Below are positions 1 to 64,000 of a stretch of DNA of 64,000 nt, in pieces. A model generated the notes under the pieces. The model saw only the letters and a list, made by a program, of their open reading frames with translations. It did not search any database and was not told the origin of the DNA. The position numbers and the translations under genes are program-made. Numbering within the stretch: the stretch's first letter is position 1; the number at the start of each line of letters is the position of its first letter. The DNA is from Rhizobiales bacterium NRL2 (GTDB lineage Bacteria > Pseudomonadota > Alphaproteobacteria > Minwuiales > Minwuiaceae): the NCBI GenBank assembly GCA_001664005.1, contig CP016093.1:627001-691000 (forward strand). The letters are read 5' to 3'.

Positions 1-1
1 G

Positions 2-619
2 GTCCGCAGCGAGGCGTCGGCGCGTCACCTCGCGGAACGGATCAACTCCGTTTCAGCGCGTTTCGGACTCTCGGCCACTTGCATCCTGACCGACGGGTCG
101 CAACCGGTCGGTCGCGGAATTGGCCCGGCCCTGGAAGCGCTCGATGTCCTCGCGGTTCTCCGTGGTGCGCCCGATGCACCGGATGACCTGCGCCGACGCG
201 CAACGGCATTGGCTGGCGCCGCCCTGGAGATTGGCGGGAAGGCCGCCAAGGGGGAAGGAGCAGCTGATGCGCTTGCGATCCTTGCGGACGGGCGAGCCTG
301 GCAGAAGTTCCAGGCCATCTGCGCGGCGCAAGGAGGTATGCGCACGCCGCCGCGGGCGTCCCACGTTCATCCGCTGATCGCACCGCGTGCCGGTCGCATC
401 GTTCATATCAACAATCGCAAGCTCGCAAGGCTCGCCAAGCTCGCCGGCGCGCCGGAAGCCAAGGCAGCGGGCGTCTACTTGAACGTGAGCCTCGGCCAAG
501 AGATCGACAATGGCCAAGCGCTGCTCGACATCCACGCGGAAACCGCGGGCGAACTGGCCTATGCGCTGGAATACGCGCAAAGGAGTCCGGACATCATCGA
601 AGTTGAGCTTTCGTCGTAA
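2..619 (+). CDS. Thymidine (pyrimidine-nucleoside) phosphorylase, C-terminal part
   Basis: The window opens inside this gene; 205 codons are visible, ending in TAA at 617-619. The family splits thymidine (or a related nucleoside or nucleotide) with phosphate into base and sugar phosphate in the cytoplasm. The visible part has the conserved glycine-rich stretch DGSQPVGRGIGPALE (visible residues 31-45) and, over about the last 90 residues, the PYNP C-terminal domain with NRKLARLAKLAGAP and ETAGELAYALEYA. The substrate (thymidine or AMP, as in archaeal-type enzymes) cannot be settled without the N-terminus. The stop overlaps the next start (TAATG), so the genes are probably cotranscribed. The family call is secure. 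Confidence 0.88.
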   Translation, partial: VRSEASARHLAERINSVSARFGLSATCILTDGSQPVGRGIGPALEALDVLAVLRGAPDAPDDLRRRATALAGAALEIGGKAAKGEGAADALAILADGRAWQKFQAICAAQGGMRTPPRASHVHPLIAPRAGRIVHINNRKLARLAKLAGAPEAKAAGVYLNVSLGQEIDNGQALLDIHAETAGELAYALEYAQRSPDIIEVELSS

Positions 620-1071
620 TGGTCGCTGTCGAGCTTGGATGGCTGAACGCTCTGCGACGCTACCTGATCGCCATGGCGATTGGGAATCTGATCTGGGAGT
701 TCGCCCATATGCCGCTTTACACGCTGTGGGAAACCGGCACTCCACGCGAGATAGCCTTCTCTGCACTTCACTGCACCGGAGGCGATGTCCTGATTGCGAC
801 GAGCGCTCTCCTGGCCGCGCTGGTCCTGTTCGGAAGCAGCCACTGGCCGGAGACAAACTATCGTCGTGTGGGGCTTGCCACCGTCCTGATAGGTCTCGGA
901 TACACCGTCTTCAGCGAGTGGCTCAACATCGAGGTTCGGGAAGCCTGGGCCTATCGTGACCTGATGCCGGTTATCCCGGTAATCAACGCCGGCCTCTCGC
1001 CCATTGCGCAATGGATCGTCCTACCAATCATCGCTTTCTGGTGGGCGGGACCTCGGAAAGAAGCACCATGA
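619..1071 (+). CDS. Four-helix inner-membrane protein of unknown function
   Basis: This 150-residue protein has four clear hydrophobic segments, at about residues 13-35, 54-72, 84-104 and 122-143, so it should lie in the inner membrane. Conserved-looking polar spots such as WEFAHMPLY in helix 1 and SEWLN after helix 3 suggest function rather than random hydrophobicity. I do not recognise a named family. Its start overlaps the phosphorylase stop by one base and its own stop overlaps the next start (ATGA), so the three genes form a tight operon. That context, near metal-resistance genes on the far side of the prophage, hints at a stress or metal role but does not show it. Confidence 0.75.
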   Translation: MVAVELGWLNALRRYLIAMAIGNLIWEFAHMPLYTLWETGTPREIAFSALHCTGGDVLIATSALLAALVLFGSSHWPETNYRRVGLATVLIGLGYTVFSEWLNIEVREAWAYRDLMPVIPVINAGLSPIAQWIVLPIIAFWWAGPRKEAP

Positions 1072-1973
1072 CTCGTTTAACGTCCTTCACCATCTTCCTG
1101 TTTGCTTCTGTCGTTCTTCTCATTATCTCGCCGCTTACCGCTCACGCCCAATCCGGTGTGCCCCTCGCCGACCTGTTGCGATCCACGCATATTCACGGGC
1201 TAGCGGTCGATCGCCCTGACAGCGGTCGTCTGCTTATCGCCACTCATCATGGTTTGCATGCCTTGCGACTTGATACTGGAATGGTCGATCTCGTTTCCGA
1301 GAGGCAGGACGACTTCATGGGTTTCACACCGCACCCGACCGATGCGCCAACGCTTTATGCGAGCGGCCATCCGGCGCGCGGCGGAAACCTCGGTTTCATT
1401 ATCTCGAGAGATGGCGGCCGGTCCTGGTCCAAGCTCGCTGATGGCGTCGACGGTCCGGTCGACTTCCACCAGATGGACGTTAGCAAGGCCGATCCGTCTG
1501 TCATCTACGGCATCTTCGGCAATCTGCAGAAGAGCGCCGACGGCGGGCGTAGCTGGCGCCGGATCGGTCCCGCCCCAGAAGGAATCATTGCTCTCGCGGC
1601 CTCGAGCAAGGCCCCGGACCGGATCTATGCCGCCACGCAACGCGGTCTGGTACTCAGTACTGATGGCGGCCGTCGCTGGCAGCCAGCGCACGAGGCGCGG
1701 CAGGCAGCAACCATGGTGCATGTGACCCCGGACGGTACTATCTACGCCTTCATCGCCGGCACCGGCCTAGTACGCGCCGAGGAGCCGGAGCTCGACTGGA
1801 CGACCCTGGGCGACGGGTTCGATGACGAATTCGTGCTCCACGTCGCAGTCGGTGGAGGAAGAGAGCGCCCAACTCTATACGCCGTGGCCGTCAATCCGAA
1901 AACGCGAATCCAGTCTCTCCATGTGAGCCGTGACGGGGGACAAAGCTGGGCCCCGCTGACAAAGGATAAGTAG
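1068..1973 (+). CDS. Exported Asp-box (BNR-repeat) beta-propeller protein
   Basis: I chose the ATG at 1068, which overlaps the upstream stop as ATGA. It gives 301 residues beginning with a signal peptide (hydrophobic core about residues 5-25, ending SPLTAHAQ). The longer in-frame start at 1011 would bury that signal. Four Asp-box motifs are visible: SRDGGRSW (about 113-120), SADGGRSW (156-163), STDGGRRW (197-204) and SRDGGQSW (290-297). They mark a sialidase-like beta-propeller. Proteins of this kind, some annotated as F510_1955-type glycosylhydrolases, often sit near copper or mercury genes, but I see no catalytic evidence for glycosidase activity. It should act in the periplasm or at the cell surface. 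Confidence 0.8.
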   Translation: MTRLTSFTIFLFASVVLLIISPLTAHAQSGVPLADLLRSTHIHGLAVDRPDSGRLLIATHHGLHALRLDTGMVDLVSERQDDFMGFTPHPTDAPTLYASGHPARGGNLGFIISRDGGRSWSKLADGVDGPVDFHQMDVSKADPSVIYGIFGNLQKSADGGRSWRRIGPAPEGIIALAASSKAPDRIYAATQRGLVLSTDGGRRWQPAHEARQAATMVHVTPDGTIYAFIAGTGLVRAEEPELDWTTLGDGFDDEFVLHVAVGGGRERPTLYAVAVNPKTRIQSLHVSRDGGQSWAPLTKDK

Positions 1974-2158
1974 AGGACATGGCGTGTTTCGTCGCCCGCA
2001 TCGTTGGCACCAACGTTCTTGCGCCTTGTGGTTGACAACCCGGTTAACAAAACGCCGTTTCAATAGCGAACCAATGCATTGGAGAACGAAGGATGCACGG
2101 TGATCACTGTACCGTGCCACGCGAGGCTGGTCGACCTCCTTGCTCTGGGGCGTTCCAC
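1974..2158. other. Gene-free left flank of the prophage
   Basis: About 185 bases separate the Asp-box gene from the last prophage gene. They hold a 12-bp palindrome CCAATGCATTGG (2071-2082) and a dyad with 7-bp arms GCACGGT (2095-2101) and ACCGTGC (2111-2117). An ATG at 2093 follows a GGAG at 2081-2084 and opens a short frame that soon enters phage sequence, as if a host gene start had been cut off by integration. The switch from host-like genes to phage genes happens here. Confidence 0.5.
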
Positions 2159-2401
2159 TCACCGCGTCACTTCCACCCCACCGGACCGCGCTTGCTCGCG
2201 CATCACAGCGTAGTCGCTCAGCATCTCGGCGATCGCTGACCCGTCCGGCAGCATCCCTAGTTCCTCGGCCGCGCGCGTTTGGAACTCGCGACTGTACTCC
2301 ACCACGGGCGGACAGACGGTAACGATGCGCGGTTCAGAACCGCCCGTCGCGCAGGCGGTCAGCAAGCTCGTCGCGATCGCGAGGGCGGCGAGCCGCCGCA
2401 T
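2159..2401 (-). CDS. Rz1-like outer-membrane spanin lipoprotein
   Basis: An 80-residue product starting MRRLAALAIATSLLTACATGG, with a signal peptide and the lipobox LLTAC, so it should be lipidated at Cys 17 and sent to the outer membrane. Its first 68 bases lie inside the 3' end of the upstream Rz-like gene in another frame, the typical nested Rz/Rz1 layout. With its partner it would fuse inner and outer membranes in the last step of lysis. A start at 2425 is also possible and adds eight residues. The rest is short and low in distinctive motifs, so the call rests on lipobox, size and position in the lysis cassette. Confidence 0.7.
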   Translation of the reverse strand: MRRLAALAIATSLLTACATGGSEPRIVTVCPPVVEYSREFQTRAAEELGMLPDGSAIAEMLSDYAVMREQARSGGVEVTR

Positions 2402-2591
2402 CGAGCATCCGACGCTGTACTTCATTGGCCTTCTCCGTGATTTCGAAGCGTTCCGCCAAGCGCCCGGCGCGCTCACCGGCGCGGCGGATCGACAGCAGAA
2501 ACAGGAGGACGGTGAGGGCGAGCACGCCATACCGCAGCGCAGCGCGTGCCCATGGGCTGGCGGCAATCCCGGTCAGGAGTGCAGAGATCAT
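2334..2591 (-). CDS. Rz-like inner-membrane spanin
   Basis: An 85-residue protein with one N-terminal membrane segment (about residues 18-36, ALRYGVLALTVLLFLLS) followed by a charged helical region rich in Arg and Glu, the build of an i-spanin. The start overlaps the endolysin stop by four bases (ATGA). Its 3' end contains the start of the Rz1-like lipoprotein gene in another frame. In phage lysis such a protein spans the periplasm and pairs with the lipoprotein. Sequence similarity between spanins is low, so identification is by topology and gene arrangement. Confidence 0.65.
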   Translation of the reverse strand: MISALLTGIAASPWARAALRYGVLALTVLLFLLSIRRAGERAGRLAERFEITEKANEVQRRMLDAAARRPRDRDELADRLRDGRF

Positions 2592-3262
2592 CGCCGCCCC
2601 CGTTTCCAGTCGTCGATGCGGGCGTAAATGGCGACCGCGACGCCGGCGAGCGCCACGGCGATGAACACCCAGCGCAGGGTGTCGAGATACGGCACCAGCG
2701 GCAGAATGGCGGACTGGGTCTCGGCCAGGACGTTCTGCGCCACCTCGACGCCCGCCGCGCCAATCGTCGCCACTCCTGCGGCGCCGCTGCCTTTCATCGT
2801 GCGGCTCTCCGCCAGCACCTCCCGCGCGGGCGGTGCTTCGGCGGCAAATGCTGTCGCCCGCACGGGGAAACGCTCGCCCCACTGCCGCGCCGGCCCGAGA
2901 TCGATATGCATGAATCCCGAGCGCGGGTAGAAACCAAACCCGAGAAATCCGACCGCCCGCGCCGCCGCCTCGAACGCGACCGGGTCGTGGTTCGCCATGG
3001 CGATGTCGAAAGCCGCGCCATCCATGTGCTTGGAGCGCGGCGCGCCACCGACGGCGCGGTTGTGCGCCGGACTGCGGTAGGCGGAGCGGACGATGAGCGG
3101 CTTGCCAAGCCGGTCGCGGAGCGCCTGGAGCTTGTCCAGCGCCTCCTCATTGAGGCGTAGCGACCCGCTGCCGCGACAGGCGATCTCGGCGGGAGAGAAG
3201 TTCTTCCAGCGCCAGGCGCCCTCGGGCACATCACGCCAGTGGTTGAAGTAGCTCGTCGTCAT
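2588..3262 (-). CDS. Peptidase M15-type endolysin with C-terminal membrane anchor
   Basis: A 224-residue protein whose first 125 residues form a peptidase M15A (D-Ala-D-Ala carboxypeptidase-like) domain. It has the zinc motif SKHMDGAAFD (His 79, Asp 86) and the third ligand in MHID (His 119). Such enzymes cut peptidoglycan peptide cross-links. After a linker, a hydrophobic segment at about 196-214 and a basic tail (DDWKRGRR) follow. That is unusual for a free endolysin and suggests either membrane tethering or a built-in holin-like part; no separate holin gene was recognised nearby. The ATG is preceded by GGAG. It heads the lysis cassette with the two spanin genes. Confidence 0.85.
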   Translation of the reverse strand: MTTSYFNHWRDVPEGAWRWKNFSPAEIACRGSGSLRLNEEALDKLQALRDRLGKPLIVRSAYRSPAHNRAVGGAPRSKHMDGAAFDIAMANHDPVAFEAAARAVGFLGFGFYPRSGFMHIDLGPARQWGERFPVRATAFAAEAPPAREVLAESRTMKGSGAAGVATIGAAGVEVAQNVLAETQSAILPLVPYLDTLRWVFIAVALAGVAVAIYARIDDWKRGRR

Positions 3263-3278
3263 CGGTGGTCTCCGGACA

Positions 3279-3305
3279 CAAAAAAGCCCGCCGAGCGGCG
3301 GGCTT
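3279..3305 (-). terminator. Rho-independent terminator of the minus strand
   Basis: Read on the minus strand, AAGCCCGCCG, a short CTC loop and the complementary arm GGCGGGCTT are followed by six T residues. It lies between the 96-residue membrane protein gene (ends 3332) and the endolysin gene. It would therefore separate tail from lysis transcription, or be antiterminated or read through late in infection. Confidence 0.75.
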
Positions 3306-3331
3306 GGTGGGGTGAGGATCGGCAGCGTCGG

Positions 3332-3622
3332 TCAGGGACCGTTGCCGAACAGCTTCAGCTTGATGGCGATGCCGGCCATCAGGGCGAGCAGCACGCCGGT
3401 GGTAACGATGCGGACAGCGGTCTGCACCGCCGTGCGCTTGGCGAGCCTGAGACTGCCCAGCAGGGAACGGAGGTCTCGGATGTCGACGGCGGCATCGTCG
3501 CCGTCGAGCCCAACATCCTCCAGCGCCTTGCGGGCGCCACGCTCCGCCGCCAACTCCAGCAACTGCTCGAACTCGGCTTCGAGCATAACGATATGGCCGT
3601 CACCGACGGTCGGACGGTTCAT
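3332..3622 (-). CDS. Small phage membrane protein (DUF6127-like)
   Basis: A 96-residue protein with an acidic helical N-terminal half (LEAEFEQLLELAAERGARKAL) and one membrane segment near the C-terminus (about residues 73-93), ending in KLFGNGP. The layout resembles small proteins classed as DUF6127 in alphaproteobacterial prophages; that match is from memory. It sits between the host-specificity gene and the lysis cassette, where holins are often found. A holin-like role is possible but there is only one predicted helix. The ATG at 3622 is preceded by GAGGAAGA, a good ribosome-binding site. Confidence 0.6.
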   Translation of the reverse strand: MNRPTVGDGHIVMLEAEFEQLLELAAERGARKALEDVGLDGDDAAVDIRDLRSLLGSLRLAKRTAVQTAVRIVTTGVLLALMAGIAIKLKLFGNGP

Positions 3623-3644
3623 GCGATCTTCCTCTCGTCGATGA

Positions 3645-5945
3645 CTACGCGGCCAGATCGGCCTCATGGACGCGGGCATCCTCGCCCACGGCGGTGATCT
3701 CGATCTGCTCGCCCCTCGGTCGGATCGAGATGACCCGGGCGCGCAGGCTCCAGGCCTCGCCGACACCGAAGGCAAAATGCGTCCGCTCTTCCGACGCGCC
3801 GGTGTAGGGCGTGAAATCGAGATCCTCGGCAAGGACGACACGCCGATCGTCGGCGCCCGGACCGACCGGCCAAGGGCCGCTTACCGTCCCGTCACGCCGA
3901 CGCAGCGCGATGTAGTGCGTCTCACCGTCGGCCCATTCCAGCGGCTCGGAGAGTTCGAGCGTGCGGGTCTCGGGGGCCCAGGCGACTGCCTCACCACCCT
4001 GGCCCCAACGAGGCATGTCGTGGGCGACGGCGATGAGATCGCCATAGGTCGGGATCAGCCCCTCCAGCTCGGTGCGGAAGCTCACCATGCGGCGGCGATA
4101 GCGGTTGGCCGCCGCCATGTAGAGACCTTCCCGAAGTGCCTGCGCCTCGTCGGTGCAGCCGAACAGCTCGACCTTGGCCGGCTGATCGGCCGCGCTGTCG
4201 GCCAAGCTCGCGGTCACCTCGTCGGGCGCCCAGATGCGCGCCGAGAAATACTCGACCGTGACCGCGTCCGCGGTGTCCTCGCCCGGCATCAGGTACTGGA
4301 CCTTGAGGCTGCCCTTGACGATGTTGCGGGGGCCGAAGAGCGCCACGGGCAAGGTCCGCGCTTCGTCCCGGACCAGCCGCAGGATGCCGCCCTGCAGGAA
4401 CGGCACGGCCCGCCCGACGCGGGCGATCCGGGTGAGCGCTTCCCAGACTGTGACGCCTTGATCGAAGACGGCGTCGAAGCGGTCGCCCCGGCCCTGCCAT
4501 AGCCCGTCCAGCGCATGGAGCGCCGCCAGGTCGATGCGGGCGTCCGGCAGATCGGCGCCATAGTGGGCGCGTGCGGCATCGGCGAACGCCCAGGCGATCG
4601 ACCGCGTCGGCTGCGGCGAGGTCCATCCCGTGACGGGATCCCAGACCGGGAGCCTGCGGGCCAGGATGCAGTTCACCAGGCGCGACGAGCGCTGCGACAG
4701 GTTGTCGGTCGCGCGCATGCGCACGGCAAGCAGCGTGACGTCGCCAAACACCGGATCGCCTGCGAGAAACGCCTTCAGCCCCTGCCAGCGGATCTCGTGG
4801 CCGGCGCGGGCGTCCGTATCCTTGGCGTCGGTCCGCCTGAGACGAACCTCGTAGCGGCCGCTCGCGACCGGATAGCGGTCGCTTCGCCGCTGGGCGGTGT
4901 TCGTGGCGGCAGTGACGCTTTCTGCCCCCAGCTGCACCCAGCCGCCGAGGGCGACGCCATCCTCGTCGATCGCGCGCGCCTCCACCTCCCAGTCGATGGT
5001 GCGCGGATCGAGCCCGCCGGAGGTGTTGGCGTAGTAGAGCCCGCGCGGCATGACGAGGTCGATGCCGATCTCCTCGGCGGCGGTGCCGGCGGGGTTGGCG
5101 GCGAAGGGGCCGATCCAGCCGTCGTCGCCTGTGTCCAGCTCGTTTGTGCCCTTCAGCTCCTGGCCCGCCACTTCGGCCGCCGTAGTCACGTCCGCCTCGA
5201 ACAGCATTACCGGATCGCCGGGTGCGACGATCTCGTAGGTCACCTCCTCGAAGGAGCTGATGGGCGTGTCCTCAATGCGGACCTGCTCGAGGTCGTACTC
5301 GCCCTGACCGATGCAGTGCAGCTGATGCAGGTACTGCTCGTTGCCGGCGTACTCGGTCCAGGGTGTGGCGGCGAGGTCGGGATAGACCAGGTGCCGCCCG
5401 TAGATGACGGGGATCGGCTGGCCGAGTCGGGCCTGATTGCCCTGGGACTGCAGGGCATAGGTCGGGCTTGGCGCCGGTGTGCTGCCGAAGGAGCCGCCGA
5501 AGCTGGGCGCGGGAGGTTTGGGCGGCGGGACGAGCACGTTCACCAGCGTGGCGCCGGCGAGCCCGACGGCCGCGGTGATGAGCGAGGTGCCGATGGTGGA
5601 CGTGATGCCGATGGCGCCGGCGATGGCGCCGCCGATCGCGGGTGCCGCCACCATGACGGCGATCATGAGCACGGTGCGCAGCGGGTTCTTGCCGCCGCCT
5701 CCGCCCCCGCCTCCCTGAGGCAGGGAGACGAAGATCACGACGTCGGACGCGCCGATCGCCACGGCCGGCCAGTCCGCGCGCAGCACGGGCTCGCCATTGC
5801 GCAGACAGACCGTCGGGCGCTCGAACTCCGCGATCCCGTGGGCGTCGAGCCAGGCGCGAATGGTCGTGCCGGCCACGATGGGCAGCACGTCTCGGCCCCG
5901 TTCCGGGCAGAACGGGTTGCGCAACATGACGACGACGGCGGTCAA
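3645..5945 (-). CDS. Tail tip host-specificity protein (TipJ/gpJ-like)
   Basis: A 766-residue protein, the largest late product after the tape measure and the last tail gene, as gpJ is in lambda. Residues about 76-84 are a run of eight glycines, followed by a long hydrophobic, Ala/Gly-rich segment (to about 140) and a proline-rich turn, typical of TipJ-family tail tip proteins. The rest is beta-rich with no strong motif. I chose TTG at 5945, which overlaps the upstream stop as TTGA; an ATG six codons further in (5927) is the alternative, and longer frames run into the NlpC gene. It should form the distal tail tip and contact the host receptor. Confidence 0.8.
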   Translation of the reverse strand: MTAVVVMLRNPFCPERGRDVLPIVAGTTIRAWLDAHGIAEFERPTVCLRNGEPVLRADWPAVAIGASDVVIFVSLPQGGGGGGGGKNPLRTVLMIAVMVAAPAIGGAIAGAIGITSTIGTSLITAAVGLAGATLVNVLVPPPKPPAPSFGGSFGSTPAPSPTYALQSQGNQARLGQPIPVIYGRHLVYPDLAATPWTEYAGNEQYLHQLHCIGQGEYDLEQVRIEDTPISSFEEVTYEIVAPGDPVMLFEADVTTAAEVAGQELKGTNELDTGDDGWIGPFAANPAGTAAEEIGIDLVMPRGLYYANTSGGLDPRTIDWEVEARAIDEDGVALGGWVQLGAESVTAATNTAQRRSDRYPVASGRYEVRLRRTDAKDTDARAGHEIRWQGLKAFLAGDPVFGDVTLLAVRMRATDNLSQRSSRLVNCILARRLPVWDPVTGWTSPQPTRSIAWAFADAARAHYGADLPDARIDLAALHALDGLWQGRGDRFDAVFDQGVTVWEALTRIARVGRAVPFLQGGILRLVRDEARTLPVALFGPRNIVKGSLKVQYLMPGEDTADAVTVEYFSARIWAPDEVTASLADSAADQPAKVELFGCTDEAQALREGLYMAAANRYRRRMVSFRTELEGLIPTYGDLIAVAHDMPRWGQGGEAVAWAPETRTLELSEPLEWADGETHYIALRRRDGTVSGPWPVGPGADDRRVVLAEDLDFTPYTGASEERTHFAFGVGEAWSLRARVISIRPRGEQIEITAVGEDARVHEADLAA

Positions 5946-6349
5946 TGAGGGTCTCCCGTAAATCGATAGAAGCCCTCGATCCGCCATCCCTGGAGATCGA
6001 GGTCGCGGGGATTCTGGAACGCGACGCCGATCCTGCGGGCCGCATGCAGGACGCCGCCGCCATCGACCTCGAGCCACAGGCCGACATGGACCGGGTGCCG
6101 GGACTGGCGCATCAATACGGCGTCGCCCTCGCGAGGCTCGGCCACGAGGCGCCAGCGCCGGCGCTCCGGATGATCCCGGAAGGCATCGAGCACCCTGCGC
6201 AGGTCGGCCGCATCGACCGGGATCTCGGGCACCTCGATGCCGAACTGCTCGCGCCAGCAGTAACGGACCAGGCCCCAGCAATCGAACGCTTGCGCTCCGC
6301 GCCCGCCGGCCTGCCACGGTCGGCCGATCAGCTCTTCCGCCCAGTGCAT
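5942..6349 (-). CDS. NlpC/P60 (C40) tail tip peptidase, gpK-like
   Basis: A 135-residue domain with the NlpC/P60 catalytic set: Cys 24 in FDCWGLVRY, His 88 in HPVHVGLWL and a polar His 102 in VLHAAR. These enzymes cut peptidoglycan peptides, and in siphovirus tail tips they help DNA cross the cell wall. The order, followed at once by the TipJ-like gene with overlapping start, is conserved in lambda-type tails. The domain is complete and has no extra N-terminal JAB domain as lambda gpK has. Confidence 0.87.
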   Translation of the reverse strand: MHWAEELIGRPWQAGGRGAQAFDCWGLVRYCWREQFGIEVPEIPVDAADLRRVLDAFRDHPERRRWRLVAEPREGDAVLMRQSRHPVHVGLWLEVDGGGVLHAARRIGVAFQNPRDLDLQGWRIEGFYRFTGDPH

Positions 6350-6353
6350 CGGA

Positions 6354-6896
6354 TTATCGTGTGAGCCCGGGGAACCGCCTGGCGGTATAGGTCTCGGCGG
6401 GGAAGGCCTTGTTGCCGATGTCGAGCATGCGGGCGCGCCCGGTGACCCGGAACACGTCCGCCTCGACCTCGGTCAGGATGAGGGTGATCGGCGGATCCAT
6501 CTGCGGACCCTCCAGGTCGGTCGAGAGGTAAGGCCGGTAGGTCACCTCGATCTTGTCCTGGCTGGTCGCGGCCGCATCGAGGTGGCGGACGATCTCCCGG
6601 CTGACATTGTCGAGGGTGACCGCGATCTCCGGCACGGGCGCCGTGTCCACTGGCGGCAGTTCGAGCTCGAAGCCCATGGCAACGAAGCGAACCCAGCCGC
6701 CGGCGTCGACCGGCGCGTCCGCTTCGAGACGCGCCCAGAGGTCGACGTGGTCGCGCACGACGCGGATCGCGGTCGGCTGGCCGTCATCGTCCAGGAAGGA
6801 CGGATGGCGCAGTTCGAGCGTGTGCAGGATGACGGTGTCGGAGGGCGCGGATGCGTAGGCCTCCCGGATCGCCCGCTCAAGCGCCGGATCCGGCAT
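6354..6896 (-). CDS. DUF1833-type minor tail protein
   Basis: A 180-residue protein resembling the DUF1833 phage family. It opens with a helix (PALERAIREAYASAP), then VILHTLELRHPSF, and continues as alternating beta strands. The family lies just upstream of the NlpC/P60 gene in many siphophages, at the position of lambda gpL, and is thought to belong to the tail tip. The same position is seen here. Its start region overlaps the previous gene by 20 bases. No catalytic residues are apparent. Confidence 0.75.
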   Translation of the reverse strand: MPDPALERAIREAYASAPSDTVILHTLELRHPSFLDDDGQPTAIRVVRDHVDLWARLEADAPVDAGGWVRFVAMGFELELPPVDTAPVPEIAVTLDNVSREIVRHLDAAATSQDKIEVTYRPYLSTDLEGPQMDPPITLILTEVEADVFRVTGRARMLDIGNKAFPAETYTARRFPGLTR

Positions 6897-7314
6897 CGTC
6901 GTCCTCCAGCAGGTCGGGCTTCGGGTGGGCGCGTTTGACGGCGAGCCACTTGCCGAGAAGCTCGTCCATCTCCTTCGGCAGGCCGGTGCCGTTCAGGCGC
7001 AGCTGGTTGAAGGCTTTGAGGATGGTGTCGAGCTGCTCGCCGATCGGCGGGTACTCGACCTCGCGCGCCTCCCGGTAGCGCCGGTAGGGGTGGCCGAAGG
7101 TCCGGATGAGTTGCGCCACCTCGGGCTCCGCCTTCGGATCGTGGACGTGCAAGTCGATGCGCGCATCCTGACCGTCGGGGATCGGGTGATAGAGCACCGC
7201 GTAGTGGCGGCCGTCGACGAGGCAGAGATGCTCCCAGGTGTTGGGCTCCTCGGGCATGTCCGGGGGTTGGAAGAAGCCGCCGGCCTCTTCCGTATAAGAG
7301 ATGAACAGTCGCAT
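6877..7314 (-). CDS. Unidentified phage tail-region protein
   Basis: A 145-residue protein beginning MRLFISYTEEAGGFF, with a beta-rich first half and a helical, acidic C-terminus (EMDELLGKWLAVKRAH). I do not recognise a named family. It lies directly after the RCC1-like protein gene and overlaps the DUF1833 gene by 20 bases, so it is translated within the tail operon. It may be structural or may assist assembly of the RCC1-like protein. The reading frame has no competing frame with better features. Confidence 0.7.
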   Translation of the reverse strand: MRLFISYTEEAGGFFQPPDMPEEPNTWEHLCLVDGRHYAVLYHPIPDGQDARIDLHVHDPKAEPEVAQLIRTFGHPYRRYREAREVEYPPIGEQLDTILKAFNQLRLNGTGLPKEMDELLGKWLAVKRAHPKPDLLEDDDAGSGA

Positions 7315-7317
7315 GGG

Positions 7318-9120
7318 TCAGGTCCCGAGCTTGGCGTTGATCTCGATCGGCCAGTACGGGTTCCGCTGCGAGTAGCCGGCGTTGTAGTAGACGTTGTAGG
7401 TCACATACCAGGTGCCGGCGCCCCAGCAGGTGCCGTCTTCGCCGAGCCAGAGATTGGCTCCGTTGTCCGAACCGATGGACTGCGCATCCACGTCGATCAC
7501 CTTCGCGGCCAGGCCCGGTGCGTTCCACCAGTAGGAATTCGCTGCGAACAGGGCGCCGCCGCGCTGGCCGTTGTTGTTGCGCCCGCCGCAGAGCGTGGTG
7601 CCGTCGTCGAACAGCGCGATCAGATGCGTGGTCGAGCCGCGGCCCGCCAGATCGACCTTGATCAGCTCCCCCGGCGCGACGCCGGTGCCGAGGGTGAGAT
7701 CGAGCTCGTAGACGCCGGCATACGTGCCGCTCGAACGGTTGTCTGAGAGCTGGCCATAGCCCGAGTAACCCCCGCCGAATAGTCGGTTGTGCTCGGTCTT
7801 CACATAGCTCGTACCGTAAGAGTTGCCGCCGCCCCAGACATCCACCGCCTTGCCGTAGGCCTCGCCCGCACCGAAGCCCGCAATGAACTGGGCTGCATTC
7901 GTGCCCGCTGTCGATCCCGTCATCGCCTGGCCGTAGCCGGAATAGCCGGCGAAGGCGACGGTGCCGTCAGCGAACAGGAACAGCACCTGACCGTTGTCGC
8001 CGCCGCCCCAGGCGGCGATCTTGACGCAAACCTTGTCGGCGAAGAGCTGGTTGCCGCTGGTCCCATGCTGGACCGGCCGAAAATAGGCCTGGTTGTTCCC
8101 GTAGGCATCACCCATGGGATAATTGTTGTTGCGCCCAGCGGCCCAGACCTTGCCGGCGGTGTCGATGTACCAGACCGTGCCGTACTGATCGCAGGCGGCG
8201 GTCACGTAGACCGCATCGGTGACCGGGACGATGCCGCTTTCGCCGCGCGACGGCAGGCCCTCGCGGTAGCACTGGTGCGGCGAGTAGGTCTCCGCCGAGT
8301 TGGTGGTGGCGTTGTTCGTGGCCGTCTGGCCGTAGCCGTTGTAGCCCCAGCCCCAGAGGCGGCCGTCGTCGGTCAGCGTGTAATAGGTGATGGCGGTACT
8401 GTCCTGGCCGTTCACCGTGCCGGCGATCTGCACGATCTTGCGACCGTTCTTGTAGATGCGCTGATCTTCCTGGATGCCCTCGTAGGACTGCCAGCCGACC
8501 ATGCGCCAGCCGGAGCGGTTGGACGCGGCGCCGTCGCCGCACTGGCCGTGGCCGCTGTAACCGCAGGCAAACGCGACGCCGCACTTGAGCAGCACCACCT
8601 TGGTGTAACCGGGAATGGCGCCGACGATGTGGAAGGCGTCGCGCTCCTTCCAGTGGTGGCGCGTGTCGTAGCCGCCATAGTTGGACGGCCACGCGTCGGG
8701 ATCCATGCGGCCTTCGGCGATCGCGCGGATCCAGTTCGACTGCACCCCGAGCCACTGCAGGGGGTCGGACAGGATGTAGCCGTGCTGGACGTAGCCGCCG
8801 CCATTGCCGTCGCCGAGGTCGGAATACTGGTTCTGCCCCGAGATCGCGACCTTGGTGTGGTCGACGATGAGGAGGCCCTGGCTGTTCTCCTGCGTCATCG
8901 ACGGGCCCGTCACGACCTCGTGGCTGAACGGCTTGGGCGTACGGGTGTTGTGGCGAAACACATGCGGGTTGAGCGCCCGCTGGCCCTTGCTGTTGGCGAT
9001 GGGGCCGGGGAACAGCGTCACCCGGTGGTGCCCGCCGCCGCGACGCCCGATGGTGACCGAACCGCCGCCGGCCTTGCGCTCCGCCCGCGGCAGGTCGGCC
9101 GTGATCGTGGAATTGCTCAT
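7318..9120 (-). CDS. Tail-associated protein with RCC1-like repeats
   Basis: A 600-residue protein with many copies of a Gly-Tyr-Gly-Gln-type turn (GYSGYGQ, GYNGYGQ, GYSGHGQCGDG, GRNNNGQRGG) spaced about 45-60 residues apart and each followed by a hydrophobic strand. This is the signature of RCC1/alpha-tubulin-suppressor-type beta-propeller repeats. The N-terminal 60 residues are Gly/Arg-rich (RKAGGGSVTIGRRGGGHH). The ATG at 9120 overlaps the upstream stop (ATGA). Position among the tail tip genes makes a fibre or receptor-binding role likely; eukaryotic RCC1 functions do not apply. This fold choice is unusual for a phage tail protein. Confidence 0.75.
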   Translation of the reverse strand: MSNSTITADLPRAERKAGGGSVTIGRRGGGHHRVTLFPGPIANSKGQRALNPHVFRHNTRTPKPFSHEVVTGPSMTQENSQGLLIVDHTKVAISGQNQYSDLGDGNGGGYVQHGYILSDPLQWLGVQSNWIRAIAEGRMDPDAWPSNYGGYDTRHHWKERDAFHIVGAIPGYTKVVLLKCGVAFACGYSGHGQCGDGAASNRSGWRMVGWQSYEGIQEDQRIYKNGRKIVQIAGTVNGQDSTAITYYTLTDDGRLWGWGYNGYGQTATNNATTNSAETYSPHQCYREGLPSRGESGIVPVTDAVYVTAACDQYGTVWYIDTAGKVWAAGRNNNYPMGDAYGNNQAYFRPVQHGTSGNQLFADKVCVKIAAWGGGDNGQVLFLFADGTVAFAGYSGYGQAMTGSTAGTNAAQFIAGFGAGEAYGKAVDVWGGGNSYGTSYVKTEHNRLFGGGYSGYGQLSDNRSSGTYAGVYELDLTLGTGVAPGELIKVDLAGRGSTTHLIALFDDGTTLCGGRNNNGQRGGALFAANSYWWNAPGLAAKVIDVDAQSIGSDNGANLWLGEDGTCWGAGTWYVTYNVYYNAGYSQRNPYWPIEINAKLGT

Positions 9121-9794
9121 CAGTAGTCGCCGCCGAAGAAGCCGATATGGACGTTGCCGGTCGTAACCGCATTGGCGTTGGCCGGGATCCGCGCCGCGAG
9201 CGGGTCTTTCAGCAGCAGCCAGCGGTCGCCCGTGAGGTCCAGCCACGGCATCTGCTCGAGGTCGAGCCCGGCGACCGAAGGGGAGCCGTCGAACCCGGCG
9301 CGGGCCGGAACCTCCATCGACCAGAGGGGACGCCAGCGGTAGGCGTCGATGGTGACGCCGAGCTGCTGCGTGATGGCGTTGCCGGGCGTGTTCTCCAGAT
9401 TGAGCACGTCGAAAATGCCGGATCCGGGCGTCTGCTCCCCGGTCCCGGTCATGCGGTAATCGCCCCGATTGACCGTGGCGACGTTCCAGAGCGTCAGCAC
9501 TTGCAGGTTCTCAGTGATCGCCCAGGACTGATCGTCGGTCCGGGTCACGGTGAAAGGGTCCGTGGCCGGCGTGGCGCCGGGGACGATGTTCACCTCGACG
9601 CCGGAGAACACGATTTCGAAGGTGCCGAACTCCACGGGAGCCGCGGCATCGCCGTCGTTGCCGAGCACGATCGCATGCAGCCGCGTGCCATTGGCGCCGG
9701 GCGTGAAGACGGTCTGGGCCGCGTTGCCCAAATCGGCGCGCAGAACCGCGCCATCCTGGCGGTAGGCCGCCACGAAGATCGGCTGATTGGCCAT
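9120..9794 (-). CDS. Phage tail protein, family not recognised
   Basis: A 224-residue, beta-rich protein. It includes EFGTFEIVFSGVEVNIVPG and tryptophan-rich stretches near the C-terminus (YRWRPLWSMEV, DRWLLLKDPL). No named domain is apparent. It lies directly upstream of, and overlaps by one codon, the RCC1-like gene, suggesting that the two products are made in similar amounts and perhaps assemble together. A structural role in the distal tail or fibre base is the simplest reading. Confidence 0.65.
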   Translation of the reverse strand: MANQPIFVAAYRQDGAVLRADLGNAAQTVFTPGANGTRLHAIVLGNDGDAAAPVEFGTFEIVFSGVEVNIVPGATPATDPFTVTRTDDQSWAITENLQVLTLWNVATVNRGDYRMTGTGEQTPGSGIFDVLNLENTPGNAITQQLGVTIDAYRWRPLWSMEVPARAGFDGSPSVAGLDLEQMPWLDLTGDRWLLLKDPLAARIPANANAVTTGNVHIGFFGGDY

Positions 9795-9811
9795 CTTGGT
9801 CCTCGTTCAGG

Positions 9812-10270
9812 TCAGATGAAGCTGCGCGCCAGCGCCACCAGGGCGCCGGCATGGATCTGCGGGGCCAGGTCCAGCGACAGCCGTTCGTCGCCGCCAGGAT
9901 CGACGACGGCAGCGCCCAGCCCGAGCCCCGCTTCGAGCTTCGCGTCCAGCCGGCCCGGTGCGCTGTCGGTGGCGCTCACGGCGACGGTCCCGACGGCGCC
10001 CAGCGCGGCATCGCGGGCATCCAGCGCCTCGTCGCGGGCGAGCTCGGCCGCCGTCCGCGCGGTCTCGGTCGCGTCGACCGCCTGGGTGATGTCGGTCATG
10101 TGCGCGTCGACGCTCGCCTCCACGTCGACGATGACCTTGGCGACGCTCTTGACCGGACCGTTCTCGGTGGTAACCGTCGTCTGCGCGTCGCCATGCACGA
10201 TCTCGTGCAAGAGCAGGCTGTCGGCGTGCGCGCGGTCGGCTGCCGCGCGCAGATCGGCTTCGATGGTCAT
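9812..10270 (-). CDS. Helical phage tail-region protein
   Basis: A 152-residue protein dominated by an Ala/Asp/Glu-rich helical middle (ETARTAAELARDEALDARDA) with heptad-like spacing, so probably a coiled coil. The C-terminal third is beta-prone (APQIHAGALVALARSF). This resembles collar or fibre-linker proteins, but no family is recognised. It sits between two other small tail genes in the same operon, and the ATG follows CGGAGAC. Function is inferred from context only. Confidence 0.6.
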   Translation of the reverse strand: MTIEADLRAAADRAHADSLLLHEIVHGDAQTTVTTENGPVKSVAKVIVDVEASVDAHMTDITQAVDATETARTAAELARDEALDARDAALGAVGTVAVSATDSAPGRLDAKLEAGLGLGAAVVDPGGDERLSLDLAPQIHAGALVALARSFI

Positions 10271-10282
10271 GGACGTCTCCGG

Positions 10283-10762
10283 TTACCAGGCGTGCGCGCC
10301 GGGCAGGGTCGTGTGGATCAGCGTGTGCAGGGCGTCGACACTGCCGAGCAGCCCCTGCAGGTCCTCTTCCAGCAGGATCGCCATGGCGCCTTCGCTGAGC
10401 GTCGGGCGCTCTCGGATCTCCAGCTCGCTGCGAACCTCCCACAGCACGCCGGCGACGATCCGGGCCTCGAACTGGCGCGTGAAGCGCGCTTCCTGCGGCA
10501 ACAGGCCGAGACCGCCCTTCAGGTCGATCTCGAACCACTCGCCGCCTTCCTTCGCGGTCCAGCGGTACCAGGCCTCGAACAGGGCGAACTGCTCACGCCG
10601 CAGCACCCAGCGCACGGTGATGCGGCTCGGCACCTGCGTGTACCGCCTGCGTTGCCGCGCCGGGCCCGCCTCCATCTCCGTCCGCAGGATGGCCTCGCCC
10701 GGCCGGATGCCATAACCGTCGACGGTCGGCAGGGGCAGTCGTTCCGGCCAACGGTTCGTCAT
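10283..10762 (-). CDS. Phage tail-region protein after the tape measure gene
   Basis: A 159-residue protein beginning MTNRWPERLPLPTVDGYGIRP. Its recurring pattern ITVRWVLRREQFALFEAWYRW followed by a Gly/Phe strand is seen in many small phage proteins located downstream of the tape measure gene, at the place of distal tail components such as lambda gpM. No catalytic motif is visible. It starts 30 bases after the tape measure stop. I regard it as a minor tail component, not identified further. Confidence 0.65.
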   Translation of the reverse strand: MTNRWPERLPLPTVDGYGIRPGEAILRTEMEAGPARQRRRYTQVPSRITVRWVLRREQFALFEAWYRWTAKEGGEWFEIDLKGGLGLLPQEARFTRQFEARIVAGVLWEVRSELEIRERPTLSEGAMAILLEEDLQGLLGSVDALHTLIHTTLPGAHAW

Positions 10763-10791
10763 TCACCATCCGGGCCAGAAGCCCGCCCTCG

Positions 10792-13350
10792 TCAACGGTA
10801 GCTACCGGCCGCCGGGTTGAGGCCGTAGCGGCGCTCCAGCGTCGGCGCGATGCCTTCGCCACGCCCCACGTTCCGGGCAATCCGGCCCTCCACCTGCTCG
10901 ATCATGATGTCGAGGCTGAGATTGCCGTTGCCGTCACGCCGCCAATCGGCAGTGGCTTCCGTGCCCGGCGCCGCGTTGCGGACGTTCACCGCCACATTGA
11001 CCACCGGCCGCTCGCCGGAGGCCGGCGCCAGCGATCGCATCTGTTCGGGCGTGAACACGCCCTCGCCACGCCGGGCGACGATCGGCACTTCGCCCGCGAC
11101 GATCCCGCCGCCATGGAAGCGCGGCGCGCGGTCGAAGGCGGCTGCCGGGACCACGCGGCGCGGCAACGCATCAGCACCAATGACGCCGCCGCCATGGGCG
11201 ACCATGACGGGGCCCGGTGCGGGGAAGTCCCCCACGGGCCCCGTGGTGCCGCTTCCCCCGAACAAGCCGCCGAAGATGGCGCCGCCGAGATCGGCGAAGA
11301 TTCTCTCGAACAGCCCGCCCAGGGGCTTGATCACCGCCATGCGCCACGCGGCGCGCAGCGCTTCCTCAGCGATGCTGTTGAACAGATCGGCTGCCGAGAG
11401 CTTGCCCGTCATCGCCCATTCGACGAAGGCGTCCTCGCTCGCCTGCAACGCCCGGGTCGTCGCCTGCTCGAATTGGCGGGCGGCATCGCCCGCCTCGTCG
11501 AGATAGTCGCGGATGGCCCGCTGGACGCCGGCCGACCAATCGCGGCTGGCGCGCAGCATCCGGTCGTAGGCCTCTTCGCTCGCAGCCGTGAACGTCTCCT
11601 GGCTGATGGCGCCCGCCTCGAGCAGCGCATTGAGCTCGCGGATCTCATCGGCATAGGCCTGCTGGGCCGTCCGCAGGCTGCGTGTCAGCGCCTCGCCTTT
11701 CTCCCGGAGCTTGCGCGCCTCCTCCTCGGCCTTGTTGCGGGCCTCGATCGCCTGGCGTTCGTCGAAGAGCGCCCCCGCCAGCTCGCGCACCCGCGCGCGC
11801 TCCGCCTCCGTCGCCTCCGCCGACAGCCGCCGGAGTGCTTGGGAGACGAAGCGCTCCCGATCGGTCATGGCAAGTTCGTCGCGTTCCGCGCGGAGGCCTT
11901 TGATCACCCGCTGGTTGGCCTGACGCTGGCGCGCCGCAGCTTCCTCTTCGCGACGGGCGAGCTCGGCGAGACGCGCATCCCGCAGCGCGGCGGCGTCCAG
12001 CATGATCTGCTCGACGCGGTCGAGGTTCGAGCCGTCGGGCGCGCTCAGGGTCTGCATCTCGGCGACGAGCCGCTCATACTCGGCGCGGATCCGCTCGGCG
12101 CCCTCGTGACGGGCTTCGAACAGCTGGCGCTGCAGATCCTGCTCTATCCGGGCGATGCGCCGCGCGCGCTCCTCCGCCGAGGCGACATCGCCCTCGATGG
12201 CATCCGGCGTCGAGCGCGTATCGGTATCGACGCGGTCGGGCGTGTTGCGCTCCGCCTCAGCCTGCATCCAGGCGAGCTTCGCCGCCCACTGGCGGTACTG
12301 CGCGACCCGCTCCTGAAGACGGCGTTCGAGCGCTTGCCGGCGGCCCCAGGCGATCGGGTCGTCGAGGAAGGAGACATCGCCGATCTCGTTCAGCTCGCGG
12401 GCGATCTCCTGCAGTTCCCGGCGCCGTTCCTCGACGATGCGCCGGGTCGAGCGCAGGCTCAGCCCCTCGAAGTTGAAGTCCCCCTGCAGAACCAGCTTCA
12501 GCTGCTCGTAGGCGACACCAGCATCGGCGGCGAGTTCGGCAAGGCCAGAGGACAGGTCGGCGATCAGCGGCGAGAGGTCGAGGACGGCGCGCGTCAGATT
12601 GGCCGAGATCACCTTGCCCAGCGTGTCGAGCTCGTCCTTCGCTTGCTCGGCGTTGCGGATCAGGTCCTCTTCGAGAACGATACCGAGATCGCGGGCGCGC
12701 TGGCGCATATCCGCAAGCCCGTCGGCGCCTCGGTTCAGCATGTTGACCATGGCGACGCCTTCGCTGTCGAACAGCTTGAAGGCGAGCCGCAGCCGCTCGG
12801 CCGGATCCTCGACCGCGCGCAGGGCTTCCGCGACATCGTCGAGCAGGTCTTCCGAGCGCCGGATATGGCCGTTCTGGTCGCGCAGGGCGATGCCCATGCT
12901 GGCGAGCGCTTCCTTCGCCTCGCCCGTGCCGCGCGCGGCTTCCCCGACCCGGCGCGTGAAGCGCTGCAGCGCCATGTCGAGAGTGTTCTGTTCGACCCCC
13001 GCCAGGCTCGCCGCGTAGCGGAGTTCCTGAAGCGCCTCGACGCCGATGCCGAGTTTGTCCGCGGTCTTGCCGATGGCGTCGGCCGCCTCCAGCGAGCGGT
13101 TTATCAGCGCCGACAGGCCACCAACGGTGGCGATGCCGGCGATCGCGCCGCCTAGTAGCCGGATGCCGCCGCGCAGGGACGCGGCGCGTTCGGCGAGCGA
13201 TCCCAGGCCGCGCGAGGCGACGCCCGAGGCGCGGTCGATCTTCTTGAGGGACCGGTCGCCGCTCTCGCCGACCCCGCGCAGCTCGGCCTGGACCCGGCCA
13301 CCGCCGTCGACGCTCAGGCGCACAGCATACTGGTGTGTCGTCTTGGCCAT
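10792..13350 (-). CDS. Tail tape measure protein
   Basis: An 852-residue, mostly alpha-helical protein and the longest gene of the prophage, as expected of a tape measure. The N-terminus (MAKTTHQYAVRLSVDGGGRV) matches a common tape measure opening. A Gly/Ala-rich hydrophobic segment at about 60-85 (LRGGIRLLGGAIAGIATVGG) and later hydrophobic patches fit membrane insertion during DNA ejection. Long charged coiled-coil stretches rich in Glu, Arg and Ala fill residues 300-600. It lies right after the frameshifted chaperone genes, exactly as in lambda. Its length should set the tail length. Confidence 0.9.
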   Translation of the reverse strand: MAKTTHQYAVRLSVDGGGRVQAELRGVGESGDRSLKKIDRASGVASRGLGSLAERAASLRGGIRLLGGAIAGIATVGGLSALINRSLEAADAIGKTADKLGIGVEALQELRYAASLAGVEQNTLDMALQRFTRRVGEAARGTGEAKEALASMGIALRDQNGHIRRSEDLLDDVAEALRAVEDPAERLRLAFKLFDSEGVAMVNMLNRGADGLADMRQRARDLGIVLEEDLIRNAEQAKDELDTLGKVISANLTRAVLDLSPLIADLSSGLAELAADAGVAYEQLKLVLQGDFNFEGLSLRSTRRIVEERRRELQEIARELNEIGDVSFLDDPIAWGRRQALERRLQERVAQYRQWAAKLAWMQAEAERNTPDRVDTDTRSTPDAIEGDVASAEERARRIARIEQDLQRQLFEARHEGAERIRAEYERLVAEMQTLSAPDGSNLDRVEQIMLDAAALRDARLAELARREEEAAARQRQANQRVIKGLRAERDELAMTDRERFVSQALRRLSAEATEAERARVRELAGALFDERQAIEARNKAEEEARKLREKGEALTRSLRTAQQAYADEIRELNALLEAGAISQETFTAASEEAYDRMLRASRDWSAGVQRAIRDYLDEAGDAARQFEQATTRALQASEDAFVEWAMTGKLSAADLFNSIAEEALRAAWRMAVIKPLGGLFERIFADLGGAIFGGLFGGSGTTGPVGDFPAPGPVMVAHGGGVIGADALPRRVVPAAAFDRAPRFHGGGIVAGEVPIVARRGEGVFTPEQMRSLAPASGERPVVNVAVNVRNAAPGTEATADWRRDGNGNLSLDIMIEQVEGRIARNVGRGEGIAPTLERRYGLNPAAGSYR

Positions 13351-13353
13351 GGG

Positions 13354-14114
13354 TCAATCCGGTCGCTGGCTCCGAAGGGTTTCGAGCATCCCGAGCTCGG
13401 CAGCAGGCAGAAGTTCGGCGAGCACGGCCGCGTCGAACCCGCGGGCACGCGCGATGTCGAGCAGGGCCGGTTGGTTGAAGCCGACGATCTGACCCGTCGG
13501 GCCGATGCGCAGCTGGCTGCCGTGTTCGCTCACCAGCAGAAAGAGTGCGTGTTCCTCTTCCGACCGGGGCGCATGCTCCCGGTAGGGGCAACGCTCGGCC
13601 GCGCCTATACCTTCGCCTTCGGCGCAGGGGCTTCCTTCCTGGCGGCACCCGGCGCAGTAGTCGGGCCCTCCGCCGAAGTGCCAGCGGCAGAGAGCCCGGA
13701 TCCGTTTTTTGCTGCGGTGAGCAGCACCTGCCGGAGGGTGAACTCCTGGAAGAACCGCTCGCCCACCGGGTAGAGGTCCATCAGCGCGGCGACGTTCTCC
13801 GGCGTCGGTTCCGCCGGCCCGTCGTCGCCTTCAACGCCATCCCAGCGCTGGATGTGCCGGCGCGCGAGCTCCTTGATCAACAGCGCCTGGTAGAGCCCGT
13901 CCCGCGCGGCGTCGTCGTCGAGCACGGGAAGGTCGGCGACGGACAATCCGTTCTCCCTGCGCTCGCGAAGATCGCTCTCGATCCGCTCCAGCAGGCGGCG
14001 AGCGGCCGACTGTGCCGCGGCCATCGCCGTGGTGGTGAGCGGGGTGACCGTCGCGCTGACCCCGTAGGGGAGCTCGATCTCGAAGGGCTCCCGCGACGCC
14101 TTGAGAGAAATCAT
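13354..14114 (-). CDS. Tail assembly chaperone, -1 frameshift fusion (GT-like)
   Basis: This is the extended product of the 169-residue chaperone gene. Translation follows that frame for 137 codons to AAC at the slippery site (13704-13710), then slips back one base and reads 116 more codons to TGA at 13354-13356, giving 253 residues. The extension has no usable start of its own and is open over its whole length. It begins RIRALCRWHFGGGPDYCAGC, has six cysteines in its first 40 residues (a possible metal site) and ends in a helical region. In lambda the GT form bridges tail tube and tape measure; this gene also directly precedes the tape measure gene. Confidence 0.8.
13605..14114 (-). CDS. Tail assembly chaperone, unshifted form (G-like)
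   Basis: A 169-residue protein starting MISLKASREPFEIELPYG. An N-terminal beta segment is followed by helices (LLERIESDLRERR, YQALLIKELARRHIQRW) and a Pro/Ala/Lys-rich tail. It lies between the tail tube and tape measure genes, where siphoviruses encode the chaperone that coats the tape measure before tube assembly. Codons 136-137 are AAA AAC inside a slippery heptamer, so part of translation should continue into the GT-like extension. The part after residue 137 (GSGLSAAGTSAEGPTT) is low complexity, which fits a frame kept open mainly for the shift. Confidence 0.82.
   Translation of the reverse strand: MISLKASREPFEIELPYGVSATVTPLTTTAMAAAQSAARRLLERIESDLRERRENGLSVADLPVLDDDAARDGLYQALLIKELARRHIQRWDGVEGDDGPAEPTPENVAALMDLYPVGERFFQEFTLRQVLLTAAKNGSGLSAAGTSAEGPTTAPGAARKEAPAPKAKV
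13662..13710 (-). promoter_or_regulatory. Programmed -1 ribosomal frameshift signal
   Basis: The minus strand reads A AAA AAC at 13710-13704 in the phase needed for tandem slippage (GCA AAA AAC). A 5-base spacer (13703-13699) follows. Then comes a stem of 14 consecutive pairs, arm 13698-13685 with arm 13675-13662 (two G-U pairs), closed by a 9-base loop. Heptamer, spacer and stem match the standard design of a -1 frameshift site. The downstream frame stays open for 116 codons. Confidence 0.88.
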
Positions 14115-14124
14115 CCCTGCCTCC

Positions 14125-15078
14125 TTACAGGTAATCGCTGCCGTCGAGATCGTTCACCAGCGTCACCGTCAGCATCCGGCCGGCGATCTCGTTGCGCGCC
14201 CCCTGGAAATCGAAGCTGGCCTGAACGCCGCCCGGCCCCTCGATCGCGAGCTTCGGCTTCGGCAGATAGACCTCGTGCGCCTCGAGCGTGGCCGACAGAC
14301 CCGCGCCGAGGCTGTAGGAGAAGGCGAGGTCGACCGGCGTTCCGTTCGTCGCCAGATCGATCAGCGTGGTGTCGGCGAAGCGCACATCGATCCGCCCGGT
14401 CAGCGCCGCGACGGTGGGATCGGCGCCGTCGATCTTGCTGTCGGAGCGGATGGTCTCGATCTTCTCCAGATTGTTCGAATAGGTGAACGAGCCCGCGGTC
14501 AGGTTGGCGATCGACGACCCGCCCCGACTGATCGCCCCCTGGAACTGGCTGACGCGCTGGAAGGCGAAACTCGACGGGGTTCCGCCCTGGCTCGAACCGA
14601 AGCGATTCTCGCCCTGGGCGACGCACTGGAGCGTCGCCGCAGCGGCGCCCGAGCGCTGGAAGTCGAGCGCCATGGACCCGACCACCAGGCCCGTGTGCTG
14701 GAAATACGCCGGCACCTGGGGCATGCCGACCTCGACGGTGTAGCTCGGCAGGCTCTCCTGGCCGGAGGCGAACACGTGATCGTAGGTGCCGTCGCCGTTG
14801 TCGGTGGTGACCGGATCGCCCAGGAGGCCGGTCAGCCAGATGCCGAGATAGCGCATATCGACAGGCACGACGATGTCGCCCTCGTCCATGATGGCGTCGC
14901 GCAGCGGCGCCAGCGGATCGCGGCCCTGTCCCAAGACCGGATCGTCGATCAGCCCCTGTTCGGAGCCGAGCGAGCAGCGGTTGAAGGGCATGCGATGGAA
15001 GCCGCCCACCGCCGCCTGACCGTATGTGCTCTCGCGGGCGACGAGCAGCGTCGCGCTCGAACCATAGGCTCGCGCCAT
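14125..15078 (-). CDS. Major tail tube protein
   Basis: A 317-residue, beta-rich protein in the position of the tail tube gene, just before the chaperone genes. It begins MARAYGSSATLLVARESTYG and has the family-like order of strands and turns GTYDHVFASG, LPSYTVEVG and MALDFQRSG, typical of the phage tail tube group seen in alphaproteobacterial siphophages. The C-terminal half has a second beta domain (KLAIEGPGGVQASFDFQGAR). It polymerises around the tape measure to form the non-contractile tube. Confidence is high for the role, less for the exact family. Confidence 0.83.
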   Translation of the reverse strand: MARAYGSSATLLVARESTYGQAAVGGFHRMPFNRCSLGSEQGLIDDPVLGQGRDPLAPLRDAIMDEGDIVVPVDMRYLGIWLTGLLGDPVTTDNGDGTYDHVFASGQESLPSYTVEVGMPQVPAYFQHTGLVVGSMALDFQRSGAAAATLQCVAQGENRFGSSQGGTPSSFAFQRVSQFQGAISRGGSSIANLTAGSFTYSNNLEKIETIRSDSKIDGADPTVAALTGRIDVRFADTTLIDLATNGTPVDLAFSYSLGAGLSATLEAHEVYLPKPKLAIEGPGGVQASFDFQGARNEIAGRMLTVTLVNDLDGSDYL

Positions 15079-15107
15079 GACGTGTTCTCCTGTGTTTGCT
15101 GATGAGC

Positions 15108-15542
15108 TCAGCCGAGCGGGCTGGGTGCCTCGTAATCCAGCACCAGCGTGATCATGCCGGTCTTGATCGCGGGCCCGCCCTCGACGGCTTCCGTCATGAC
15201 CTCCGGACGGCCGTACGTCATGCCGAAGATCTGCCCGCCGAGCGTCGGGTCGGCATCGAGCGCGGCACCGATGGCCGTGGCCAGATCGTCGAAGGTCTGG
15301 TCACGGATCGCCTGGTCGCCGGACTCCGCGTAGATCTCCAGCTCGACCGCGTGGCGGTAGTAGACGGGAGCGAACCCGCCCAGCACCTGCTCGGGCTCGC
15401 CGGGATCGCCGTCGCGCACGACCACGAGCCCGCCCTCCGGGATTCGTTCCGGGAGCGCGCTGTTCCGTTCGACGCCGATGTCCGGCAACTGGCGGAGTCG
15501 ATCGGCCAGAGCGATCAGCACCTGTTCGGACCGGGACGCCAT
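15108..15542 (-). CDS. Tail terminator-like protein
   Basis: A 144-residue protein with an N-terminal helix (RSEQVLIALADRLRQLP), a central strand pair ending in YRHAVELEIYAES and a C-terminal strand MITLVLDYEAPSPLG. Size, alpha-beta order and position just upstream of the tail tube gene fit tail completion proteins of the lambda gpU type, which cap the growing tail and join it to the head. No sequence motif is decisive. Confidence 0.65.
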   Translation of the reverse strand: MASRSEQVLIALADRLRQLPDIGVERNSALPERIPEGGLVVVRDGDPGEPEQVLGGFAPVYYRHAVELEIYAESGDQAIRDQTFDDLATAIGAALDADPTLGGQIFGMTYGRPEVMTEAVEGGPAIKTGMITLVLDYEAPSPLG

Positions 15543-15545
15543 GGC

Positions 15546-16214
15546 TCACTCCGCGCTCATGTGCCGGTCGATCAGCAGCGGCAGGGCGCGTGTCCACTTT
15601 GCCGCGGCCCTCTCGACGTCGAGGCGTTTCGGCATGCGGACCTGCGGCACCAGCACGAACATCACCACCGTGGACATGCCGGCCTTCATCCGGCCGGATT
15701 TGGTGAACGTCCCGCCTTTTGCCCTGCGGCCAACCCGGCCGGTCGATGCGTTGACCCGGACGCCGTCGACGACCAGAAGCGACGGCCGGCCGCGCCGGTA
15801 GACGAACCGCAGCGGCCCGAACCGGTGCTCGGGGAAGTTCGACGGGTTGATGCGCTTGCCGCCGACGCCCCGCTTCGGCGCGGCGGGCGTCGGAATGGCG
15901 AGCCAGAAGCCGTTGCGGCTCTTGATTACCGTGCCTTCGTCGAAGACCCGCACGATGTGCGGCGCCTTCGACCAGACCAGGCTCGCCGCGTCATAGCCCT
16001 TGTTCGGGTAGGTCCGCGACCGCCAGGCCCGCGCGAGCCGAACCCCGAGACCGGCCGTCAGGACCTGCTTGCGCAGATCCTGCTTCAGGCCCTCGCCGGC
16101 ATCGCCGACGCCGGCCTGGACCGCCTTGGCGATGCGTCCGGCCTCGACCTCCAGGTCACGGCGGACGGCTTCGCCGAGTGCGGCAGAACCCGGAAGGATC
16201 CTGTTCGCCATCAC
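15546..16214 (-). CDS. DUF6441-like phage connector or minor tail protein
   Basis: A 222-residue basic protein. The N-terminal helix (LEVEAGRIAKAVQAGVGDAGEGL) is followed by a beta-rich part with RTYPNKGYDAASLVWSKAPHI and a C-terminal segment MFVLVPQVRMPKRLDVERAA. It resembles proteins listed as DUF6441 in alphaproteobacterial prophages (from memory), which lie at the place of lambda gpZ between head-tail connector and tail terminator genes. Start and stop overlap neighbours closely, consistent with one operon. Confidence 0.65.
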   Translation of the reverse strand: MMANRILPGSAALGEAVRRDLEVEAGRIAKAVQAGVGDAGEGLKQDLRKQVLTAGLGVRLARAWRSRTYPNKGYDAASLVWSKAPHIVRVFDEGTVIKSRNGFWLAIPTPAAPKRGVGGKRINPSNFPEHRFGPLRFVYRRGRPSLLVVDGVRVNASTGRVGRRAKGGTFTKSGRMKAGMSTVVMFVLVPQVRMPKRLDVERAAAKWTRALPLLIDRHMSAE

Positions 16215-16525
16215 TGAGGCCGCACGTCGAGGGTCCAGATCAGCCGTTCGGGATCGCGCACCGGCTCTCCCTGGACGACCAGCATCTGGCCATCGACCTC
16301 GATGGTGTCGCCCGGTCGAGGCTGCTCGATCGCCGCGACGAGCACGTCGACCAGCGTGGTCTCGGCATGCAGCCGGGTCTCCCTGAAGTCGATGACCTGA
16401 TCCGGACGCCGGGCGAAGATGCGCAGCGGCACGCCGTCTCCGAGCCCGCCCGGGCGATAGACGGCCGAGCGCGCGAGGTTGGGATCATTGAACAGCACCT
16501 CCAGGGCTGCGGCGATTGCCGACAT
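16211..16525 (-). CDS. Head-tail connector-like small protein
   Basis: A 104-residue protein starting at the ATG that overlaps the DUF2190 stop (ATGA at 16525). The fold looks beta-rich with an N-terminal helix (MSAIAAALEVLFND) and strands ending LIWTLDVRPQ. Position after the capsid and decoration genes, and length near 100, fit head-completion proteins such as lambda gpFII, but I see no diagnostic motif. Its stop overlaps the next start by four bases. Confidence 0.6.
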   Translation of the reverse strand: MSAIAAALEVLFNDPNLARSAVYRPGGLGDGVPLRIFARRPDQVIDFRETRLHAETTLVDVLVAAIEQPRPGDTIEVDGQMLVVQGEPVRDPERLIWTLDVRPQ

Positions 16526-16860
16526 CAGAAGCTGCCGTTGAGCCGCACCCGTCCGATGGTATCGGACGCACCGCCGCCGACGACCTCGACAGCGACGCCG
16601 ATCGCCGTATTCCCGGAGGCGGTCTTCGTCGTCACCTTGGCGGTGTTGTCCCAATAGACCTTGTCGCCGACCGCCCAGGCCTGCGATGCCGCCTTGGTCA
16701 GATCGAAGATGCCGACGAGGGCAGCCTCGACTGTCTCACCATTGATGGCATTCCCGGCGGCGACGCCGAAGATGGCGCCGACGAGCAGGCCGTCGCCGGA
16801 GGCGACGTCGTAGGGTGCGGTCAGGGTGATCGTGTTGCCGGGTTGGACGTAGTTCTTCAT
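16525..16860 (-). CDS. DUF2190 capsid-associated protein
   Basis: A 111-residue protein of the DUF2190 type: MKNYVQPGNTITLTAP, then GDGLLVGAIFGVAAG, an alternating beta pattern through VGDKVYWDN and a final VGGGASDTIGRVRLNGSF. The family follows the capsid gene in many phages and is regarded as a capsid decoration or stabilising protein. It is complete here and precedes the connector genes. The ATG at 16860 follows a GAGAGGACC ribosome-binding site. Confidence 0.85.
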   Translation of the reverse strand: MKNYVQPGNTITLTAPYDVASGDGLLVGAIFGVAAGNAINGETVEAALVGIFDLTKAASQAWAVGDKVYWDNTAKVTTKTASGNTAIGVAVEVVGGGASDTIGRVRLNGSF

Positions 16861-16887
16861 CGCGGAGGGTCCTCTCGCAAAGACGAA

Positions 16888-16909
16888 GGGCGGCCCGTCA
16901 GGACCGCCC
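16888..16909 (-). terminator. Strong hairpin between capsid and DUF2190 genes
   Basis: On the minus strand a 9-pair stem (one G-U) with a TGAC loop is followed by TTCGTCTTT, which has few T residues. It may be a partial terminator that lowers expression after the capsid gene, or a stabiliser of capsid mRNA 3' ends. Tail quality is too weak for a firm terminator call. Confidence 0.45.
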
Positions 16910-16946
16910 GTCTCGTCAGGGTTCAGATGTCAGGGGGTGGTCCGGC

Positions 16947-18998
16947 TTATGCGCCCGGGTTCTTGTAGAGACCGCGCCAGTCGATTGCCTTGGCGCCGAA
17001 GTCGAGCCGGCACTTGATCTCGACGCCGTCGACGTCGAAGCCGTTGCGCGTCTCGATGTAGGCGCCCTGCTGGCCTTCGAGATAGGCGTACTCGATCGTG
17101 TCGATCTGGTTCGGGCTCGCGGCCAAATACCAGGCGGTCTCGCTCGCCCCATCGAGCCGCGGCTCGGCGATGGGTGCGAGCGTGCGGATCGACTGCGGCA
17201 CCACGTTCCCGCTCTGCGCGGGCACAAGGTTCTGCGCCACCAGCTGCTCGGCCTTGAGCTCCAGGGCGGCCGGTACGATCAGAAAGGCGGGCCGGATGTT
17301 GAGCACCGTCTTCTTGTCGAGCCCGGTCTGCTTGCGCATCGCGGCGCGGGCCGCACCGACGCTGTCCACGCCGAGCGCCGCGCCGGCGCCAGCGAGGTTC
17401 TTGTGGTTGGCATGGAAGAGCGCCGTTCCGTCCGCCATCGCCGGGTTGGAGGTGACGATGTCCCAGACCACATCGCTTTCCAGCTGAGCAATGGCGTTGC
17501 CGTACATCGCCGGGATCCGGGTGAAGGCGTCGAGATCGTCGTTGATCAGAACCTGCCGGGTGATGGCGACCACGCGGCCGTAGGTCTCGATTCGGTAGCT
17601 CTCCTTCGACTCGCCGAGCGTGCCGCGCTTAAACTCGCCGCTCTCGCCCACCTTGAGAAGCTGGGGCGCCTCGCCGAGCTGAACCCGGTGCATCGCCTTG
17701 AAGTCGGTGGCAAGCACCTGGCGGCAGAAGAGCGGGAAGGTCCGCGGATAGGCCTCGTAGGCCTGGCGGAGCGTCTTGTTGGTGACGGCTGCCAGGATCT
17801 CGGGGAAATCCGAAGTCGAATGCAGCGCCCGGGTCGCGACCTCGTCGCGGGAGAGGCCGCGCGTGCCGGCCCCCGCCGTCTCCAGGCTTTCGCGGGCGAG
17901 CTCCAGCAGGGTCATGCCCCGATACTCGCGGGCCGCATCCTCCAGCGGGAACAATGTCGGGCTGTAGCGGTGCAGCAGCGCGTTGGCGACGGCCTCGCGC
18001 CGGGTCACCGTCTCGTCGCGGCCACCCAGCGGGATCGAGACATGGCCGAAGGTCCGGGTCTCGTCGGACTGCGCTGCGACCTGGTCGAGGATCAGCCGGC
18101 GCGCCTCGTCGATGGACACACCGCGCTTGATCAAGTCGTCGGCGAAGCCGCGCTCGAGGTGCAGCTTCTCGACAAGGCCGTGGATCGTGGAGACGCGCTC
18201 GCGCTCCTGCGCGCGGGCCTCGGTCACAAGCGCGTCCGTGTCGACGCTGCGGGTCTGCTCCTGGGGCTTCGGATCGGGTGCGGCCTTCGGCTGGCTGCGG
18301 ACGCCCGTCTCCTTCGGCTTCTGTCGGAGTTCGGCATCCTTCGCCTCGGTGGTCTTCTCCGCAGGCGCGTCGGTCGCGTCGCGAGTCGCCTCTTCAGTCT
18401 GATCGGTGTCGTGCATCACATTGGTCCTCTGCTTGGGTTCGCCCGCGGCGCTGCGATGCAGGACGCAAGGCTCGAAGGGATCGCGGGAACGGAAGCCGGC
18501 GGCGGGATCGGCGCCCACCGGCACGGCCGAGATCTCGAAAGGAGTCCAGTCGACGGCGCGCCAAAGCTCGCGGCCGCCCTCAGGCTTCGAGACCTCGTAG
18601 CGGTGGACCTGGTAGCCGATGGAGACCGCGCGGATGTGCCCGGCCTCGATGTCGCGCCAGATGTCGCCGACCGCATCGCGCTCGGAGATCCGGATCCGGG
18701 CGATGCCCTGACCATTCTCGATCCGCGCCGTGCCCGGCACGACCGAGCCGATCACCGCATCGAGATCGCCCGCATCGTGCACCTTCAGGAACGGCGCGCC
18801 GTTATTCAGCCGGTCGAGCCGGACATGGTCGGGCGCCATGCTCAGCTCCTCGTCATGCGGCTCGCCGAAGAGCGAGAGGCGCCGCACCCGGGCGCCGGTC
18901 GACCAGATCACCTCGACGCTGCGCGTCTCGGGATCGATCGTGTTCGGCGCGAGTTCCGCCGCCCGGCGCAGGGCCGGCAGTTCGATCGTCTGCTCCAT
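16947..18998 (-). CDS. Prohead protease / major capsid fusion protein
   Basis: A 683-residue fusion. Residues 1-180 form a prohead protease domain (serine protease of HK97/S78 type). It has RSVEVIWSTGARVRRL, the probable catalytic His in FLKVHDAGDLDAVIG and the Ser in IRAVSIGYQVHRYE. Residues 195-260 are a charged, low-complexity linker (EKTTEAKDAELRQKPKE) like a scaffold or delta domain. From about 265 the capsid part follows, ending GLYKNPGA, with ALFHANHKNLAGAGA typical of Mu gpT-like major head proteins. Fusions of this kind are known in alphaproteobacterial phages. Self-cleavage should free the capsid protein; the copy number of the protease would then equal that of the capsid. Confidence 0.88.
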   Translation of the reverse strand: MEQTIELPALRRAAELAPNTIDPETRSVEVIWSTGARVRRLSLFGEPHDEELSMAPDHVRLDRLNNGAPFLKVHDAGDLDAVIGSVVPGTARIENGQGIARIRISERDAVGDIWRDIEAGHIRAVSIGYQVHRYEVSKPEGGRELWRAVDWTPFEISAVPVGADPAAGFRSRDPFEPCVLHRSAAGEPKQRTNVMHDTDQTEEATRDATDAPAEKTTEAKDAELRQKPKETGVRSQPKAAPDPKPQEQTRSVDTDALVTEARAQERERVSTIHGLVEKLHLERGFADDLIKRGVSIDEARRLILDQVAAQSDETRTFGHVSIPLGGRDETVTRREAVANALLHRYSPTLFPLEDAAREYRGMTLLELARESLETAGAGTRGLSRDEVATRALHSTSDFPEILAAVTNKTLRQAYEAYPRTFPLFCRQVLATDFKAMHRVQLGEAPQLLKVGESGEFKRGTLGESKESYRIETYGRVVAITRQVLINDDLDAFTRIPAMYGNAIAQLESDVVWDIVTSNPAMADGTALFHANHKNLAGAGAALGVDSVGAARAAMRKQTGLDKKTVLNIRPAFLIVPAALELKAEQLVAQNLVPAQSGNVVPQSIRTLAPIAEPRLDGASETAWYLAASPNQIDTIEYAYLEGQQGAYIETRNGFDVDGVEIKCRLDFGAKAIDWRGLYKNPGA

Positions 18999-19013
18999 CA
19001 GGGTTTCCTCGGA

Positions 19014-20534
19014 TCAGGTCTCGTCGCCGTCCGGGTCACCCGGATCGGCTACACGCTCAGGTTCGGACGGGTCGTTCGTTTGCGCGCTGCCCGTCTTGGT
19101 GACGCGACGCGGGTCGCTGTCGAGGACGAGGCCCAACTCGTCGAGCTTGGCGTTGGTGGCCGCGATCTCGGCCAGCACCGCGTCGGGGTTGCGGCCTTGC
19201 CGGGCGATGGCCTCTGCGAGCGTCATGGTGCCGGAGCGGATGGCGAGCAGGTCCGCCATCGCATCCTTCTGCGGATCGACCGCCTCGAACTTGGGCGGCG
19301 ACCATTCGACGGGCACGTCGGGCGTCGGGATCCGCCCCGCTGCCCACGCAGCTTCCGTGAACCAGCGCCAGACCGGCGCACAGAACATCGGGATGAAGAG
19401 CTGCCACTGGACCGCGTCGATCATCCGGCGGAACTCGACGAGCCCCGCGCGGATCGAGGAGTAGTTCACCTGGCTCAGATCGCCGGTCAGCAACTCGTAG
19501 GGCACGCGGAAGCCGGCCGAGATCGTGTGCAGGCTCGCGCGCTTGTACTCGCCGTAGCCGCCGGTCGCCGACGGCTGGTTGAAGCGGATGTCCTTCCCGC
19601 CGCGGGCGTAGGCGATAAGCCCCGGCTCGAACTGCTCGACCCGGTTGCCGTCGGCGTCGACGACCGAGGGCGCGATCCCCTGTTGCGCTTCCTCCTCGCC
19701 GAACACGATGGCGGTGACGCAGGCCTCGGTCTTCTTGCGGACGATCTCGGCGACCTCGTAATCGTCGAGGTCGCGAAGGGCGCGGATGACCGGCGCACCC
19801 CAGGGCACGCCGCGCGCCTGCGTGCGCTGTTTCTCATAGACATGGGCGATCTCGGAGGCCGGGATCGCCCGGCTGGTGAGCCCGCCCGTCAGGCTGAGCA
19901 TTGCGTCGCCCGGATGCGCGCCGAAGAGCCAGTAGGCCCGGCGCCGACCGAGCGCGTCAAACTCGATTCCCTGGACCGCCTGCCCGGAGCCGAGCGCCCC
20001 GTTGCGGGTCGCGTCGAGGAAGTCGGCCTCGAGCAGCTGCAGCTGCACCGGCGGCATGACGCCGTCGCCGGCACGTCGCGGCCGGCGTCGGACCAGCACC
20101 TCGCCGGCCTCGACCATCTCGCGACAGGCGAGCGTCTGCAGCCCGTAGAAGTCGAGCTGGCCGTCGGCGTCGCAGGCCCGTGCCCAGATCTCGAACAGCC
20201 GATCGACCTCGCGGTCGAGCGCGGCGTCGCCGCTGGCTGCACGCGGCATGATGCCGGCGCCGACGATGTTGTTCACCAGCACCGCCACGGCCTTTGCCGC
20301 ATGCGGGTTGTTGCGCACCAGATCCCGCATCCGGTCCCGCAGCAGCGCACCGGCCCGGCCGATCTCGGCGTCCGCCGAAGATCCCGGCGCATGCCAGCCA
20401 TCGGTGCGCCGGCCGCGGGCCGCGCCCTCATAGGAGCGGGCGAGCCCCTCGAAGGCCTGCCGCGCCAGCACGCGCCGGGTGGCAGCCCGTGGGGCGACGG
20501 TCGCGATGGCCCGGTCGAACCAGGACACCGACAT
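19014..20534 (-). CDS. Portal protein, lambda family
   Basis: A 506-residue protein of the lambda gpB portal type. It has NNPHAAKAVAVLVNNIVGAGI near residue 70, the conserved IPASEIAHVYEKQRTQARGVPWGAP in the middle and YSSIRAGLVEFRRMIDAVQW at about 350. Portals form the dodecameric ring for DNA entry at one capsid vertex. The place between head-tail joiner and capsid fusion genes fits. The C-terminus is acidic (EPERVADPGDPDGDET). The start overlaps the stop of the small joiner gene. Confidence 0.92.
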   Translation of the reverse strand: MSVSWFDRAIATVAPRAATRRVLARQAFEGLARSYEGAARGRRTDGWHAPGSSADAEIGRAGALLRDRMRDLVRNNPHAAKAVAVLVNNIVGAGIMPRAASGDAALDREVDRLFEIWARACDADGQLDFYGLQTLACREMVEAGEVLVRRRPRRAGDGVMPPVQLQLLEADFLDATRNGALGSGQAVQGIEFDALGRRRAYWLFGAHPGDAMLSLTGGLTSRAIPASEIAHVYEKQRTQARGVPWGAPVIRALRDLDDYEVAEIVRKKTEACVTAIVFGEEEAQQGIAPSVVDADGNRVEQFEPGLIAYARGGKDIRFNQPSATGGYGEYKRASLHTISAGFRVPYELLTGDLSQVNYSSIRAGLVEFRRMIDAVQWQLFIPMFCAPVWRWFTEAAWAAGRIPTPDVPVEWSPPKFEAVDPQKDAMADLLAIRSGTMTLAEAIARQGRNPDAVLAEIAATNAKLDELGLVLDSDPRRVTKTGSAQTNDPSEPERVADPGDPDGDET

Positions 20535-20740
20535 CAGCGGTCCCCACGCGAGAAACCGGCGAAGCCTGCGATGGGGCGGTTCGCCGCACCGGCGATCTGG
20601 CGCTCGATGGTCCGGATGCGGCCGAGCAGATCCTCGGCGGAGCCGTATTCGACGGTCTTGCCGTCATAGCTCACCCGCGTGGTCCCGCTCGCATAGGCGC
20701 GCCGGAGCGCCGCGAGTTCCGCTTCCGTCCAGTCCGCCAT
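20534..20740 (-). CDS. Head-tail joining protein, gpW-like
   Basis: A 68-residue protein beginning MADWTEAELAALRRAYASGTT. The following VSYDGKTVEYGSAEDLLGRI matches the common gpW-type pattern of helix, short strand pair and helix. Such proteins seal the portal after packaging. I chose the ATG at 20740, just past the terminase stop, with AAGGA upstream; an ATG at 20752 would add four residues. Location between large terminase and portal genes is the same as in lambda. Confidence 0.8.
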   Translation of the reverse strand: MADWTEAELAALRRAYASGTTRVSYDGKTVEYGSAEDLLGRIRTIERQIAGAANRPIAGFAGFSRGDR

Positions 20741-20742
20741 TG

Positions 20743-22737
20743 TCAGAACCATCCTTCACGCCGCCCGAGCCAGTCGGAGCGGCGTTTGCCTTGCGCGCCC
20801 GGCGACGGGCGCCCGATCATGCCGGCCGGCGTATCCGTGCCGGTCGGGACGCCGAGCTGCGCTTCCAGATCGGCCCATGTCGTCTCGGACCAGCGGTCCG
20901 CGCCCGCGATCCAGGCGGCGGCGCGGGCATAGACCCGACAGTCCAGCGCCTCGTTGCGCTCCCGAAGCTTCTGCCATTCGAGCCGGGCGAAGCCGCGCCG
21001 GTTCCTGACCGTCACCAGCTGCTCGGCGGTGAGCTGTTTGATCCACTCGGTGTCGACCCAGCCCGGCAGATGCACCGTGCCGGGGGCGAAGGCGGCGCCG
21101 GCCTCCATCTCCTCGGGCGTCGGCCGCGGTAGTCGCAGGAAGCGATAGGTCTCGGCCTTGAAGGTCGAAACCGCCACGGTCCATAGCCGCGCCCCCCGGC
21201 GCAGGCGTTTGCCGCCCGCGGTGGCGTCCACGAAGGTCGGTCCCGAGACCGGGCTCGCCCTATTGAAGCCTTCGAGCCCCTTGACCGGGGCGACCTGCGC
21301 GAAGCCGACCGAGCGCGCCCAGCCATAGACGGCGGCCGTCTCGTAGCCCGTGTCGATTGCAAGCCGGGCAAGCCCGAGTTCGGCGCCGCCGGCATGCCGC
21401 CAGTTGCGGCCCAGCAGATCGGTCAGCGCCGCCCAGCTCTCCGGCCGATCCGGCCCGCCCTCGATCACCACATGATCGACGAGCCAGCTCTCTAGGCCGC
21501 GGCCCCAGGCCCAGACGTCGACCTCGATTCGGTCCTTCTGGACGTCCGCGCCGGCGGTCAGGAACAGCCCGCCGGTCGGCACGATGCCTGCCGGCCACTC
21601 CTCGCGGCGCTCGACGAGGCGCTGCCAATCCGGTGCGTCGCCGGTCTCGATCCAGGTCTCGCCGAGCACCGTGTTGCGGAACACCCGCTCGGCCTCGTCC
21701 GAGCCTCTGGCGGCCTCCTTGTCCCGCGCAACGTCGGCCCAGCTCTTCCAGCCCGGCGGCGAATACAGCGCCGAGAGATGAAACCCCACCGTCCGCCCAT
21801 CGTCGGCCTCGGCCGTCGCCCGCCATTCGCCTGCGGCCAGCACGGCGGCCTTGTGGTGCTCCGCGATCGCGGTCTCGCAGGCATCGCAATGGTAAGCGGC
21901 CGTCTCGGGCTTCCCCTTCTCCCAGCGCAGCCGCTCGAACCTGAGCCACTGCATTTCCCCGCAATGCGGGCACGGCACGAAGAAGCGGCGCTGGTCGCTC
22001 GCCTCGTATTCGCGCTCGATGCGGCTCACGCCGCGGATCGTCGGCGTCGAGACCAGGAAGACCTTGCGCCGATGGGCAAAGGTCAGCGACCGCGCCTCGG
22101 CGAGACCGACCGGGTCGCCTTCCTCGTCGGCCGAAGCCGGGTAGGCGTCGACCTCGTCGAGGAAGACGTATCGCGCCGGCATGGAGCGCAGCCCCACGGC
22201 GGAGTTGGCGCCGGTCAGCACCAACACGCCGCCCGGGAAGTCCTTGGACAGCTGCGTGTTGCCGCTGTCGCGCGCCCGCGCCGGCTTCACCCGCTCCCGA
22301 AGCGCCGGGCTTTCTTCGATCAGCGGATCGATGCGCTGGCGCGAGTTGCGCTTGGCCAGCTCCACCGTCGGCTGGACCGCCAGCATCGGCCCCGGCGCAT
22401 GGTGCATCACGAAGCCGATCCAGTTGTTGCCGGCCTCCGTCGCGCCGACCTGCGCGGCTTTCATGAACACGACCCGCTGCGCCGGATGGCTCGGCGAGAG
22501 CGCGTCCATGATCGCGCGCATGTAGGGCGTGCGCTCGGTCCGGTAGCGCCCCGGCTCGGCCGAGGCGCGTGAGGACAGCCAGCGATGCGTGTCCGACCAT
22601 TCGGAAACCGTGAGCCAGGGGTCGGGCGTCAGCCCGCGGCCCCAGGCCCGGATCAGCGCTTCGGCGCCATCGAATCCTTCGATCTCAGCCGAGAGCGATA
22701 CGGGGCTGGGCGAGTTCGTCGAGGTGGGCGCGGACAT
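20743..22737 (-). CDS. Terminase large subunit, GpA family
   Basis: A 664-residue packaging motor subunit. The ATPase part has the Walker A-like FMKAAQVGATEAGNNW (about 90-105), the Walker B-like YVFLDEVDAYP (about 190-200) and a Cys cluster FVPCPHCGEMQW (about 248-259). The C-terminal nuclease part includes GADVQKDRIEVDVWAWG (about 395-411) and LAIDTGYETAAVYGW. GpA-type terminases, as in lambda, usually cut at cos sites. The gene overlaps the small terminase gene by 53 bases. Confidence 0.93.
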   Translation of the reverse strand: MSAPTSTNSPSPVSLSAEIEGFDGAEALIRAWGRGLTPDPWLTVSEWSDTHRWLSSRASAEPGRYRTERTPYMRAIMDALSPSHPAQRVVFMKAAQVGATEAGNNWIGFVMHHAPGPMLAVQPTVELAKRNSRQRIDPLIEESPALRERVKPARARDSGNTQLSKDFPGGVLVLTGANSAVGLRSMPARYVFLDEVDAYPASADEEGDPVGLAEARSLTFAHRRKVFLVSTPTIRGVSRIEREYEASDQRRFFVPCPHCGEMQWLRFERLRWEKGKPETAAYHCDACETAIAEHHKAAVLAAGEWRATAEADDGRTVGFHLSALYSPPGWKSWADVARDKEAARGSDEAERVFRNTVLGETWIETGDAPDWQRLVERREEWPAGIVPTGGLFLTAGADVQKDRIEVDVWAWGRGLESWLVDHVVIEGGPDRPESWAALTDLLGRNWRHAGGAELGLARLAIDTGYETAAVYGWARSVGFAQVAPVKGLEGFNRASPVSGPTFVDATAGGKRLRRGARLWTVAVSTFKAETYRFLRLPRPTPEEMEAGAAFAPGTVHLPGWVDTEWIKQLTAEQLVTVRNRRGFARLEWQKLRERNEALDCRVYARAAAWIAGADRWSETTWADLEAQLGVPTGTDTPAGMIGRPSPGAQGKRRSDWLGRREGWF

Positions 22738-23254
22738 GGGCCTCCAGAACCTTCTGCATGGCCGCCGTCTCCGTCCCCAGCTCCGCCGCCATCAGCGCGG
22801 CGACCCGCGCCGGCCAGTTGACCCAGGCGTCCCGTTCCTCGCGCGCGAGCCGAAACACCAGCGCGGTGGCGCGGTCGCGATCGACGAGCTCGCCCTTGAG
22901 CTTCGCCAGCCGGATCCGTCGCTCCTGCGCCTTCAACACCTCATGCGCGGTCTTCGCCTGCAGGAAGGTCGTGCCGCCGCCCGTCACGGGCGCGGACATC
23001 CCCTGTTCCTTGAGCGTATCGCCCACCGCCGAGACCGCCGCCTCCGGCACCGGCTTCATTCCGGATCCCGCGGACGTCCCCTTTGGGCGACTCTTCGAGG
23101 GATCGGTCGTCTCGGCCCGCTTCGCGTCGCTCGCCGCGGCATCGATCGAGCCGTCGGCATGCAGGACCAGCCGGCCGGCGGCCTTCGCCTTCTGGATCGC
23201 GCCGCGCGACAGCCCGACATGGGCGGCATAACGGCGCTCGCTCATGCCCTGCAT
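22685..23254 (-). CDS. Terminase small subunit (Nu1-like DNA-packaging protein)
   Basis: A 189-residue protein with an N-terminal helix-turn-helix segment (SERRYAAHVGLSRGAIQKAKAAG), as in Nu1-type small terminases that bind the packaging site. A Pro/Ser/Thr-rich linker and a helical C-terminal half (KAQERRIRLAKLKGELVDRD) follow, suited to oligomerisation and contact with the large subunit. The ATG at 23254 follows AGAGG; a second ATG three codons on is possible. It is the first gene of the late operon, so its upstream region should hold the late promoter and perhaps cos. Confidence 0.85.
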   Translation of the reverse strand: MQGMSERRYAAHVGLSRGAIQKAKAAGRLVLHADGSIDAAASDAKRAETTDPSKSRPKGTSAGSGMKPVPEAAVSAVGDTLKEQGMSAPVTGGGTTFLQAKTAHEVLKAQERRIRLAKLKGELVDRDRATALVFRLAREERDAWVNWPARVAALMAAELGTETAAMQKVLEAHVRAHLDELAQPRIALG

Positions 23255-23294
23255 GCGACCTCTAAAACAGCAATGAAATGATGCACTTATCCGC

Positions 23295-23324
23295 TTGATA
23301 GCGGCGCGCATCGGAGCCTGTATG
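23295..23324 (+). promoter_or_regulatory. Possible promoter between terminase and rightward genes
   Basis: TTGATA (23295-23300) and TGTATG (23319-23324) are 18 bases apart, a plausible -35/-10 pair for the + strand gene that starts at 23356 behind CAGGAG. The same 100-base gap must also contain the leftward late promoter, which I could not identify by eye. Confidence 0.35.
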
Positions 23325-23355
23325 GGGCCAGCACGATCAAGCCAGGAGCCAGACG

Positions 23356-23736
23356 ATGGCCACCACGATCCTTCCCACCCGCAACACCGAATGGGGCTTT
23401 TACGGCACCATCGACCGGATCGACGACGATCTGGCCGCCGACGCACCCAAGGCCTGGACGCTCGCCTCGCAAGCCATCGCCGCCGCCACGGGCGTCTCCC
23501 CCGAAGGGGTGCGCGACTTCCTCGACAGCAGCCACGGCCGCCACTTCGCCGACGACGTCGCCAACGCGCTCGCGCGGGGCGACACGCTGAAGGGCGCCAT
23601 CGATGCCGCCGTCGCCCGCTGGATGGGCTGGCGCATCGACTGGCGCACCGAACGCGAGATGGGGATCCCCCGCGGGCTGCCGTATCTCACCGGGTTCGTC
23701 ACCCACTGCGAGATCCTCGCCGAATCCGACGCTTGA
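23356..23736 (+). CDS. Conserved phage/plasmid protein of unknown function
   Basis: A 126-residue protein starting MATTILPTRNTEWGFYGTI. Helical stretches surround GVSPEGVRDFLDSSHGRHFADDV, and the C-terminal part ends in RGLPYLTGFVTHCEILAESDA. Similar short proteins are frequent in alphaproteobacterial prophages and plasmids next to DUF3489 genes, as here, but none has a known role to my knowledge. The start has the ribosome-binding site CAGGAG nine bases upstream. It reads against the phage operons on both sides, a hint of independent expression, possibly in the lysogen. Confidence 0.7.
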   Translation: MATTILPTRNTEWGFYGTIDRIDDDLAADAPKAWTLASQAIAAATGVSPEGVRDFLDSSHGRHFADDVANALARGDTLKGAIDAAVARWMGWRIDWRTEREMGIPRGLPYLTGFVTHCEILAESDA

Positions 23737-23830
23737 GACGCCGCGTCTCTGGGTCCCGCCCGCCGCATGGCGGGCTCGATCTCGTAGAAGGGCCCGCATC
23801 CCGCGCGCCCGGATACGACGGAAACGACAA

Positions 23831-24418
23831 ATGCCAAAACTTTCCGACACCCAACTCGTGATCTTGAGCGCTGCCGCGCAGCGTGACGATCGCAATGTCT
23901 TACCGCTTCCCGGATCGCTGCGCGGGAACGCCGCCAACAAAGTGGTCGGCGCACTTCTCTCTCGCGGGCTGATTGGCGAGCGCGTTACCAAAAAGCAGAC
24001 CAAAGCGGACCCGGCGCTCAACCGCATCTGGCGGAACGACGAGGACGGTCGCGCGGTTCTCCTGCAGATCACCGACGCAGGCCTTGCCGCCATCGGGGTC
24101 GAGCCGGAAGGCGCCGACAGCGCGCCCACGGGCGCCACCCAGACGCCGGCCGACGACGCCGCATCTGACGCCCCCGCCGCCACGAAGTCCGCACCCAAGG
24201 CGCGGACAGCGCGCGAGGGCACCAAGCAGGCGCTGCTGATCGAGATGCTCCGCGCCGAGAACGGTGCGACCATCGCCGAGATCGTCGAAGCCACCGGATG
24301 GCAGCCGCACACGGTGCGGGGCGCCATCGCCGGAGCACTGAAGAAGAAGCTCGGCCTCGACGTCACCTCCGAGAAGGTCGAGGGGCGCGGGCGGGTCTAC
24401 AAGCTGCCGCCCGCCTGA
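23831..24418 (+). CDS. DUF3489 protein with winged-helix-like end
   Basis: A 195-residue protein. Residues 1-80 are a helical domain beginning MPKLSDTQLVILSAAAQRDD. A low-complexity Ala/Pro/Thr linker (about 90-125) leads to the DUF3489 domain GTKQALLIEMLRAENGATIAEI, then TGWQPHTVRGAIAGALKKKLG and a final EGRGRVYKLPPA. The DUF3489 part looks like a winged helix that should bind DNA. Such proteins occur near rightward accessory genes of alphaproteobacterial prophages; a regulator role is likely but unproved. It forms a two-gene unit with the preceding gene. Confidence 0.8.
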   Translation: MPKLSDTQLVILSAAAQRDDRNVLPLPGSLRGNAANKVVGALLSRGLIGERVTKKQTKADPALNRIWRNDEDGRAVLLQITDAGLAAIGVEPEGADSAPTGATQTPADDAASDAPAATKSAPKARTAREGTKQALLIEMLRAENGATIAEIVEATGWQPHTVRGAIAGALKKKLGLDVTSEKVEGRGRVYKLPPA

Positions 24419-24442
24419 CGCGGCAGCATCTTCCATCGCGGA

Positions 24443-24470
24443 GACCGCCGTCCTTCGGGGCGGCGGTTTC
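24443..24470 (+). terminator. Terminator after the DUF3489 gene
   Basis: ACCGCCG and CGGCGGT form a 7-pair stem around a TCCTTCGGGG loop, followed by TTCTC. It ends 25 bases after the DUF3489 stop and abuts the stop of the convergent DUF7220-like gene, so it may serve both strands. The T-run is short. Confidence 0.5.
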
Positions 24471-24695
24471 TCATCGGGCGCCGCGCAGCCGGAGCGCCTC
24501 GAACAGCCGCCGTAGAGCAAACGACCGGGCGATGCTCACGACGGTGAACACCGCACCCATGTTCAGATTCTGTACCAGCGTCGTCTGCAGCCCGAAGACC
24601 GGGAAGATCAGGATCTGCGTGACGACGGCAACGCCGAAGCCCACGGCGACGTTCGCGACAGCCTCGACGAGGGACATGGCACGCGATTGCTTCAT
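24471..24695 (-). CDS. Two-helix membrane protein (DUF7220-like)
   Basis: A 74-residue protein with hydrophobic segments at about 9-33 (VEAVANVAVGFGVAVVTQILIF) and 40-58, ending in a basic tail (RRLFEALRLRGAR). The motif SLVEAVANVAVGFGVAV recalls small phage proteins classed as DUF7220. Its start overlaps the methyltransferase stop by four bases. Location at the end of an early operon, far from the lysis cassette, argues against a holin; superinfection exclusion is one option, without direct evidence. Confidence 0.65.
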   Translation of the reverse strand: MKQSRAMSLVEAVANVAVGFGVAVVTQILIFPVFGLQTTLVQNLNMGAVFTVVSIARSFALRRLFEALRLRGAR

Positions 24696-26005
24696 GCGGC
24701 GTCTGCCGCATCGGATTCACCCAGCCTCTCCTCCCGGACCTCGGCGAAAGTCCGACCGTCGCCATCGAGGATGGCATCGCGGCCGGTCTCGGTCTGCCAA
24801 CGCTCCACGGCGACATCGACATAGGCCGGGCTGATCTCCATCGCGAAGACGCGACGACCGTTGGCTTCGCCCGCCATGATCTGCGAGCCGGAGCCCGAGA
24901 ACGGCTCGTAGCAAAGCCCTCCGCGCTCGACATGCTGGCGCATCGGGATCCCGAACGCGTCGAGCGGTTTCGGCGTGGGATGGTCCGGCCGTTCGTCCTT
25001 GGCGAAGCTCGGCATCTCCCAGGTCGACGGCAGCGTCTCGTCCGCGACCTTCGGCGGGCGTTTGCCCTTGATCCAGCCCATGAAGCAGGGCTCGTGCTTC
25101 CAGAGGTAATGGGACCGGGTCAGCACGCCGCGGTCCTTCACCCAGATGATCTGCTGATGGACGAAAGCGCCGGCCTTCTCCCAGCAGGCCTCCAGCATGG
25201 CCTGGCGGCGCGAGGCGTGCCAGCAGTACCAGGCAGCGTCCTCGGTGATCGCCTCGGCGACGGCGGCAGAGATGAACCCGTCGTAGAGCTCGGCGCCCTG
25301 GCTACTGTCGTCCCAGGTCGTGCCGTAGGAAGCCGACCAGTCCTTGTTCCGCGTCGGATGGTTCGAGCCGTCATAGTCGACGAGGTACGGCGGATCGGTC
25401 GCGAACAGCACCGCGCGCTCGCCGTTCATCAGGCGGCGTACGTCCTCCGCATTGGTGGAATCCCCGCAAAGCAGCCGGTGGTCGCCGAGCCGCCAGAGAT
25501 CGCCCGGCCTCGACGCCGGATTGCGCGGCGGCTCCGGCACGACGACCGGCGGCTGGCCACCACCGGCAGAGCCGTCATCGGCTCCCGTTTCCGCGAGCAG
25601 TCGATCCAGTTCGCCGTCTGCGATGCCGATCAGCGAGAGATCGAAGTCCTCGGCCAGCAGGTCCCGCAGCTCGGCCGAGAGCAGCGCCTCGTCCCAGCCG
25701 CCCATCTCGGTCAGCTTGTTGTCGGCGATGCGGTATGCGCGCCGCTGAGCCTCAGTCAGATGACCGAGCACGATCACCGGCGCTTCGGTCAGACCGAGCT
25801 GGGTCGCCGCCAGGATGCGCCCATGGCCGGCGATCACCTCGCCGTCCTCGGCGACAAGCACCGGCACCGTCCAGCCGAACTCCGCAATGCTGGCGGCGAT
25901 CTTCGCGACCTGATCGTCCCCGTGTGTCTTGGCGTTCTGCGCATAGGGCTTCAGCCGATCGAGCGGCCAGGTCTCGATCGCGTCGGGCGCGAAGCTGAGC
26001 ATCAT
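24692..26005 (-). CDS. ParB-like / DNA methyltransferase fusion (beta class), phage copy
   Basis: A 437-residue protein. Residues 1-130 are a ParB N-terminal-like domain (PLDRLKPYAQNAKTHGDDQV, then GEVIAGHGRILAA). The methyltransferase follows, with LLCGDSTNAEDV, the catalytic DPPY (about 205-208) and, further on, the AdoMet-binding FSGSG (about 369-373). Motif IV before motif I is the beta-class order, so it should methylate adenine N6 or cytosine N4. No restriction partner is next to it, so it is probably an orphan phage enzyme for self-protection or regulation. A second protein of the same design lies at 50,891. Confidence 0.9.
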   Translation of the reverse strand: MMLSFAPDAIETWPLDRLKPYAQNAKTHGDDQVAKIAASIAEFGWTVPVLVAEDGEVIAGHGRILAATQLGLTEAPVIVLGHLTEAQRRAYRIADNKLTEMGGWDEALLSAELRDLLAEDFDLSLIGIADGELDRLLAETGADDGSAGGGQPPVVVPEPPRNPASRPGDLWRLGDHRLLCGDSTNAEDVRRLMNGERAVLFATDPPYLVDYDGSNHPTRNKDWSASYGTTWDDSSQGAELYDGFISAAVAEAITEDAAWYCWHASRRQAMLEACWEKAGAFVHQQIIWVKDRGVLTRSHYLWKHEPCFMGWIKGKRPPKVADETLPSTWEMPSFAKDERPDHPTPKPLDAFGIPMRQHVERGGLCYEPFSGSGSQIMAGEANGRRVFAMEISPAYVDVAVERWQTETGRDAILDGDGRTFAEVREERLGESDAADAA

Positions 26006-26360
26006 GAACGATCCTGTTCGAGCGGAGCCGGACGCCGGGACCGGAGTCCATCACTGGATCCGGCGCTGGACTCCGTCGGGGTCCACCGGCATCCACCTGG
26101 CCGTGGCGCGAAGCTTTTGATTTATCGAAGGTATCGGGAAGCGGCAGCCCGAGTGGACTCCGGGTGGCTTCCCAAAAATCCGGCCCTGTCGCTGGCGAAA
26201 TGCCGCGCTTCGCCCGCCAGCATACGAATTCGCCAGGAAGGACCCGTGAACTCGGCGGTAGAAGGGGGCGGCCTGTCGGCGCACTTCCCGAACCTACCGC
26301 TCACATACCGGCAGGAAGCCAAAAGTGTCTGGCAGAAAATATCAGACCGGCGACGCTCCC
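26006..26360. other. Gene-free gap between methyltransferase and DUF6362-like genes
   Basis: About 355 bases without a convincing gene. Short frames exist on both strands, but none has a ribosome-binding site with protein-like content. It probably carries a leftward promoter for the methyltransferase. The 11-mer CTCACATACCG at 26299-26309 recurs in the gap at 30866-30876; on the minus strand it reads CGGTATGTGAG upstream of leftward genes in both places. Confidence 0.5.
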
Positions 26361-26825
26361 TCAGAAGGCCGGATCGTCGGCCCGTGCGAGGTCGATGACC
26401 TGCTGCATCGACAGGCGCGGATTGAGCCTCTGCTGGTTGAGGTGATGCGAGATCCGACAGATGCCGTAGATCCAGTGATGATGAGCCGAGGCCCGTTGCA
26501 GCCCGACCGTCCGGCAGATCTCACGCCAGCGCGAACCGAAGGCGCGCATCCAGACGATCTTGCCGTCGACGGGTTCGAGGCAGACCGTCCAGCTCAGCGT
26601 CTCCTCCATCCGACTGATCGCCTGGGGAGACGGGAGCACCCGCAGACGACGCGGCTCCTGGCCGACCTGGTCGGCGAAGGTGTGCCGGATCTCCGGCCAT
26701 GTGCTGAAGTACCCGAAGAGCCGGGGCTCGGGCAGGCGCTTCAGGACGAAGGCAGCCTCGGACAGCCGCGCCTCGACCAGGCTGGGCGTCCACCTGACGA
26801 TCGCCCGGTTGGCCTGCGCGTTCAT
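26361..26825 (-). CDS. DUF6362-like phage protein
   Basis: A 154-residue protein starting at the ATG (26825) that overlaps the RuvC-like stop. Features are VRWTPSLVEARLSEAAFVLKR, a Trp/Pro-rich middle (FGYFSTWPEIRHTFADQVGQ) and a C-terminal WREICRTVGLQRASAHHHWI that looks like a helix-turn-helix. It resembles DUF6362, common in alphaproteobacterial prophages (from memory). The last part suggests DNA binding, perhaps as a late regulator or small terminase-like factor. Function unknown. Confidence 0.7.
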   Translation of the reverse strand: MNAQANRAIVRWTPSLVEARLSEAAFVLKRLPEPRLFGYFSTWPEIRHTFADQVGQEPRRLRVLPSPQAISRMEETLSWTVCLEPVDGKIVWMRAFGSRWREICRTVGLQRASAHHHWIYGICRISHHLNQQRLNPRLSMQQVIDLARADDPAF

Positions 26826-27445
26826 CGCAAGCCGCCCTTCGTCTCGATCGCCCACAGCAGGAGCGCCAACGCGTCGGCCTCGTCGTCGTTCTCGGGCGCG
26901 AAACCTCGATCGCGGATGGCCGCGACAACTGAGGCCTTCGGCGCGTTGCCCAGCCCCGTGACGTGTCGCTTGATGGTGCCGACCGGGACGCCCTCGTAGG
27001 GCACGCCACGCAGCTCCGCCCAGCTCGTGAGCGTCGCCATCAGCCCGCCGTAGACATGCGCAGCGTCGGTCCCGAGATGGCGGCGGACCTCCTCGAACCA
27101 GATCCCGGACAGCGGTCCGCTCAGCCGGTCGAGTTCGGTCAGCCAGTTGCCGAAGCGCAGGTAACGCATGCCGCCGCCGTCATAGCGGCCGGGCCGGAAG
27201 CTGACCGTGCCGCTGGCCACCAACCCGTCGGCGCCGCGGATCGCCCATCCCGTGGACGTACCAAGGTCGAGCGCAAGGACGGCATCGGGGAGACCGTCGC
27301 CGTCGAGGACCACGCCGACGCTGACGGGTGTGACGGATGTGACGGGTTGCTCCGTAACCCGGTCACGGGCGCGCGTACGCGCACGCGTAACGCTTATATG
27401 GGGACAACCCGTCACACCCGTCACGGCCGTTGGTTTTCTGGGCAT
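26822..27445 (-). CDS. RuvC-like Holliday junction resolvase
   Basis: A 207-residue protein. After a 50-residue N-terminal tail of low conservation comes an RNase H-like core: ALDLGTSTGWAIRG (first catalytic Asp, about 56), ISGIWFEEVRRHLG (catalytic Glu, about 118), KRHVTGLGNAPKASV and the final acidic pair in ENDDEADALALLLW (about 190-203). This is the RuvC pattern, so it should cut four-way DNA junctions during phage recombination or before packaging. It lies right after the primase/helicase gene. The start at 27445 (ATGCCCAGAAAA) leaves a 5-base gap to that gene. Confidence 0.85.
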   Translation of the reverse strand: MPRKPTAVTGVTGCPHISVTRARTRARDRVTEQPVTSVTPVSVGVVLDGDGLPDAVLALDLGTSTGWAIRGADGLVASGTVSFRPGRYDGGGMRYLRFGNWLTELDRLSGPLSGIWFEEVRRHLGTDAAHVYGGLMATLTSWAELRGVPYEGVPVGTIKRHVTGLGNAPKASVVAAIRDRGFAPENDDEADALALLLWAIETKGGLR

Positions 27446-27450
27446 CTGCC

Positions 27451-29808
27451 TCACCCCTCGAACAGCTCGTCGTTGCTCTCGCGCAGGGCCAGGCCGCGGA
27501 GTCCCCGGGCCCTGCTGGTGTTCTGTTTTTCGAACCCACGCACGCTCAGGTTCTCCGAGAAGCGTTTCATCGAGCCGGCATACTCGCCATTCGCCTCCGC
27601 CCATGCTTTCCAGCTGGCGAAGAGCGTACTCGAGCCGCTCCAGTGCGCTGCGCCCGTCTGGCAGCACTCGTCGATCCAGCGTCCGAGCGCGTCCTCGGCC
27701 TCGAAGTAATCCTCTGTCGCCGCCATGACGGCGTCCGGGGGCTTCAACCCGGTCTGCTGCCATTCGAGGCAGCCCTGCAGGGCCCAGGCGAGGATGCCGT
27801 CGCGTTCCGCCAACAACCGGTCGGGGAGGCGGCGATCCCGTTTCGAGGGCGGGATCGTCACCGTGAACGGCACCATGTGCAGACGCCGGCGCATGGCCTC
27901 GTCCACGTTCCGGATCGACGGCTTGTGATTGCCGACGACAAGGAACTTGAACTGCGGGATGAACTCAAAGAAATCCTGCCGCATGAAGCGGGCGGTGATC
28001 TTGTCGCCGCCCGTCAGGGCCTTGAGCTTGCTCTCGGCCCAGCGGCTCCCTTGCTCGGTTTCGATGGAGGTGACGATCCGCGCGCCCCGAAGCCCGGCCA
28101 TGTCGGTCGGGTGGCGATCGCCGTGGGTCGCCATGAACATGTCCATCGCCGCGACGGTCGCGTAGTCGCCCATGATCGCCGTCAGCGTGTTGGCGAAGAC
28201 CGACTTGCCGTTCGCCCCCGTTCCGTAGAGAAAGAACAGCGCGTGCTCGGTGGTGACGCCGGTCAGGCAGTATCCGGCGACCCGCCGCAGGTAGGCCTGG
28301 AGCTCGGCGTCCCCGCCGGTGACCGTGTGGAGGAACGCCTGCCAGGTCGGGCAGTCGCCGTGCGACGCGGCGGCGGCGATCCTGGTCATGAACAGGCCGG
28401 CATCGTGGGGTGCAAGGGCGCCGGTGCGCAGATCGATCACGCCATCGGCCGTGTTCAGGAGCCAGGGATCGCGATCCCAGATCTCTGTGGTGCTCGCATG
28501 CAGACGATCGCTCCGGGACAGCCGCTCCACGGCTGCGACAGTCGCCGCCGTCGACAGCTTGGTCCGGATGCGCCCGGACGGGGCCTGCACGGCCGCCTCG
28601 CGACAGATCTGTCGCGCCAGATCGAAGGCCTGGAGCGTCTCTTCCCGTCGCCACACGGATCCCGTCCAGGTGAGCCACTGACCCCAGCCCGCGACATAGC
28701 GCCAACGATCGGAGTGACGGTCGGCGAATATCGTGGCCAGCGCATCCTCGGTGAAGCGCACGGGCATGGGGCCATCCCCACCCTCGTCTCCGCCGTCCGC
28801 GGCGCCAGGATCGTCGGCCTCCTCGATCTCGCCATTGCGGCTGAGATCGCGCTTCCATAGACGTTCCGCCTCCTTGCGGAGTCGTTCCTCCGGCCAGGGC
28901 GGATCGATGCGCGCGAGATTGTAGGACTTGATTTCCTCCCAGGCCCCGGCTGGGGAGACATGACCCTCCCGACATCGCCGGATCCAGTAGCCGATCACGC
29001 GGGAGAGCGCGTCGAACCGCGTCGTGCCGTCGACGCCGCCCTCCCGGATCGGGCGGGCGAACAGCTCGGGCACGGCGCCGGTCGCGGCATCAGCGCCGTT
29101 GAAGTCGAGATCGGGATCATCGGCGCCGTCCATCGGCGGCATGGCGATGATGGCCTCCACCAAGTCCGACAACTCGTACTCGACCGGCTTGTGGTGGAGG
29201 ATTTCGACGAGCCGCCTTTGGCCGGATTTCGCATAGACGGAGCCGGCGACGCGAATCGGCTGGTGCGCGGATTTGAAGGATCGATCGCCGCCGACCTTGG
29301 CGGCGATCATCTGTCGCGCGCGGCAGACCCCGGCGATGTCCTCGCTCTCCGCCGGCTCCGTCAGGCGCCAGTACAGGTGAAGCTTTCGCGCGCCTTCGGG
29401 CGTGATGCCGCCCGACGCCACCACGAGGGTAGGCGGCCCGAGGTGGCGTTCCAGATGCGCGCGCTTCGCCGCGATGTCGCCGTGATCGAGGTCGACGAGA
29501 ACGACCTGCGTCTGGACGACATGCTCGGCCCGCGCGTCGCCCGGGGCGAGGACGGTGCCGGGCACGACGAAAAGCGCCATTCCCGCCGCGGCAGCCCAAT
29601 TCGCTTGCTGCCCGATCTTGATCGCAAGGTCGGCTTCGGCCTCCAGGAACGGCGTATGCGGGGGCGCGTCGGGGCTGCCCTTCTCGGCAAGGGCGCGGAC
29701 CGGCGCCCAATGTTCGCAATAGCCGAAGACGACCTCGGTGTAGGTCGCGATCATGTCGAGGTCGGGACCGACTTCTCCCGGCTCTGCCGGTGTCGATTGC
29801 GGTTCCAT
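27451..29808 (-). CDS. Phage primase/SF3 helicase (P4 alpha/D5-like)
   Basis: A 785-residue replication protein. The first 280 residues carry a primase-like part, with acidic residues in VQTQVVLVDLDHGDIAA and the strand LHLYWRLTEP. A middle linker is followed by a D5_N-like region (TLQAFDLARQICREA) and an SF3 helicase with Walker A in LYGTGANGKSVF (about 535-546), Walker B-like IVTSIETEQG and FKFLVVGNHKPSI (sensor region). It should prime and unwind phage DNA. The ATG at 29808 overlaps the nuclease gene stop; the longer in-frame start lies inside that gene. Confidence 0.9.
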   Translation of the reverse strand: MEPQSTPAEPGEVGPDLDMIATYTEVVFGYCEHWAPVRALAEKGSPDAPPHTPFLEAEADLAIKIGQQANWAAAAGMALFVVPGTVLAPGDARAEHVVQTQVVLVDLDHGDIAAKRAHLERHLGPPTLVVASGGITPEGARKLHLYWRLTEPAESEDIAGVCRARQMIAAKVGGDRSFKSAHQPIRVAGSVYAKSGQRRLVEILHHKPVEYELSDLVEAIIAMPPMDGADDPDLDFNGADAATGAVPELFARPIREGGVDGTTRFDALSRVIGYWIRRCREGHVSPAGAWEEIKSYNLARIDPPWPEERLRKEAERLWKRDLSRNGEIEEADDPGAADGGDEGGDGPMPVRFTEDALATIFADRHSDRWRYVAGWGQWLTWTGSVWRREETLQAFDLARQICREAAVQAPSGRIRTKLSTAATVAAVERLSRSDRLHASTTEIWDRDPWLLNTADGVIDLRTGALAPHDAGLFMTRIAAAASHGDCPTWQAFLHTVTGGDAELQAYLRRVAGYCLTGVTTEHALFFLYGTGANGKSVFANTLTAIMGDYATVAAMDMFMATHGDRHPTDMAGLRGARIVTSIETEQGSRWAESKLKALTGGDKITARFMRQDFFEFIPQFKFLVVGNHKPSIRNVDEAMRRRLHMVPFTVTIPPSKRDRRLPDRLLAERDGILAWALQGCLEWQQTGLKPPDAVMAATEDYFEAEDALGRWIDECCQTGAAHWSGSSTLFASWKAWAEANGEYAGSMKRFSENLSVRGFEKQNTSRARGLRGLALRESNDELFEG

Positions 29809-30554
29809 CACGGCCAGCACCGGTTCTTCCAGGCACAGAACCGGCACTCGAAGTGGTCGGGGTCTTCCGTGTGGCGGGGTAGCAATTCGCCGGCATCGCA
29901 AGCACGGAGGATGCGAACCGCCTTGTCGCTCGCCGCCTGTGCACGCCCCGCATCGAACGGCACCGGCTCATGCCAGATCTCGCATGTATCCTTGTTGATC
30001 GCGGTGAAGAGCGCAGGCGCCTCGGTAAGCCCGAGATAGGCCTGGTAGAGCGCGATCTGGGCGGCATAGACCGGCTTCGCCTTGACCACGCCCCGCTTCG
30101 CGATCTCGCGCCAGTTCTTTGCGTTGGCGGACTTGCACTCCCAGAGCGCGGGAACCGCCATGTCGTTAGGGGCAGCGACGACGACACCGTCGGCATGCCC
30201 GCGGATGCGTCCGCCCGCCGCCGAGAAGCCGAACTGCTCTCCATGCCGGTCGCGCGTACGCAGGTCGAAGCCGGCCCGGCGCAGCCAGTCGATCGCCAGA
30301 TCCTCAAGCACGTGTCCGAGCGCGAAGATGCGGAGCGACTGACCGTTGAAATCGGCGTCCTCGTCCTTCGGCGCTTTGACGTATTCGTATTGGAGCCGCC
30401 GCTGGCACGCATCCCCGAGCCGGCTGCCTCCGAGGTAGTCCCGTTCGGGGCGAGACGCCTGCTCCGCCACCAGCGCCCGGTCGATCAGCGCATTGACGCC
30501 ATCGGCGAAGGAAGGCGGCTTTTCCCGGTGATTGAAGTCGAGCAACGCCTCCAT
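29808..30554 (-). CDS. PD-(D/E)XK nuclease with C-terminal Cys cluster (Cas4/RecB-like)
   Basis: A 248-residue nuclease. Visible motif elements are the early GGSRLGDACQRRLQYEYV, the Asp in GRIRGHADGVVV and the D/E-x-K core in PALWECKSANAKNW (Glu and Lys). Then come AAQIALYQAYLG and at the C-terminus FECRFCAWKNRC, which with the upstream Cys can bind an iron-sulfur cluster as in Cas4/AddB-type enzymes. No CRISPR array or cas genes are near, so it is taken as a phage recombination exonuclease. It is the second gene of the leftward early operon. Confidence 0.85.
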   Translation of the reverse strand: MEALLDFNHREKPPSFADGVNALIDRALVAEQASRPERDYLGGSRLGDACQRRLQYEYVKAPKDEDADFNGQSLRIFALGHVLEDLAIDWLRRAGFDLRTRDRHGEQFGFSAAGGRIRGHADGVVVAAPNDMAVPALWECKSANAKNWREIAKRGVVKAKPVYAAQIALYQAYLGLTEAPALFTAINKDTCEIWHEPVPFDAGRAQAASDKAVRILRACDAGELLPRHTEDPDHFECRFCAWKNRCWP

Positions 30555-30760
30555 CAGAACGGGACGTCCTGGTCGGGCCGGTCGGCGCTCGCGCGCATCG
30601 CCTCCTGGAAGCCGTCGACCGCCGATTCGGCGAGCGCCGCCGCATCCTCGGCTGTCAGCTCATTGAGCCGCTTCTCCCAGCCAATCTCGCCCATCAGCTC
30701 CGCCATGAACTTCAGGGCATGGCGAAGGGCGGTCTTCTCGCGCTCGTCAGGAGCGATCAT
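30554..30760 (-). CDS. Small phage protein (DUF6511-like), first gene of leftward operon
   Basis: A 68-residue acidic protein, MIAPDEREKTALRHALKFMAE then EIGWEKRLNELTAEDAAAL, ending DRPDQDVPF. It looks like proteins termed DUF6511 (from memory), which often precede Cas4-like and primase genes in this phage group. The acidic VPF tail resembles the C-terminal tips of SSB-type proteins that recruit partners. The stop overlaps the nuclease start. Function unknown. Confidence 0.65.
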   Translation of the reverse strand: MIAPDEREKTALRHALKFMAELMGEIGWEKRLNELTAEDAAALAESAVDGFQEAMRASADRPDQDVPF

Positions 30761-30993
30761 GTCGATCGCCTCCGGAGCACGCGATCCGGGCGGTCAGTAG
30801 GCAATGGTGTGCGGCGGATTCGCGCGAATCTTTGTATCATTGGGGGCAAGCTCCAGCTGACCCCCTCACATACCGAGACGCTGGGCTGTCTGTCGGAAGG
30901 TGGGACAACCATCCCGTAGACTTGATTCTTGTAGCGGGAGAAGTGCCTGCCTAATTTTGCAACTCGACGGTAATTGCTGGAGAATCGAAGCCG
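30761..30993. promoter_or_regulatory. Divergent control region of the prophage early genes
   Basis: This 233-base gap lies between the leftward replication operon and the rightward genes from 30994, the place of a lysogeny switch in lambda-like phages. It is less GC-rich than its surroundings (TTTGTATCATTGGGGG; CTTGATTCTTGTAG). The CTCACATACCG word shared with the 26-kb gap sits at 30866-30876. Likely promoters point both ways, but no single pair of boxes is convincing. Confidence 0.55.
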
Positions 30994-32193
30994 ATGCCTG
31001 CTTTCAATCCGAGAATTTTTACAAGTCCCGATCGCCTGAAACACATTTCGCCCGCACGACTAAAAACATTCCTTGGGCAGTGGCAGGATTACTTTGAAGC
31101 CCGCGGTCTCGATATTGCGTCCGCTTCGACCGATGACATGCCGCTCGGCGATATCGCTCACATCCTGATGAACCCGGACGCCTCGGTGCCCGAGGACATG
31201 GTCAACGCGCTCTACTACGTCCATGAGACCGCCACGCATGAGGCGATGGAGGAGCTGCTCGACCGCGCCGAAGCCGCGGGAATCGACATCGAAAAGGATT
31301 ACGAAGCATCGGCTGCCGATGTCGCTGTCCAGATCTGGCTCGCCCAACCAATGCTGCTACAGCGCCAGCACGCCGAGACGGTCGCGTTGAAGCGCTCCAA
31401 TTTCATGTATTTCGCAGGCTCGGCGCCCAAGAAGCCGGCAGCCGTCATCTCGTCCGTCTCCGAGGCCGATGCCAAGGCGATGCAGGATCAAATGGACAAC
31501 TGGTTCGAGGCGAAGCGCCGGGGGCGAGGCTGTCGCATCTTCGCCTTTCCGCGAGGCGAGAAGATCTGGCTTCTTGTCCGCCACGGCATGCCAATGCGCC
31601 GGGAAGGCAAGCACCAGGAAGACGGCGAGAGCGGGATCGCGTTCTATCGCCCGCAAAAGCACGACGTCCTGATTTACGACAGCGCTTCCGACGAGATCGC
31701 CGTCAATGCCGAAACCAAGGGCGAGCGGGCACTCTATCTGAAGACGTTCGGCCTGATGCTGTTCGGCAACGAGGATTATTTCGATCGCTCGGAGCGCTAC
31801 ACGCTCGATCCGCTGCGGGAACATGGGCCCGACGCACTGGCGCACGAGGATATCGAGGGATTGGCGGGCGTCCGTCTCGTCGAGTTCGGCCGGCGCTGGC
31901 CTGGCAAGATCGCGGAGTTGGAAATCCGAAAGTCCGAGGATCTTTTCAAGTCCTACGGCGACAACTGGGAGAAGCGGTTGAGCGGCGGTTCGTTCACCCA
32001 CGCCACGTTCAAGTTCGCCTTCGACGGGACCAAGCGCGAGCGTTCAGTGACGATCCGCCCGGCGAACATCGCGAGGTACGAAAGGGAGTCGGACGCGGAG
32101 GTTATCGAAAGCTGGCTGAAGGCGCGCGGCTTCTGGTCTATCCCGGCCGCTGCGGCAGATGATGCAGATACCAAAGTTCTGGCAAGCGCTTGA
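30994..32193 (+). CDS. Uncharacterised 399-residue prophage protein
   Basis: I do not recognise this protein. It starts MPAFNPRIFTSPDRLKHISP, has an acidic helical first third (EAMEELLDRAEAAGIDIEKDYE) and a mixed alpha-beta remainder with CRIFAFPRGEKIWLLVRHG and KHDVLIYDSASDEIAVNAET. There is no signal peptide, membrane helix or known catalytic motif. The next gene starts inside its last 35 bases, so the two form a translationally coupled pair. It is the first rightward gene after the divergent control region, where a repressor would be expected. A lysogeny-control or defence role is possible. Confidence 0.75.
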   Translation: MPAFNPRIFTSPDRLKHISPARLKTFLGQWQDYFEARGLDIASASTDDMPLGDIAHILMNPDASVPEDMVNALYYVHETATHEAMEELLDRAEAAGIDIEKDYEASAADVAVQIWLAQPMLLQRQHAETVALKRSNFMYFAGSAPKKPAAVISSVSEADAKAMQDQMDNWFEAKRRGRGCRIFAFPRGEKIWLLVRHGMPMRREGKHQEDGESGIAFYRPQKHDVLIYDSASDEIAVNAETKGERALYLKTFGLMLFGNEDYFDRSERYTLDPLREHGPDALAHEDIEGLAGVRLVEFGRRWPGKIAELEIRKSEDLFKSYGDNWEKRLSGGSFTHATFKFAFDGTKRERSVTIRPANIARYERESDAEVIESWLKARGFWSIPAAAADDADTKVLASA

Positions 32194-33259
32194 CGATCTC
32201 GCGGACGCCGCGACGGACCGGCGCGAATGGCAGGCTATCCTCGGCAGCGAATTCGACCTCGTCTCTCGGTTCCTGACGTCGACCGGAACCCTGGCCACCA
32301 GCATCGCTTGCCCGTCTCCCGGCGGCGAGGGATGTCCACGCAAGGTCGTCCGGCATGATGACGGCTCCATACGGGCGATCTGCGGCGACAGCCCGAAAGC
32401 ATGCGCGGATCTCGACCTCAGCCGGGACGACATCGCCATCCTCGGTCTCGATCGGACGGGATTGGCCAAGGCGGTCGCGACCGCTCTCGCTCTCAGCATC
32501 CCCGCCAAGTTCGAACGCCAGAAGGTGTTCGGGATCGGCTCCCACGACGTCTTCGCCGGTCGCGGGTTTCCCGTCTTCTTGACCGTTCCGGGTCCTGCGC
32601 CGACGGACGATGCGACCCCCTTCGACGACATCATCGGGCTCCCGGGCCCCAAGCTCGTCCTGACGCCCACCAACGCCTCGCTGCCGGCAAGCGTCGTCGG
32701 GAACCTGCAACGGGCCGACGTCACGTTGTTCGCGTTGAGCGATCTTCTCGTGGTGAACGATCAAGGAAGCCTGGAACCGGCGCACCCGCCCGAAACCCTG
32801 TTTTCCGATCTCCGTGTCCGAGTCGAGGCATCCTCCAGCACGAGTCCGTCCAACCTCGCGTGGCAGTTGCCGCCCGATGCGCGATGGGAGGAAATCGGCA
32901 TCCGATTCATCGCCGACGAGGTCATCAATGTGAGCTTCCGCGGCGAGACACGCAGGTTCGAACCCGATGCGCTGGGCATGAAGAACGGCAAGAGCGGCAA
33001 AGCCACGAAGCGGTGGCTCTATCTGAAGCTCCTGGCATCCCAATCCGGCCGTCTGCCCGTGCATCCCGCGAACGGCGAGGACACGAGCAAGCACCAGAAG
33101 CAGAAGCAGGCGCTGTCGAAGGCGCTGCGACAGTCCTTCGGGATCCCGGACGAGCCGATCCCGACCGAAGGCGGCGACTATGTCACCCGCTTCGTGATCA
33201 ACGCGGACGACCTCCAACAAGGCAAGCAGGGGCAGTCCCAACGAAATTTCGCTGGGTAG
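32159..33259 (+). CDS. Uncharacterised protein with N-terminal Cys4 motif
   Basis: A 366-residue protein, partner of the preceding gene by a 35-base overlap. Four cysteines (51, 59, 75, 82) in CPSPGGEGCP and AICGDSPKAC are spaced like a zinc ribbon. A middle domain with PAKFERQKVFGIGSHDVFAG is unlike families I know. The C-terminal 110 residues (WEEIGIRFIADEVINVSFRG, then KRWLYLKLLASQSGRLPV) look like a winged helix, so DNA or RNA binding is plausible. A terminator follows at 33294. Together these features suggest a regulator, but it is unidentified. Confidence 0.75.
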   Translation: MMQIPKFWQALDDLADAATDRREWQAILGSEFDLVSRFLTSTGTLATSIACPSPGGEGCPRKVVRHDDGSIRAICGDSPKACADLDLSRDDIAILGLDRTGLAKAVATALALSIPAKFERQKVFGIGSHDVFAGRGFPVFLTVPGPAPTDDATPFDDIIGLPGPKLVLTPTNASLPASVVGNLQRADVTLFALSDLLVVNDQGSLEPAHPPETLFSDLRVRVEASSSTSPSNLAWQLPPDARWEEIGIRFIADEVINVSFRGETRRFEPDALGMKNGKSGKATKRWLYLKLLASQSGRLPVHPANGEDTSKHQKQKQALSKALRQSFGIPDEPIPTEGGDYVTRFVINADDLQQGKQGQSQRNFAG

Positions 33260-33293
33260 GGCTAAAAAAACTTCGAAAAAATTTCGACCGCCA

Positions 33294-33330
33294 AACCGCT
33301 GAACTCCGCCAGGTTCGGCGGTTTTTCTTT
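33294..33330 (+). terminator. Rho-independent terminator after the uncharacterised pair
   Basis: AACCGCTGAAC (33294-33304) pairs with GTTCGGCGGTT (33313-33323) except for one mismatch, around a TCCGCCAG loop, followed by TTTCTTT. It ends the unit that starts at 30994 and separates it from the sigma-like gene at 33425. Confidence 0.75.
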
Positions 33331-33424
33331 GCGCTGACGGCGCTCCAACCGCCTCGCCGACGAATTTTCGCCGGTGCCGGGTACTCGGGCCGCGTGCCCG
33401 TCCACCTGGACGAAGGCGAAAACC

Positions 33425-34039
33425 ATGGAGCAGCTTCAGGAGCTTACCAGCCCCAATTCCCGTATCTCCCGCAACATCAGCATCCGTTCCGCACGGCTGG
33501 CACGATCGAACGTCGTGCCGGGCATGGACGTCGAGGACATTGAGCAGGAACTCAGGCTCGACCTCATCCGCCGGGCGCCGAACTACGACCCCGCCAAGGC
33601 GTCTTTCGAGACCTTCGCCGACCGCATCGTCGCCAACCGCATCGCCAGCCTCGCCAGCGCGACGCAGGCGAGCCGTGCCGAGCGCACGATGCAGTCGCTG
33701 GAAATGCCGATCGGCGCCGGCGACGACGTAGACGGCGATCTCACCCTCGCCGATGTGCTGCCGGAGAGCGCGGCGCTTCATGCGTGCGAGGACCTCGCAC
33801 AGATGCACGGGCCGGGCCTGCGGGGCGACATCGAAAAGCTCCTGGCACGGCTCTGCCCGACAGCGCGGCAGATCGCGATCGCCGTCTCCCATCTCTCGGT
33901 CGCCGAAGCGGCGCGGGAGCTGGGGCTCCACCGAAGCACCATCTACCAGCACCTCGCGGCCATCCGCCGGACCGCCATGGACCTCGGTCTCGCCGAATAT
34001 TTCGAGCCGGTCCCGACAGTGGCGGCCGCCCGCCGGTAA
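33425..34039 (+). CDS. Sigma-70-like phage regulator
   Basis: A 204-residue protein. Residues 30-80 resemble sigma region 2 (GMDVEDIEQELRLDLIRRAP, FETFADRIVANRIASL), and residues 150-190 resemble region 4 with a helix-turn-helix (SVAEAARELGLHRSTIYQHL). Small sigma-like proteins of this kind are common in alphaproteobacterial prophages and probably direct RNA polymerase to early or late phage promoters. The ATG at 33425 follows GGCGAAAACC. It heads a new rightward unit of replication and recombination genes after the terminator. Confidence 0.8.
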   Translation: MEQLQELTSPNSRISRNISIRSARLARSNVVPGMDVEDIEQELRLDLIRRAPNYDPAKASFETFADRIVANRIASLASATQASRAERTMQSLEMPIGAGDDVDGDLTLADVLPESAALHACEDLAQMHGPGLRGDIEKLLARLCPTARQIAIAVSHLSVAEAARELGLHRSTIYQHLAAIRRTAMDLGLAEYFEPVPTVAAARR

Positions 34040-34192
34040 GTGACGGCAAGCAATCAAGCGAATTCATGCCGGGCCTTCGGGGGAATGCAAAACCCTTCGG
34101 GAAACACCCCGACCGCAAGCTCCAGGGCGGCGTCGGGCCCGGCAGCAGCTTCATCGCGACGACCCCTGGGCAGGACGGAAAGGAGCATCCCG

Positions 34193-34483
34193 ATGTTCAA
34201 GACCCCTCTGAAACGCCTGCGCGAGTCGACCTGGCTGGGCGCCATCCCCGACACGATCTCGGTACCGGCCCGCGGCGATACGCCGGCGCGCACGGTGCCG
34301 ATCGAGCAGGCCACCATCGACGACATCGCTTTCGCGCTGCTGCCGTTGAACCGCGAGCGTTCCGACCTCACGCGGACCATCTGCGCGCTGGAGGAAGTGG
34401 TGTCGATGGCGCGCAATCAGGGCGCCGCCGGCGTGGACGCAGCGGTGTCGGCCGCGGCCCGCGAGATGGAGGCGCGCAAATGA
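34193..34483 (+). CDS. Small phage protein before the RecA-like ATPase
   Basis: A 96-residue protein, MFKTPLKRLRESTWLGAIPD, a strand pair, then a helical C-terminus with heptad-like ALLPLNRERSDLTRTICALEE and MARNQGAAGVDAAVSAAARE. The family is not recognised. The start has a strong ribosome-binding site (AAAGGAG) and the stop overlaps the ATPase start (ATGA). Probably an accessory factor of the recombination genes that follow. Confidence 0.68.
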   Translation: MFKTPLKRLRESTWLGAIPDTISVPARGDTPARTVPIEQATIDDIAFALLPLNRERSDLTRTICALEEVVSMARNQGAAGVDAAVSAAAREMEARK

Positions 34484-35379
34484 ACGCGCCCTATACGCCT
34501 GCTCCGCTCAGGATCATCACCGCCGACGAGCGCTTGAAGGAGGTTCGCGGCATCAAGGGGGTGCTCACCGGCATCTCCGGCATCGGCAAGACCAGCCAGC
34601 TCTGGACGCTCGATCCCGAGCGCACCCTGTTCCTCAATCTCGAGGCCGGCGAGCTTGCCGTCCAGGGCTGGCCCGGCGACGAGATCCGCATCCGTGACTG
34701 GGAACGCGCCCGCGACCTCGCCTGCTGGATCGGCGGCCCCAACCCCGCCATGCGCGACGACCAGTCCTACAGCCACCGCGACTACGAGCGCGTCTGCGCT
34801 GCCTTCGGCGCCCCGACCGTGCTGGACAAGTATGAGACCGTCTTCGTCGACAGCATCTCGGTCGCGTCCCGCATCTGCATGCAGTGGTGCAAGGGGCAGT
34901 CTCAGGCGCAGTCCGATCGCAGCGGCAAACTCGACCTGCGCGGCGCCTACGGGCTGCTCGGCCAGGAGATGATCGGCTGGCTAACCCACCTCCAGCACAC
35001 GCCGCACAAGAACATCTGGCTGGTCGGTCTGCTCGATCGGAAGATCGACGATTTCGGCAAGCCCTACTTCGCCATGCAGATCGAGGGGGCGAAGACCGGG
35101 CTCGAGCTGCCGGGCATCGTCGACGAGGTGATCACGCTCGCCGAGATCCGTCCCGCCGACGGCGACCCGTTCCGCGCCTTCGTGTGCACCACGATCAACG
35201 ACTTCGGCTTTCCCGCCAAGGATCGCAGCGGCCGGCTGGCCATGATCGAGCAGGCCCATCTCGGCCGCCTGATGGCGAAGATCCGCGCGGGGCACGGCGC
35301 CACGTCGGCGGACGCCCTCGATTTCCGGCTGCCCGAGGCGGCAGCCGACCAATCCCATTCCATGACGAAAGGAGCTTGA
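34480..35379 (+). CDS. RecA-like ATPase, Sak4-type recombination protein
   Basis: A 299-residue single-domain ATPase. The Walker A motif GVLTGISGIGKTSQL is at about residues 29-43, a Walker B-like YETVFVDSISVAS at about 123-135, and polar sensor residues lie in NIWLVGLLDRKIDDFG. Proteins of this size and pattern in prophages are often Sak4-type, RecA-fold proteins that pair with SSB to anneal or exchange DNA strands. The next gene, an SSB-like protein, supports this. General AAA annotation is the safe fallback. Confidence 0.8.
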   Translation: MNAPYTPAPLRIITADERLKEVRGIKGVLTGISGIGKTSQLWTLDPERTLFLNLEAGELAVQGWPGDEIRIRDWERARDLACWIGGPNPAMRDDQSYSHRDYERVCAAFGAPTVLDKYETVFVDSISVASRICMQWCKGQSQAQSDRSGKLDLRGAYGLLGQEMIGWLTHLQHTPHKNIWLVGLLDRKIDDFGKPYFAMQIEGAKTGLELPGIVDEVITLAEIRPADGDPFRAFVCTTINDFGFPAKDRSGRLAMIEQAHLGRLMAKIRAGHGATSADALDFRLPEAAADQSHSMTKGA

Positions 35380-35383
35380 CCCC

Positions 35384-36019
35384 ATGTCGGACAACATGGA
35401 TTTCAACGGCGCCGACAGCCAGGACGCCGCGTTCGATCTCATCCCGGCGAACACGCTCGCCAAGGTGTCCCTGACGATCCGTCCCGGCGGCGCCGGGCCT
35501 GAGGGCTGGCTCACCCAGAGCCGCACGAGCACAGCGCTCTATCTGAACACCGAGGCAGTGGTGCTCGACGGCCCCTATGTCCGGCGGCGCATCTACACGC
35601 GCATCGGCTTCAAGGGGAAGAGCGTCAACGAGCGCGGTGACGACACCTACGCCAACCGGGGCAGGGCCTTGATCCGCGGGATCCTCGAATCGGCGCGCGG
35701 CATCAAGGCAGGCGACCAGTCGGAAGGCGCCTGCGCGGCGCGGAAGATCCGCAGCCTCGGCGACCTGAACAGCCTCGATTTCGTGGCCAAGATCGGAATC
35801 GAGAAGGACCGCGACAACCCCGACGACAGCGGCCGCAACGTCGTAAAGGCCGCGATCGGCCCCGATCACGCGGAGTATATCTCGATCATGGGTGGCGCGC
35901 CCACCGCGCCGCCCGCCGTCGGCACGCCGCAGGCCGCGCCAACCTCCCGCATGGTCGACGATCCTTATGGCGGCGCCCCGGCGCCGGCTCAGAGCGGCGC
36001 ACCCTTCTGGGCGCGCTGA
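35384..36019 (+). CDS. SSB-like phage DNA-binding protein
   Basis: A 211-residue protein. The first 160 residues are beta-rich with TLAKVSLTIRPGGAGPEGWL and VVLDGPYVRRRIYTRIGFKG, and KIGIEKDRDNPDDSGRNVVK toward the end. The last 50 are a Pro/Ala/Gln-rich flexible tail closing with SGAPFWAR. The layout (OB-like domain, disordered tail, aromatic tip) is that of a single-strand DNA-binding or DUF669-type protein. Place next to a Sak4-type ATPase agrees. No direct family match is recalled, so the role is inferred. Confidence 0.65.
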   Translation: MSDNMDFNGADSQDAAFDLIPANTLAKVSLTIRPGGAGPEGWLTQSRTSTALYLNTEAVVLDGPYVRRRIYTRIGFKGKSVNERGDDTYANRGRALIRGILESARGIKAGDQSEGACAARKIRSLGDLNSLDFVAKIGIEKDRDNPDDSGRNVVKAAIGPDHAEYISIMGGAPTAPPAVGTPQAAPTSRMVDDPYGGAPAPAQSGAPFWAR

Positions 36020-36030
36020 GAGCAGTCGCC

Positions 36031-37713
36031 ATGATCCCGCGCGATTATCAGAGGGCGGCCGTGGACGCGGCCCACGACCGGACAGCCGAACACGGCAACA
36101 CGTTGCTCGTGCTGCCGACCGGCGCCGGCAAGACGGCGATCGCGGGCTTCTTCGTGGGCGAGCAGGCCGAGCGACGCCGTGAGTTCCGCACCCTCGTCCT
36201 GCAGCACACGGACGAGCTCATCGACCAGAACCGCACCGCCATCGGCAAGGTCTCCGGCCTCGCGACCTCCGTCGTAAAGGCCGAACAGGATTGCTGGGAC
36301 GGCCAGGTCGTCTTCGGCAGCGTCCAGACGCTGGCGCGGACGAACCGGCGGCAGTCCATGCCGGAATTCACCCATCTCGTCATCGATGAGTGCCATCGGG
36401 CGGCGGCCCAGAGCTACCAGTCGATCATCGCGCATGCCCGCGACCTGAATCCGGGGCTCAGGCTGCTGGGGCTGTCCGCCACGCCCGGCCGGGGCGACGG
36501 CCGGAGCCTGCGCAAAACCTTCAGCAATGTGGGCTACCACTTGCGGATCGGCACGCTCATCGCGCGCGGGCTGCTGGTCCCGCCGCGGACCTTCACCATT
36601 GATCTCGGCGTGAAGGACGAGCTCGCCGGCATCGACAGCACCGCCGGCGACTTCGACATGCGCCAGGCGGACAAGGTGCTGAACCGTTCCGTCCTCAACG
36701 AGACGGTGGTCGAGCACTGGAAGGACAAGGCGGCGGACCGGCGCAGCATTTTCTTCTGTTCGACGGTCGCCCATGCCGAGGCCGTGGCCGAGGCGTTCCG
36801 AGCCGACGGCATCTCGGCCGAGACGATCACCGGCGACATGGCGCCCCGGGCGCGTGCGGATCTGATCGCGCGGTTCGACCGCGGCGAGGTGCAGGTACTC
36901 ACCAACTGCATGGTGTTGACCGAGGGCTTCGACAGTCAGCCCGTCGGCTGCATCGGCATCCTGCGCCCGATGCTCCACAAGGGCACATTCGTTCAGGCCG
37001 TCGGGCGCGGGCTGCGCCGGGTCGATCCCGAACGCTTTCCCGCTATCGTCAAGACCGACTGCATCGTGCTGGACTTCGCCGGTGCCGCGCTGCGCCACGG
37101 TACGCTCGAACAGGACATCGGGCTCGAAGACGACGAGCCGTCCGCCGGCGAGCAACCCTGGAAGACCTGCCCCTCCTGCGAGGCGGAGCTGCCGCTCGGC
37201 GCGTCCCTCTGCGACTTCTGCGGCCACGTCTTCACCCGCGAGACCGGCGAAAAACGGCTGCTCGCGTCCTTCGAGATGACCGAGATCGATCTGCTCGATC
37301 GATCCCCGTTCTCATGGTGCGACCTGCACGGCGACGGCCAGGCCCTGATGGCGAGCGGGTTTCAGGGGTGGGCGGGCGTCTTCCACGACGGCACGCTCTG
37401 GCACGCTCTCGGCCACCCGAAGGGGAGAGCGCTCCGCACCCTCGCCATCGGCACCCGCGTCCAGGCGCTCGCCGCGGCCGACGACTTCCTGCGGGAGACC
37501 GAAACCACCAGCGCCTCGGCCAAGAGCAGGCGCTGGCTCAACGACCCGGCCACCATGCGACAGATCGAGCTGCTGCATCGTGCCGGCCAACCGGCCGACG
37601 GCCTCGACTTCGGTCTGTCGAAGTACGCCGCCAACTGCCATCTGAACTTCCGCTGGAATCGGAGCGCCATCCGCGCGGCCGTTCTGCGGGACGCGGCTCG
37701 GAGCGCGGCGTGA
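36031..37713 (+). CDS. SF2 (DEAD/DEAH-type) DNA helicase
   Basis: A 560-residue superfamily 2 helicase with the Q-motif-like IPRDYQRAAVDAA, Walker A LPTGAGKTAIAG (about 31-42), DECH box VIDECHRAAAQS (about 118-129), LGLSATPGRGDG, a second RecA domain with FNREGFDSQ-like TEGFDSQPVG, and VQAVGRGLRRVDP (motif VI). A four-cysteine zinc knuckle, CPSCEAELPLGASLCDFCG, lies at about 380-398. It should remodel DNA in phage replication or recombination. It overlaps the small next gene by four bases (GTGA). Confidence 0.9.
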   Translation: MIPRDYQRAAVDAAHDRTAEHGNTLLVLPTGAGKTAIAGFFVGEQAERRREFRTLVLQHTDELIDQNRTAIGKVSGLATSVVKAEQDCWDGQVVFGSVQTLARTNRRQSMPEFTHLVIDECHRAAAQSYQSIIAHARDLNPGLRLLGLSATPGRGDGRSLRKTFSNVGYHLRIGTLIARGLLVPPRTFTIDLGVKDELAGIDSTAGDFDMRQADKVLNRSVLNETVVEHWKDKAADRRSIFFCSTVAHAEAVAEAFRADGISAETITGDMAPRARADLIARFDRGEVQVLTNCMVLTEGFDSQPVGCIGILRPMLHKGTFVQAVGRGLRRVDPERFPAIVKTDCIVLDFAGAALRHGTLEQDIGLEDDEPSAGEQPWKTCPSCEAELPLGASLCDFCGHVFTRETGEKRLLASFEMTEIDLLDRSPFSWCDLHGDGQALMASGFQGWAGVFHDGTLWHALGHPKGRALRTLAIGTRVQALAAADDFLRETETTSASAKSRRWLNDPATMRQIELLHRAGQPADGLDFGLSKYAANCHLNFRWNRSAIRAAVLRDAARSAA

Positions 37714-37913
37714 ACCGATCGAACGCCCTGCATCCGGACCGGATGACCAGCCGGGAGCGCATCGCCGAAGCATGTGAGATCCTTGCGCTGGGACTGATCC
37801 GGCTCCGGGCGCGTGAGCGTCAACTATCTGACGATACTGGAGAAATTTGCCTACACATGTCGGCCGACCGATGCCGTCATGCGACCCCGGACTTGACCGA
37901 GGAGACCGCATGA
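37710..37913 (+). CDS. Small protein of the recombinase module
   Basis: A 67-residue product starting at GTG (37710), overlapping the helicase stop. It reads MTSRERIAEACEILALGLIR after 11 residues, then RLRARERQLSDDTGE, ending DLTEETA. Short proteins like this regularly precede DUF2924 and serine-recombinase genes in alphaproteobacteria. Its stop overlaps the DUF2924 start by four bases. No function is known to me. An internal ATG at 37743 is an alternative start. Confidence 0.65.
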   Translation: MNRSNALHPDRMTSRERIAEACEILALGLIRLRARERQLSDDTGEICLHMSADRCRHATPDLTEETA

Positions 37914-38359
37914 CGACCGATCCGATTCCCGCGCGCCTGGCCGCCCTGAAGACCATGAAGACGCCGGAACTGAAAGCGCAATGGCGGGAGCTGTTCGAGA
38001 CTGACCCGCCGCCCTACAACCGCCGCTTCCTCGAAAGCCGGCTCGCCTATCGCATCCAGGAACTCGCCTATGGCGGACTGAAGCCCGAGACGGTGAAGCG
38101 GCTGGAGGTGCTCGGCGAGCAGCTGGACGGCGGCAACATCACCACCCGCCGCATCCGGCAAGATCGCAAGCCGATCACCGGTACGAAGCTGATCCGGGAG
38201 TGGCAGGGCGTCGAGCATGTCGTCACCGTCACCGGCGACGGTTTCGAATGGCAGGGGCGTCCCTACCAATCGCTCTCCGCGATCGCCCGCGCCATCACCG
38301 GCACCCGCTGGAACGGCTGGGTGTTCTTCGGGCTGAAGAACCGGCGGGGCGGCGCATGA
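37910..38359 (+). CDS. DUF2924 protein
   Basis: A 149-residue protein of the DUF2924 family, with LKTMKTPELKAQWRELFETD, FLESRLAYRIQELAYGGLKP and the C-terminal FEWQGRPYQSLSAIARAITG, then RWNGWVFFGLKNRRGG. The last part resembles a small DNA-binding or restriction-modification-associated fold. The family nearly always lies just upstream of a serine recombinase, with overlapping start and stop as here, so it is probably a recombination directionality or helper factor. That role is inferred. Confidence 0.88.
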   Translation: MTTDPIPARLAALKTMKTPELKAQWRELFETDPPPYNRRFLESRLAYRIQELAYGGLKPETVKRLEVLGEQLDGGNITTRRIRQDRKPITGTKLIREWQGVEHVVTVTGDGFEWQGRPYQSLSAIARAITGTRWNGWVFFGLKNRRGGA

Positions 38360-39663
38360 CGAAGCCGATCCTCCGCAAGCTCCGCGCCGCCGTCTATACC
38401 CGGAAATCCTCCGAGGAAGGGCTGGAGCAGGAGTTCAACAGCCTCGACGCCCAGCGCGAGTCCTGCGAGGCCTATGTCGCCAGCCAGAAGTCCGAGGGCT
38501 GGGCGCTGGTCCGCGACCGCTACGACGACGGCGGCTATTCCGGGGGAACGCTGGAGCGACCGGGCCTGAAGCGCCTCCTCGCCGACATCGAGGACGGGCT
38601 CGTCGACGTGGTCGTGGTCTACAAGATCGACCGCCTGAGCCGCTCGCTCGCCGATTTCGCCAAGCTGGTCGAGGTGTTCGACCGGCACGGCGTGACGTTC
38701 GTCTCGGTGACGCAGTCGTTCAACACGACGACGTCGATGGGACGGCTCACCCTCAACATCCTGCTCAGCTTCGCCCAGTTCGAGCGCGAGGTCACCGCCG
38801 AGCGCATCCGCGACAAGGTCGCCGCCAGCCGAAAGAAGGGTATGTGGATGGGTGGCTGGGCGCCCTGGGGCTACGACGTGAAGGATCGGAAGCTGATCGT
38901 GAACGCCGCCGAGGCCGCGACGATCCGCATGATCTTCGAGCGGTTCGTGACCAGCGGCTCGGCTACCGCATTGGCGCGGGAGCTTCGGTCCGAGGGAGTC
39001 GTCACCAAGCGCGGAAAGCCCATCGACAAGGGCGCACTCTACAAGCTGCTGAACAACCGCGTGTACATAGGCGAGGCGGTGCACAAGGGGAAGAGCTACC
39101 CCGGCGAGCATGCCGCCATCATCGACCGGGCGCTGTGGGACAAGGTCCATGCGATCCTGGCCGAGAGTCCCCGGAAGCGCGCCGCGCAGACACGCGCCCA
39201 GACGCCCGCCCTCCTGAAAGGGCTGCTGTTCGGCCCCGGTGGCGCGGCCTTCTCGCCGACACACACCCGCAAGGGCGACAAGCTCTACCGGTACTATGTC
39301 AGTCAGGCGGTGCTGAAGCGCGGGCGCGACGCCTGTCCGGTCGGCCGCGTCCCGGCCGCGGAGATCGAGAGCGCCGTGATCGATCAGATCCGGGCTGTCT
39401 TCCGCCAGCCGGAGATCATCGTCGGCACGTGGCGCGCCGCACGCGGCCACGACGCCGAGGTGACGGAGGCCGACGTCCGCGACGCTCTGGAGCAGCTCGA
39501 CCAGCTGTGGGACGAATTGTTCCCGTCCGAGCAGGCCCGCCTCGTACAGCTCCTCGTCGAACGGGTCGAGATCGGCGAAGACGAGCTCGACATCCGGCTT
39601 CGTGCCGACGGCATGCCCGGACTGGTGGCCGAGGTCAGCGGCTACGCGAGGGCGGCGGCATGA
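38356..39663 (+). CDS. Serine recombinase (probable prophage integrase)
   Basis: A 435-residue large serine recombinase. The resolvase domain begins KLRAAVYTRKSSEEGLEQEF, with the probable catalytic Ser 18 after Arg 16, and has VVVYKIDRLSRSLADF and FAQFEREVTAERIRDK (about 135-150). A recombinase domain (GWAPWGYDV, then GVVTKRGKPIDKGALYKLLN) and a zinc-ribbon-like domain (KGLLFGPGGAAFSPTHTRKG) follow. There is no tyrosine integrase in the prophage, so this is the best integrase candidate. Length is normal for the alphaproteobacterial phage subgroup. Start overlaps the DUF2924 stop (ATGA). Confidence 0.9.
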   Translation: MTKPILRKLRAAVYTRKSSEEGLEQEFNSLDAQRESCEAYVASQKSEGWALVRDRYDDGGYSGGTLERPGLKRLLADIEDGLVDVVVVYKIDRLSRSLADFAKLVEVFDRHGVTFVSVTQSFNTTTSMGRLTLNILLSFAQFEREVTAERIRDKVAASRKKGMWMGGWAPWGYDVKDRKLIVNAAEAATIRMIFERFVTSGSATALARELRSEGVVTKRGKPIDKGALYKLLNNRVYIGEAVHKGKSYPGEHAAIIDRALWDKVHAILAESPRKRAAQTRAQTPALLKGLLFGPGGAAFSPTHTRKGDKLYRYYVSQAVLKRGRDACPVGRVPAAEIESAVIDQIRAVFRQPEIIVGTWRAARGHDAEVTEADVRDALEQLDQLWDELFPSEQARLVQLLVERVEIGEDELDIRLRADGMPGLVAEVSGYARAAA

Positions 39664-40058
39664 CGAGCCGCGAGACCCTTTCCGTGCGCGTCCCGTTCCG
39701 CATCCGCAAACACGGCGGCCGGAAGCTGATGGTCTCTCCGGATGGCGCCTCTGCGCCGGCGCGGCCGCGGATCGACAGTACGCTGGTCAAGGCACTCGCC
39801 CGGGCGCATCGCTGGAAGCGTCTGCTGGAGCAGGGCGACTACGGCAACCTGACGGAACTGGCCCGGGCCGAGAAAATCAATCTGTCCTACGTGGGCCGAG
39901 TGCTTCGTCTGACCCTGTTGGCGCCGGACATCGTCGAAGGGATTCTCGACGGGCGGCAGCCGCCAACCTGGCAGCTAGAACTGCTCCTCAAGCCCTTTTC
40001 GGCCGATTGGTCGGAGCAACGCAGGGCGCTGGCTTCAGAAAGCCCTAGCAAAACATAG
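39660..40058 (+). CDS. HTH protein of the recombinase module
   Basis: A 132-residue basic protein whose start overlaps the recombinase stop (ATGA). The N-terminal strands (LSVRVPFRIRKHGGRKLM) lead to a helical region, and YGNLTELARAEKINLSYVGR looks like a helix-turn-helix. Proteins like it follow the recombinase in many alphaproteobacterial copies of this four-gene module. It may bind att DNA or control the recombinase. It is the last gene that clearly belongs to the prophage. Confidence 0.75.
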   Translation: MTSRETLSVRVPFRIRKHGGRKLMVSPDGASAPARPRIDSTLVKALARAHRWKRLLEQGDYGNLTELARAEKINLSYVGRVLRLTLLAPDIVEGILDGRQPPTWQLELLLKPFSADWSEQRRALASESPSKT

Positions 40059-40139
40059 CACTAAGGGCGCCGCGCGAGGCTGCCCGCCCAAGCTGGCGCC
40101 GTGTTTTGCCATTGCAGCAACGCCATTTCTGCAACAAGA

Positions 40140-40168
40140 TTGACGGAGCACCCTCCGACGTTTATATT
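40140..40168 (+). promoter_or_regulatory. Promoter of the restriction island
   Basis: TTGACG (40140-40145) and TATATT (40163-40168) are separated by exactly 17 bases, a near-consensus sigma-70 promoter. The first gene starts at 40200, so a short leader is expected. It suggests constitutive transcription of the island independent of the prophage. Confidence 0.7.
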
Positions 40169-40199
40169 CTGTGCAGACAAGCGTTGGCGTGGTGGCGAA

Positions 40200-40826
40200 A
40201 TGCAGCTTTCCAAAGTCGTCGAGGTCCTGCCCGGGGTTCCGTTCCGCTCTCGCATCGAGAGCGAAAAGAACGGCGCCTGCGTCGTCGTGCAGGCGCGCGA
40301 CCTCGTCGGCGACGGCACGGTCGACCTTACGGGCGCCGCCCGCATCGCCGCACCGCCCAGTTCGACAAGGGGGTTTCTGAAGCCGGGCGATGTCATCCTG
40401 CAGCCGCGCGGCAATCGGTACTCGGTCGGCAAGATGGACGACGTCACCGGCCCTACGGTGGCGGCGGCGCCCCTCTACATCCTTCGACGCCGCGCCAAGG
40501 ACGTCGATCCCGACTTCCTCGTCGCGTTCCTCGAGGCGGCGTCGACCCAGAGCATATTGCGCCAGGACGCCGTCGGAACTCACGTTCCGCAGATCCCCAG
40601 GCAGGCCCTCGAAGCCCTGCACATCGAGCTTCCCGACCTCTCAAGCCAGATCAGGCTCGCCGACCTCGCCCGGCTCGAACGGCGCGAGATCGAGGTGATG
40701 GACCGCCTTCGCGTAGCGCGGGGCCGGCTATTCGACCTGGCTCTGCGGGAGATCGCGAAGAAAAGCCGGAAGCGCGCTAGCGCTCCCGGCTCCATCCCGG
40801 GCCTCAAAGGTGCGCCAACACCCTGA
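40200..40826 (+). CDS. HsdS-like single-TRD specificity protein
   Basis: A 208-residue protein that looks like half of a type I specificity subunit: one target-recognition domain (MQLSKVVEVLPGVPFRSRIE, FLKPGDVILQPRGNRYSVGK) followed by a conserved helix (LADLARLERREIEVMDRLRV). It lies upstream of hsdM and a GIY-YIG-like gene, not at the usual hsdS place. It may dimerise to give a second specificity, be a remnant, or act in regulation. It follows a strong promoter at 40140. The HsdS resemblance is clear; the role is not. Confidence 0.75.
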   Translation: MQLSKVVEVLPGVPFRSRIESEKNGACVVVQARDLVGDGTVDLTGAARIAAPPSSTRGFLKPGDVILQPRGNRYSVGKMDDVTGPTVAAAPLYILRRRAKDVDPDFLVAFLEAASTQSILRQDAVGTHVPQIPRQALEALHIELPDLSSQIRLADLARLERREIEVMDRLRVARGRLFDLALREIAKKSRKRASAPGSIPGLKGAPTP

Positions 40827-40867
40827 GGTCCTTTGTCCAACTGTCTTAGACGAAAGGCAATCTACGC

Positions 40868-41173
40868 ATGTCCATCACGATCGGCAACTACAGCTTCGAG
40901 GGCCCCTTCGGCAACACGGCCGACCTTCGCAACAATTCCGGCGTCTATGCGATCCTCAGCCGGCGGACCGACGCGGACCGCTACACGGTGATCGACATCG
41001 GCGAGGCCGGCTGGATCCAGGACCGTGTGGCCAACCACGACCGACGGGATCAGTGGAGGCACAACAACCACGGTACTCTCGCGGTCGCGGCGCTCTACTG
41101 CGACGAGGCGGCGCGGATGCGGATCGAGCGGGAGCTCCGGGCGCAGTTCAGCCCGGTGTGCGGCGTACGCTGA
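40868..41173 (+). CDS. GIY-YIG-like small protein
   Basis: A 101-residue protein. The segment NSGVYAILSRRTDADRYTVI, then DIGEAGWIQDRVANHDRRDQW, follows the GIY-YIG layout (Tyr, then I-G-E after a short linker, then an Arg helix). The later Glu at the end of helix 3 (RIERELRAQF) is also in place. GIY-YIG domains cut nucleic acids, but here several catalytic positions vary (VYA, DIGEA), so activity is uncertain. It lies 57 bases before hsdM and may be a helper of the restriction island. Confidence 0.6.
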   Translation: MSITIGNYSFEGPFGNTADLRNNSGVYAILSRRTDADRYTVIDIGEAGWIQDRVANHDRRDQWRHNNHGTLAVAALYCDEAARMRIERELRAQFSPVCGVR

Positions 41174-41229
41174 CAGCAATCGAGGACGGGCGGGCGCGCA
41201 GGCGCCCGCCCCATCCCAAGGAGAAAACC

Positions 41230-42768
41230 ATGGCAGACAGAACCACCCTCGACGACGTCAAGCGGATCGCCTGGGCGGCATGCGACACCTTCCGCGGCGT
41301 GATCGACGCTTCGGAATACAAGGACTTCATCCTCGTCTTCCTGTTCTACAAGTACGTGAGCGACGTCTGGAAGGAGCACTACCAGGAAGCGGACCAGCGC
41401 TATAAGGGCGATCAGCTTCGCGTCGAGCGGAAGATGGCGCGGGAGCGTTTCGTCATCCCGAAGGGCGCGAGCTTCGACGACCTCTTTCGCCAGCGCAATG
41501 CCGACAACATTGGCGAGCTGATCGACCAGGCGCTGGACGCCATCGCCGAGCGGAACAAGACCAAGATCGGCGACGCCTTCGCCGACGTCATGTTCAACAG
41601 CGAGACGAAGCTCGGCGACACCAGGAACCGCAATCGGCGCCTCAAGTCGCTGATCGAGGACTTTGCGAAGCTCGATCTACGCCCCTCCCGCGTGGTCGGC
41701 GACGGCGCGGACCACAAGACCGCCGAGGACGTCATCGGCGAGGCCTACATCTATCTGATCGAACGCTTCGGCTCGGAGGCGGGCAAGAAGGCCGGCGAGT
41801 TTTACACACCGCGTCAGGTCGCCCGCGTGCTGGCCAGGATCGCTGCCCCGCAGCCGGGCGACCGCATCTGCGACCCCGCCTGCGGCTCGGGCTCCCTGCT
41901 GATCAAGGCCGCGGAAGAGGTCGGCTCGCGGGACTTCGCCCTGTTCGGGCAGGAGGTGAACCGCGGCACCTGGGGTCTGGCGCGCCTCAACATGTTCCTG
42001 CACGGCATCGATGGCGCCCGGCTGGAATGGGGCGATACGCTCAACGACCCGAAACTCGTCGACGGCGCCAGTCTCACGAAGTTCGACGTCGTCGTCGCCA
42101 ACCCGCCGTTCAGCCTGGACAAGTGGGGCGCCGAGAATGCCGAGAACGATCGATTCGGCCGCTTCTGGCGCGGCGTGCCGCCGAAGTCCAAGGGCGACTG
42201 GGCCTTCATCACCCACATGATCGAGGCCGCGAAAACGCAGGAGGGTCGCGTCGCGGTGGTCGTCCCGCACGGGGTGCTGTTCCGGGCCGGCAAGGAAGGC
42301 ATCATCCGCAAGGCGGTGATCGAGGAGAACCTGCTCGACGCCGTCATCGGCCTGCCGGCGAACCTTTTCCAGACCACCACCATCCCCGTCGCGGTGCTGT
42401 TGTTCGACCGGCGGCGCGAGAAGGGCGGCGCACTGGCGGACCGGCACGACATCTACTTCATCGACGCGAGCCGGGATTTCCAGCAAGGCAAGAACCAGAA
42501 CCAGCTTCTAGACAGCCATGTCGACCGCATCATCTCGGCGCTGGCCACGCGGGAGGACGTGGAGCGCTATGCCCGCGCCGTTCCGGTCGACGAGGTGAAG
42601 GAGAACGGCTTCAACCTCAACATTCCCCGTTACGTCGACACGTTCGAGCCGGCAGAGGAAGTCGATATCGCGGAGGTGCAGAAGGAAATCGACACCCTGG
42701 AGGAGGAGCTCACGAGCCTGCGCGCAAAGATGCGGGAGCATCTGAAGGAGCTGGGGCTCAATGTCTAA
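41230..42768 (+). CDS. hsdM: Type I restriction-modification methyltransferase, HsdM
   Basis: A 512-residue HsdM. The N-terminal helical domain (residues 1-160, with DFILVFLFYKYVSDVWKEHY) is followed by FYTPRQVARVL, the AdoMet motif DPACGSGSLL (215-224) and the catalytic NPPF (291-294), the gamma-type order of N6-adenine methyltransferases. A C-terminal coiled coil (EVQKEIDTLEEELTSLRAKM) should contact HsdS. All motifs are intact. Its stop overlaps hsdS by eight bases. Confidence 0.95.
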   Translation: MADRTTLDDVKRIAWAACDTFRGVIDASEYKDFILVFLFYKYVSDVWKEHYQEADQRYKGDQLRVERKMARERFVIPKGASFDDLFRQRNADNIGELIDQALDAIAERNKTKIGDAFADVMFNSETKLGDTRNRNRRLKSLIEDFAKLDLRPSRVVGDGADHKTAEDVIGEAYIYLIERFGSEAGKKAGEFYTPRQVARVLARIAAPQPGDRICDPACGSGSLLIKAAEEVGSRDFALFGQEVNRGTWGLARLNMFLHGIDGARLEWGDTLNDPKLVDGASLTKFDVVVANPPFSLDKWGAENAENDRFGRFWRGVPPKSKGDWAFITHMIEAAKTQEGRVAVVVPHGVLFRAGKEGIIRKAVIEENLLDAVIGLPANLFQTTTIPVAVLLFDRRREKGGALADRHDIYFIDASRDFQQGKNQNQLLDSHVDRIISALATREDVERYARAVPVDEVKENGFNLNIPRYVDTFEPAEEVDIAEVQKEIDTLEEELTSLRAKMREHLKELGLNV

Positions 42769-43990
42769 GTGCGAAGTTGTCCCGTCGCATCTCGAAAAGG
42801 GGTGGCGAGTTCAGCGCATCGCCTCGGTTGTCGATACTCTGCGACCAATAACCTATGGCGTCGTCCAGCCCGGTGAACACGATCCGGAGGGTATTCCTCT
42901 GGTCCGCGGCGGCGACTTTGCTAGCGGATGGCGTCCGCTCGACGAATATCGTCGTGTGGCTCCACACGTCGAGCGTCGCTTTGCACGTGCGCGTTTGCGC
43001 CCGGGTGACATCGTAATCACGATCAAGGGAGACGTAGGCTCTTGTGCCATCGTTCCGGATTTCCTCGATGGAGCGAACATTAGCCAGACGAATGCACGAC
43101 TCGCTATTGATCAAAACAAGGCCGATCCTGCATTTGTTCTACTTTTCCTCCGCTCTATAGAGGGGCGTCGCCAGGTAGCAGCCGCCACGAAAGTCGGCGT
43201 TCAACCGAGTCTAATTTTTCAGGACATACTCGATTTTGAACTGCCGGTTCCTCCGATAGAGGTTCAGCGTCGCATAGCGGCGATCCAATCCACATGGGAT
43301 TCAACGTTGGATCGGCTGTCCCGACAGATCGACCGCAAAGAGAAGCTGCTGTCGTCGATCCGCGAGCGCCTCATTCACGGCGCTCATAGGCTTGGTAGCA
43401 GAAACTCCTCTTGGCCCATGACCACGCTCTCCGAGGTGACCACGCAGCTGACCGGTCGCAATGGCGACCGCTACGGCCGAGACCTAGTCATGGGCGTGAC
43501 AAAGGCCGAAGGCATCGTTCCCATGCGCGAGCATGTCGTCGCGGAGAATATCAGCCGCTACCTCGTCCTGCCGCCCAACGGCTTCGCCTACAACCCGATG
43601 CGCATCAACATCGGCTCCATCGCCATGTCGGAGCACGAGGGCGACGTCATCGTCAGTCCCGACTATGTCGTGTTCGCCTGCAAGGAAAACCGGCTTCATC
43701 CGCGCTTCCTCAACCACCTGCGTCGGACGAAGGCATGGGCCGATTTCATGACCATCGCCGGAAACGGCAGCGTCCGCGTCCGCATCTACTATGCGAGCCT
43801 GGCCGAATTCGAATTCCATCTGCCGCCGCTCGATGAACAGCGCGCCATCGTCGAAGTGCTCGATGATGCGGAGCGGGAAATCACCGCCCTCGAGGCCGAG
43901 CGGGCAGCGCTCGCCAGGCAGCGCGACGCGCTCGCGACCGAGCTGCTGACAGGGCGCCTCCGGGTGCCACAGGCGGAGGCAGCGTCATGA
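42761..43990 (+). CDS. hsdS: Type I specificity subunit, HsdS
   Basis: A 409-residue HsdS with two target-recognition domains. TRD1 is about 1-165, the central conserved helix about 166-215 (LPVPPIEVQRRIAAIQSTWD), TRD2 about 216-365, and the final helix ends LATELLTGRLRVPQ. The first half (42761 to about 43300) is visibly less GC-rich, with codons such as AAT, ATA, TTT and CTA that are rare in the second half. TRD1 was therefore probably acquired by exchange. The DNA target cannot be read from sequence. Confidence 0.92.
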   Translation: MSKCEVVPSHLEKGWRVQRIASVVDTLRPITYGVVQPGEHDPEGIPLVRGGDFASGWRPLDEYRRVAPHVERRFARARLRPGDIVITIKGDVGSCAIVPDFLDGANISQTNARLAIDQNKADPAFVLLFLRSIEGRRQVAAATKVGVQPSLIFQDILDFELPVPPIEVQRRIAAIQSTWDSTLDRLSRQIDRKEKLLSSIRERLIHGAHRLGSRNSSWPMTTLSEVTTQLTGRNGDRYGRDLVMGVTKAEGIVPMREHVVAENISRYLVLPPNGFAYNPMRINIGSIAMSEHEGDVIVSPDYVVFACKENRLHPRFLNHLRRTKAWADFMTIAGNGSVRVRIYYASLAEFEFHLPPLDEQRAIVEVLDDAEREITALEAERAALARQRDALATELLTGRLRVPQAEAAS

Positions 43991-44691
43991 AGTTCGAGGT
44001 CTACTGCGACGAGGCTCTTCCGGATCTCTTTACCTCCCAGCGCCCGCGCGCCCGATACCTGATGATCGGCAGTCTGTGGCTGCCCGCTGAGATGCGCGAC
44101 GAGGCCAAGGCCAGAATCGCCGCGCTGCGGGCAGACCATGCGGTGTGGGGCGAGATGAAGTGGACGAAGATCTCGCCGTCGAAGCAGGCCTTCTACGAGG
44201 GTCTGGTCGACGTCTTCATGTCCTTCGGCATGGACATGCGCTTCCGCTGCATCGCCGTCGATCGCGAGCAGGTCAATCTCGCCCTGCACGGCAACGACGG
44301 CGAACTGGGCTTCTACAAGTTCTACTACCAGCTCCTGCACCACTGGATCCTGGACTTCAACGAGTACCGCATTTTCTGCGACCTGAAGACCAACCGGGAC
44401 CGGAAGCGTCTGCATGACCTGCAACGCTGCCTGCACTACTCGAACCTCTCCGCCACGATCGCCGACATCCAGTCTCTGCCGTCGCCGGAGGTGGTCCTCC
44501 TTCAGCTTTGCGATGTGCTGCTGGGGGCGGCGAGCAGTCGGCTGAATGACACGCTCGGACAAGGCACGGCCAAGGAGGCCGTCGTCAGGAAGCTGGAAGA
44601 GCGGCTTAATATCCACGGCCGCATCGGACCCACGCGCCGAACCGAGGAGAAGTTCAACGTCTTTAGAATCCGGCTGGACGGGGGCTGGTGA
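43987..44691 (+). CDS. DUF3800 protein
   Basis: A 234-residue protein of the DUF3800 family, which has an RNase H-like fold with a conserved N-terminal Asp: here FEVYCDEALPDL (Asp 8). It continues RYLMIGSLWLP, EMKWTKISPSKQAFYEGLVD and CIAVDREQVNLALHG. The family is frequent in defence islands and mobile elements and is suspected of nuclease activity, without proof that I know of. Its start overlaps hsdS by four bases and its stop overlaps the next gene, so it is part of the hsd transcript between hsdS and hsdR. Confidence 0.83.
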   Translation: MKFEVYCDEALPDLFTSQRPRARYLMIGSLWLPAEMRDEAKARIAALRADHAVWGEMKWTKISPSKQAFYEGLVDVFMSFGMDMRFRCIAVDREQVNLALHGNDGELGFYKFYYQLLHHWILDFNEYRIFCDLKTNRDRKRLHDLQRCLHYSNLSATIADIQSLPSPEVVLLQLCDVLLGAASSRLNDTLGQGTAKEAVVRKLEERLNIHGRIGPTRRTEEKFNVFRIRLDGGW

Positions 44692-45152
44692 TGCCGTTGC
44701 CGCCGCTTCTCCAGCTGCCCGACGAGGCCGCCTATCGACAGCATTTCGTGGGCACCTATTGCCGTGGAGTGATTGAGACGCACGACGGCATTCGCGTCTT
44801 CTTCCGGCAGAACCAGTTCGACCACGCTTTCTACGAGAGCACCAGCCGCGACGGCGCCAAGGACGCCTTCTCGTGGGTGCGGGCTGAGCGCATGAACTGG
44901 ATCGGCGCCACGCTGACCGATCCGGCTGCGGTCCGTTACCAGGGATGGGTTGCCAGGACGCGGAGCTACGACGCGGCGCGGAGGGTCGATCTTCTCTATG
45001 AGGATTTCGTGGTGGTTCTGGCGCTGGGCCTGAATCGGGCCGGGGCGCTGAGGGCGAACTTCATCACCTGTTTCCAGGCGGACAACAGCATCGGCAAGAT
45101 CCGCACCTCGCCCCTCTGGACAAGGGAGGCCTGCCTGAATGCGCTGCGCTGA
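44691..45152 (+). CDS. Unidentified protein, possibly BECR-fold nuclease
   Basis: A 153-residue protein. It includes DGIRVFFRQNQFDHAFYEST, SWVRAERMNWIGATLTDP, a strand LYEDFVVVLALGLNRAG and FITCFQADNSIGKIRTSPLW. The order of a conserved His (FDHAF), a basic helix and a final strand pair resembles barnase-EndoU-colicin-RelE (BECR) nuclease domains found in phages. This is an impression from motif order, not an established match. An alternative GTG start lies one codon upstream (44688). Coupled to DUF3800 by TGATG, it could form an RNA- or DNA-cutting pair with it. Confidence 0.6.
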   Translation: MPLPPLLQLPDEAAYRQHFVGTYCRGVIETHDGIRVFFRQNQFDHAFYESTSRDGAKDAFSWVRAERMNWIGATLTDPAAVRYQGWVARTRSYDAARRVDLLYEDFVVVLALGLNRAGALRANFITCFQADNSIGKIRTSPLWTREACLNALR

Positions 45153-45160
45153 AAGAAATT

Positions 45161-45192
45161 GGGCGCTGATTTGCCATGCTGGCTCAGCGCCC
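45161..45192 (+). promoter_or_regulatory. Hairpin between the extra genes and hsdR
   Basis: GGGCGCTGA (45161-45169) and TCAGCGCCC (45184-45192) are perfect 9-base arms with a 14-base loop. No T-run follows, so it is not a standard terminator. The remaining 220 bases up to hsdR at 45414 show no gene. It may attenuate or protect mRNA between hsdS-DUF3800 and hsdR. Confidence 0.45.
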
Positions 45193-45413
45193 GAAGCCTC
45201 GATTGGTTCAAAGCCGCTAGGCAGTGAACTCACGGATATACGTGCGAGCTTAGCGCCCGAATGTCAAGGATTTGTTGATGGACGGGTGACCCGGTCCAAG
45301 GGCGAGGCCTGTAGGACCCATTCCATCGGACCGGCTCAAGCCTTTGAACTGAAACATCATTTTTCCGGCCATCGGGTTCATCTGGCGAATCCGAGCCGAT
45401 CGGGAGCCTGCCA

Positions 45414-48400
45414 ATGACCAAGGCACCGAACCCCCGTATCCAGGATACCGAAAAGCACCTGTCGCAGCTTCCGGCACTGCACCTGCTCCAGAAGATGGAG
45501 CCCCGCTGGCGGCTGCTCACACGCGAGGAGGCGGAGCGCGAGCGGGGCGGCAAGCGCGCCAACGTCTACCTCGACGGCATCCTGAAGGAGAGCCTTGCGC
45601 GCATCAACCGGGTGGAACTCCGCGGCCAGTCCTATCCGTTTACGGAGAACGGGCTTGCCGAGGCGATCGAGCGGCTGAAGCGGCCGCGCCCGTCCGGCCT
45701 GCTCCGCATCAACGAGGAGCTGACGGACCTGCTGCTCCTGGGCACGGCGGTGGAGCAGACGGTGGACGGGATCACGCGGGCGTTCCAGGTCAAGTTCGTC
45801 GACTGGGCAGATCCGTCGGCAAACGTGTTCCATGTCTGCGCCGAGTTCGATGTCGAGCGCGAGCACACGACAGATATGCGGCGTCCGGACCTTGTGCTGT
45901 TCGTAAACGGCATTCCCTTCGCCGTGATCGAGTGCAAGGGCCCATCGACAGGTGTGGATCAGGCGGTTTCGCAGCACATCCGCAACCAGCAGGACGGGGA
46001 GATTCCGGGCCTCTTCCGGACGGTCCAGCTCCTCGTTGCGACCAGTAAGAACGATGTTCGCTACGGCACCGTCGGAACTGCGGCATCCTTCTGGTCGAAA
46101 TGGGCCGAGTTGGAGGACCGCGAGGCCGACGTCCTGGCCGCGATCAACGCGCCGCTCGATGCCGATCAGAACCGCCAGACCTTCGCCGACGGCTTCCGCG
46201 AGGACCGTGCCTCCTACGACGCGCGTTTCGGACAGGGTGATAGGCTCGTCACCGAACAGGACCGCGTGTTGTGGGCGCTCGCCCGCCCGGAACGTCTGCT
46301 CGATCTGGCGCGCCGTTTCACGCTGTCCGATGCCGGCGAGAAGAAGATCGCGCGATACCAGCAGTTTTTCGCCGTGCGGAAGATCCTTCGCCGCGTGACC
46401 GGCGAACGCGATGAGGAAGGACGGCGGCGCGGCGGCGTGATCTGGCACACCCAGGGCTCGGGCAAATCGCTGACGATGGTCATGCTGGCGCGCGCCCTCG
46501 GCCTCGAACCGTCGATCCCCGATCCTCGCATCGTCCTGGTGACTGACCGGATTGATCTGGACGAACAGCTCGAAGGCACCTTCAAGGCATGCGGCCTTGA
46601 GCCCAAGCGTGCCACCACGGGCCGGAACCTGCTCGATCTCGTGGCAACGGAAAAACGGGCGGTGGTCACCACCCTCATCAACAAGTTCGACACGGCCCTG
46701 AACGTCCGCGACTTCTCCGACCCGTCGGAGGACGTCTTCCTGCTGGTCGACGAGAGCCATCGCGGGCAGTACGGCCGGCTGCATTCCCGGATGCGGAAGA
46801 TCTTTCCCAACGCCTGCTATCTGGGCTTCACCGGCACGCCGATTCTCAAGACCGAGAAGAACACCGCCGCCAAGTTCGGGGGCATCATCGACGTCTACGC
46901 GATCGACCAGGCGGTCAAGGACAAGGCGGTCGTGCCGCTCCTGTACGAAGGCCGTCATGTCGAGCAGCGCGTCGACGAGACCGCCATCGACGCCTGGTTC
47001 GAGCGCGTGTGCGCCGGCCTCTCCGAGGACCAGAAGGCGGACCTCAAGCGGAAATACGCCAGGACGGCGCGGCTGTTCCAGACGGAGCAGACCATCGCGC
47101 TTATCGCGTTCGACGTGTCGGAGCATTTCCGCCGCACCTGGAAGGGGACCGGGTTCAAGGGACAGCTGGTCACGCCTTCCAAGCGGTCCGCCATCCTCTA
47201 CAAGCGCGCACTGGACGAGCTGGGCGTGGTCACCTCCGAAGTCATCATCTCGGCGCCCGACGACCGCGAAGGCGAAGAGCGGATCGACGAGGCCTCGTCG
47301 GACGAAGTCAAGCGGTTCTGGAAGACCGCGATGGACCGCTACGGCGACGAGGCGACCTACAACTCGCGCATCATCGAGGCTTTCAAGAAACGGGAGGATC
47401 CAGAGATCCTGATCGTGGTCTCGAAGCTGCTGACCGGCTTCGACGCTCCCCGCAACACCGTCCTCTACCTGGCGCGTCCGCTCACCGAGCACAATCTGTT
47501 GCAGGCGATCGCACGGGTGAACCGGGTCGCGGAAGGCAAGGACTACGGTTACATCGTCGACTATTGCAGCGTTCTCGGCGAGCTAAACCAGGCCCTGTCG
47601 AGCTACTCGGCGCTCGAAGGCTTCGATGAGGCCGACCTCGCTGGGACGGTCACGTCGATCAACACCGAGATCGAGAAGCTCGGCCAACGGCACTCGGAAT
47701 TGTGGGACGTCTTCAGGGGCGTCGCAAACACGGCAGATGAGGAGGCGCTGGAGCAGCATCTGGCCGACGAGGCTCGGCGCGACGAGTTCTACGACCGTCT
47801 CAATGCCTTCTCCAGGACGCTGGCCATCGCGCTGTCAAGCCACGAGTTCGCGAACGAGCCCTCGAACCAACGTCGCATCGCCGGCTATCGTGACGACCTT
47901 CGCCGTTTCGAGAACCTGCGCCGCGCCGTGAGAACACGCTATCAGGATGCGGTGGACTACGGCCAGTACCGCAAGCGGATCGAAAAGCTGCTCGATACCT
48001 ACGTCGTCGCGGACGACGTCCGGCCGATGACCGACCTCATCAACATCTTCGATGAAGATGCGTTTGCCGAGGTTCTGAACTCCAACGCATCGGCGGCAAG
48101 CCGGGCGGACTCCATCGCCCATGCCACGAAGCGGACCATCGACGAGCGATGGGAAGAGGATCCGACGTACTACAAGCGGTTCTCGGAGCTGATCCGGCAA
48201 GCGATCGAGGATTTTCGGGCCAAGAGCATCTCCGACCTCGAGTACCTCAAGCGTGTCCGCGAGATCCGTGACCAGATGGTGCGACGGGACACAACCGACA
48301 TTCCCGAGCCCGTCAGGGACGATCCGCTCGGGCGAGCCTTCTACGGTTGCCTTCGCGAAGCTTTGTCTGACCTCCAGGGCTCCGGCGAGGCCGACACCGA

Positions 48401-48623
48401 AACATTGAGCGCAGAAGCCGCCGCTCACCTGGTCGGCATCATCAACAGCCATCGGCGTGTGGACTGGGCTCAGGATCCGGACGTCGAGAACGCCATGAAG
48501 AACGACATCGACGACTACATCTTTGATGTGATCCGGGGCGAGCACAACGTACCGATTTCGCCGGAGGCGATCGACGCCCTCATCGATCGCCTGTTGATGG
48601 TCGCTCGCCGCCAGGCAGCGTGA
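45414..48623 (+). CDS. hsdR: Type I restriction endonuclease, HsdR
   Basis: A 1069-residue HsdR. The N-terminal nuclease domain has the PD-(D/E)XK residues in RRPDLVLFVNGIPFAVIECKG (about 160-180). The translocase has Walker A in WHTQGSGKSLTMVM (about 344-357), LVTDRIDLDEQ, the DEAH-type box LVDESHRGQYG, FTGTPILKTEKNT and a motif VI-like QAIARVNRVAEGKDYGY. A long helical C-terminus contacts the methylase core. All motifs are intact, so an active type I system is expected. Its stop overlaps the metallopeptidase start by four bases. Confidence 0.95.
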   Translation: MTKAPNPRIQDTEKHLSQLPALHLLQKMEPRWRLLTREEAERERGGKRANVYLDGILKESLARINRVELRGQSYPFTENGLAEAIERLKRPRPSGLLRINEELTDLLLLGTAVEQTVDGITRAFQVKFVDWADPSANVFHVCAEFDVEREHTTDMRRPDLVLFVNGIPFAVIECKGPSTGVDQAVSQHIRNQQDGEIPGLFRTVQLLVATSKNDVRYGTVGTAASFWSKWAELEDREADVLAAINAPLDADQNRQTFADGFREDRASYDARFGQGDRLVTEQDRVLWALARPERLLDLARRFTLSDAGEKKIARYQQFFAVRKILRRVTGERDEEGRRRGGVIWHTQGSGKSLTMVMLARALGLEPSIPDPRIVLVTDRIDLDEQLEGTFKACGLEPKRATTGRNLLDLVATEKRAVVTTLINKFDTALNVRDFSDPSEDVFLLVDESHRGQYGRLHSRMRKIFPNACYLGFTGTPILKTEKNTAAKFGGIIDVYAIDQAVKDKAVVPLLYEGRHVEQRVDETAIDAWFERVCAGLSEDQKADLKRKYARTARLFQTEQTIALIAFDVSEHFRRTWKGTGFKGQLVTPSKRSAILYKRALDELGVVTSEVIISAPDDREGEERIDEASSDEVKRFWKTAMDRYGDEATYNSRIIEAFKKREDPEILIVVSKLLTGFDAPRNTVLYLARPLTEHNLLQAIARVNRVAEGKDYGYIVDYCSVLGELNQALSSYSALEGFDEADLAGTVTSINTEIEKLGQRHSELWDVFRGVANTADEEALEQHLADEARRDEFYDRLNAFSRTLAIALSSHEFANEPSNQRRIAGYRDDLRRFENLRRAVRTRYQDAVDYGQYRKRIEKLLDTYVVADDVRPMTDLINIFDEDAFAEVLNSNASAASRADSIAHATKRTIDERWEEDPTYYKRFSELIRQAIEDFRAKSISDLEYLKRVREIRDQMVRRDTTDIPEPVRDDPLGRAFYGCLREALSDLQGSGEADTETLSAEAAAHLVGIINSHRRVDWAQDPDVENAMKNDIDDYIFDVIRGEHNVPISPEAIDALIDRLLMVARRQAA

Positions 48624-49327
48624 TGATCAGGTCGACGAACTATGGCAGCGCGGTCATCGAATACACTCTTACCCGAAGTCCGCGCTCGTCTCTTTCGATC
48701 TCGGTACTGCCAGATGGCGCCGTCACTGTCACTGCCCCGGAAGAGGCGTCTCCGGACGAGATCGACGAGCGTGTCAGACGGCGGGCGTGCTGGATCCTGC
48801 GCCAGCAGAGGCGGTTCGCGGAGTTTCGGCCGAGGACGCCCCCACGGCAGTTCGTCGGCGGAGAGACTCATCGCTATCTGGGCCGGCAATACCGCCTGAA
48901 GATCGATGGCGCCGAAAAGGATCGGGTTCTAATCCGGTCCGGCCGGCTCGTGGTCGAGACGCGGTTTCCGGACGATCGCGACTGGACCCGGGTGCTAGTT
49001 CGCCGCTGGATGCGCCAGCGCGCGCGGGAAGTGCTCAAGGAGCGCTACGACGAAGCCCGCCCCACCATGGCGGCCCTGGGGATCGAACCGCCTCCGTTGA
49101 TGATCTGCCCCATGAAGAAGCGTTGGGGCAGTCATACGTCGTCGGGCCGCATCCTACTGAATGACATGCTTATCGCGGCGCGGCGCGACTGCATCGACTA
49201 CGTGATCGTCCACGAACTCTGCCACGTCGTCGAGCCGAACCATTCGCCGCGGTTCTTCCGACTCCTTAACCGCTTGATGCCCGACTGGGAGCGCCGCAAG
49301 GATCTCTTGGAAAGGTCGATGATCTGA
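48620..49327 (+). CDS. YgjP-like (M48-type) metallopeptidase
   Basis: A 235-residue protein with the zinc motif HELCHVVEPNHSPRF (His, Glu, His and a third His in NHS), and MKKRWGSHTSSGRILLND upstream, a hallmark of the YgjP/DUF45 family. Such genes very often follow hsdR in type I islands, as here with overlapping start. The family's role with restriction systems is not established; proteolytic control of HsdR levels has been proposed for other proteases and would be an analogy only. Start at the ATG at 48620 (ATGATC) in the GTGATGA overlap. Confidence 0.85.
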   Translation: MMIRSTNYGSAVIEYTLTRSPRSSLSISVLPDGAVTVTAPEEASPDEIDERVRRRACWILRQQRRFAEFRPRTPPRQFVGGETHRYLGRQYRLKIDGAEKDRVLIRSGRLVVETRFPDDRDWTRVLVRRWMRQRAREVLKERYDEARPTMAALGIEPPPLMICPMKKRWGSHTSSGRILLNDMLIAARRDCIDYVIVHELCHVVEPNHSPRFFRLLNRLMPDWERRKDLLERSMI

Positions 49328-49449
49328 AGCCCGTTGGTGGAGTTGGATCGATGTGGTCTCCGGCTGCCGACAATGCCTCGAACCGGGGCCGCAAGCCCGT
49401 TGATTTTCTCCTTTGATTTCAAAACTCTCCGGACTGTACGAACCAGGCC

Positions 49450-49527
49450 GCAGTCCAGAGGTCGAGAGAAAACAGCGGAGAGAGAACGCCGACGTGGCCT
49501 GCGACGGCAGAAGGCAGTCCAGAGGTC
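49450..49527 (+). repeat. 14-base direct repeat
   Basis: GCAGTCCAGAGGTC occurs at 49450-49463 and again at 49514-49527, 64 bases apart (about six helical turns). It precedes the CAGGG block and may be a trace of a small duplication. Confidence 0.7.
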
Positions 49528-49656
49528 ACGCGCCGAATGGCGCGGTTCCTCGGGAAGTTCCGCGCGATCTCTGGCGCGGAGAACGTTCGACCGGGTAGAA
49601 ATGGCGGTCCATGTAGTCCATTGCGAACCGTTCTCCGGGTGCCGTGTGCCTGTTTA

Positions 49657-49869
49657 CAGGGAAGAACAGGGAATTTTCGGCATTTTCGGCCGTGGAGAAG
49701 CGCTTTCCGCTGCTATAACCCCCTGAATTCCTGCCTCTTTCCGCCCGAATTCCCTGTGACTAATAACAGGGAATTCAATTGCCGGAACAGGGTGCTGGAA
49801 TCCGCCAGCAGGGAATCTGGATTGGCTTGCAGGGAACCCCGCTACGAAGAGCAGCGAACCCCCAGGGAA
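49657..49869 (+). repeat. CAGGG(AA) array, 21-base phased in its right part
   Basis: CAGGG begins at 49657, 49667, 49767, 49788, 49809, 49830 and 49863, all in one direction, with a degenerate CAGCG at 49852. From 49767 the steps are 21, 21, 21, 22 and 11 bases, that is, whole helical turns. The fixed word is usually CAGGGAA; sequence between copies is not conserved, so it is not a tandem repeat in the ordinary sense. Confidence 0.85.
49747..49776. repeat. Perfect 11-base inverted repeat inside the CAGGG array
   Basis: GAATTCCCTGT (49747-49757) and ACAGGGAATTC (49766-49776) are exact inverse copies around the 8-base centre GACTAATA. The right arm contains the first copy of the phased CAGGG series. 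No T-run follows, so it looks like a protein-binding dyad more than a terminator. Confidence 0.85.
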
Positions 49870-50085
49870 CTGGCATCAGTCCGCGGCTCCAGGGGCGCCT
49901 CGGGCCACTGCCTTGGACAACGCCATGCACGCCTGGCCCGCAGCAACACCGGCTTCCGCGGACATTGCAACTGCGCACTCGACAGGCCAGGTCCGGGCGC
50001 ACCTTGCATGGGGACAACAGACGCTGCGCACCGGAGTGGGCAGCCACCAGACATGGTCGAACAGACGCCGGGGGCTTCGCAATGC

Positions 50086-50270
50086 GGGACGGGACGCACC
50101 TGAAGCGGGACGGGATTGCGGGTTAGCGGGACGATAGTGGGACGAAACGCGAGTAAACCGGGACGGATTCGCACCTTACCGGGACGATGATGGGACAGGG
50201 TGGCGCCAAGCTGGGATGGGAATCGAATGACGCGGGACGGAATGGCCGCATTGTGGGACAGACCCGGGAC
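50086..50270 (+). repeat. GGGAC array phased at 21 and 11 bases
   Basis: GGGAC begins at 50086, 50107, 50128, 50139, 50160, 50181, 50192, 50234, 50255 and 50266, with GGGAT at 50213 filling the one missing place. Steps are 21, 21, 11, 21, 21, 11, 21, 21, 21, 11. One extra copy lies at 50091. All copies read in the same direction and lie on about the same face of the helix. An 11-base step excludes a codon-based origin. Sequence between words is not conserved. Confidence 0.9.
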
Positions 50271-50662
50271 GGCCTGCAGGAGCGGCACGCAAGGTCTTCC
50301 GCAACCGGCGTATGGCGGTTCTGTGCTGCGAGCCTCCCCCTAGGATCCCCGCAGGCACTCGACCATCCGTGACGCTCCATGTGCCCCTGCTGCAATCGAC
50401 ATAAGCGCCGAATGCTTGCTCTGCCGCGAGAGATGATGGATGTCTCCCGTCGAAAGGCGGTGTCGTTCGTTGAGGAGCGCAATCCGGTCCGGATAGGGCA
50501 CCCAGCCGATCACTTCCGCCCCGTCTGCATGGTCCCGAGAGAGACTGATTCGCGCGATGATTCGCCGGTTCCGCACCTGATGCCTGCATCTCGTTGGCGG
50601 TATTGGCCCCGATTTCGACCCCGATCATCCCCACCGCCCAAGAAATCGGTGGAGGTTTTCTG

Positions 50663-50799
50663 AACGCTCCTAAAACGCTTGAACGCTCTAAAACGCCTTT
50701 TGAACGCCTGTTTTGGGCCATTAAAACGCTGCCGGCTTCGAGCGTTTTGAAATCGGGGCTTCCGAGACGGGTTCTCCCACAGGTTTTACCGCAGAACGC
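50663..50799 (+). repeat. AACGC cluster upstream of the ParB-methyltransferase gene
   Basis: AACGC begins at 50663, 50674, 50682, 50692, 50703, 50725 and 50795, with an inverted copy at 50742-50746. Copies alternate between GAACGC and AAAACGC, and two of them form a near-tandem unit of 19 bases. Steps of 8-11 and 22 bases are less regular than in the other two blocks. It lies 90-230 bases before the next gene, so it could be an operator region. Confidence 0.75.
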
Positions 50800-50890
50800 T
50801 TTGACATTCCCGCAAGGATCGCGAATGCGTGGATGAAGGGCGCGATGGGAACAGAACGTGATCATTCGTGTCCCTGAGCAAACCAACACC

Positions 50891-52333
50891 ATGTCGGAGA
50901 ATCTGAGAATGAGCTCCAGAAACCAGCGCCGCGCAGGCGGTACGAAGCAGACCGACCGAACCCGGAGCAGAAGCCCGGAACGGGTCGTATCCACGATCAC
51001 CGAGCGCCGCATTGATGCGCTGCGCCCCTATGAGGGCAATGCCCGGACCCACTCGAGACGGCAGATCCGCCAGATCGCTGACAGCATCGATCGCTTCGGC
51101 TTCACCAACCCGGTGCTGATCGCCGACGATGACACCATCATCGCCGGCCATGGCCGCGTGCTGGCGGCACGATCGCTCGGCATGACGGAGGTGCCGACCG
51201 TGCGTCTTTCGCACATGAGCGAAGCCGAACGCAGGGCCTACATCCTGGCCGACAACAAGCTCGCCCTGAATGCGGGCTGGGACCAGGACCTGCTGGCGAT
51301 CGAACTGCAGGGACTGATCGATCTCGACTTCGATGTGGAACTGACCGGCTTCTCGCTCGCGGAGATCGATTTTACCCTCGATGCGGCAAGCGAACGGGAG
51401 ACACCGGGCCCGGCGGCACCGGAGGACGAGATCCCGCCGCTGCCGCAGACAGCGATCAGCCGGCAGGGCGATCTCTGGCGCTGCGGACGCCATCGACTGC
51501 TCTGCGGTGATGCCCGCTCATCTGCCGACTACGATCTGCTGCTGGAACAGGAGCAGGTCGATCTGGTCTTCACCGATCCGCCCTACAATGTAGCGATCGA
51601 CGGCCATGTCTCCGGACTTGGCAAGGTGCGCCACCGGGAGTTTGCCTTCGCCTCGGGCGAGATGTCGGAGGACGCCTTCACCACCTTCCTGACCGAGACC
51701 CTGGGAGCGGCGGCGGATCGCTGTCGCGACGGCGCCATCGCCTTCGTCTGCATGGACTGGCGGCACATGGGGGAGTTGCTCGCGGCAGGCCGCACGGTCT
51801 TCTCGGAACTGAAGAACCTCTGCGTCTGGAACAAGACCAATGGCGGCATGGGGAGCTTCTATCGCTCCAAGCATGAGCTGGTCTTTGTCTTCAAGGTGGG
51901 GACGGGTCCGCATGTGAACAGCTTCGGTCTCGGCGAGACGGGTCGCTACCGGACCAATGTCTGGGACTATGCCGGCATCAACAGCTTTGGTGCCAGCCGG
52001 GACACGGATCTGGCCATGCACCCGACGGTCAAGCCGGTCGCCCTGGTGGCGGATGCGATCCGGGACTGCTCGAAGCGGGGTGACATCGTGCTCGACGGCT
52101 TTGGCGGTTCGGGCACGACCCTGATCGCAGCGGAGCAGGTTGGCCGCCAGGCACGGCTGCTGGAGTTCGATCCGGCTTATTGCGATACCATCGTGCGGCG
52201 TTGGGAACGCCTTACCGGCAAGCACGCCACGCTCGCGGCATCGGGTGAGCGTTTCGAGGATGTCGAGGAGGAACGCCTTGCCGGGGTCGAGCCAGGGGCA
52301 TTCGGCCCTGCCAACGGGGAGATCGCCAAATGA
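50891..52333 (+). CDS. ParB-like / DNA methyltransferase fusion (beta class), second copy
   Basis: A 480-residue protein from the ATG at 50891; GTG at 50858 and ATG at 50909 are alternatives. Residues about 30-160 are the ParB-like domain (RIDALRPYEGNARTHSRRQI, DTIIAGHGRVLAARSLGM). The methyltransferase has LLCGDARSS, catalytic DPPYNVAIDG and later DGFGGSGTTLIAAEQ, the beta-class order. It differs in most positions from the prophage copy at 24,692 and has no restriction gene beside it. It leads a cluster with DUF5681 and a nucleotidyltransferase; the AACGC word block lies just upstream. Confidence 0.88.
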   Translation: MSENLRMSSRNQRRAGGTKQTDRTRSRSPERVVSTITERRIDALRPYEGNARTHSRRQIRQIADSIDRFGFTNPVLIADDDTIIAGHGRVLAARSLGMTEVPTVRLSHMSEAERRAYILADNKLALNAGWDQDLLAIELQGLIDLDFDVELTGFSLAEIDFTLDAASERETPGPAAPEDEIPPLPQTAISRQGDLWRCGRHRLLCGDARSSADYDLLLEQEQVDLVFTDPPYNVAIDGHVSGLGKVRHREFAFASGEMSEDAFTTFLTETLGAAADRCRDGAIAFVCMDWRHMGELLAAGRTVFSELKNLCVWNKTNGGMGSFYRSKHELVFVFKVGTGPHVNSFGLGETGRYRTNVWDYAGINSFGASRDTDLAMHPTVKPVALVADAIRDCSKRGDIVLDGFGGSGTTLIAAEQVGRQARLLEFDPAYCDTIVRRWERLTGKHATLAASGERFEDVEEERLAGVEPGAFGPANGEIAK

Positions 52334-53289
52334 GCGGCGGTCAGGACGGTGGCAGCGGACAACCGCGCCGACGAGCCAGCGCTGCGAATCACGACGACCG
52401 CACGAATACCGATGCTCATCGCGACGACGGTGACGATTACGAGGTAGGCTTCCGCAAGCCGCCACGGTCAACGCGGTTCAAAAAGGGCCAGTCCGGCAAT
52501 CCACGAGGACGACCGAAGAAGCCCAAGCCGGAACCCATTCATCTGGCGGATGCGCCTGCCGACACCTTCCTCGAACAGGAAGCCTATCGTCTGCTGACGT
52601 TCCGGGAGAACGGCCAGGAGGTCCAGCTTCCGGCCACACAGGCGGTGGTTCGCTCATCGATCATGTCCGCGCTCAAGGGCAACCGCCTGTCTCAGCGCTT
52701 TGTCATCGAGCTCATGGACCGGAAGGAGGAGCAGTATCTTGAGTTACGCCTGAAACGGTTCTTGCGTCTGGAGAAGCTGAAGGCCGAGGGCGAGGCGAAG
52801 ATAGCCGAACATCAGAAGCGGGGCCTGCCACCGCCTGACCTGCTGCCGCATCCGGAAGATATCGTGCTCAACTACCGGACCAGCGATGCGGAGATCCATG
52901 GCCCCGAGACCCGCGAGGATCTCCGCGACTGCGCGTACACGGCCGATCTGCGCGATCTCTGCATGATGCAGGCCGCGCTCAGCGAGAAACAACGCCCGAG
53001 AACCGAAGCAGGAGACAAGAGCAATGTCCCCACGGCGATGGTGTTTGCCCAACTCATGGACCACCTCCTACCCCGCCGCTTCCAGTGGAGCGAGGTCGAG
53101 GAAGTCTCGGTGTTCATGGGCTTCATGGCCGAGGACCGCAAAAAGTTGAAGGCACGGATCGAAAGGGAGATGGCGCGGCTCGAACGCGAACGTCCGCCAT
53201 CAACGCTGAGTGAAGCCCAACGGGCCCTGGTCGATCGGACTTCGCAACGGCTAGGTGAACAACTCTGGCCAAAGGAGAAGGAGGGCTGA
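52330..53289 (+). CDS. DUF5681 protein
   Basis: A 319-residue protein. It has the DUF5681 signature FRKPPRSTRFKKGQSGNPRG, then RPKKPKPEPIH, at residues 39-70, after a disordered acidic N-terminus. The rest is helical and charged (EEQYLELRLKRFLRLEKLKA), with an Arg/Glu-rich C-terminus. The start overlaps the methyltransferase stop (ATGA). DUF5681 proteins regularly accompany ParB-methyltransferases in mobile DNA, and the KKGQSGNPRGRP motif looks like a DNA minor-groove hook. The function is not known. Confidence 0.85.
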   Translation: MSGGQDGGSGQPRRRASAANHDDRTNTDAHRDDGDDYEVGFRKPPRSTRFKKGQSGNPRGRPKKPKPEPIHLADAPADTFLEQEAYRLLTFRENGQEVQLPATQAVVRSSIMSALKGNRLSQRFVIELMDRKEEQYLELRLKRFLRLEKLKAEGEAKIAEHQKRGLPPPDLLPHPEDIVLNYRTSDAEIHGPETREDLRDCAYTADLRDLCMMQAALSEKQRPRTEAGDKSNVPTAMVFAQLMDHLLPRRFQWSEVEEVSVFMGFMAEDRKKLKARIEREMARLERERPPSTLSEAQRALVDRTSQRLGEQLWPKEKEG

Positions 53290-53435
53290 CGGCACCCGGT
53301 CTGGAGGAAAGGTCGGGTAGATTGACAGGCCGAAATGCTGAGAGATCCGAACCCGGCTGGACTTCCGGGGGCGACCAAGTCATTCCCGGTGTTGTAGTTG
53401 GCATTCATCCACGAGAAGAGACAAGGAACTTTCCG

Positions 53436-54260
53436 ATGGCACAGCTGCGCCAACTGGGCCCGGGCTTCGACCCGGTGGTCGTCGCCGGAATCGACGCAAA
53501 GCTGCACGAGGTCGAGGCGAACCATGGTGTCCGCATTCTGCTGGCCATCGAGAGCGGCAGCCGGGGATGGGGTTTTCCATCGCCGGACAGTGACTACGAC
53601 TGCCGCTTCATCCATGTCCGCCCGCAATCCGATTATCTGAGCCTCTATCCGCCGCGCGATGTCATCGAGTATCCGCCGGATGCGATCTACGACGTGAATG
53701 GCTGGGACCTCGCCAAGATGCTGAAGCTGCTGCTGAAGGGCAATGCCGTGGTGCTGGAATGGCTGATGTCGCCCTTTGTCTATCGCGGGGAGGCGGACTT
53801 CCGGGCTGAGGCGCTGGCCCTGGCCGACCAGGTGGTACAACCAGCTGCCATCGCGATGCATTACCTGCATCTGGGGGAACGGCAACGGGAGACCGCCTTT
53901 GCCGACGGATCAGAGGTCCGGCTGAAGAAGCTGTTCTATGTCCTGCGCCCGGCCCTTGCCTTGCGTTGGATGCGGCTGCATCCGGACAGGGCGATCGTGC
54001 CCATGGCGTTCCGGACCCTGGTGGCGGAGAGCGATGTCTCTGCGGACAGCACCGCGATCATCGACGATCTGCTCGCCCGCAAGGCGGAGACACGCGAGAT
54101 GGGGCACGGAAGGATGCCACGGGAGATTGGCGCCCTGATCGACGCGGAGTTCGGGCAAGCGCGGCAGCGCTGGCCGGAACCGGCAACGCGGCCAGGAGAC
54201 GAGGCGGTCAGACTGGCGGATGCGTTCTTCCAGAGGTGGGTGAATAGCGGGGACAGCTAA
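53436..54260 (+). CDS. RlaP-type nucleotidyltransferase
   Basis: A 274-residue DNA polymerase beta-superfamily protein. The nucleotidyltransferase core GSRGWGFPSPDSDYDCRF lies at about 41-58, with the metal-binding Asp pair in DSDYD. It is followed by VIEYPPDAIYDVNGWDLAKM and a helical C-terminus (KLFYVLRPALALRWM). This matches the family called RNA repair pathway polymerase beta (RlaP, PF10127). Its substrate here is unknown. The ATG at 53436 follows AAGGAAC; longer frames to the left lack a site. It is 147 bases after DUF5681, possibly a separate unit. Confidence 0.85.
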   Translation: MAQLRQLGPGFDPVVVAGIDAKLHEVEANHGVRILLAIESGSRGWGFPSPDSDYDCRFIHVRPQSDYLSLYPPRDVIEYPPDAIYDVNGWDLAKMLKLLLKGNAVVLEWLMSPFVYRGEADFRAEALALADQVVQPAAIAMHYLHLGERQRETAFADGSEVRLKKLFYVLRPALALRWMRLHPDRAIVPMAFRTLVAESDVSADSTAIIDDLLARKAETREMGHGRMPREIGALIDAEFGQARQRWPEPATRPGDEAVRLADAFFQRWVNSGDS

Positions 54261-54413
54261 GCAGCGTCTTGGGTCACGGTCCACCAAGGCTCAGGACTCA
54301 TTGATCATATCCGGTATATGGCGGCTTCCGCGATTGCAATGGCTGACATGAAATGGACCTGTCGCGGTTTTGATGCCGGCGAACTTCGACAGGAAAACGC
54401 AGTCTGATCCGGA

Positions 54414-54854
54414 TCAACCACTGCCGATTTCGATATTCGCGAATAGCTTGTCGATGATTGGACAATCAGGGACTTCGCCACCCTCACACTGAGTCGACAT
54501 GTCCGCGAGTGTCTGCTCCAGTCGCATCAGATCACCGATCTTGGCACGAATGTTACCCAGGTGTTCGACCGTCATTGCGTGAACCTGACCGCAGCTGTAA
54601 TCGCCGCCGTCGACGAGGCTCAGCAACCCCTTCAGCTCTTCAATGGTAAATCCCAGCTCACGACCTCGCAGGATGAACTTGAGCCTTCTGTGTGCGTCCT
54701 GGCCGTACAGACGATATCCATTTTCGGCACGCCTCGGTTCCGGCATCAGGCCGATCTTCTCATAATAGCGAATGGTTTCGATATTTGTCCCGGCGGCCTG
54801 TGCCAGGCCGTTCCGGGTCACATGATCGAGAGGGTCGTCGGGTTTGTTCAACAT
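54414..54854 (-). CDS. merR: Mercury-responsive MerR regulator
   Basis: A 146-residue MerR-family protein. The winged helix has RNGLAQAAGTNIETIRYYEK, then ENGYRLYGQDAHRRLKF, and a dimerisation helix follows. Cysteines at 88, 123 and 131 have almost the spacing of the mercury ligands of classical MerR (82, 117, 126), so Hg(II) sensing is likely. It is divergent from merT, with the operator at 54860-54890 in between. The preceding 153-base gap (54261-54413) contains no gene. Confidence 0.9.
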   Translation of the reverse strand: MLNKPDDPLDHVTRNGLAQAAGTNIETIRYYEKIGLMPEPRRAENGYRLYGQDAHRRLKFILRGRELGFTIEELKGLLSLVDGGDYSCGQVHAMTVEHLGNIRAKIGDLMRLEQTLADMSTQCEGGEVPDCPIIDKLFANIEIGSG

Positions 54855-54859
54855 TTCTC

Positions 54860-54890
54860 TTGAGCCTGTAGGGACTACAGACCCTACCAT
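54860..54890 (+). promoter_or_regulatory. MerR-type promoter/operator of the mer operon
   Basis: TTGAGC (54860-54865) and TACCAT (54885-54890) are 19 bases apart, the over-long spacer that MerR activators twist into shape. The spacer carries the dyad CTGTAG-GGAC-TACAG. It lies between merR and merT, so metal-bound MerR should switch on merTPFA from here. Confidence 0.85.
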
Positions 54891-54923
54891 CCGGCTATGA
54901 ATTCTACAACGAGAGAGCAAGAA

Positions 54924-55331
54924 ATGCCCGCCACACCGCACGATACCCCGTCTGACGGGGCCGACGGAACAGTCTCTGATATAGAGAGTCGCCGCAGCGG
55001 CCTGCTGGCCGGTGCGGGGTTGCTCGGCGCCCTTCTCGCTTCGTCGTGCTGCATCGTGCCCTTGGCATTTGTGACGCTCGGGATCAGCGGCGCGTGGATG
55101 AGCAATCTCACCGCGCTTGAACCCTACAAGCCGTATTTCGTGGCCGTAACCCTCCTGATGCTCGGGGCCGGGTTCTGGCACGTCTACATCCGACCAAGGC
55201 GGGCGTGCGCGGCGGGGTCCTATTGCGCAAGCCCGGCTTCGGGACGGATTTCCAGGACGCTCCTGTGGCTGGCAACAGCCATCGTGCTGCTGGCCGCGAC
55301 GATCAATTACTGGGCCCCCCTGTTTTATTAG
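54924..55331 (+). CDS. merT: Mercuric ion transporter MerT
   Basis: A 135-residue inner-membrane protein with three helices. The first has the paired cysteines SSCCIVPL, typical of MerT; GISGAWMSNLTALEPYKPYF is the conserved loop, and CAAGSYCASP is the cytoplasmic cysteine pair. It passes Hg(II) into the cell for MerA. I chose ATG 54924, after AGAGAGCAAGAA; the ATG at 54897 lies where transcription should start. The merP start follows eight bases after its stop. Confidence 0.92.
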   Translation: MPATPHDTPSDGADGTVSDIESRRSGLLAGAGLLGALLASSCCIVPLAFVTLGISGAWMSNLTALEPYKPYFVAVTLLMLGAGFWHVYIRPRRACAAGSYCASPASGRISRTLLWLATAIVLLAATINYWAPLFY

Positions 55332-55339
55332 GAGCAATG

Positions 55340-55687
55340 ATGATGAAACGAACTGCCGCTGTTCTTGTTGCATTGGCATCGATAGGTGCCGTCGGATTGG
55401 GGGGATCCCATGTTCTGTCCAACGCGATGACGGCGAACGCCGCTGAAAGCGCCTCTGTTGCGCAGCAGACGCGGACCTTTGCGGTCCAGAAAATGACCTG
55501 TGCGCTCTGCCTGATCACGGTTCGGACGGCGATGGAAGCTGTCGAAGGGGTGGAGTCAGTGCAGATCGATCTCGACACAAAGACCGCAGCGGTGGTCTTC
55601 GATCCGGCGATCACGACACCGGATCAGATTGCCCGGGCTTCGACCAATGCCGGGTATCCGGCAAATGCGGTTCCCGAAGGCAGCTGA
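55340..55687 (+). CDS. merP: Periplasmic mercury-binding protein MerP
   Basis: A 115-residue protein with a signal peptide (hydrophobic core about 6-25, cleavage after TANAAES-like residues) and one heavy-metal-associated domain with KMTCALCLITVRTAM, the C-x-x-C metal site. It would pick up Hg(II) in the periplasm and hand it to MerT. Three ATGs follow each other (55337, 55340, 55343); the second has the best distance to AGGAG. Its last 23 bases overlap merF. Confidence 0.9.
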   Translation: MMKRTAAVLVALASIGAVGLGGSHVLSNAMTANAAESASVAQQTRTFAVQKMTCALCLITVRTAMEAVEGVESVQIDLDTKTAAVVFDPAITTPDQIARASTNAGYPANAVPEGS

Positions 55688-55946
55688 AATAAATGATCGC
55701 ACGATACTGAGGACCGGGATTGGCGGGACAGTGGTTGCCGCACTCTGCTGCTTCACGCCAGTGCTGGTCATCCTGCTTGGTGTGACCGGATTGTCGGCCT
55801 GGCTGGGCTGGCTGGACTATGTGCTGCTCCCAGCCTTCGCGATCTTTATGGCCATCACGGTCTATGCCCTCTGGCGCAGAAGCAAGCGACAGAATGATGA
55901 GTGCTGCGAGACAGACAATGCGCAGGAAAGACGACAGGAACGCTGA
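55665..55946 (+). CDS. merF: Mercury transporter MerF
   Basis: A 93-residue inner-membrane protein with two helices. The MerF hallmark VVAALCCFTPVLVILLG is at about 22-38 and the conserved GWLDYVLLPAFAIFMAITVY at 48-67. A second vicinal cysteine pair lies near the end (DECCETD). It is an additional Hg(II) importer. The start overlaps merP by 23 bases and no strong ribosome-binding site is seen, so translation may be coupled. Its stop overlaps the merA start. Confidence 0.9.
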   Translation: MRFPKAAEINDRTILRTGIGGTVVAALCCFTPVLVILLGVTGLSAWLGWLDYVLLPAFAIFMAITVYALWRRSKRQNDECCETDNAQERRQER

Positions 55947-57379
55947 TGAACAATATCGTCAATATGGACCCGTCACGCGCCGCGGGCGCAGGCTATGATC
56001 TGGTTGTTGTCGGGGCGGGGTCGGCCGGATTTTCAGCCGCAATCACTGCGGCGGATGCCGGCGCGCGCGTTGCCCTCGTTGGGCACGGAACCCTTGGCGG
56101 CACATGCGTGAATGTCGGCTGTGTTCCCTCAAAGACCCTGATCCGCGCCATGGAAGGCTTGTACGGCGCAAACCTCGGCCGCTTTGCCGGGATCGAAGGC
56201 AAGGCGGTGATCAAGGACTGGTCGGCGGTTATCCGACAGAAAGACGATCTGGTGGAGGAGTTGCGGCAGGCCAAATACGCGGACCTGCTTCCGGCCTATG
56301 AAGGCGTCAACTATCTCGAAGGCCCGGCCCGCATTGTCGAAGGCGGGGTAGAGGTCAGCGGCAGGTTCATTCGGGCTGCCCGGACCATCATTGCGACGGG
56401 ATCGCAACCATTGATCCCGGAGATTTCTGGTCTTGGCGACGTTCCCTACCTCACCAGTACAACGGCCCTTGAACTGCCAGACCTACCTGCATCCCTGCTG
56501 GTCATTGGCGGCGGCTATGTCGGTGCGGAGATCGCACAGATGTTCGCCCGTGCGGGCGTGCGCGTCACAATTGTCTGCCGAAGTCGCCTGTTGCCCGAAG
56601 CCGAGCCAGAGATCGGCGCAGCCTTGTCGGGGTATTTCCGGGATGAAGGAATCATCGTGCAGCAAGGAGGGAGCTACAGGAACATCGCGGTATCAAGGGA
56701 TGGCGTGACCTTGCGCGTGGACAGGGGCGGCGACCTTGTCGAACTGAACGCTGAGCGGGTGCTTGTCGCAACCGGCCGTCGACCCAATACCGACGGGCTT
56801 GGACTGAAGGAACGCGGGATAAGGCAGGAGAGCAATGGCGGCATAGCCGTGGATGATCTGATGCAGAGTTCAGTTGCGGGCATCTATGCGGCGGGCGATG
56901 TGACGGGGCGCGACCAGTTTGTCTACATGGCCGCTTATGGTGCAAAGCTGGCCGCAGAGAATGCAGTGAACGGCGCGGCGCGGCGCTACGATGCGACAAC
57001 GATGCCTTCGGTCGTGTTCACCGATCCGCAAGTAGCGAGCGTCGGTCTCACGGAACAAGCCGCCATGTCAAAGGGGCTAAAGGTTCGCACGTCGCTGCTG
57101 CCTCTTGAATACTTGCCCAGGGCGCTGGCTGCACGGGACACACGCGGCCTGATCAAGCTCGTTGCCGAAGCCGGAACGAACCGGATTCTGGGGGCGCACA
57201 TCCTGGCTCCCGAGGGAAGCGACAGCATCCAGACGGCAATGCTGGCCATCCGCTTTGGCATGACGGTAGCTGATCTCGCTGACACGATATTCCCGTACCT
57301 GACGACTGTAGAAGGGCTGAAGCTGGCCGCACAGACCTTCGACAAGGATATTGCAAGGCTGTCCTGCTGTGCTGGTTAA
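55946..57379 (+). CDS. merA: Mercuric reductase MerA, without the N-terminal metal domain
   Basis: A 477-residue flavoprotein that reduces Hg(II) to Hg(0) with NADPH. The FAD motif VVVGAGSAGFSAA (21-33), the redox pair in GGTCVNVGCVPSK (Cys 54, Cys 59), the NADPH motif VIGGGYVGAEIA and the C-terminal vicinal pair LSCCAG (Cys 474-475) are all present. The NmerA domain (a MerP-like N-terminus of about 80 residues) of Tn501 MerA is missing; short forms of this kind are known. It is the last clear mer gene. Confidence 0.93.
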   Translation: MNNIVNMDPSRAAGAGYDLVVVGAGSAGFSAAITAADAGARVALVGHGTLGGTCVNVGCVPSKTLIRAMEGLYGANLGRFAGIEGKAVIKDWSAVIRQKDDLVEELRQAKYADLLPAYEGVNYLEGPARIVEGGVEVSGRFIRAARTIIATGSQPLIPEISGLGDVPYLTSTTALELPDLPASLLVIGGGYVGAEIAQMFARAGVRVTIVCRSRLLPEAEPEIGAALSGYFRDEGIIVQQGGSYRNIAVSRDGVTLRVDRGGDLVELNAERVLVATGRRPNTDGLGLKERGIRQESNGGIAVDDLMQSSVAGIYAAGDVTGRDQFVYMAAYGAKLAAENAVNGAARRYDATTMPSVVFTDPQVASVGLTEQAAMSKGLKVRTSLLPLEYLPRALAARDTRGLIKLVAEAGTNRILGAHILAPEGSDSIQTAMLAIRFGMTVADLADTIFPYLTTVEGLKLAAQTFDKDIARLSCCAG

Positions 57380-57448
57380 GCAGAACGCTCTCGCTGTTCC
57401 TCGGGTTGTGAATGGACACCTGCCAATGTTGCAGGTAAAGATCGACGC

Positions 57449-57787
57449 ATGAAAATCACGGCGCATATTCTGGTTCTTGCCCTGCTTGCCGCCTTCGGCA
57501 CAGCTGCCTTTGCCAATGTATCGGCTGCAGGCAGCATGAAAATGCAGATGCTGGCGACCGCCGATGTTCACGCAGGCATGGTCGAGTGCGGTGATTGTGA
57601 TGTTGACGGTCCGTCAACGATGTCGTGCGGTGAAATGTGCTTCACTTCCCACATGATAGCGTTTGCCGCGACTGAATCAGACATTCCCTCGATGCACCGC
57701 GTCGCATTTCTTGATGTCCCTGATTTTTCAATCGGTCGACAGGCATCACCCGACCCGTTCCCTCCGAAGGCAATCATCCTGAACTGA
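57449..57787 (+). CDS. Small exported Cys/Met-containing protein
   Basis: A 112-residue protein with a signal peptide (ILVLALLAAFGTAAFANVSA). The mature part has HAGMVECGDCDV, STMSCGEMCFTSHM and several Met residues, enough soft ligands for Cu or Hg binding. I know no family name. Similar small proteins accompany copper or mercury genes in alphaproteobacteria. Just upstream lies the dyad ACCTGC/GCAGGT (57419-57437), a possible operator. It probably starts the copper part of this locus. Confidence 0.7.
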   Translation: MKITAHILVLALLAAFGTAAFANVSAAGSMKMQMLATADVHAGMVECGDCDVDGPSTMSCGEMCFTSHMIAFAATESDIPSMHRVAFLDVPDFSIGRQASPDPFPPKAIILN

Positions 57788-57917
57788 CACCAGTCGGATT
57801 TCGATCCGGCCAGGCTGTCTTTCACGCACCGTTGGCCTAGGAGCGATGGTGTTCGGATGAATGTCGGCAATCTGCCCCAGTTCGCGCAGGTGCCGCGCTT
57901 CGGGAACTCTTCTGAAA

Positions 57918-59372
57918 ATGTCTCAATTTCGCGATGCGGTGCTGTCGCGCCGCAGCATGTTGTCGCTGCTCATGGCCAACATGGGGGTGGCGGTCATGCC
58001 CCCATCCCTCAGGGCCACTACCCGGCAGGCTGCGGTGAAGGAATTTGATCTGCGCGCTGCGCCGGGGCATAGCCGATTGACCGCCGCTGCGTCTGACCAG
58101 ACAGCTGTCTGGGCCTACAACAACAGCGTGCCAGGTCAGGAACTCCGCGTTCGCCAGGGTGACCGCGTTCGCGTGTCGGTGAACAATGACCTTGACGAGC
58201 CGACCACTGTCCATTGGCACGGAGTTCGGGTGCCCAATGCAATGGATGGGGTGCCCTATCTGACTCAGGCCTCCATCCAACCCGGTGGCAAGTTCATGTA
58301 TGAATTCGATGCCGTGGATGCGGGGACCTATTGGTACCACCCACATCAGCGCAGCTTCGAGCAGGTCGGGCGCGGCTTGTACGGCCCGTTGATCATCGAA
58401 GAGCACGATCCTGTTCGGGTCGATCGCGATCTGACCTGGATGCTGGACGACTGGCGGCTGGGGCCGGATGGGTCGATCCGTGGTGACTTCGGCAACCGAC
58501 ACGACATGAGCCACAATGGCAGGGTGGGAAACACCGTGACTATCAACGGTCGCGCTCCCGGTGATCTTGTGGTGCGCTCAGGCGAGCGAATTCGCCTGCG
58601 CCTGGTCAATGCGGCCAATGCCCGGATATTTGCCCTCGATTTCGAAGGGCATGCGCCAATGGTCATCGCGCTTGATGGCCAGCCGGTCAGCCCGCATTCT
58701 CCGGCGAACGGGCAGGTCGTCATTGGCCCGGCCATGCGTGTCGATCTCATTCTCGACATGACGGACCGGCCCGGCAGCCGCAATGCCGTCATCGACCGCT
58801 TCTACAAAGGGCTCGAGTATCAACTGACGGAACTGACCTATGCGGCTGCGCCGCTCAGATCGAGCCCACCAGACTGGCCGATCGAGTTGCCGTCCAACGG
58901 GCTTCCGGAGCCTTCAATCGAATCCGCCATCAGGCATGAGGTCGTATTCAACGGCGGCATGATGGGGCGGATGGTCATGTCGGATATGGGCGGCAGCATG
59001 GGTGAAGGCCGGACCGGCGGCATGATGAACATGATGCGCGGTTCAGGCGTCTGGTTCGTCAACGGCGTTGCTGCTGAAGGTCATGTGCTGGAGCCGTTCC
59101 TGACCCTCGAGCAGGACCGAAGCCACATCATCTCCATGACGAACGCCACGGCCTGGCATCATCCGATTCATCTGCACGGGCACTCGTTCCGGGTGATCGC
59201 ACGGAGCGGCGAACCTACCCGCCATCGTGAATGGCAGGACACCGTGATGATGGCTCCGCGGGAGCGGGTCGACATAGCCCTGGTTGCCGACAATCCGGGC
59301 GACTGGATGTTCCATTGCCACATTCTCGAGCATCAGGCTGCCGGAATGATGGGCGTCATACGCGTTAGCTGA
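57918..59372 (+). CDS. Exported multicopper oxidase (CopA/CueO-like)
   Basis: A 484-residue multicopper oxidase. The four copper motifs are present: HWHG (99-102), YWYHPHQ (about 138-144), HPIHLHG (415-421) and HCHILEHQAAGM (466-477). A twin-arginine signal (SRRSMLSLLMANMG) lies at 10-23, so it is exported folded. A Met-rich stretch (GGMMGRMVMSDMGGSMG, then MMNMMRG) near 360-390 is like the Cu(I)-binding inserts of copper-resistance oxidases. It likely oxidises Cu(I) in the periplasm. The ATG at 57918 places the signal at the N-terminus. Confidence 0.92.
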   Translation: MSQFRDAVLSRRSMLSLLMANMGVAVMPPSLRATTRQAAVKEFDLRAAPGHSRLTAAASDQTAVWAYNNSVPGQELRVRQGDRVRVSVNNDLDEPTTVHWHGVRVPNAMDGVPYLTQASIQPGGKFMYEFDAVDAGTYWYHPHQRSFEQVGRGLYGPLIIEEHDPVRVDRDLTWMLDDWRLGPDGSIRGDFGNRHDMSHNGRVGNTVTINGRAPGDLVVRSGERIRLRLVNAANARIFALDFEGHAPMVIALDGQPVSPHSPANGQVVIGPAMRVDLILDMTDRPGSRNAVIDRFYKGLEYQLTELTYAAAPLRSSPPDWPIELPSNGLPEPSIESAIRHEVVFNGGMMGRMVMSDMGGSMGEGRTGGMMNMMRGSGVWFVNGVAAEGHVLEPFLTLEQDRSHIISMTNATAWHHPIHLHGHSFRVIARSGEPTRHREWQDTVMMAPRERVDIALVADNPGDWMFHCHILEHQAAGMMGVIRVS

Positions 59373-59396
59373 TCTGCATCAAAGGAGAAATCAATC

Positions 59397-59837
59397 ATGC
59401 GCAAACACCTTTCACTTGCACTGTTCGGGCTGCTGATCTGGACAACTGCACCGGCATATGCCGAAGAATCATCGCGCGATGTAACGCTCTACAAGAACCC
59501 GCAATGCGGCTGCTGTGAGAGTTATGCCAGCTATCTGCGCGAGAACGGATTTACCGTCACCGTCAAGCCTACCCACGAACTGGCACAGCTCAGCCGAATG
59601 GCCGGAATTCCCGAGAATTTCGAAGGCTGTCACCTCTCGATGATTGACGGCTATGTCGTCAGCGGCCATGTGCCGGTTGCAAGCGTCGAAAGATTGCTCA
59701 GCGAGCAGCCGAAGATCGTCGGGATCACGCTGCCGGGCATGCCACAGGGTTCACCCGGGATGTCGGGCCGGAAGACGGAGCCTTTCACAACCTACGAAAT
59801 CGGCTCTCAATCCCCGCGGATCTATGCTGTCGAATGA
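59397..59837 (+). CDS. DUF411 periplasmic metal-binding protein
   Basis: A 146-residue DUF411 protein with a signal peptide ([18 protein letters not shown]), the core [20 protein letters not shown] and [18 protein letters not shown]. The CGCC cluster is a soft-metal site; the family is found in copper and other metal resistance loci, and its biochemical role is not settled. It sits 24 bases after the oxidase and overlaps the cytochrome gene by four bases. GGAG precedes the start. Confidence 0.88.
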
Positions 59838-60313
59838 TGCCGATGCCACCGTCCATGATCGGGACTGGCCATATGCGTGTCACCCTTGTCGCTACGCTGG
59901 CCGGCGTCTCGATGATGGCCGCCTGGCCGGGCCATGCTGGTCAGGCTGATCATGAAAACCCTCAACAGGTCGCACGTGGTGCCGAGGTCTATGTCGCCCA
60001 TTGCGCGTCCTGTCACGGCACGAATCTGGAGGGACAACCGAACTGGCGGTCTCGCAAGCCGGATGGGCGACTGCCGGCCCCGCCTCACGATGAAACCGGG
60101 CACACCTGGCATCATCCGGACGCGATCCTGTTCTCGATCACGCGGGACGGAACGGCAGCACATGCCCCTGCGGGATATCTGACGGACATGCCGGGTTTTG
60201 GAGACGTCCTCTCGGACGACGAGATCTGGTCTGTCCTTGCATACATCAAGTCCCGCTGGCCGAAACACATTACGGCCCGCAGGCAGGCTGCAATCAGGGA
60301 GAAGGCGAAATGA
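59834..60313 (+). CDS. Exported c-type cytochrome
   Basis: A 159-residue protein with a signal peptide and one haem site, CASCH, at about residue 57, followed by [20 protein letters not shown] and a possible axial Met in [11 protein letters not shown]. This is a class I cytochrome c of the type often placed beside multicopper oxidases. It may take electrons from Cu(I) oxidation. The ATG at 59834 overlaps the DUF411 stop; an internal ATG at 59873 would leave a neater signal sequence. Confidence 0.88.
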
Positions 60314-60450
60314 TGGAACATATGGGCGGAATGATGTGGGGCATGGGTCTGGTCTGGATTCTAGTCATCCTGGTGCTGGGCCTCAGTGTAGCCGCTCTGA
60401 TCAAGTACCTTCGATCCGGATCAGAAAGCCGGAGCGACAGTGATGACTGA
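60310..60450 (+). CDS. 46-residue Met-rich membrane peptide
   Basis: A short gene not obvious by size: [20 protein letters not shown], then a hydrophobic stretch to about residue 32 and the tail [15 protein letters not shown]. The start overlaps the cytochrome stop (ATGA), and the stop overlaps the next gene by eight bases, so it is tightly embedded in the operon. Peptides with an H-M-G-G-M-M-W-G-M head are common in copper and mercury operons. The Met/His head could bind Cu(I). Confidence 0.75.
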
Positions 60451-61042
60451 ATCCACCCTCCAGGAACCACAAGAAGACAGCGCCCCTGCAGGGAAATACC
60501 TGAGGTTTGCCGTTCCGCTACTCATCTTCAGCGTCATTGGCATTGCATTGGGCGTCGGACTGACCCTGGATCCGAAAAATATCCCATCAGCATTGATCGG
60601 CAAGCCTGTGCCTGTCTTTGATCTGCCTCCGGTTCTCGGACGCACACAGGGTCTTCAAAGTAGTGACCTTCAGGGGGACGTTGCCCTGCTCAATGTGTTT
60701 GCATCCTGGTGCACCGCATGCCGTGCGGAGCACCCCCTGTTCATGCGGCTGGCACGAGAGCAGATCGTTCCGATCCATGGACTGAATTACAAGGACCAGC
60801 CTCAGGACGCCGCAGCATGGTTGGAGCAGCTCGGCGACCCCTACACACGTACAGGCGCGGATATCAACGGGCGAGTGGGGATCGAATTCGGCGTCTACGG
60901 CGTCCCCGAAACATTCGTGATCGGTCGGGACGGTCGCATTGCCTACAAGCATATCGGACCTGTCACGCCTGACGCACTGACGAACACGATCCTGCCACTC
61001 GTCGAACGACTGAGAGAAAGCTCGGAGGGAATGGCTCAATGA
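60443..61042 (+). CDS. Thiol-disulfide protein of DsbE/CcmG type
   Basis: A 200-residue protein with an N-terminal membrane anchor (about 23-42) and a periplasmic thioredoxin fold carrying NVFASWCTACRAEHP (active site Cys-Thr-Ala-Cys). VYGVPETFVIGRDGRIAYKH includes the cis-Pro loop typical of CcmG/DsbE. CcmG reduces apocytochrome c; the adjacent cytochrome gene makes such a role here plausible. The ATG at 60443 overlaps the 46-residue gene. Confidence 0.9.
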   Translation: MTESTLQEPQEDSAPAGKYLRFAVPLLIFSVIGIALGVGLTLDPKNIPSALIGKPVPVFDLPPVLGRTQGLQSSDLQGDVALLNVFASWCTACRAEHPLFMRLAREQIVPIHGLNYKDQPQDAAAWLEQLGDPYTRTGADINGRVGIEFGVYGVPETFVIGRDGRIAYKHIGPVTPDALTNTILPLVERLRESSEGMAQ

Positions 61043-61572
61043 GAATATCCGTTCTTGCATCATTTTTTCTTCTGTTCACCGCCGTTTCAGCGGGAGCTGA
61101 ACCCACAACCATGCCGCTTCACGACGCAAAGCGTCCCGTTCCCGCCATCGTCTTTGCAGACGAAACGGGCAATCGCCTGACACTTGAGGACTGGCGCGAC
61201 AAGGTCATCCTGCTCAACATCTGGGCGACATGGTGTCCGCCGTGCCGCCACGAAATGCCTACGCTGGACAGACTCCAGGGCAAACTTGGAGGAGAGAATT
61301 TTGAGGTTCTCGCCCTCTCAATAGACCGGGCAGGCCCGAAGGTGGTGCGGGCATTTTTCGACAAGATCGGAGTGAAGCACCTTCGGCTTCTCATCGATGA
61401 AACGGGCGCATCGGCCCGGAATCTAGGGGCCTACGGGCTACCGGTAACCTTGTTGATAGACCCCGACGGCGCGGAACTCTCACGAATAATCGGACCAGCC
61501 GAGTGGGACACACCCGAAATGATCGCATTCTTCGAAAAAACCATCGCGGCAGAGCGAGCAGGAAGGAAATAG
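61039..61572 (+). CDS. TlpA-like periplasmic thioredoxin
   Basis: A 177-residue protein with a signal peptide (LASFFLLFTAVSAGAEP) and a TlpA/ResA-type domain, with the active site NIWATWCPPCRHEMP and the cis-Pro loop AYGLPVTLLIDPDG. It should act as a periplasmic thiol reductant. TlpA-like proteins keep copper-site cysteines reduced in other alphaproteobacteria. Its start overlaps the DsbE-like stop by four bases. Confidence 0.9.
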   Translation: MRISVLASFFLLFTAVSAGAEPTTMPLHDAKRPVPAIVFADETGNRLTLEDWRDKVILLNIWATWCPPCRHEMPTLDRLQGKLGGENFEVLALSIDRAGPKVVRAFFDKIGVKHLRLLIDETGASARNLGAYGLPVTLLIDPDGAELSRIIGPAEWDTPEMIAFFEKTIAAERAGRK

Positions 61573-61574
61573 TA

Positions 61575-61901
61575 ATGGAACTCAATCAATCCAGTGAGCG
61601 GCTCAGAAGAAATTTCGTGAAAGGGTGGTCGCGGCTTCAAATGTCGCCTCGACGGCTTTCGTTGCTTGGTGTCGCGGGTGCTATCCTGATCGCCCTTCTG
61701 TACCAGAATTCGCTGATCGCGTTTGGCATTGCGCCAATTCTTATCAGCTTGTTGCCCTGCGTTCTGATGTGCGCGATGGGCCTTTGTATGCGCGGTTGTT
61801 CGGGAAGTATCGGCTTGACGTACCACGGGTTCAGAGCCATATTAAATCCATGGCAGGAGTATACTCATGAAAGTCGATCTTTCCAAGCCCATCTACCATG
61901 A
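61575..61901 (+). pseudogene. Membrane protein gene with 3' end replaced by IS sequence
   Basis: The first 75 codons give MELNQSSERLRRNFVKGWSR and two hydrophobic segments (about 32-48 and 50-72) ending in CVLMCAMGLCMRGCSG, a plausible ending for a small metal-locus membrane protein. The frame then goes on through the leader of the IS1595-type transposase and overlaps its coding region by 35 bases, giving an unrelated tail (GFRAILNPWQEYTHES). I read this as truncation by insertion near 61,800-61,815. The loss is probably only of the C-terminus, so it may still be functional. Confidence 0.55.
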
Positions 61902-62790
61902 CGAAGACGCCGCGCGGGATCACCTCGAAGCGTTGCTCTGGCCCAATGGTCCCGTCTGTCCCCGTTGCGGTATCGGCGGCGAGCGCATCACCAAGCTCAT
62001 GGGCAAGTCCACGCGCCCCGGCGTCCACAAGTGCAAGAACTGCCGGAAGCCGTTCACCGTCACTGTCGGCACCGTCATGGAGCGGTCCAAGGTTCCCCTG
62101 CACAAGTGGGTTCTGGCCGCACAACTCATGGCGTCCTCCAAGAAGGGCATGAGCGCCAAGCAGCTTGAGCGGATGCTGGGCGTCACCTACGAAACCGCAT
62201 GGTTCCTGTTTCACCGTCTCCGCGAGTGCGCCCTCGATCCGTCGCGCGGTCCTGTCGGCGGCGAGAACAAGGTCGTGGAAGCCGATGAAACCTATATCGG
62301 CGGCAAGGCGCGCAATGCCCACAAGTCCAAGCCCGTGCCCAAGAAGATGGCCGTGTTCTCCCTCGTGGAGCGCGATGGCGAAGCCCGCTCGTTCAGCGTG
62401 ACCAAGGTCAACGCGAAGACACTCCGCCCGATCCTCGTGCAGAACGCAGACCGCGCCTCCTACCTCATGACGGATGACAGCACCGTCTATCCGACCATGG
62501 GCCGCGAGTTTGCCGGTCACGGTGCCGTCAATCACTCCGCCGACGAATATGTGCGCGGCGGGTTCTGGTACACGAACACGGTCGAAAGCTACTTCGCCAT
62601 CCTCAAGCGTGGCGTCTACGGCACCTTCCACAACCTCTCAGAAGCCCACTTGCACCGCTATCTCGCGGAGTTCGATTTCCGCTACAACACGCGGACCATG
62701 GACGATGGCGAGCGCGCCGAAACCCTGCTTCGTCAGGCCAAGGGCAAGCGCCTCATGTACCAACAGCCTCGTGAAGCCGCGAACGCCTAG
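61867..62790 (+). CDS. IS1595-family transposase
   Basis: A 307-residue transposase. The N-terminal zinc ribbon has Cys 31, 34, 56 and 59 (PVCPRCGIGG, HKCKNCRKPF). A helix-turn-helix-like MSAKQLERMLGVTYETAWF follows, then the ISXO2-like DDE domain with VVEADETYIGG (first Asp), YLMTDDSTVY (second Asp) and NTVESYFAILKRGVYG (Glu). All catalytic parts are present, so it may be active. Start at ATG 61867, behind CAGGAG. Confidence 0.93.
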   Translation: MKVDLSKPIYHDEDAARDHLEALLWPNGPVCPRCGIGGERITKLMGKSTRPGVHKCKNCRKPFTVTVGTVMERSKVPLHKWVLAAQLMASSKKGMSAKQLERMLGVTYETAWFLFHRLRECALDPSRGPVGGENKVVEADETYIGGKARNAHKSKPVPKKMAVFSLVERDGEARSFSVTKVNAKTLRPILVQNADRASYLMTDDSTVYPTMGREFAGHGAVNHSADEYVRGGFWYTNTVESYFAILKRGVYGTFHNLSEAHLHRYLAEFDFRYNTRTMDDGERAETLLRQAKGKRLMYQQPREAANA

Positions 62791-62883
62791 GCAGCACGCT
62801 AGGGCGTTCATCCGCTGGCGGAAGACAGTCGGAAAGGGCTAGGCTGCGGAACGTGCTCACTTCGTCCGATGAGGGGATTGCGA

Positions 62884-63201
62884 ATGGCGGCGTTCCGAAG
62901 GCCGTTTTCTGAACGGGCCAAAGAGGCTGTAGAGTCCGCGCAAGCAGACGCGGTAAGCTTCAAGGCAGAGATACTCAAACTTGAGGATGCAATAGCGGAG
63001 AAGAAGGCGGCGCTTGAGCTGGCGCAGTCGGCGATTGATCGCTTTGACAGCTTTGTCCTCAAGATCGGGGGGAAAGTCCAATGCCCCGATTGCTGGATTC
63101 TCCGAGGCGTCCATGCCGACATGATCCCTATCGAGAGCAGCAATACGCGCGTCGATTGGTTTCGATGCAGGCAATGTCATTTGGAAGCCCCTTTGGACTG
63201 A
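62884..63201 (+). CDS. Small coiled-coil/zinc-knuckle passenger protein
   Basis: A 105-residue protein, MAAFRRPFSERAKEAVESAQ, with a long coiled coil (FKAEILKLEDAIAEKKAALE) and a C-terminal pair of CxxC knuckles (VQCPDCWIL and FRCRQCHLE) that probably bind zinc. It lies 93 bases behind the transposase. Function unknown; a passenger of the IS is the simplest reading. An ATG at 62869 would add five residues. Its last 25 bases overlap the opposite 43-residue gene. Confidence 0.68.
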   Translation: MAAFRRPFSERAKEAVESAQADAVSFKAEILKLEDAIAEKKAALELAQSAIDRFDSFVLKIGGKVQCPDCWILRGVHADMIPIESSNTRVDWFRCRQCHLEAPLD

Positions 63202-63308
63202 TCCCGCTTACGCGGCGGTTTCTCGCGCGGCTTTGGGGGCGTTTTCAGCAAGCGGCGCAGTATCTCGTCGCGCTCGCGCTCCGGGCTGCTTTGATCGTCC
63301 TGGCTCAT
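63177..63308 (-). CDS. 43-residue basic passenger peptide
   Basis: A very short minus-strand gene: MSQDDQSSPERERDEILRRL, then LKTPPKPREKPPRKRDQSKG. The L-L-K-T-P-P-K-P segment recurs in many tiny alphaproteobacterial proteins next to IS and phage genes. A GGTGG precedes the ATG. It is convergent with the coiled-coil gene and divergent from the AT-rich gene at 63337. Function unknown. Confidence 0.65.
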   Translation of the reverse strand: MSQDDQSSPERERDEILRRLLKTPPKPREKPPRKRDQSKGASK

Positions 63309-63336
63309 TTTTCCACCTTTGCATTGAGAGCTTCAA

Positions 63337-63942
63337 ATGACCGATCCTCAATCTAGCACGATTTGGCCGCAATATCAGATCACACTCACCGCTGATCAAG
63401 CCACAGAGCTTGGCCGGCTAACTGTCGTGTGGGGACAGATTGATCATTTTGTATTCAACTCCGTCTCGTTACTGCTTACTCCGGACCCCAACGCCGCCAT
63501 CGCCATGTTGGGCGACTTGACAACGGGTCCGTTAGTCAATCTTCTAAATAAATCACGCCATCGCATAAAAGATGATAATATAAAATCAATGATAAAAACC
63601 TTTCACGACGATATGGGTTCATTAATAAAAAAGCGAAATCATATCATGCACGGAATGTGGGGTCTATTTCTGCCGGGAAAGGATGCTAAAAAGGCGAAAC
63701 CGGCATGTTTTTACGCGAAAAATCCGTTAAACCCGATATTTGCCGAAGACATTCACGACTTAGCCAACAAAGCAGCAGAGCAAACTCATGTTATTTCGAC
63801 CGTATTTCATCATATAGCCGAAATCAGCCCGCCGGAAGGAACTCCAAAATTCTATTTCGGGGCGCACATTCCTCGGATGCCAAAAGGCTCGCGTTTAGAA
63901 CGGATCGTACCGCGCCCGAAGAATCGTCCACGCTCAACGTGA
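63337..63942 (+). CDS. AT-rich gene for an uncharacterised 201-residue protein
   Basis: The protein reads LGRLTVVWGQIDHFVFNSVS, MKTFHDD-like charged helices and SLIKKRNHIMHGMWGLFLPG, a pattern (W-x-x-I-D-H and R-N-x-x-x-H) like helical proteins of abortive-infection or HEPN type; the R-N-x-x-x-H part (KRNHIMHG) is notable. Base composition is far more AT-rich than anything else in the window (63,540-63,800), so it was acquired recently. The 3' end overlaps a minus-strand gene by 119 bases. A toxin or RNase role is a suggestion only. Confidence 0.65.
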   Translation: MTDPQSSTIWPQYQITLTADQATELGRLTVVWGQIDHFVFNSVSLLLTPDPNAAIAMLGDLTTGPLVNLLNKSRHRIKDDNIKSMIKTFHDDMGSLIKKRNHIMHGMWGLFLPGKDAKKAKPACFYAKNPLNPIFAEDIHDLANKAAEQTHVISTVFHHIAEISPPEGTPKFYFGAHIPRMPKGSRLERIVPRPKNRPRST

Positions 63943-64000
63943 TTTCAAGCAAAGCGTCCACTCCCGCCTCGATCATCTCGGGCGTCACTTCGATTTCGTG
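63824..64000 (-). CDS. C-terminal part of a small protein running off the window
   Basis: A minus-strand frame open from the window edge to TGA at 63824-63826, 58 residues visible. It includes EVTPEMIEAGVDALLEITLS and AVRSVLNASLL, a pattern common in small alphaproteobacterial proteins beside 43-residue peptides like the one at 63177. It overlaps the AT-rich gene's 3' end by 119 bases. The start lies outside the window. Confidence 0.55.
   Translation of the reverse strand, partial: HEIEVTPEMIEAGVDALLEITLSVDDSSGAVRSVLNASLLASEECAPRNRILEFLPAG

Follow-up and report, generated by a model that had tools for sequence, protein, structure and literature searches.

Two helically phased word arrays at the left end of an alphaproteobacterial genomic island: a candidate accessory arm for a serine recombinase

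The window that we analyzed, a stretch of 64,000 nucleotides from Rhizobiales bacterium NRL2, contains two arrays of short, helically phased words just inside the left end of a mobile genomic island: an array of CAGGGAA words and, about 225 bp downstream on the same strand, an array of GGGAC words. With moderate confidence, we interpret the two together as the accessory arm of the attachment site of a serine-recombinase island that enters tRNA 3' ends. Judging from their sequence, the arrays are probably bound cooperatively by recombination proteins. A sequence-only reading had proposed that the GGGAC words form a binding platform for a protein or a chain of proteins, which remains their best explanation, with several proteins probably taking part; they are not, however, a stand-alone element, but the second of two arrays at an island end.

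The second array (50086..50270, + strand) consists of ten GGGAC and one GGGAT, all on the + strand, starting at 50086, 50107, 50128, 50139, 50160, 50181, 50192, 50213 (GGGAT), 50234, 50255, and 50266. A recount thus gave exactly the steps first reported for it (21, 21, 11, 21, 21, 11, 21, 21, 21, and 11 bp). Three neighbours are out of register (GGGAC at 50091, GGGAT at 50112, and GGGA at 50218), and the bases flanking the words show a weak preference for C/T before and G/A-G/A after. The phasing is real and chance is excluded. In a blind scan of every 5-mer of the 64-kb window for chains with steps of 10, 11, 21, or 22 bp, GGGAC formed the longest exact-word phased chain (7 words, or 11 when GGGAT is allowed), whereas chains reached at most 4 words in shuffled sequence, whether second-order over the whole window (60 shuffles) or local and first-order, scored for GGGAC/T (20,000 shuffles); randomised sequence does not, therefore, give equal phasing. 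The 21-11 pattern GGGACN16GGGACN6GGGAC has 8 matches in the 4.7-Mb genome, all inside three arrays, and the same pattern read backward has none in that genome. Besides the copy in the window, there are two further full GGGAC arrays, and a third additional copy, near 1,886,264, stops after three words. In ungapped alignments of the window copy with the two other full copies, words are 96-98% identical and spacers 48% (Fisher p ~1e-11), which implies that the words have been selected; the spacing of the words is kept at these homologous loci although the spacers fall to 48% identity. Spacers are also unrelated to one another within the array of the window, as had been noted. The helical phasing and the non-coding nature of the array both stand: the 11-bp steps rule out a coding repeat, and the unrelated spacers and the shuffles rule out a simple tandem duplication. 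We likewise rejected an RNA element, as no part of the window matched an Rfam family.

The end of the island that carries the arrays is defined to the base. Homology among five genomes of the genus starts at window positions 49600-49602 and extends rightward, and the left flanks are unrelated in all five. The left crossover core, TGGCGG (49602..49607, + strand), lies at the start of this homology, is the reverse complement of the tRNA-Ser 3' end (CCGCCA), and is repeated at the right end beside tRNA-Ser. That right end is located 36.2 kb away, beyond the window, and abuts the 3' end of tRNA-Ser(cga); in this genome and in one relative, homology stops again ~200 bp after the serine recombinase gene (710,675-712,615 in this genome), the island measuring 36.2 kb here and ~31.7 kb in the relative. 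The island has these hallmarks of a tRNA-targeting island: sharp ends, a tRNA 3' end on one side, a short direct repeat of it on the other, and an integrase gene (the serine recombinase) adjoining one end. No clean empty integration site was found in the relatives, the flanks of which differ in each case. In this copy, the first island gene encodes a ParB-like/N6-N4 DNA methyltransferase (50858..52333, + strand; PF01555, phrog_498), followed by a gene for a DUF5681 protein (52330..53289, + strand; PF18932, phrog_26239), which in related islands and phages occupies the place of the small terminase. A transposon with terminal inverted repeats was considered and rejected since, in this genome, array-bearing ends occur only in the orientation of their partner recombinase and never as converging pairs.

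From the core inward, the island begins with a conserved terminal block (49602..49636, + strand), TGGCGG..GTAGTC..GCGAACCGTTCTC, with a class-wide consensus TGGnGGnGnnnGCAGTCnnnnGCGAACCnGTCTC. The first array (49657..49869, + strand) follows, with CAGGGAA at 49657, 49667, 49767, 49809, 49830, and 49863, a degenerate CAGGGTG at 49788 that completes its 21-bp lattice, and an inverted TTCCCTG at 49750. The spacer between the two arrays (49870..50085) is nearly constant in length and diverged in sequence between island copies, and the distance from the last CAGGGAA to the first GGGAC is 223 bp in one copy and 227 bp in another, so that there is no strict phase between the arrays. Every GGGAC locus in this genome has CAGGGAA, which also occurs elsewhere in it without a full GGGAC array. 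The motif CAGGGAAN14CAGGGAA is present in 43 of the 385 Alphaproteobacteria sampled and its reversed control in two. Among the same 385 genomes, the GGGAC form is restricted to the genus, except for one unrelated tandem repeat; the genome-wide CAGGGAA scan was contaminated by cyanobacterial 7-mer repeats (21 = 3 x 7), which we filtered. No second array built on another word was detected in other islands at a threshold of at least five exact words. Distant genomes share a common layout, composed of the terminal block, a TTCCCTG/CAGGGAA/CAGGGAA group, a gap, AATTCCCT, and then words spaced by 21 bp. In CAGGGAA arrays, the length of the large gap clusters near 77, 98, 109, 119, and 131 bp. These classes are separated by about 10.5 bp, the interval predicted by a helical lattice in which some sites are vacant; some of them reflect a lost word and not an altered gap. 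We recognized the terminal block upstream of 38 of 56 arrays; in most of these 38, the first CAGGGAA starts 41-46 bp away from the core, and in the others mainly about one helical step further.

Sister islands reproduce this arrangement at other tRNA genes. Of the five DUF2924 genes in this genome, four each have a partner left end that carries an array and is oriented as they are, and the islands could be traced end to end at tRNA-Ser (36.2 kb), tRNA-Met (38.3 kb), tRNA-Pro (38.0 kb), and tRNA-Val (58.4 kb). The first six to seven bases of the left end equal the 3' end of the target tRNA for Met (TGGTGG), Pro (TTGGTCG), and Val (TGGTGG), and the same holds in a genome of another family, where the target is tRNA-Gln and the left core GTGGCTG. 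Across the class, a tRNA gene lies 172-420 bp after the recombinase ORF at 11 of 20 DUF2924 loci, its 3' end always facing the recombinase. GGGAC arrays occur in three of the four traced islands, the one at tRNA-Val having CAGGGAA without GGGAC, and their presence tracks the left-end genes (methyltransferase-DUF5681) more closely than the sequence clade of the recombinase-DUF3489 module. For these two reasons the proposed role is less certain for GGGAC, to which a second protein may bind, than for CAGGGAA, which keeps a fixed distance to the core across genomes. There is also a mirrored type of island (L246, L521, and L093), in which the array, its polarity mirrored, sits on the recombinase side, with the tRNA on one flank and the 3' end of the recombinase gene on the other. 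The genes neighbouring the arrays vary (methyltransferase, recombinase, DUF5681, or the 3' end of the terminase gene terL), which, together with the fixed core distance and the mirrored islands, argues that the arrays hold their place relative to the crossover and not to any gene. The left flanks of the tRNA-Met, tRNA-Pro, and tRNA-Val islands and of L035 resemble right-arm sequence, indicating repeated insertion at the same tRNA.

The right end encodes, in this order, DUF3489, DUF2924, and the serine recombinase. The latter (646 aa in the island of the window) has an N-terminal Resolvase domain (PF00239, residues 51-203) followed by a Recombinase domain (PF07508, residues 223-363), the architecture of large serine integrases. 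The N-terminal DNA-binding domain of the short IS607-like recombinases is absent, although phased direct repeats inside an end of a serine-recombinase element, the other IS607-like feature, are present; with such a domain layout, the island may work like IS607 ends without being a member of that family. DUF3489 is predicted to be a MarR-like winged helix, and its fold matches include the winged-helix centromere binder AspA. No structural match was found for DUF2924 in a PDB fold search.

The excised circle would carry, in order, the recombinase gene, ~200 bp, the crossover core, the CAGGGAA array, and the GGGAC array. In the mechanism that we envisage, an island-encoded DNA-binding protein would contact a single face of the DNA and read a word at every turn or every second turn, candidates being the winged-helix DUF3489 protein, DUF2924, and the C-terminal domain of the recombinase itself. 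Once bound, it could polymerise into a filament or a wrap that joins both ends or partner sites, and this structure might set the direction of the reaction, excision versus integration.

Parts of this scheme have precedents. Arm sites of tyrosine integrases (lambda, P4-like) place phased short words beside the core and belong to tRNA-targeted islands, and replication iterons follow the same phased-word principle. The enzyme here is, by contrast with the former, a serine recombinase, and no tyrosine integrase was recognized beside the ends examined. Given these two kinds of site and the phased direct repeats at IS607-family ends (PMC6188088), the earlier statement that no described element obeys such a rule was too strong. 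In the IS607-family element IS1535, four 9-bp repeats close to one end are in helical phase, and on them the serine recombinase TnpA nucleates a filament (PMC6188088). Both systems are serine-recombinase elements with short phased direct repeats inside one end and no terminal inverted repeats, and both would use a cooperative filament that pairs the ends, something only proposed for the island of the window. They differ in that IS607 elements are small, have little target specificity, and carry four 9-bp motifs ~20-60 bp from the end, whereas the 36-kb island has two arrays of 6-11 words reaching ~670 bp from the end, tRNA targets, and a long Resolvase+Recombinase enzyme. IS607 ends and the arm sites of tyrosine integrases come closest as precedents. 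Large serine integrases (phiC31, Bxb1, A118) share the PF00239 and PF07508 domains and a gene beside one attachment end, but the island has a tRNA 3' end as its core, flanked by long arrays. Characterised serine integrases recombine at sites of 40-50 bp and do without auxiliary DNA (PMC3783163), so that a requirement for arrays would be new. The phage WO of Wolbachia has a DUF2924 gene immediately before its recombinase gene (PMC10299305), the same gene order as here; the text consulted on it reports neither a search for phased arrays nor their presence (PMC10299305).

Among the alternatives to an attachment-site arm, we weighed the possibility that the arrays are iterons, that is, the replication origin (or centromere) of the excised circle, bound by an initiator or a partition protein. 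Same-direction words at one or two turns (10-11 or 21 bp) are typical of the iterons read by phage O/DnaD-type initiators or plasmid Rep, phage contigs from IMG/VR contain GGGACA arrays with 10-11 bp steps inside DnaD/Lin1244-like initiator genes (L255 and L258) or near VapE/primase genes (L253 and L277), and AspA, among the DUF3489 fold matches, would also suit a centromere. We nevertheless judge this explanation unlikely: no initiator gene could be recognized near the arrays, at the right end, or among the listed ORFs of the island, the interior of which is annotated in part, and the array is tied to the core (41-46 bp) and switches arm with it, as an origin need not do. A role of the GGGAC array as the packaging (pac/cos) site of a phage satellite, read by the DUF5681 small-terminase-like protein, is rather improbable. 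DUF5681 and TerL do occur in related islands, in marine phage contigs (the L252 group) a few hundred bp separate a DUF5681-TerL operon from GGGACTAAGC arrays with 21/11 bp steps, and in L247 a CAGGGAA array directly precedes DUF5681-TerL; yet many DUF5681 islands have no GGGAC array, the neighbours of the arrays vary while their terminal position is constant, the arrays do not consistently adjoin a terS-terL pair, and no TerL was seen in the inspected part of the island of the window. As phage GGGACA and GGGACTAAGC arrays occur in iteron-like and packaging-adjacent settings, respectively, we retain these two explanations for GGGAC at their lower probability. Quite doubtful, too, is a function as operators, with a repressor filament over the first island genes (the methyltransferase operon). 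The array of the window lies upstream of the methyltransferase gene, and in two sister islands genes for MucR-type regulators are found between array and methyltransferase, but the distance to the methyltransferase varies from ~0.6 to 1.2 kb whereas that to CAGGGAA stays at 223-227 bp, and in the mirrored islands the array comes after the 3' end of the recombinase gene. Finally, chance or a decayed tandem or coding repeat, for which one could invoke the weakly preferred bases adjoining the word, deserves almost no credence in view of shuffles reaching at most 4 words, unrelated spacers, 11-bp steps, selection on the words, and the same spacing at three loci.

The attachment-site interpretation may extend beyond this genus. 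Tentatively, and with less assurance than for the island of the window, we propose that a widespread group of alphaproteobacterial serine-recombinase islands builds its attachment complex at tRNA 3' ends on long helically phased arrays, one word per turn being read by the winged-helix DUF3489 and/or DUF2924, and that some lineages add second arrays with a word of their own, GGGAC in this case. Our search of the full-text literature, of incomplete coverage, retrieved no description of these arrays and only four papers naming DUF2924 or DUF3489. tRNA-targeting islands and phased accessory sites were already known; their pairing with a large serine recombinase at such a scale appears to be new. 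A common island family, undescribed in the literature searched, is thereby delimited, with its exact ends, targets, integrase, and two conserved accessory genes. Some large serine recombinases may use long phased accessory arrays, contrary to the textbook minimal sites of 40-50 bp, which, if true, bears on the control of direction and on the use of these enzymes in genome editing. The array is also a ready-made reporter, a single search being enough to locate island ends.

Several other features deserve mention. Upstream of the methyltransferase gene, six AACGC words (50663..50729, + strand; steps of 11, 8, 10, 11, and 22 bp), in which TGAACGC and AAAACGC alternate, are a candidate operator or possibly a third phased site. 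In L018, at about 9920-10335 (raw coordinates), a remnant of a recombinase C-terminus borders the tRNA-Pro island at its left end, a scar that an earlier island left at the same tRNA. In viruses, the related marine phages L252, L254, L257, L259, L260, L263, and L276 have GGGACTAAGC arrays at 21/11 bp by DUF5681-TerL-portal operons, and GGGACA arrays with 10-11 bp steps lie inside initiator-like genes, an iteron-in-gene arrangement, at L258:10775-11950, L255:9864-10763, and L262:3-503. Viral scans for 21-21-21 and 18-18-18 steps were uninformative because steps divisible by 3 also catch coding repeats, and the contigs of the 21-14-21 control were mostly those of the 21-21-21 scan. Beside DUF5681, the window has a gene of the RlaP family (RNA-repair nucleotidyltransferase; 53322-54260), also found in the sister tRNA-Pro island, and ORF translations inspected by eye at 689-709 kb of this genome include copper/heavy-metal-like genes, among them a heavy-metal ATPase, which look like island cargo. 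Directly to the left of the island end, an HsdR-like type I restriction gene followed by a YgjP metallopeptidase gene (45414-49327) constitutes strain-specific cargo. Further left, terminase-large-like and ParB-like methyltransferase genes on the minus strand (20743-26005) suggest another phage- or satellite-like stretch before 49600. The window also contains a second DUF2924-serine recombinase module (37931-40057), of a different subfamily and with no tRNA in the window, which is apparently divided between two overlapping reading frames, a condition also seen in L506, L513, L514, and L518.
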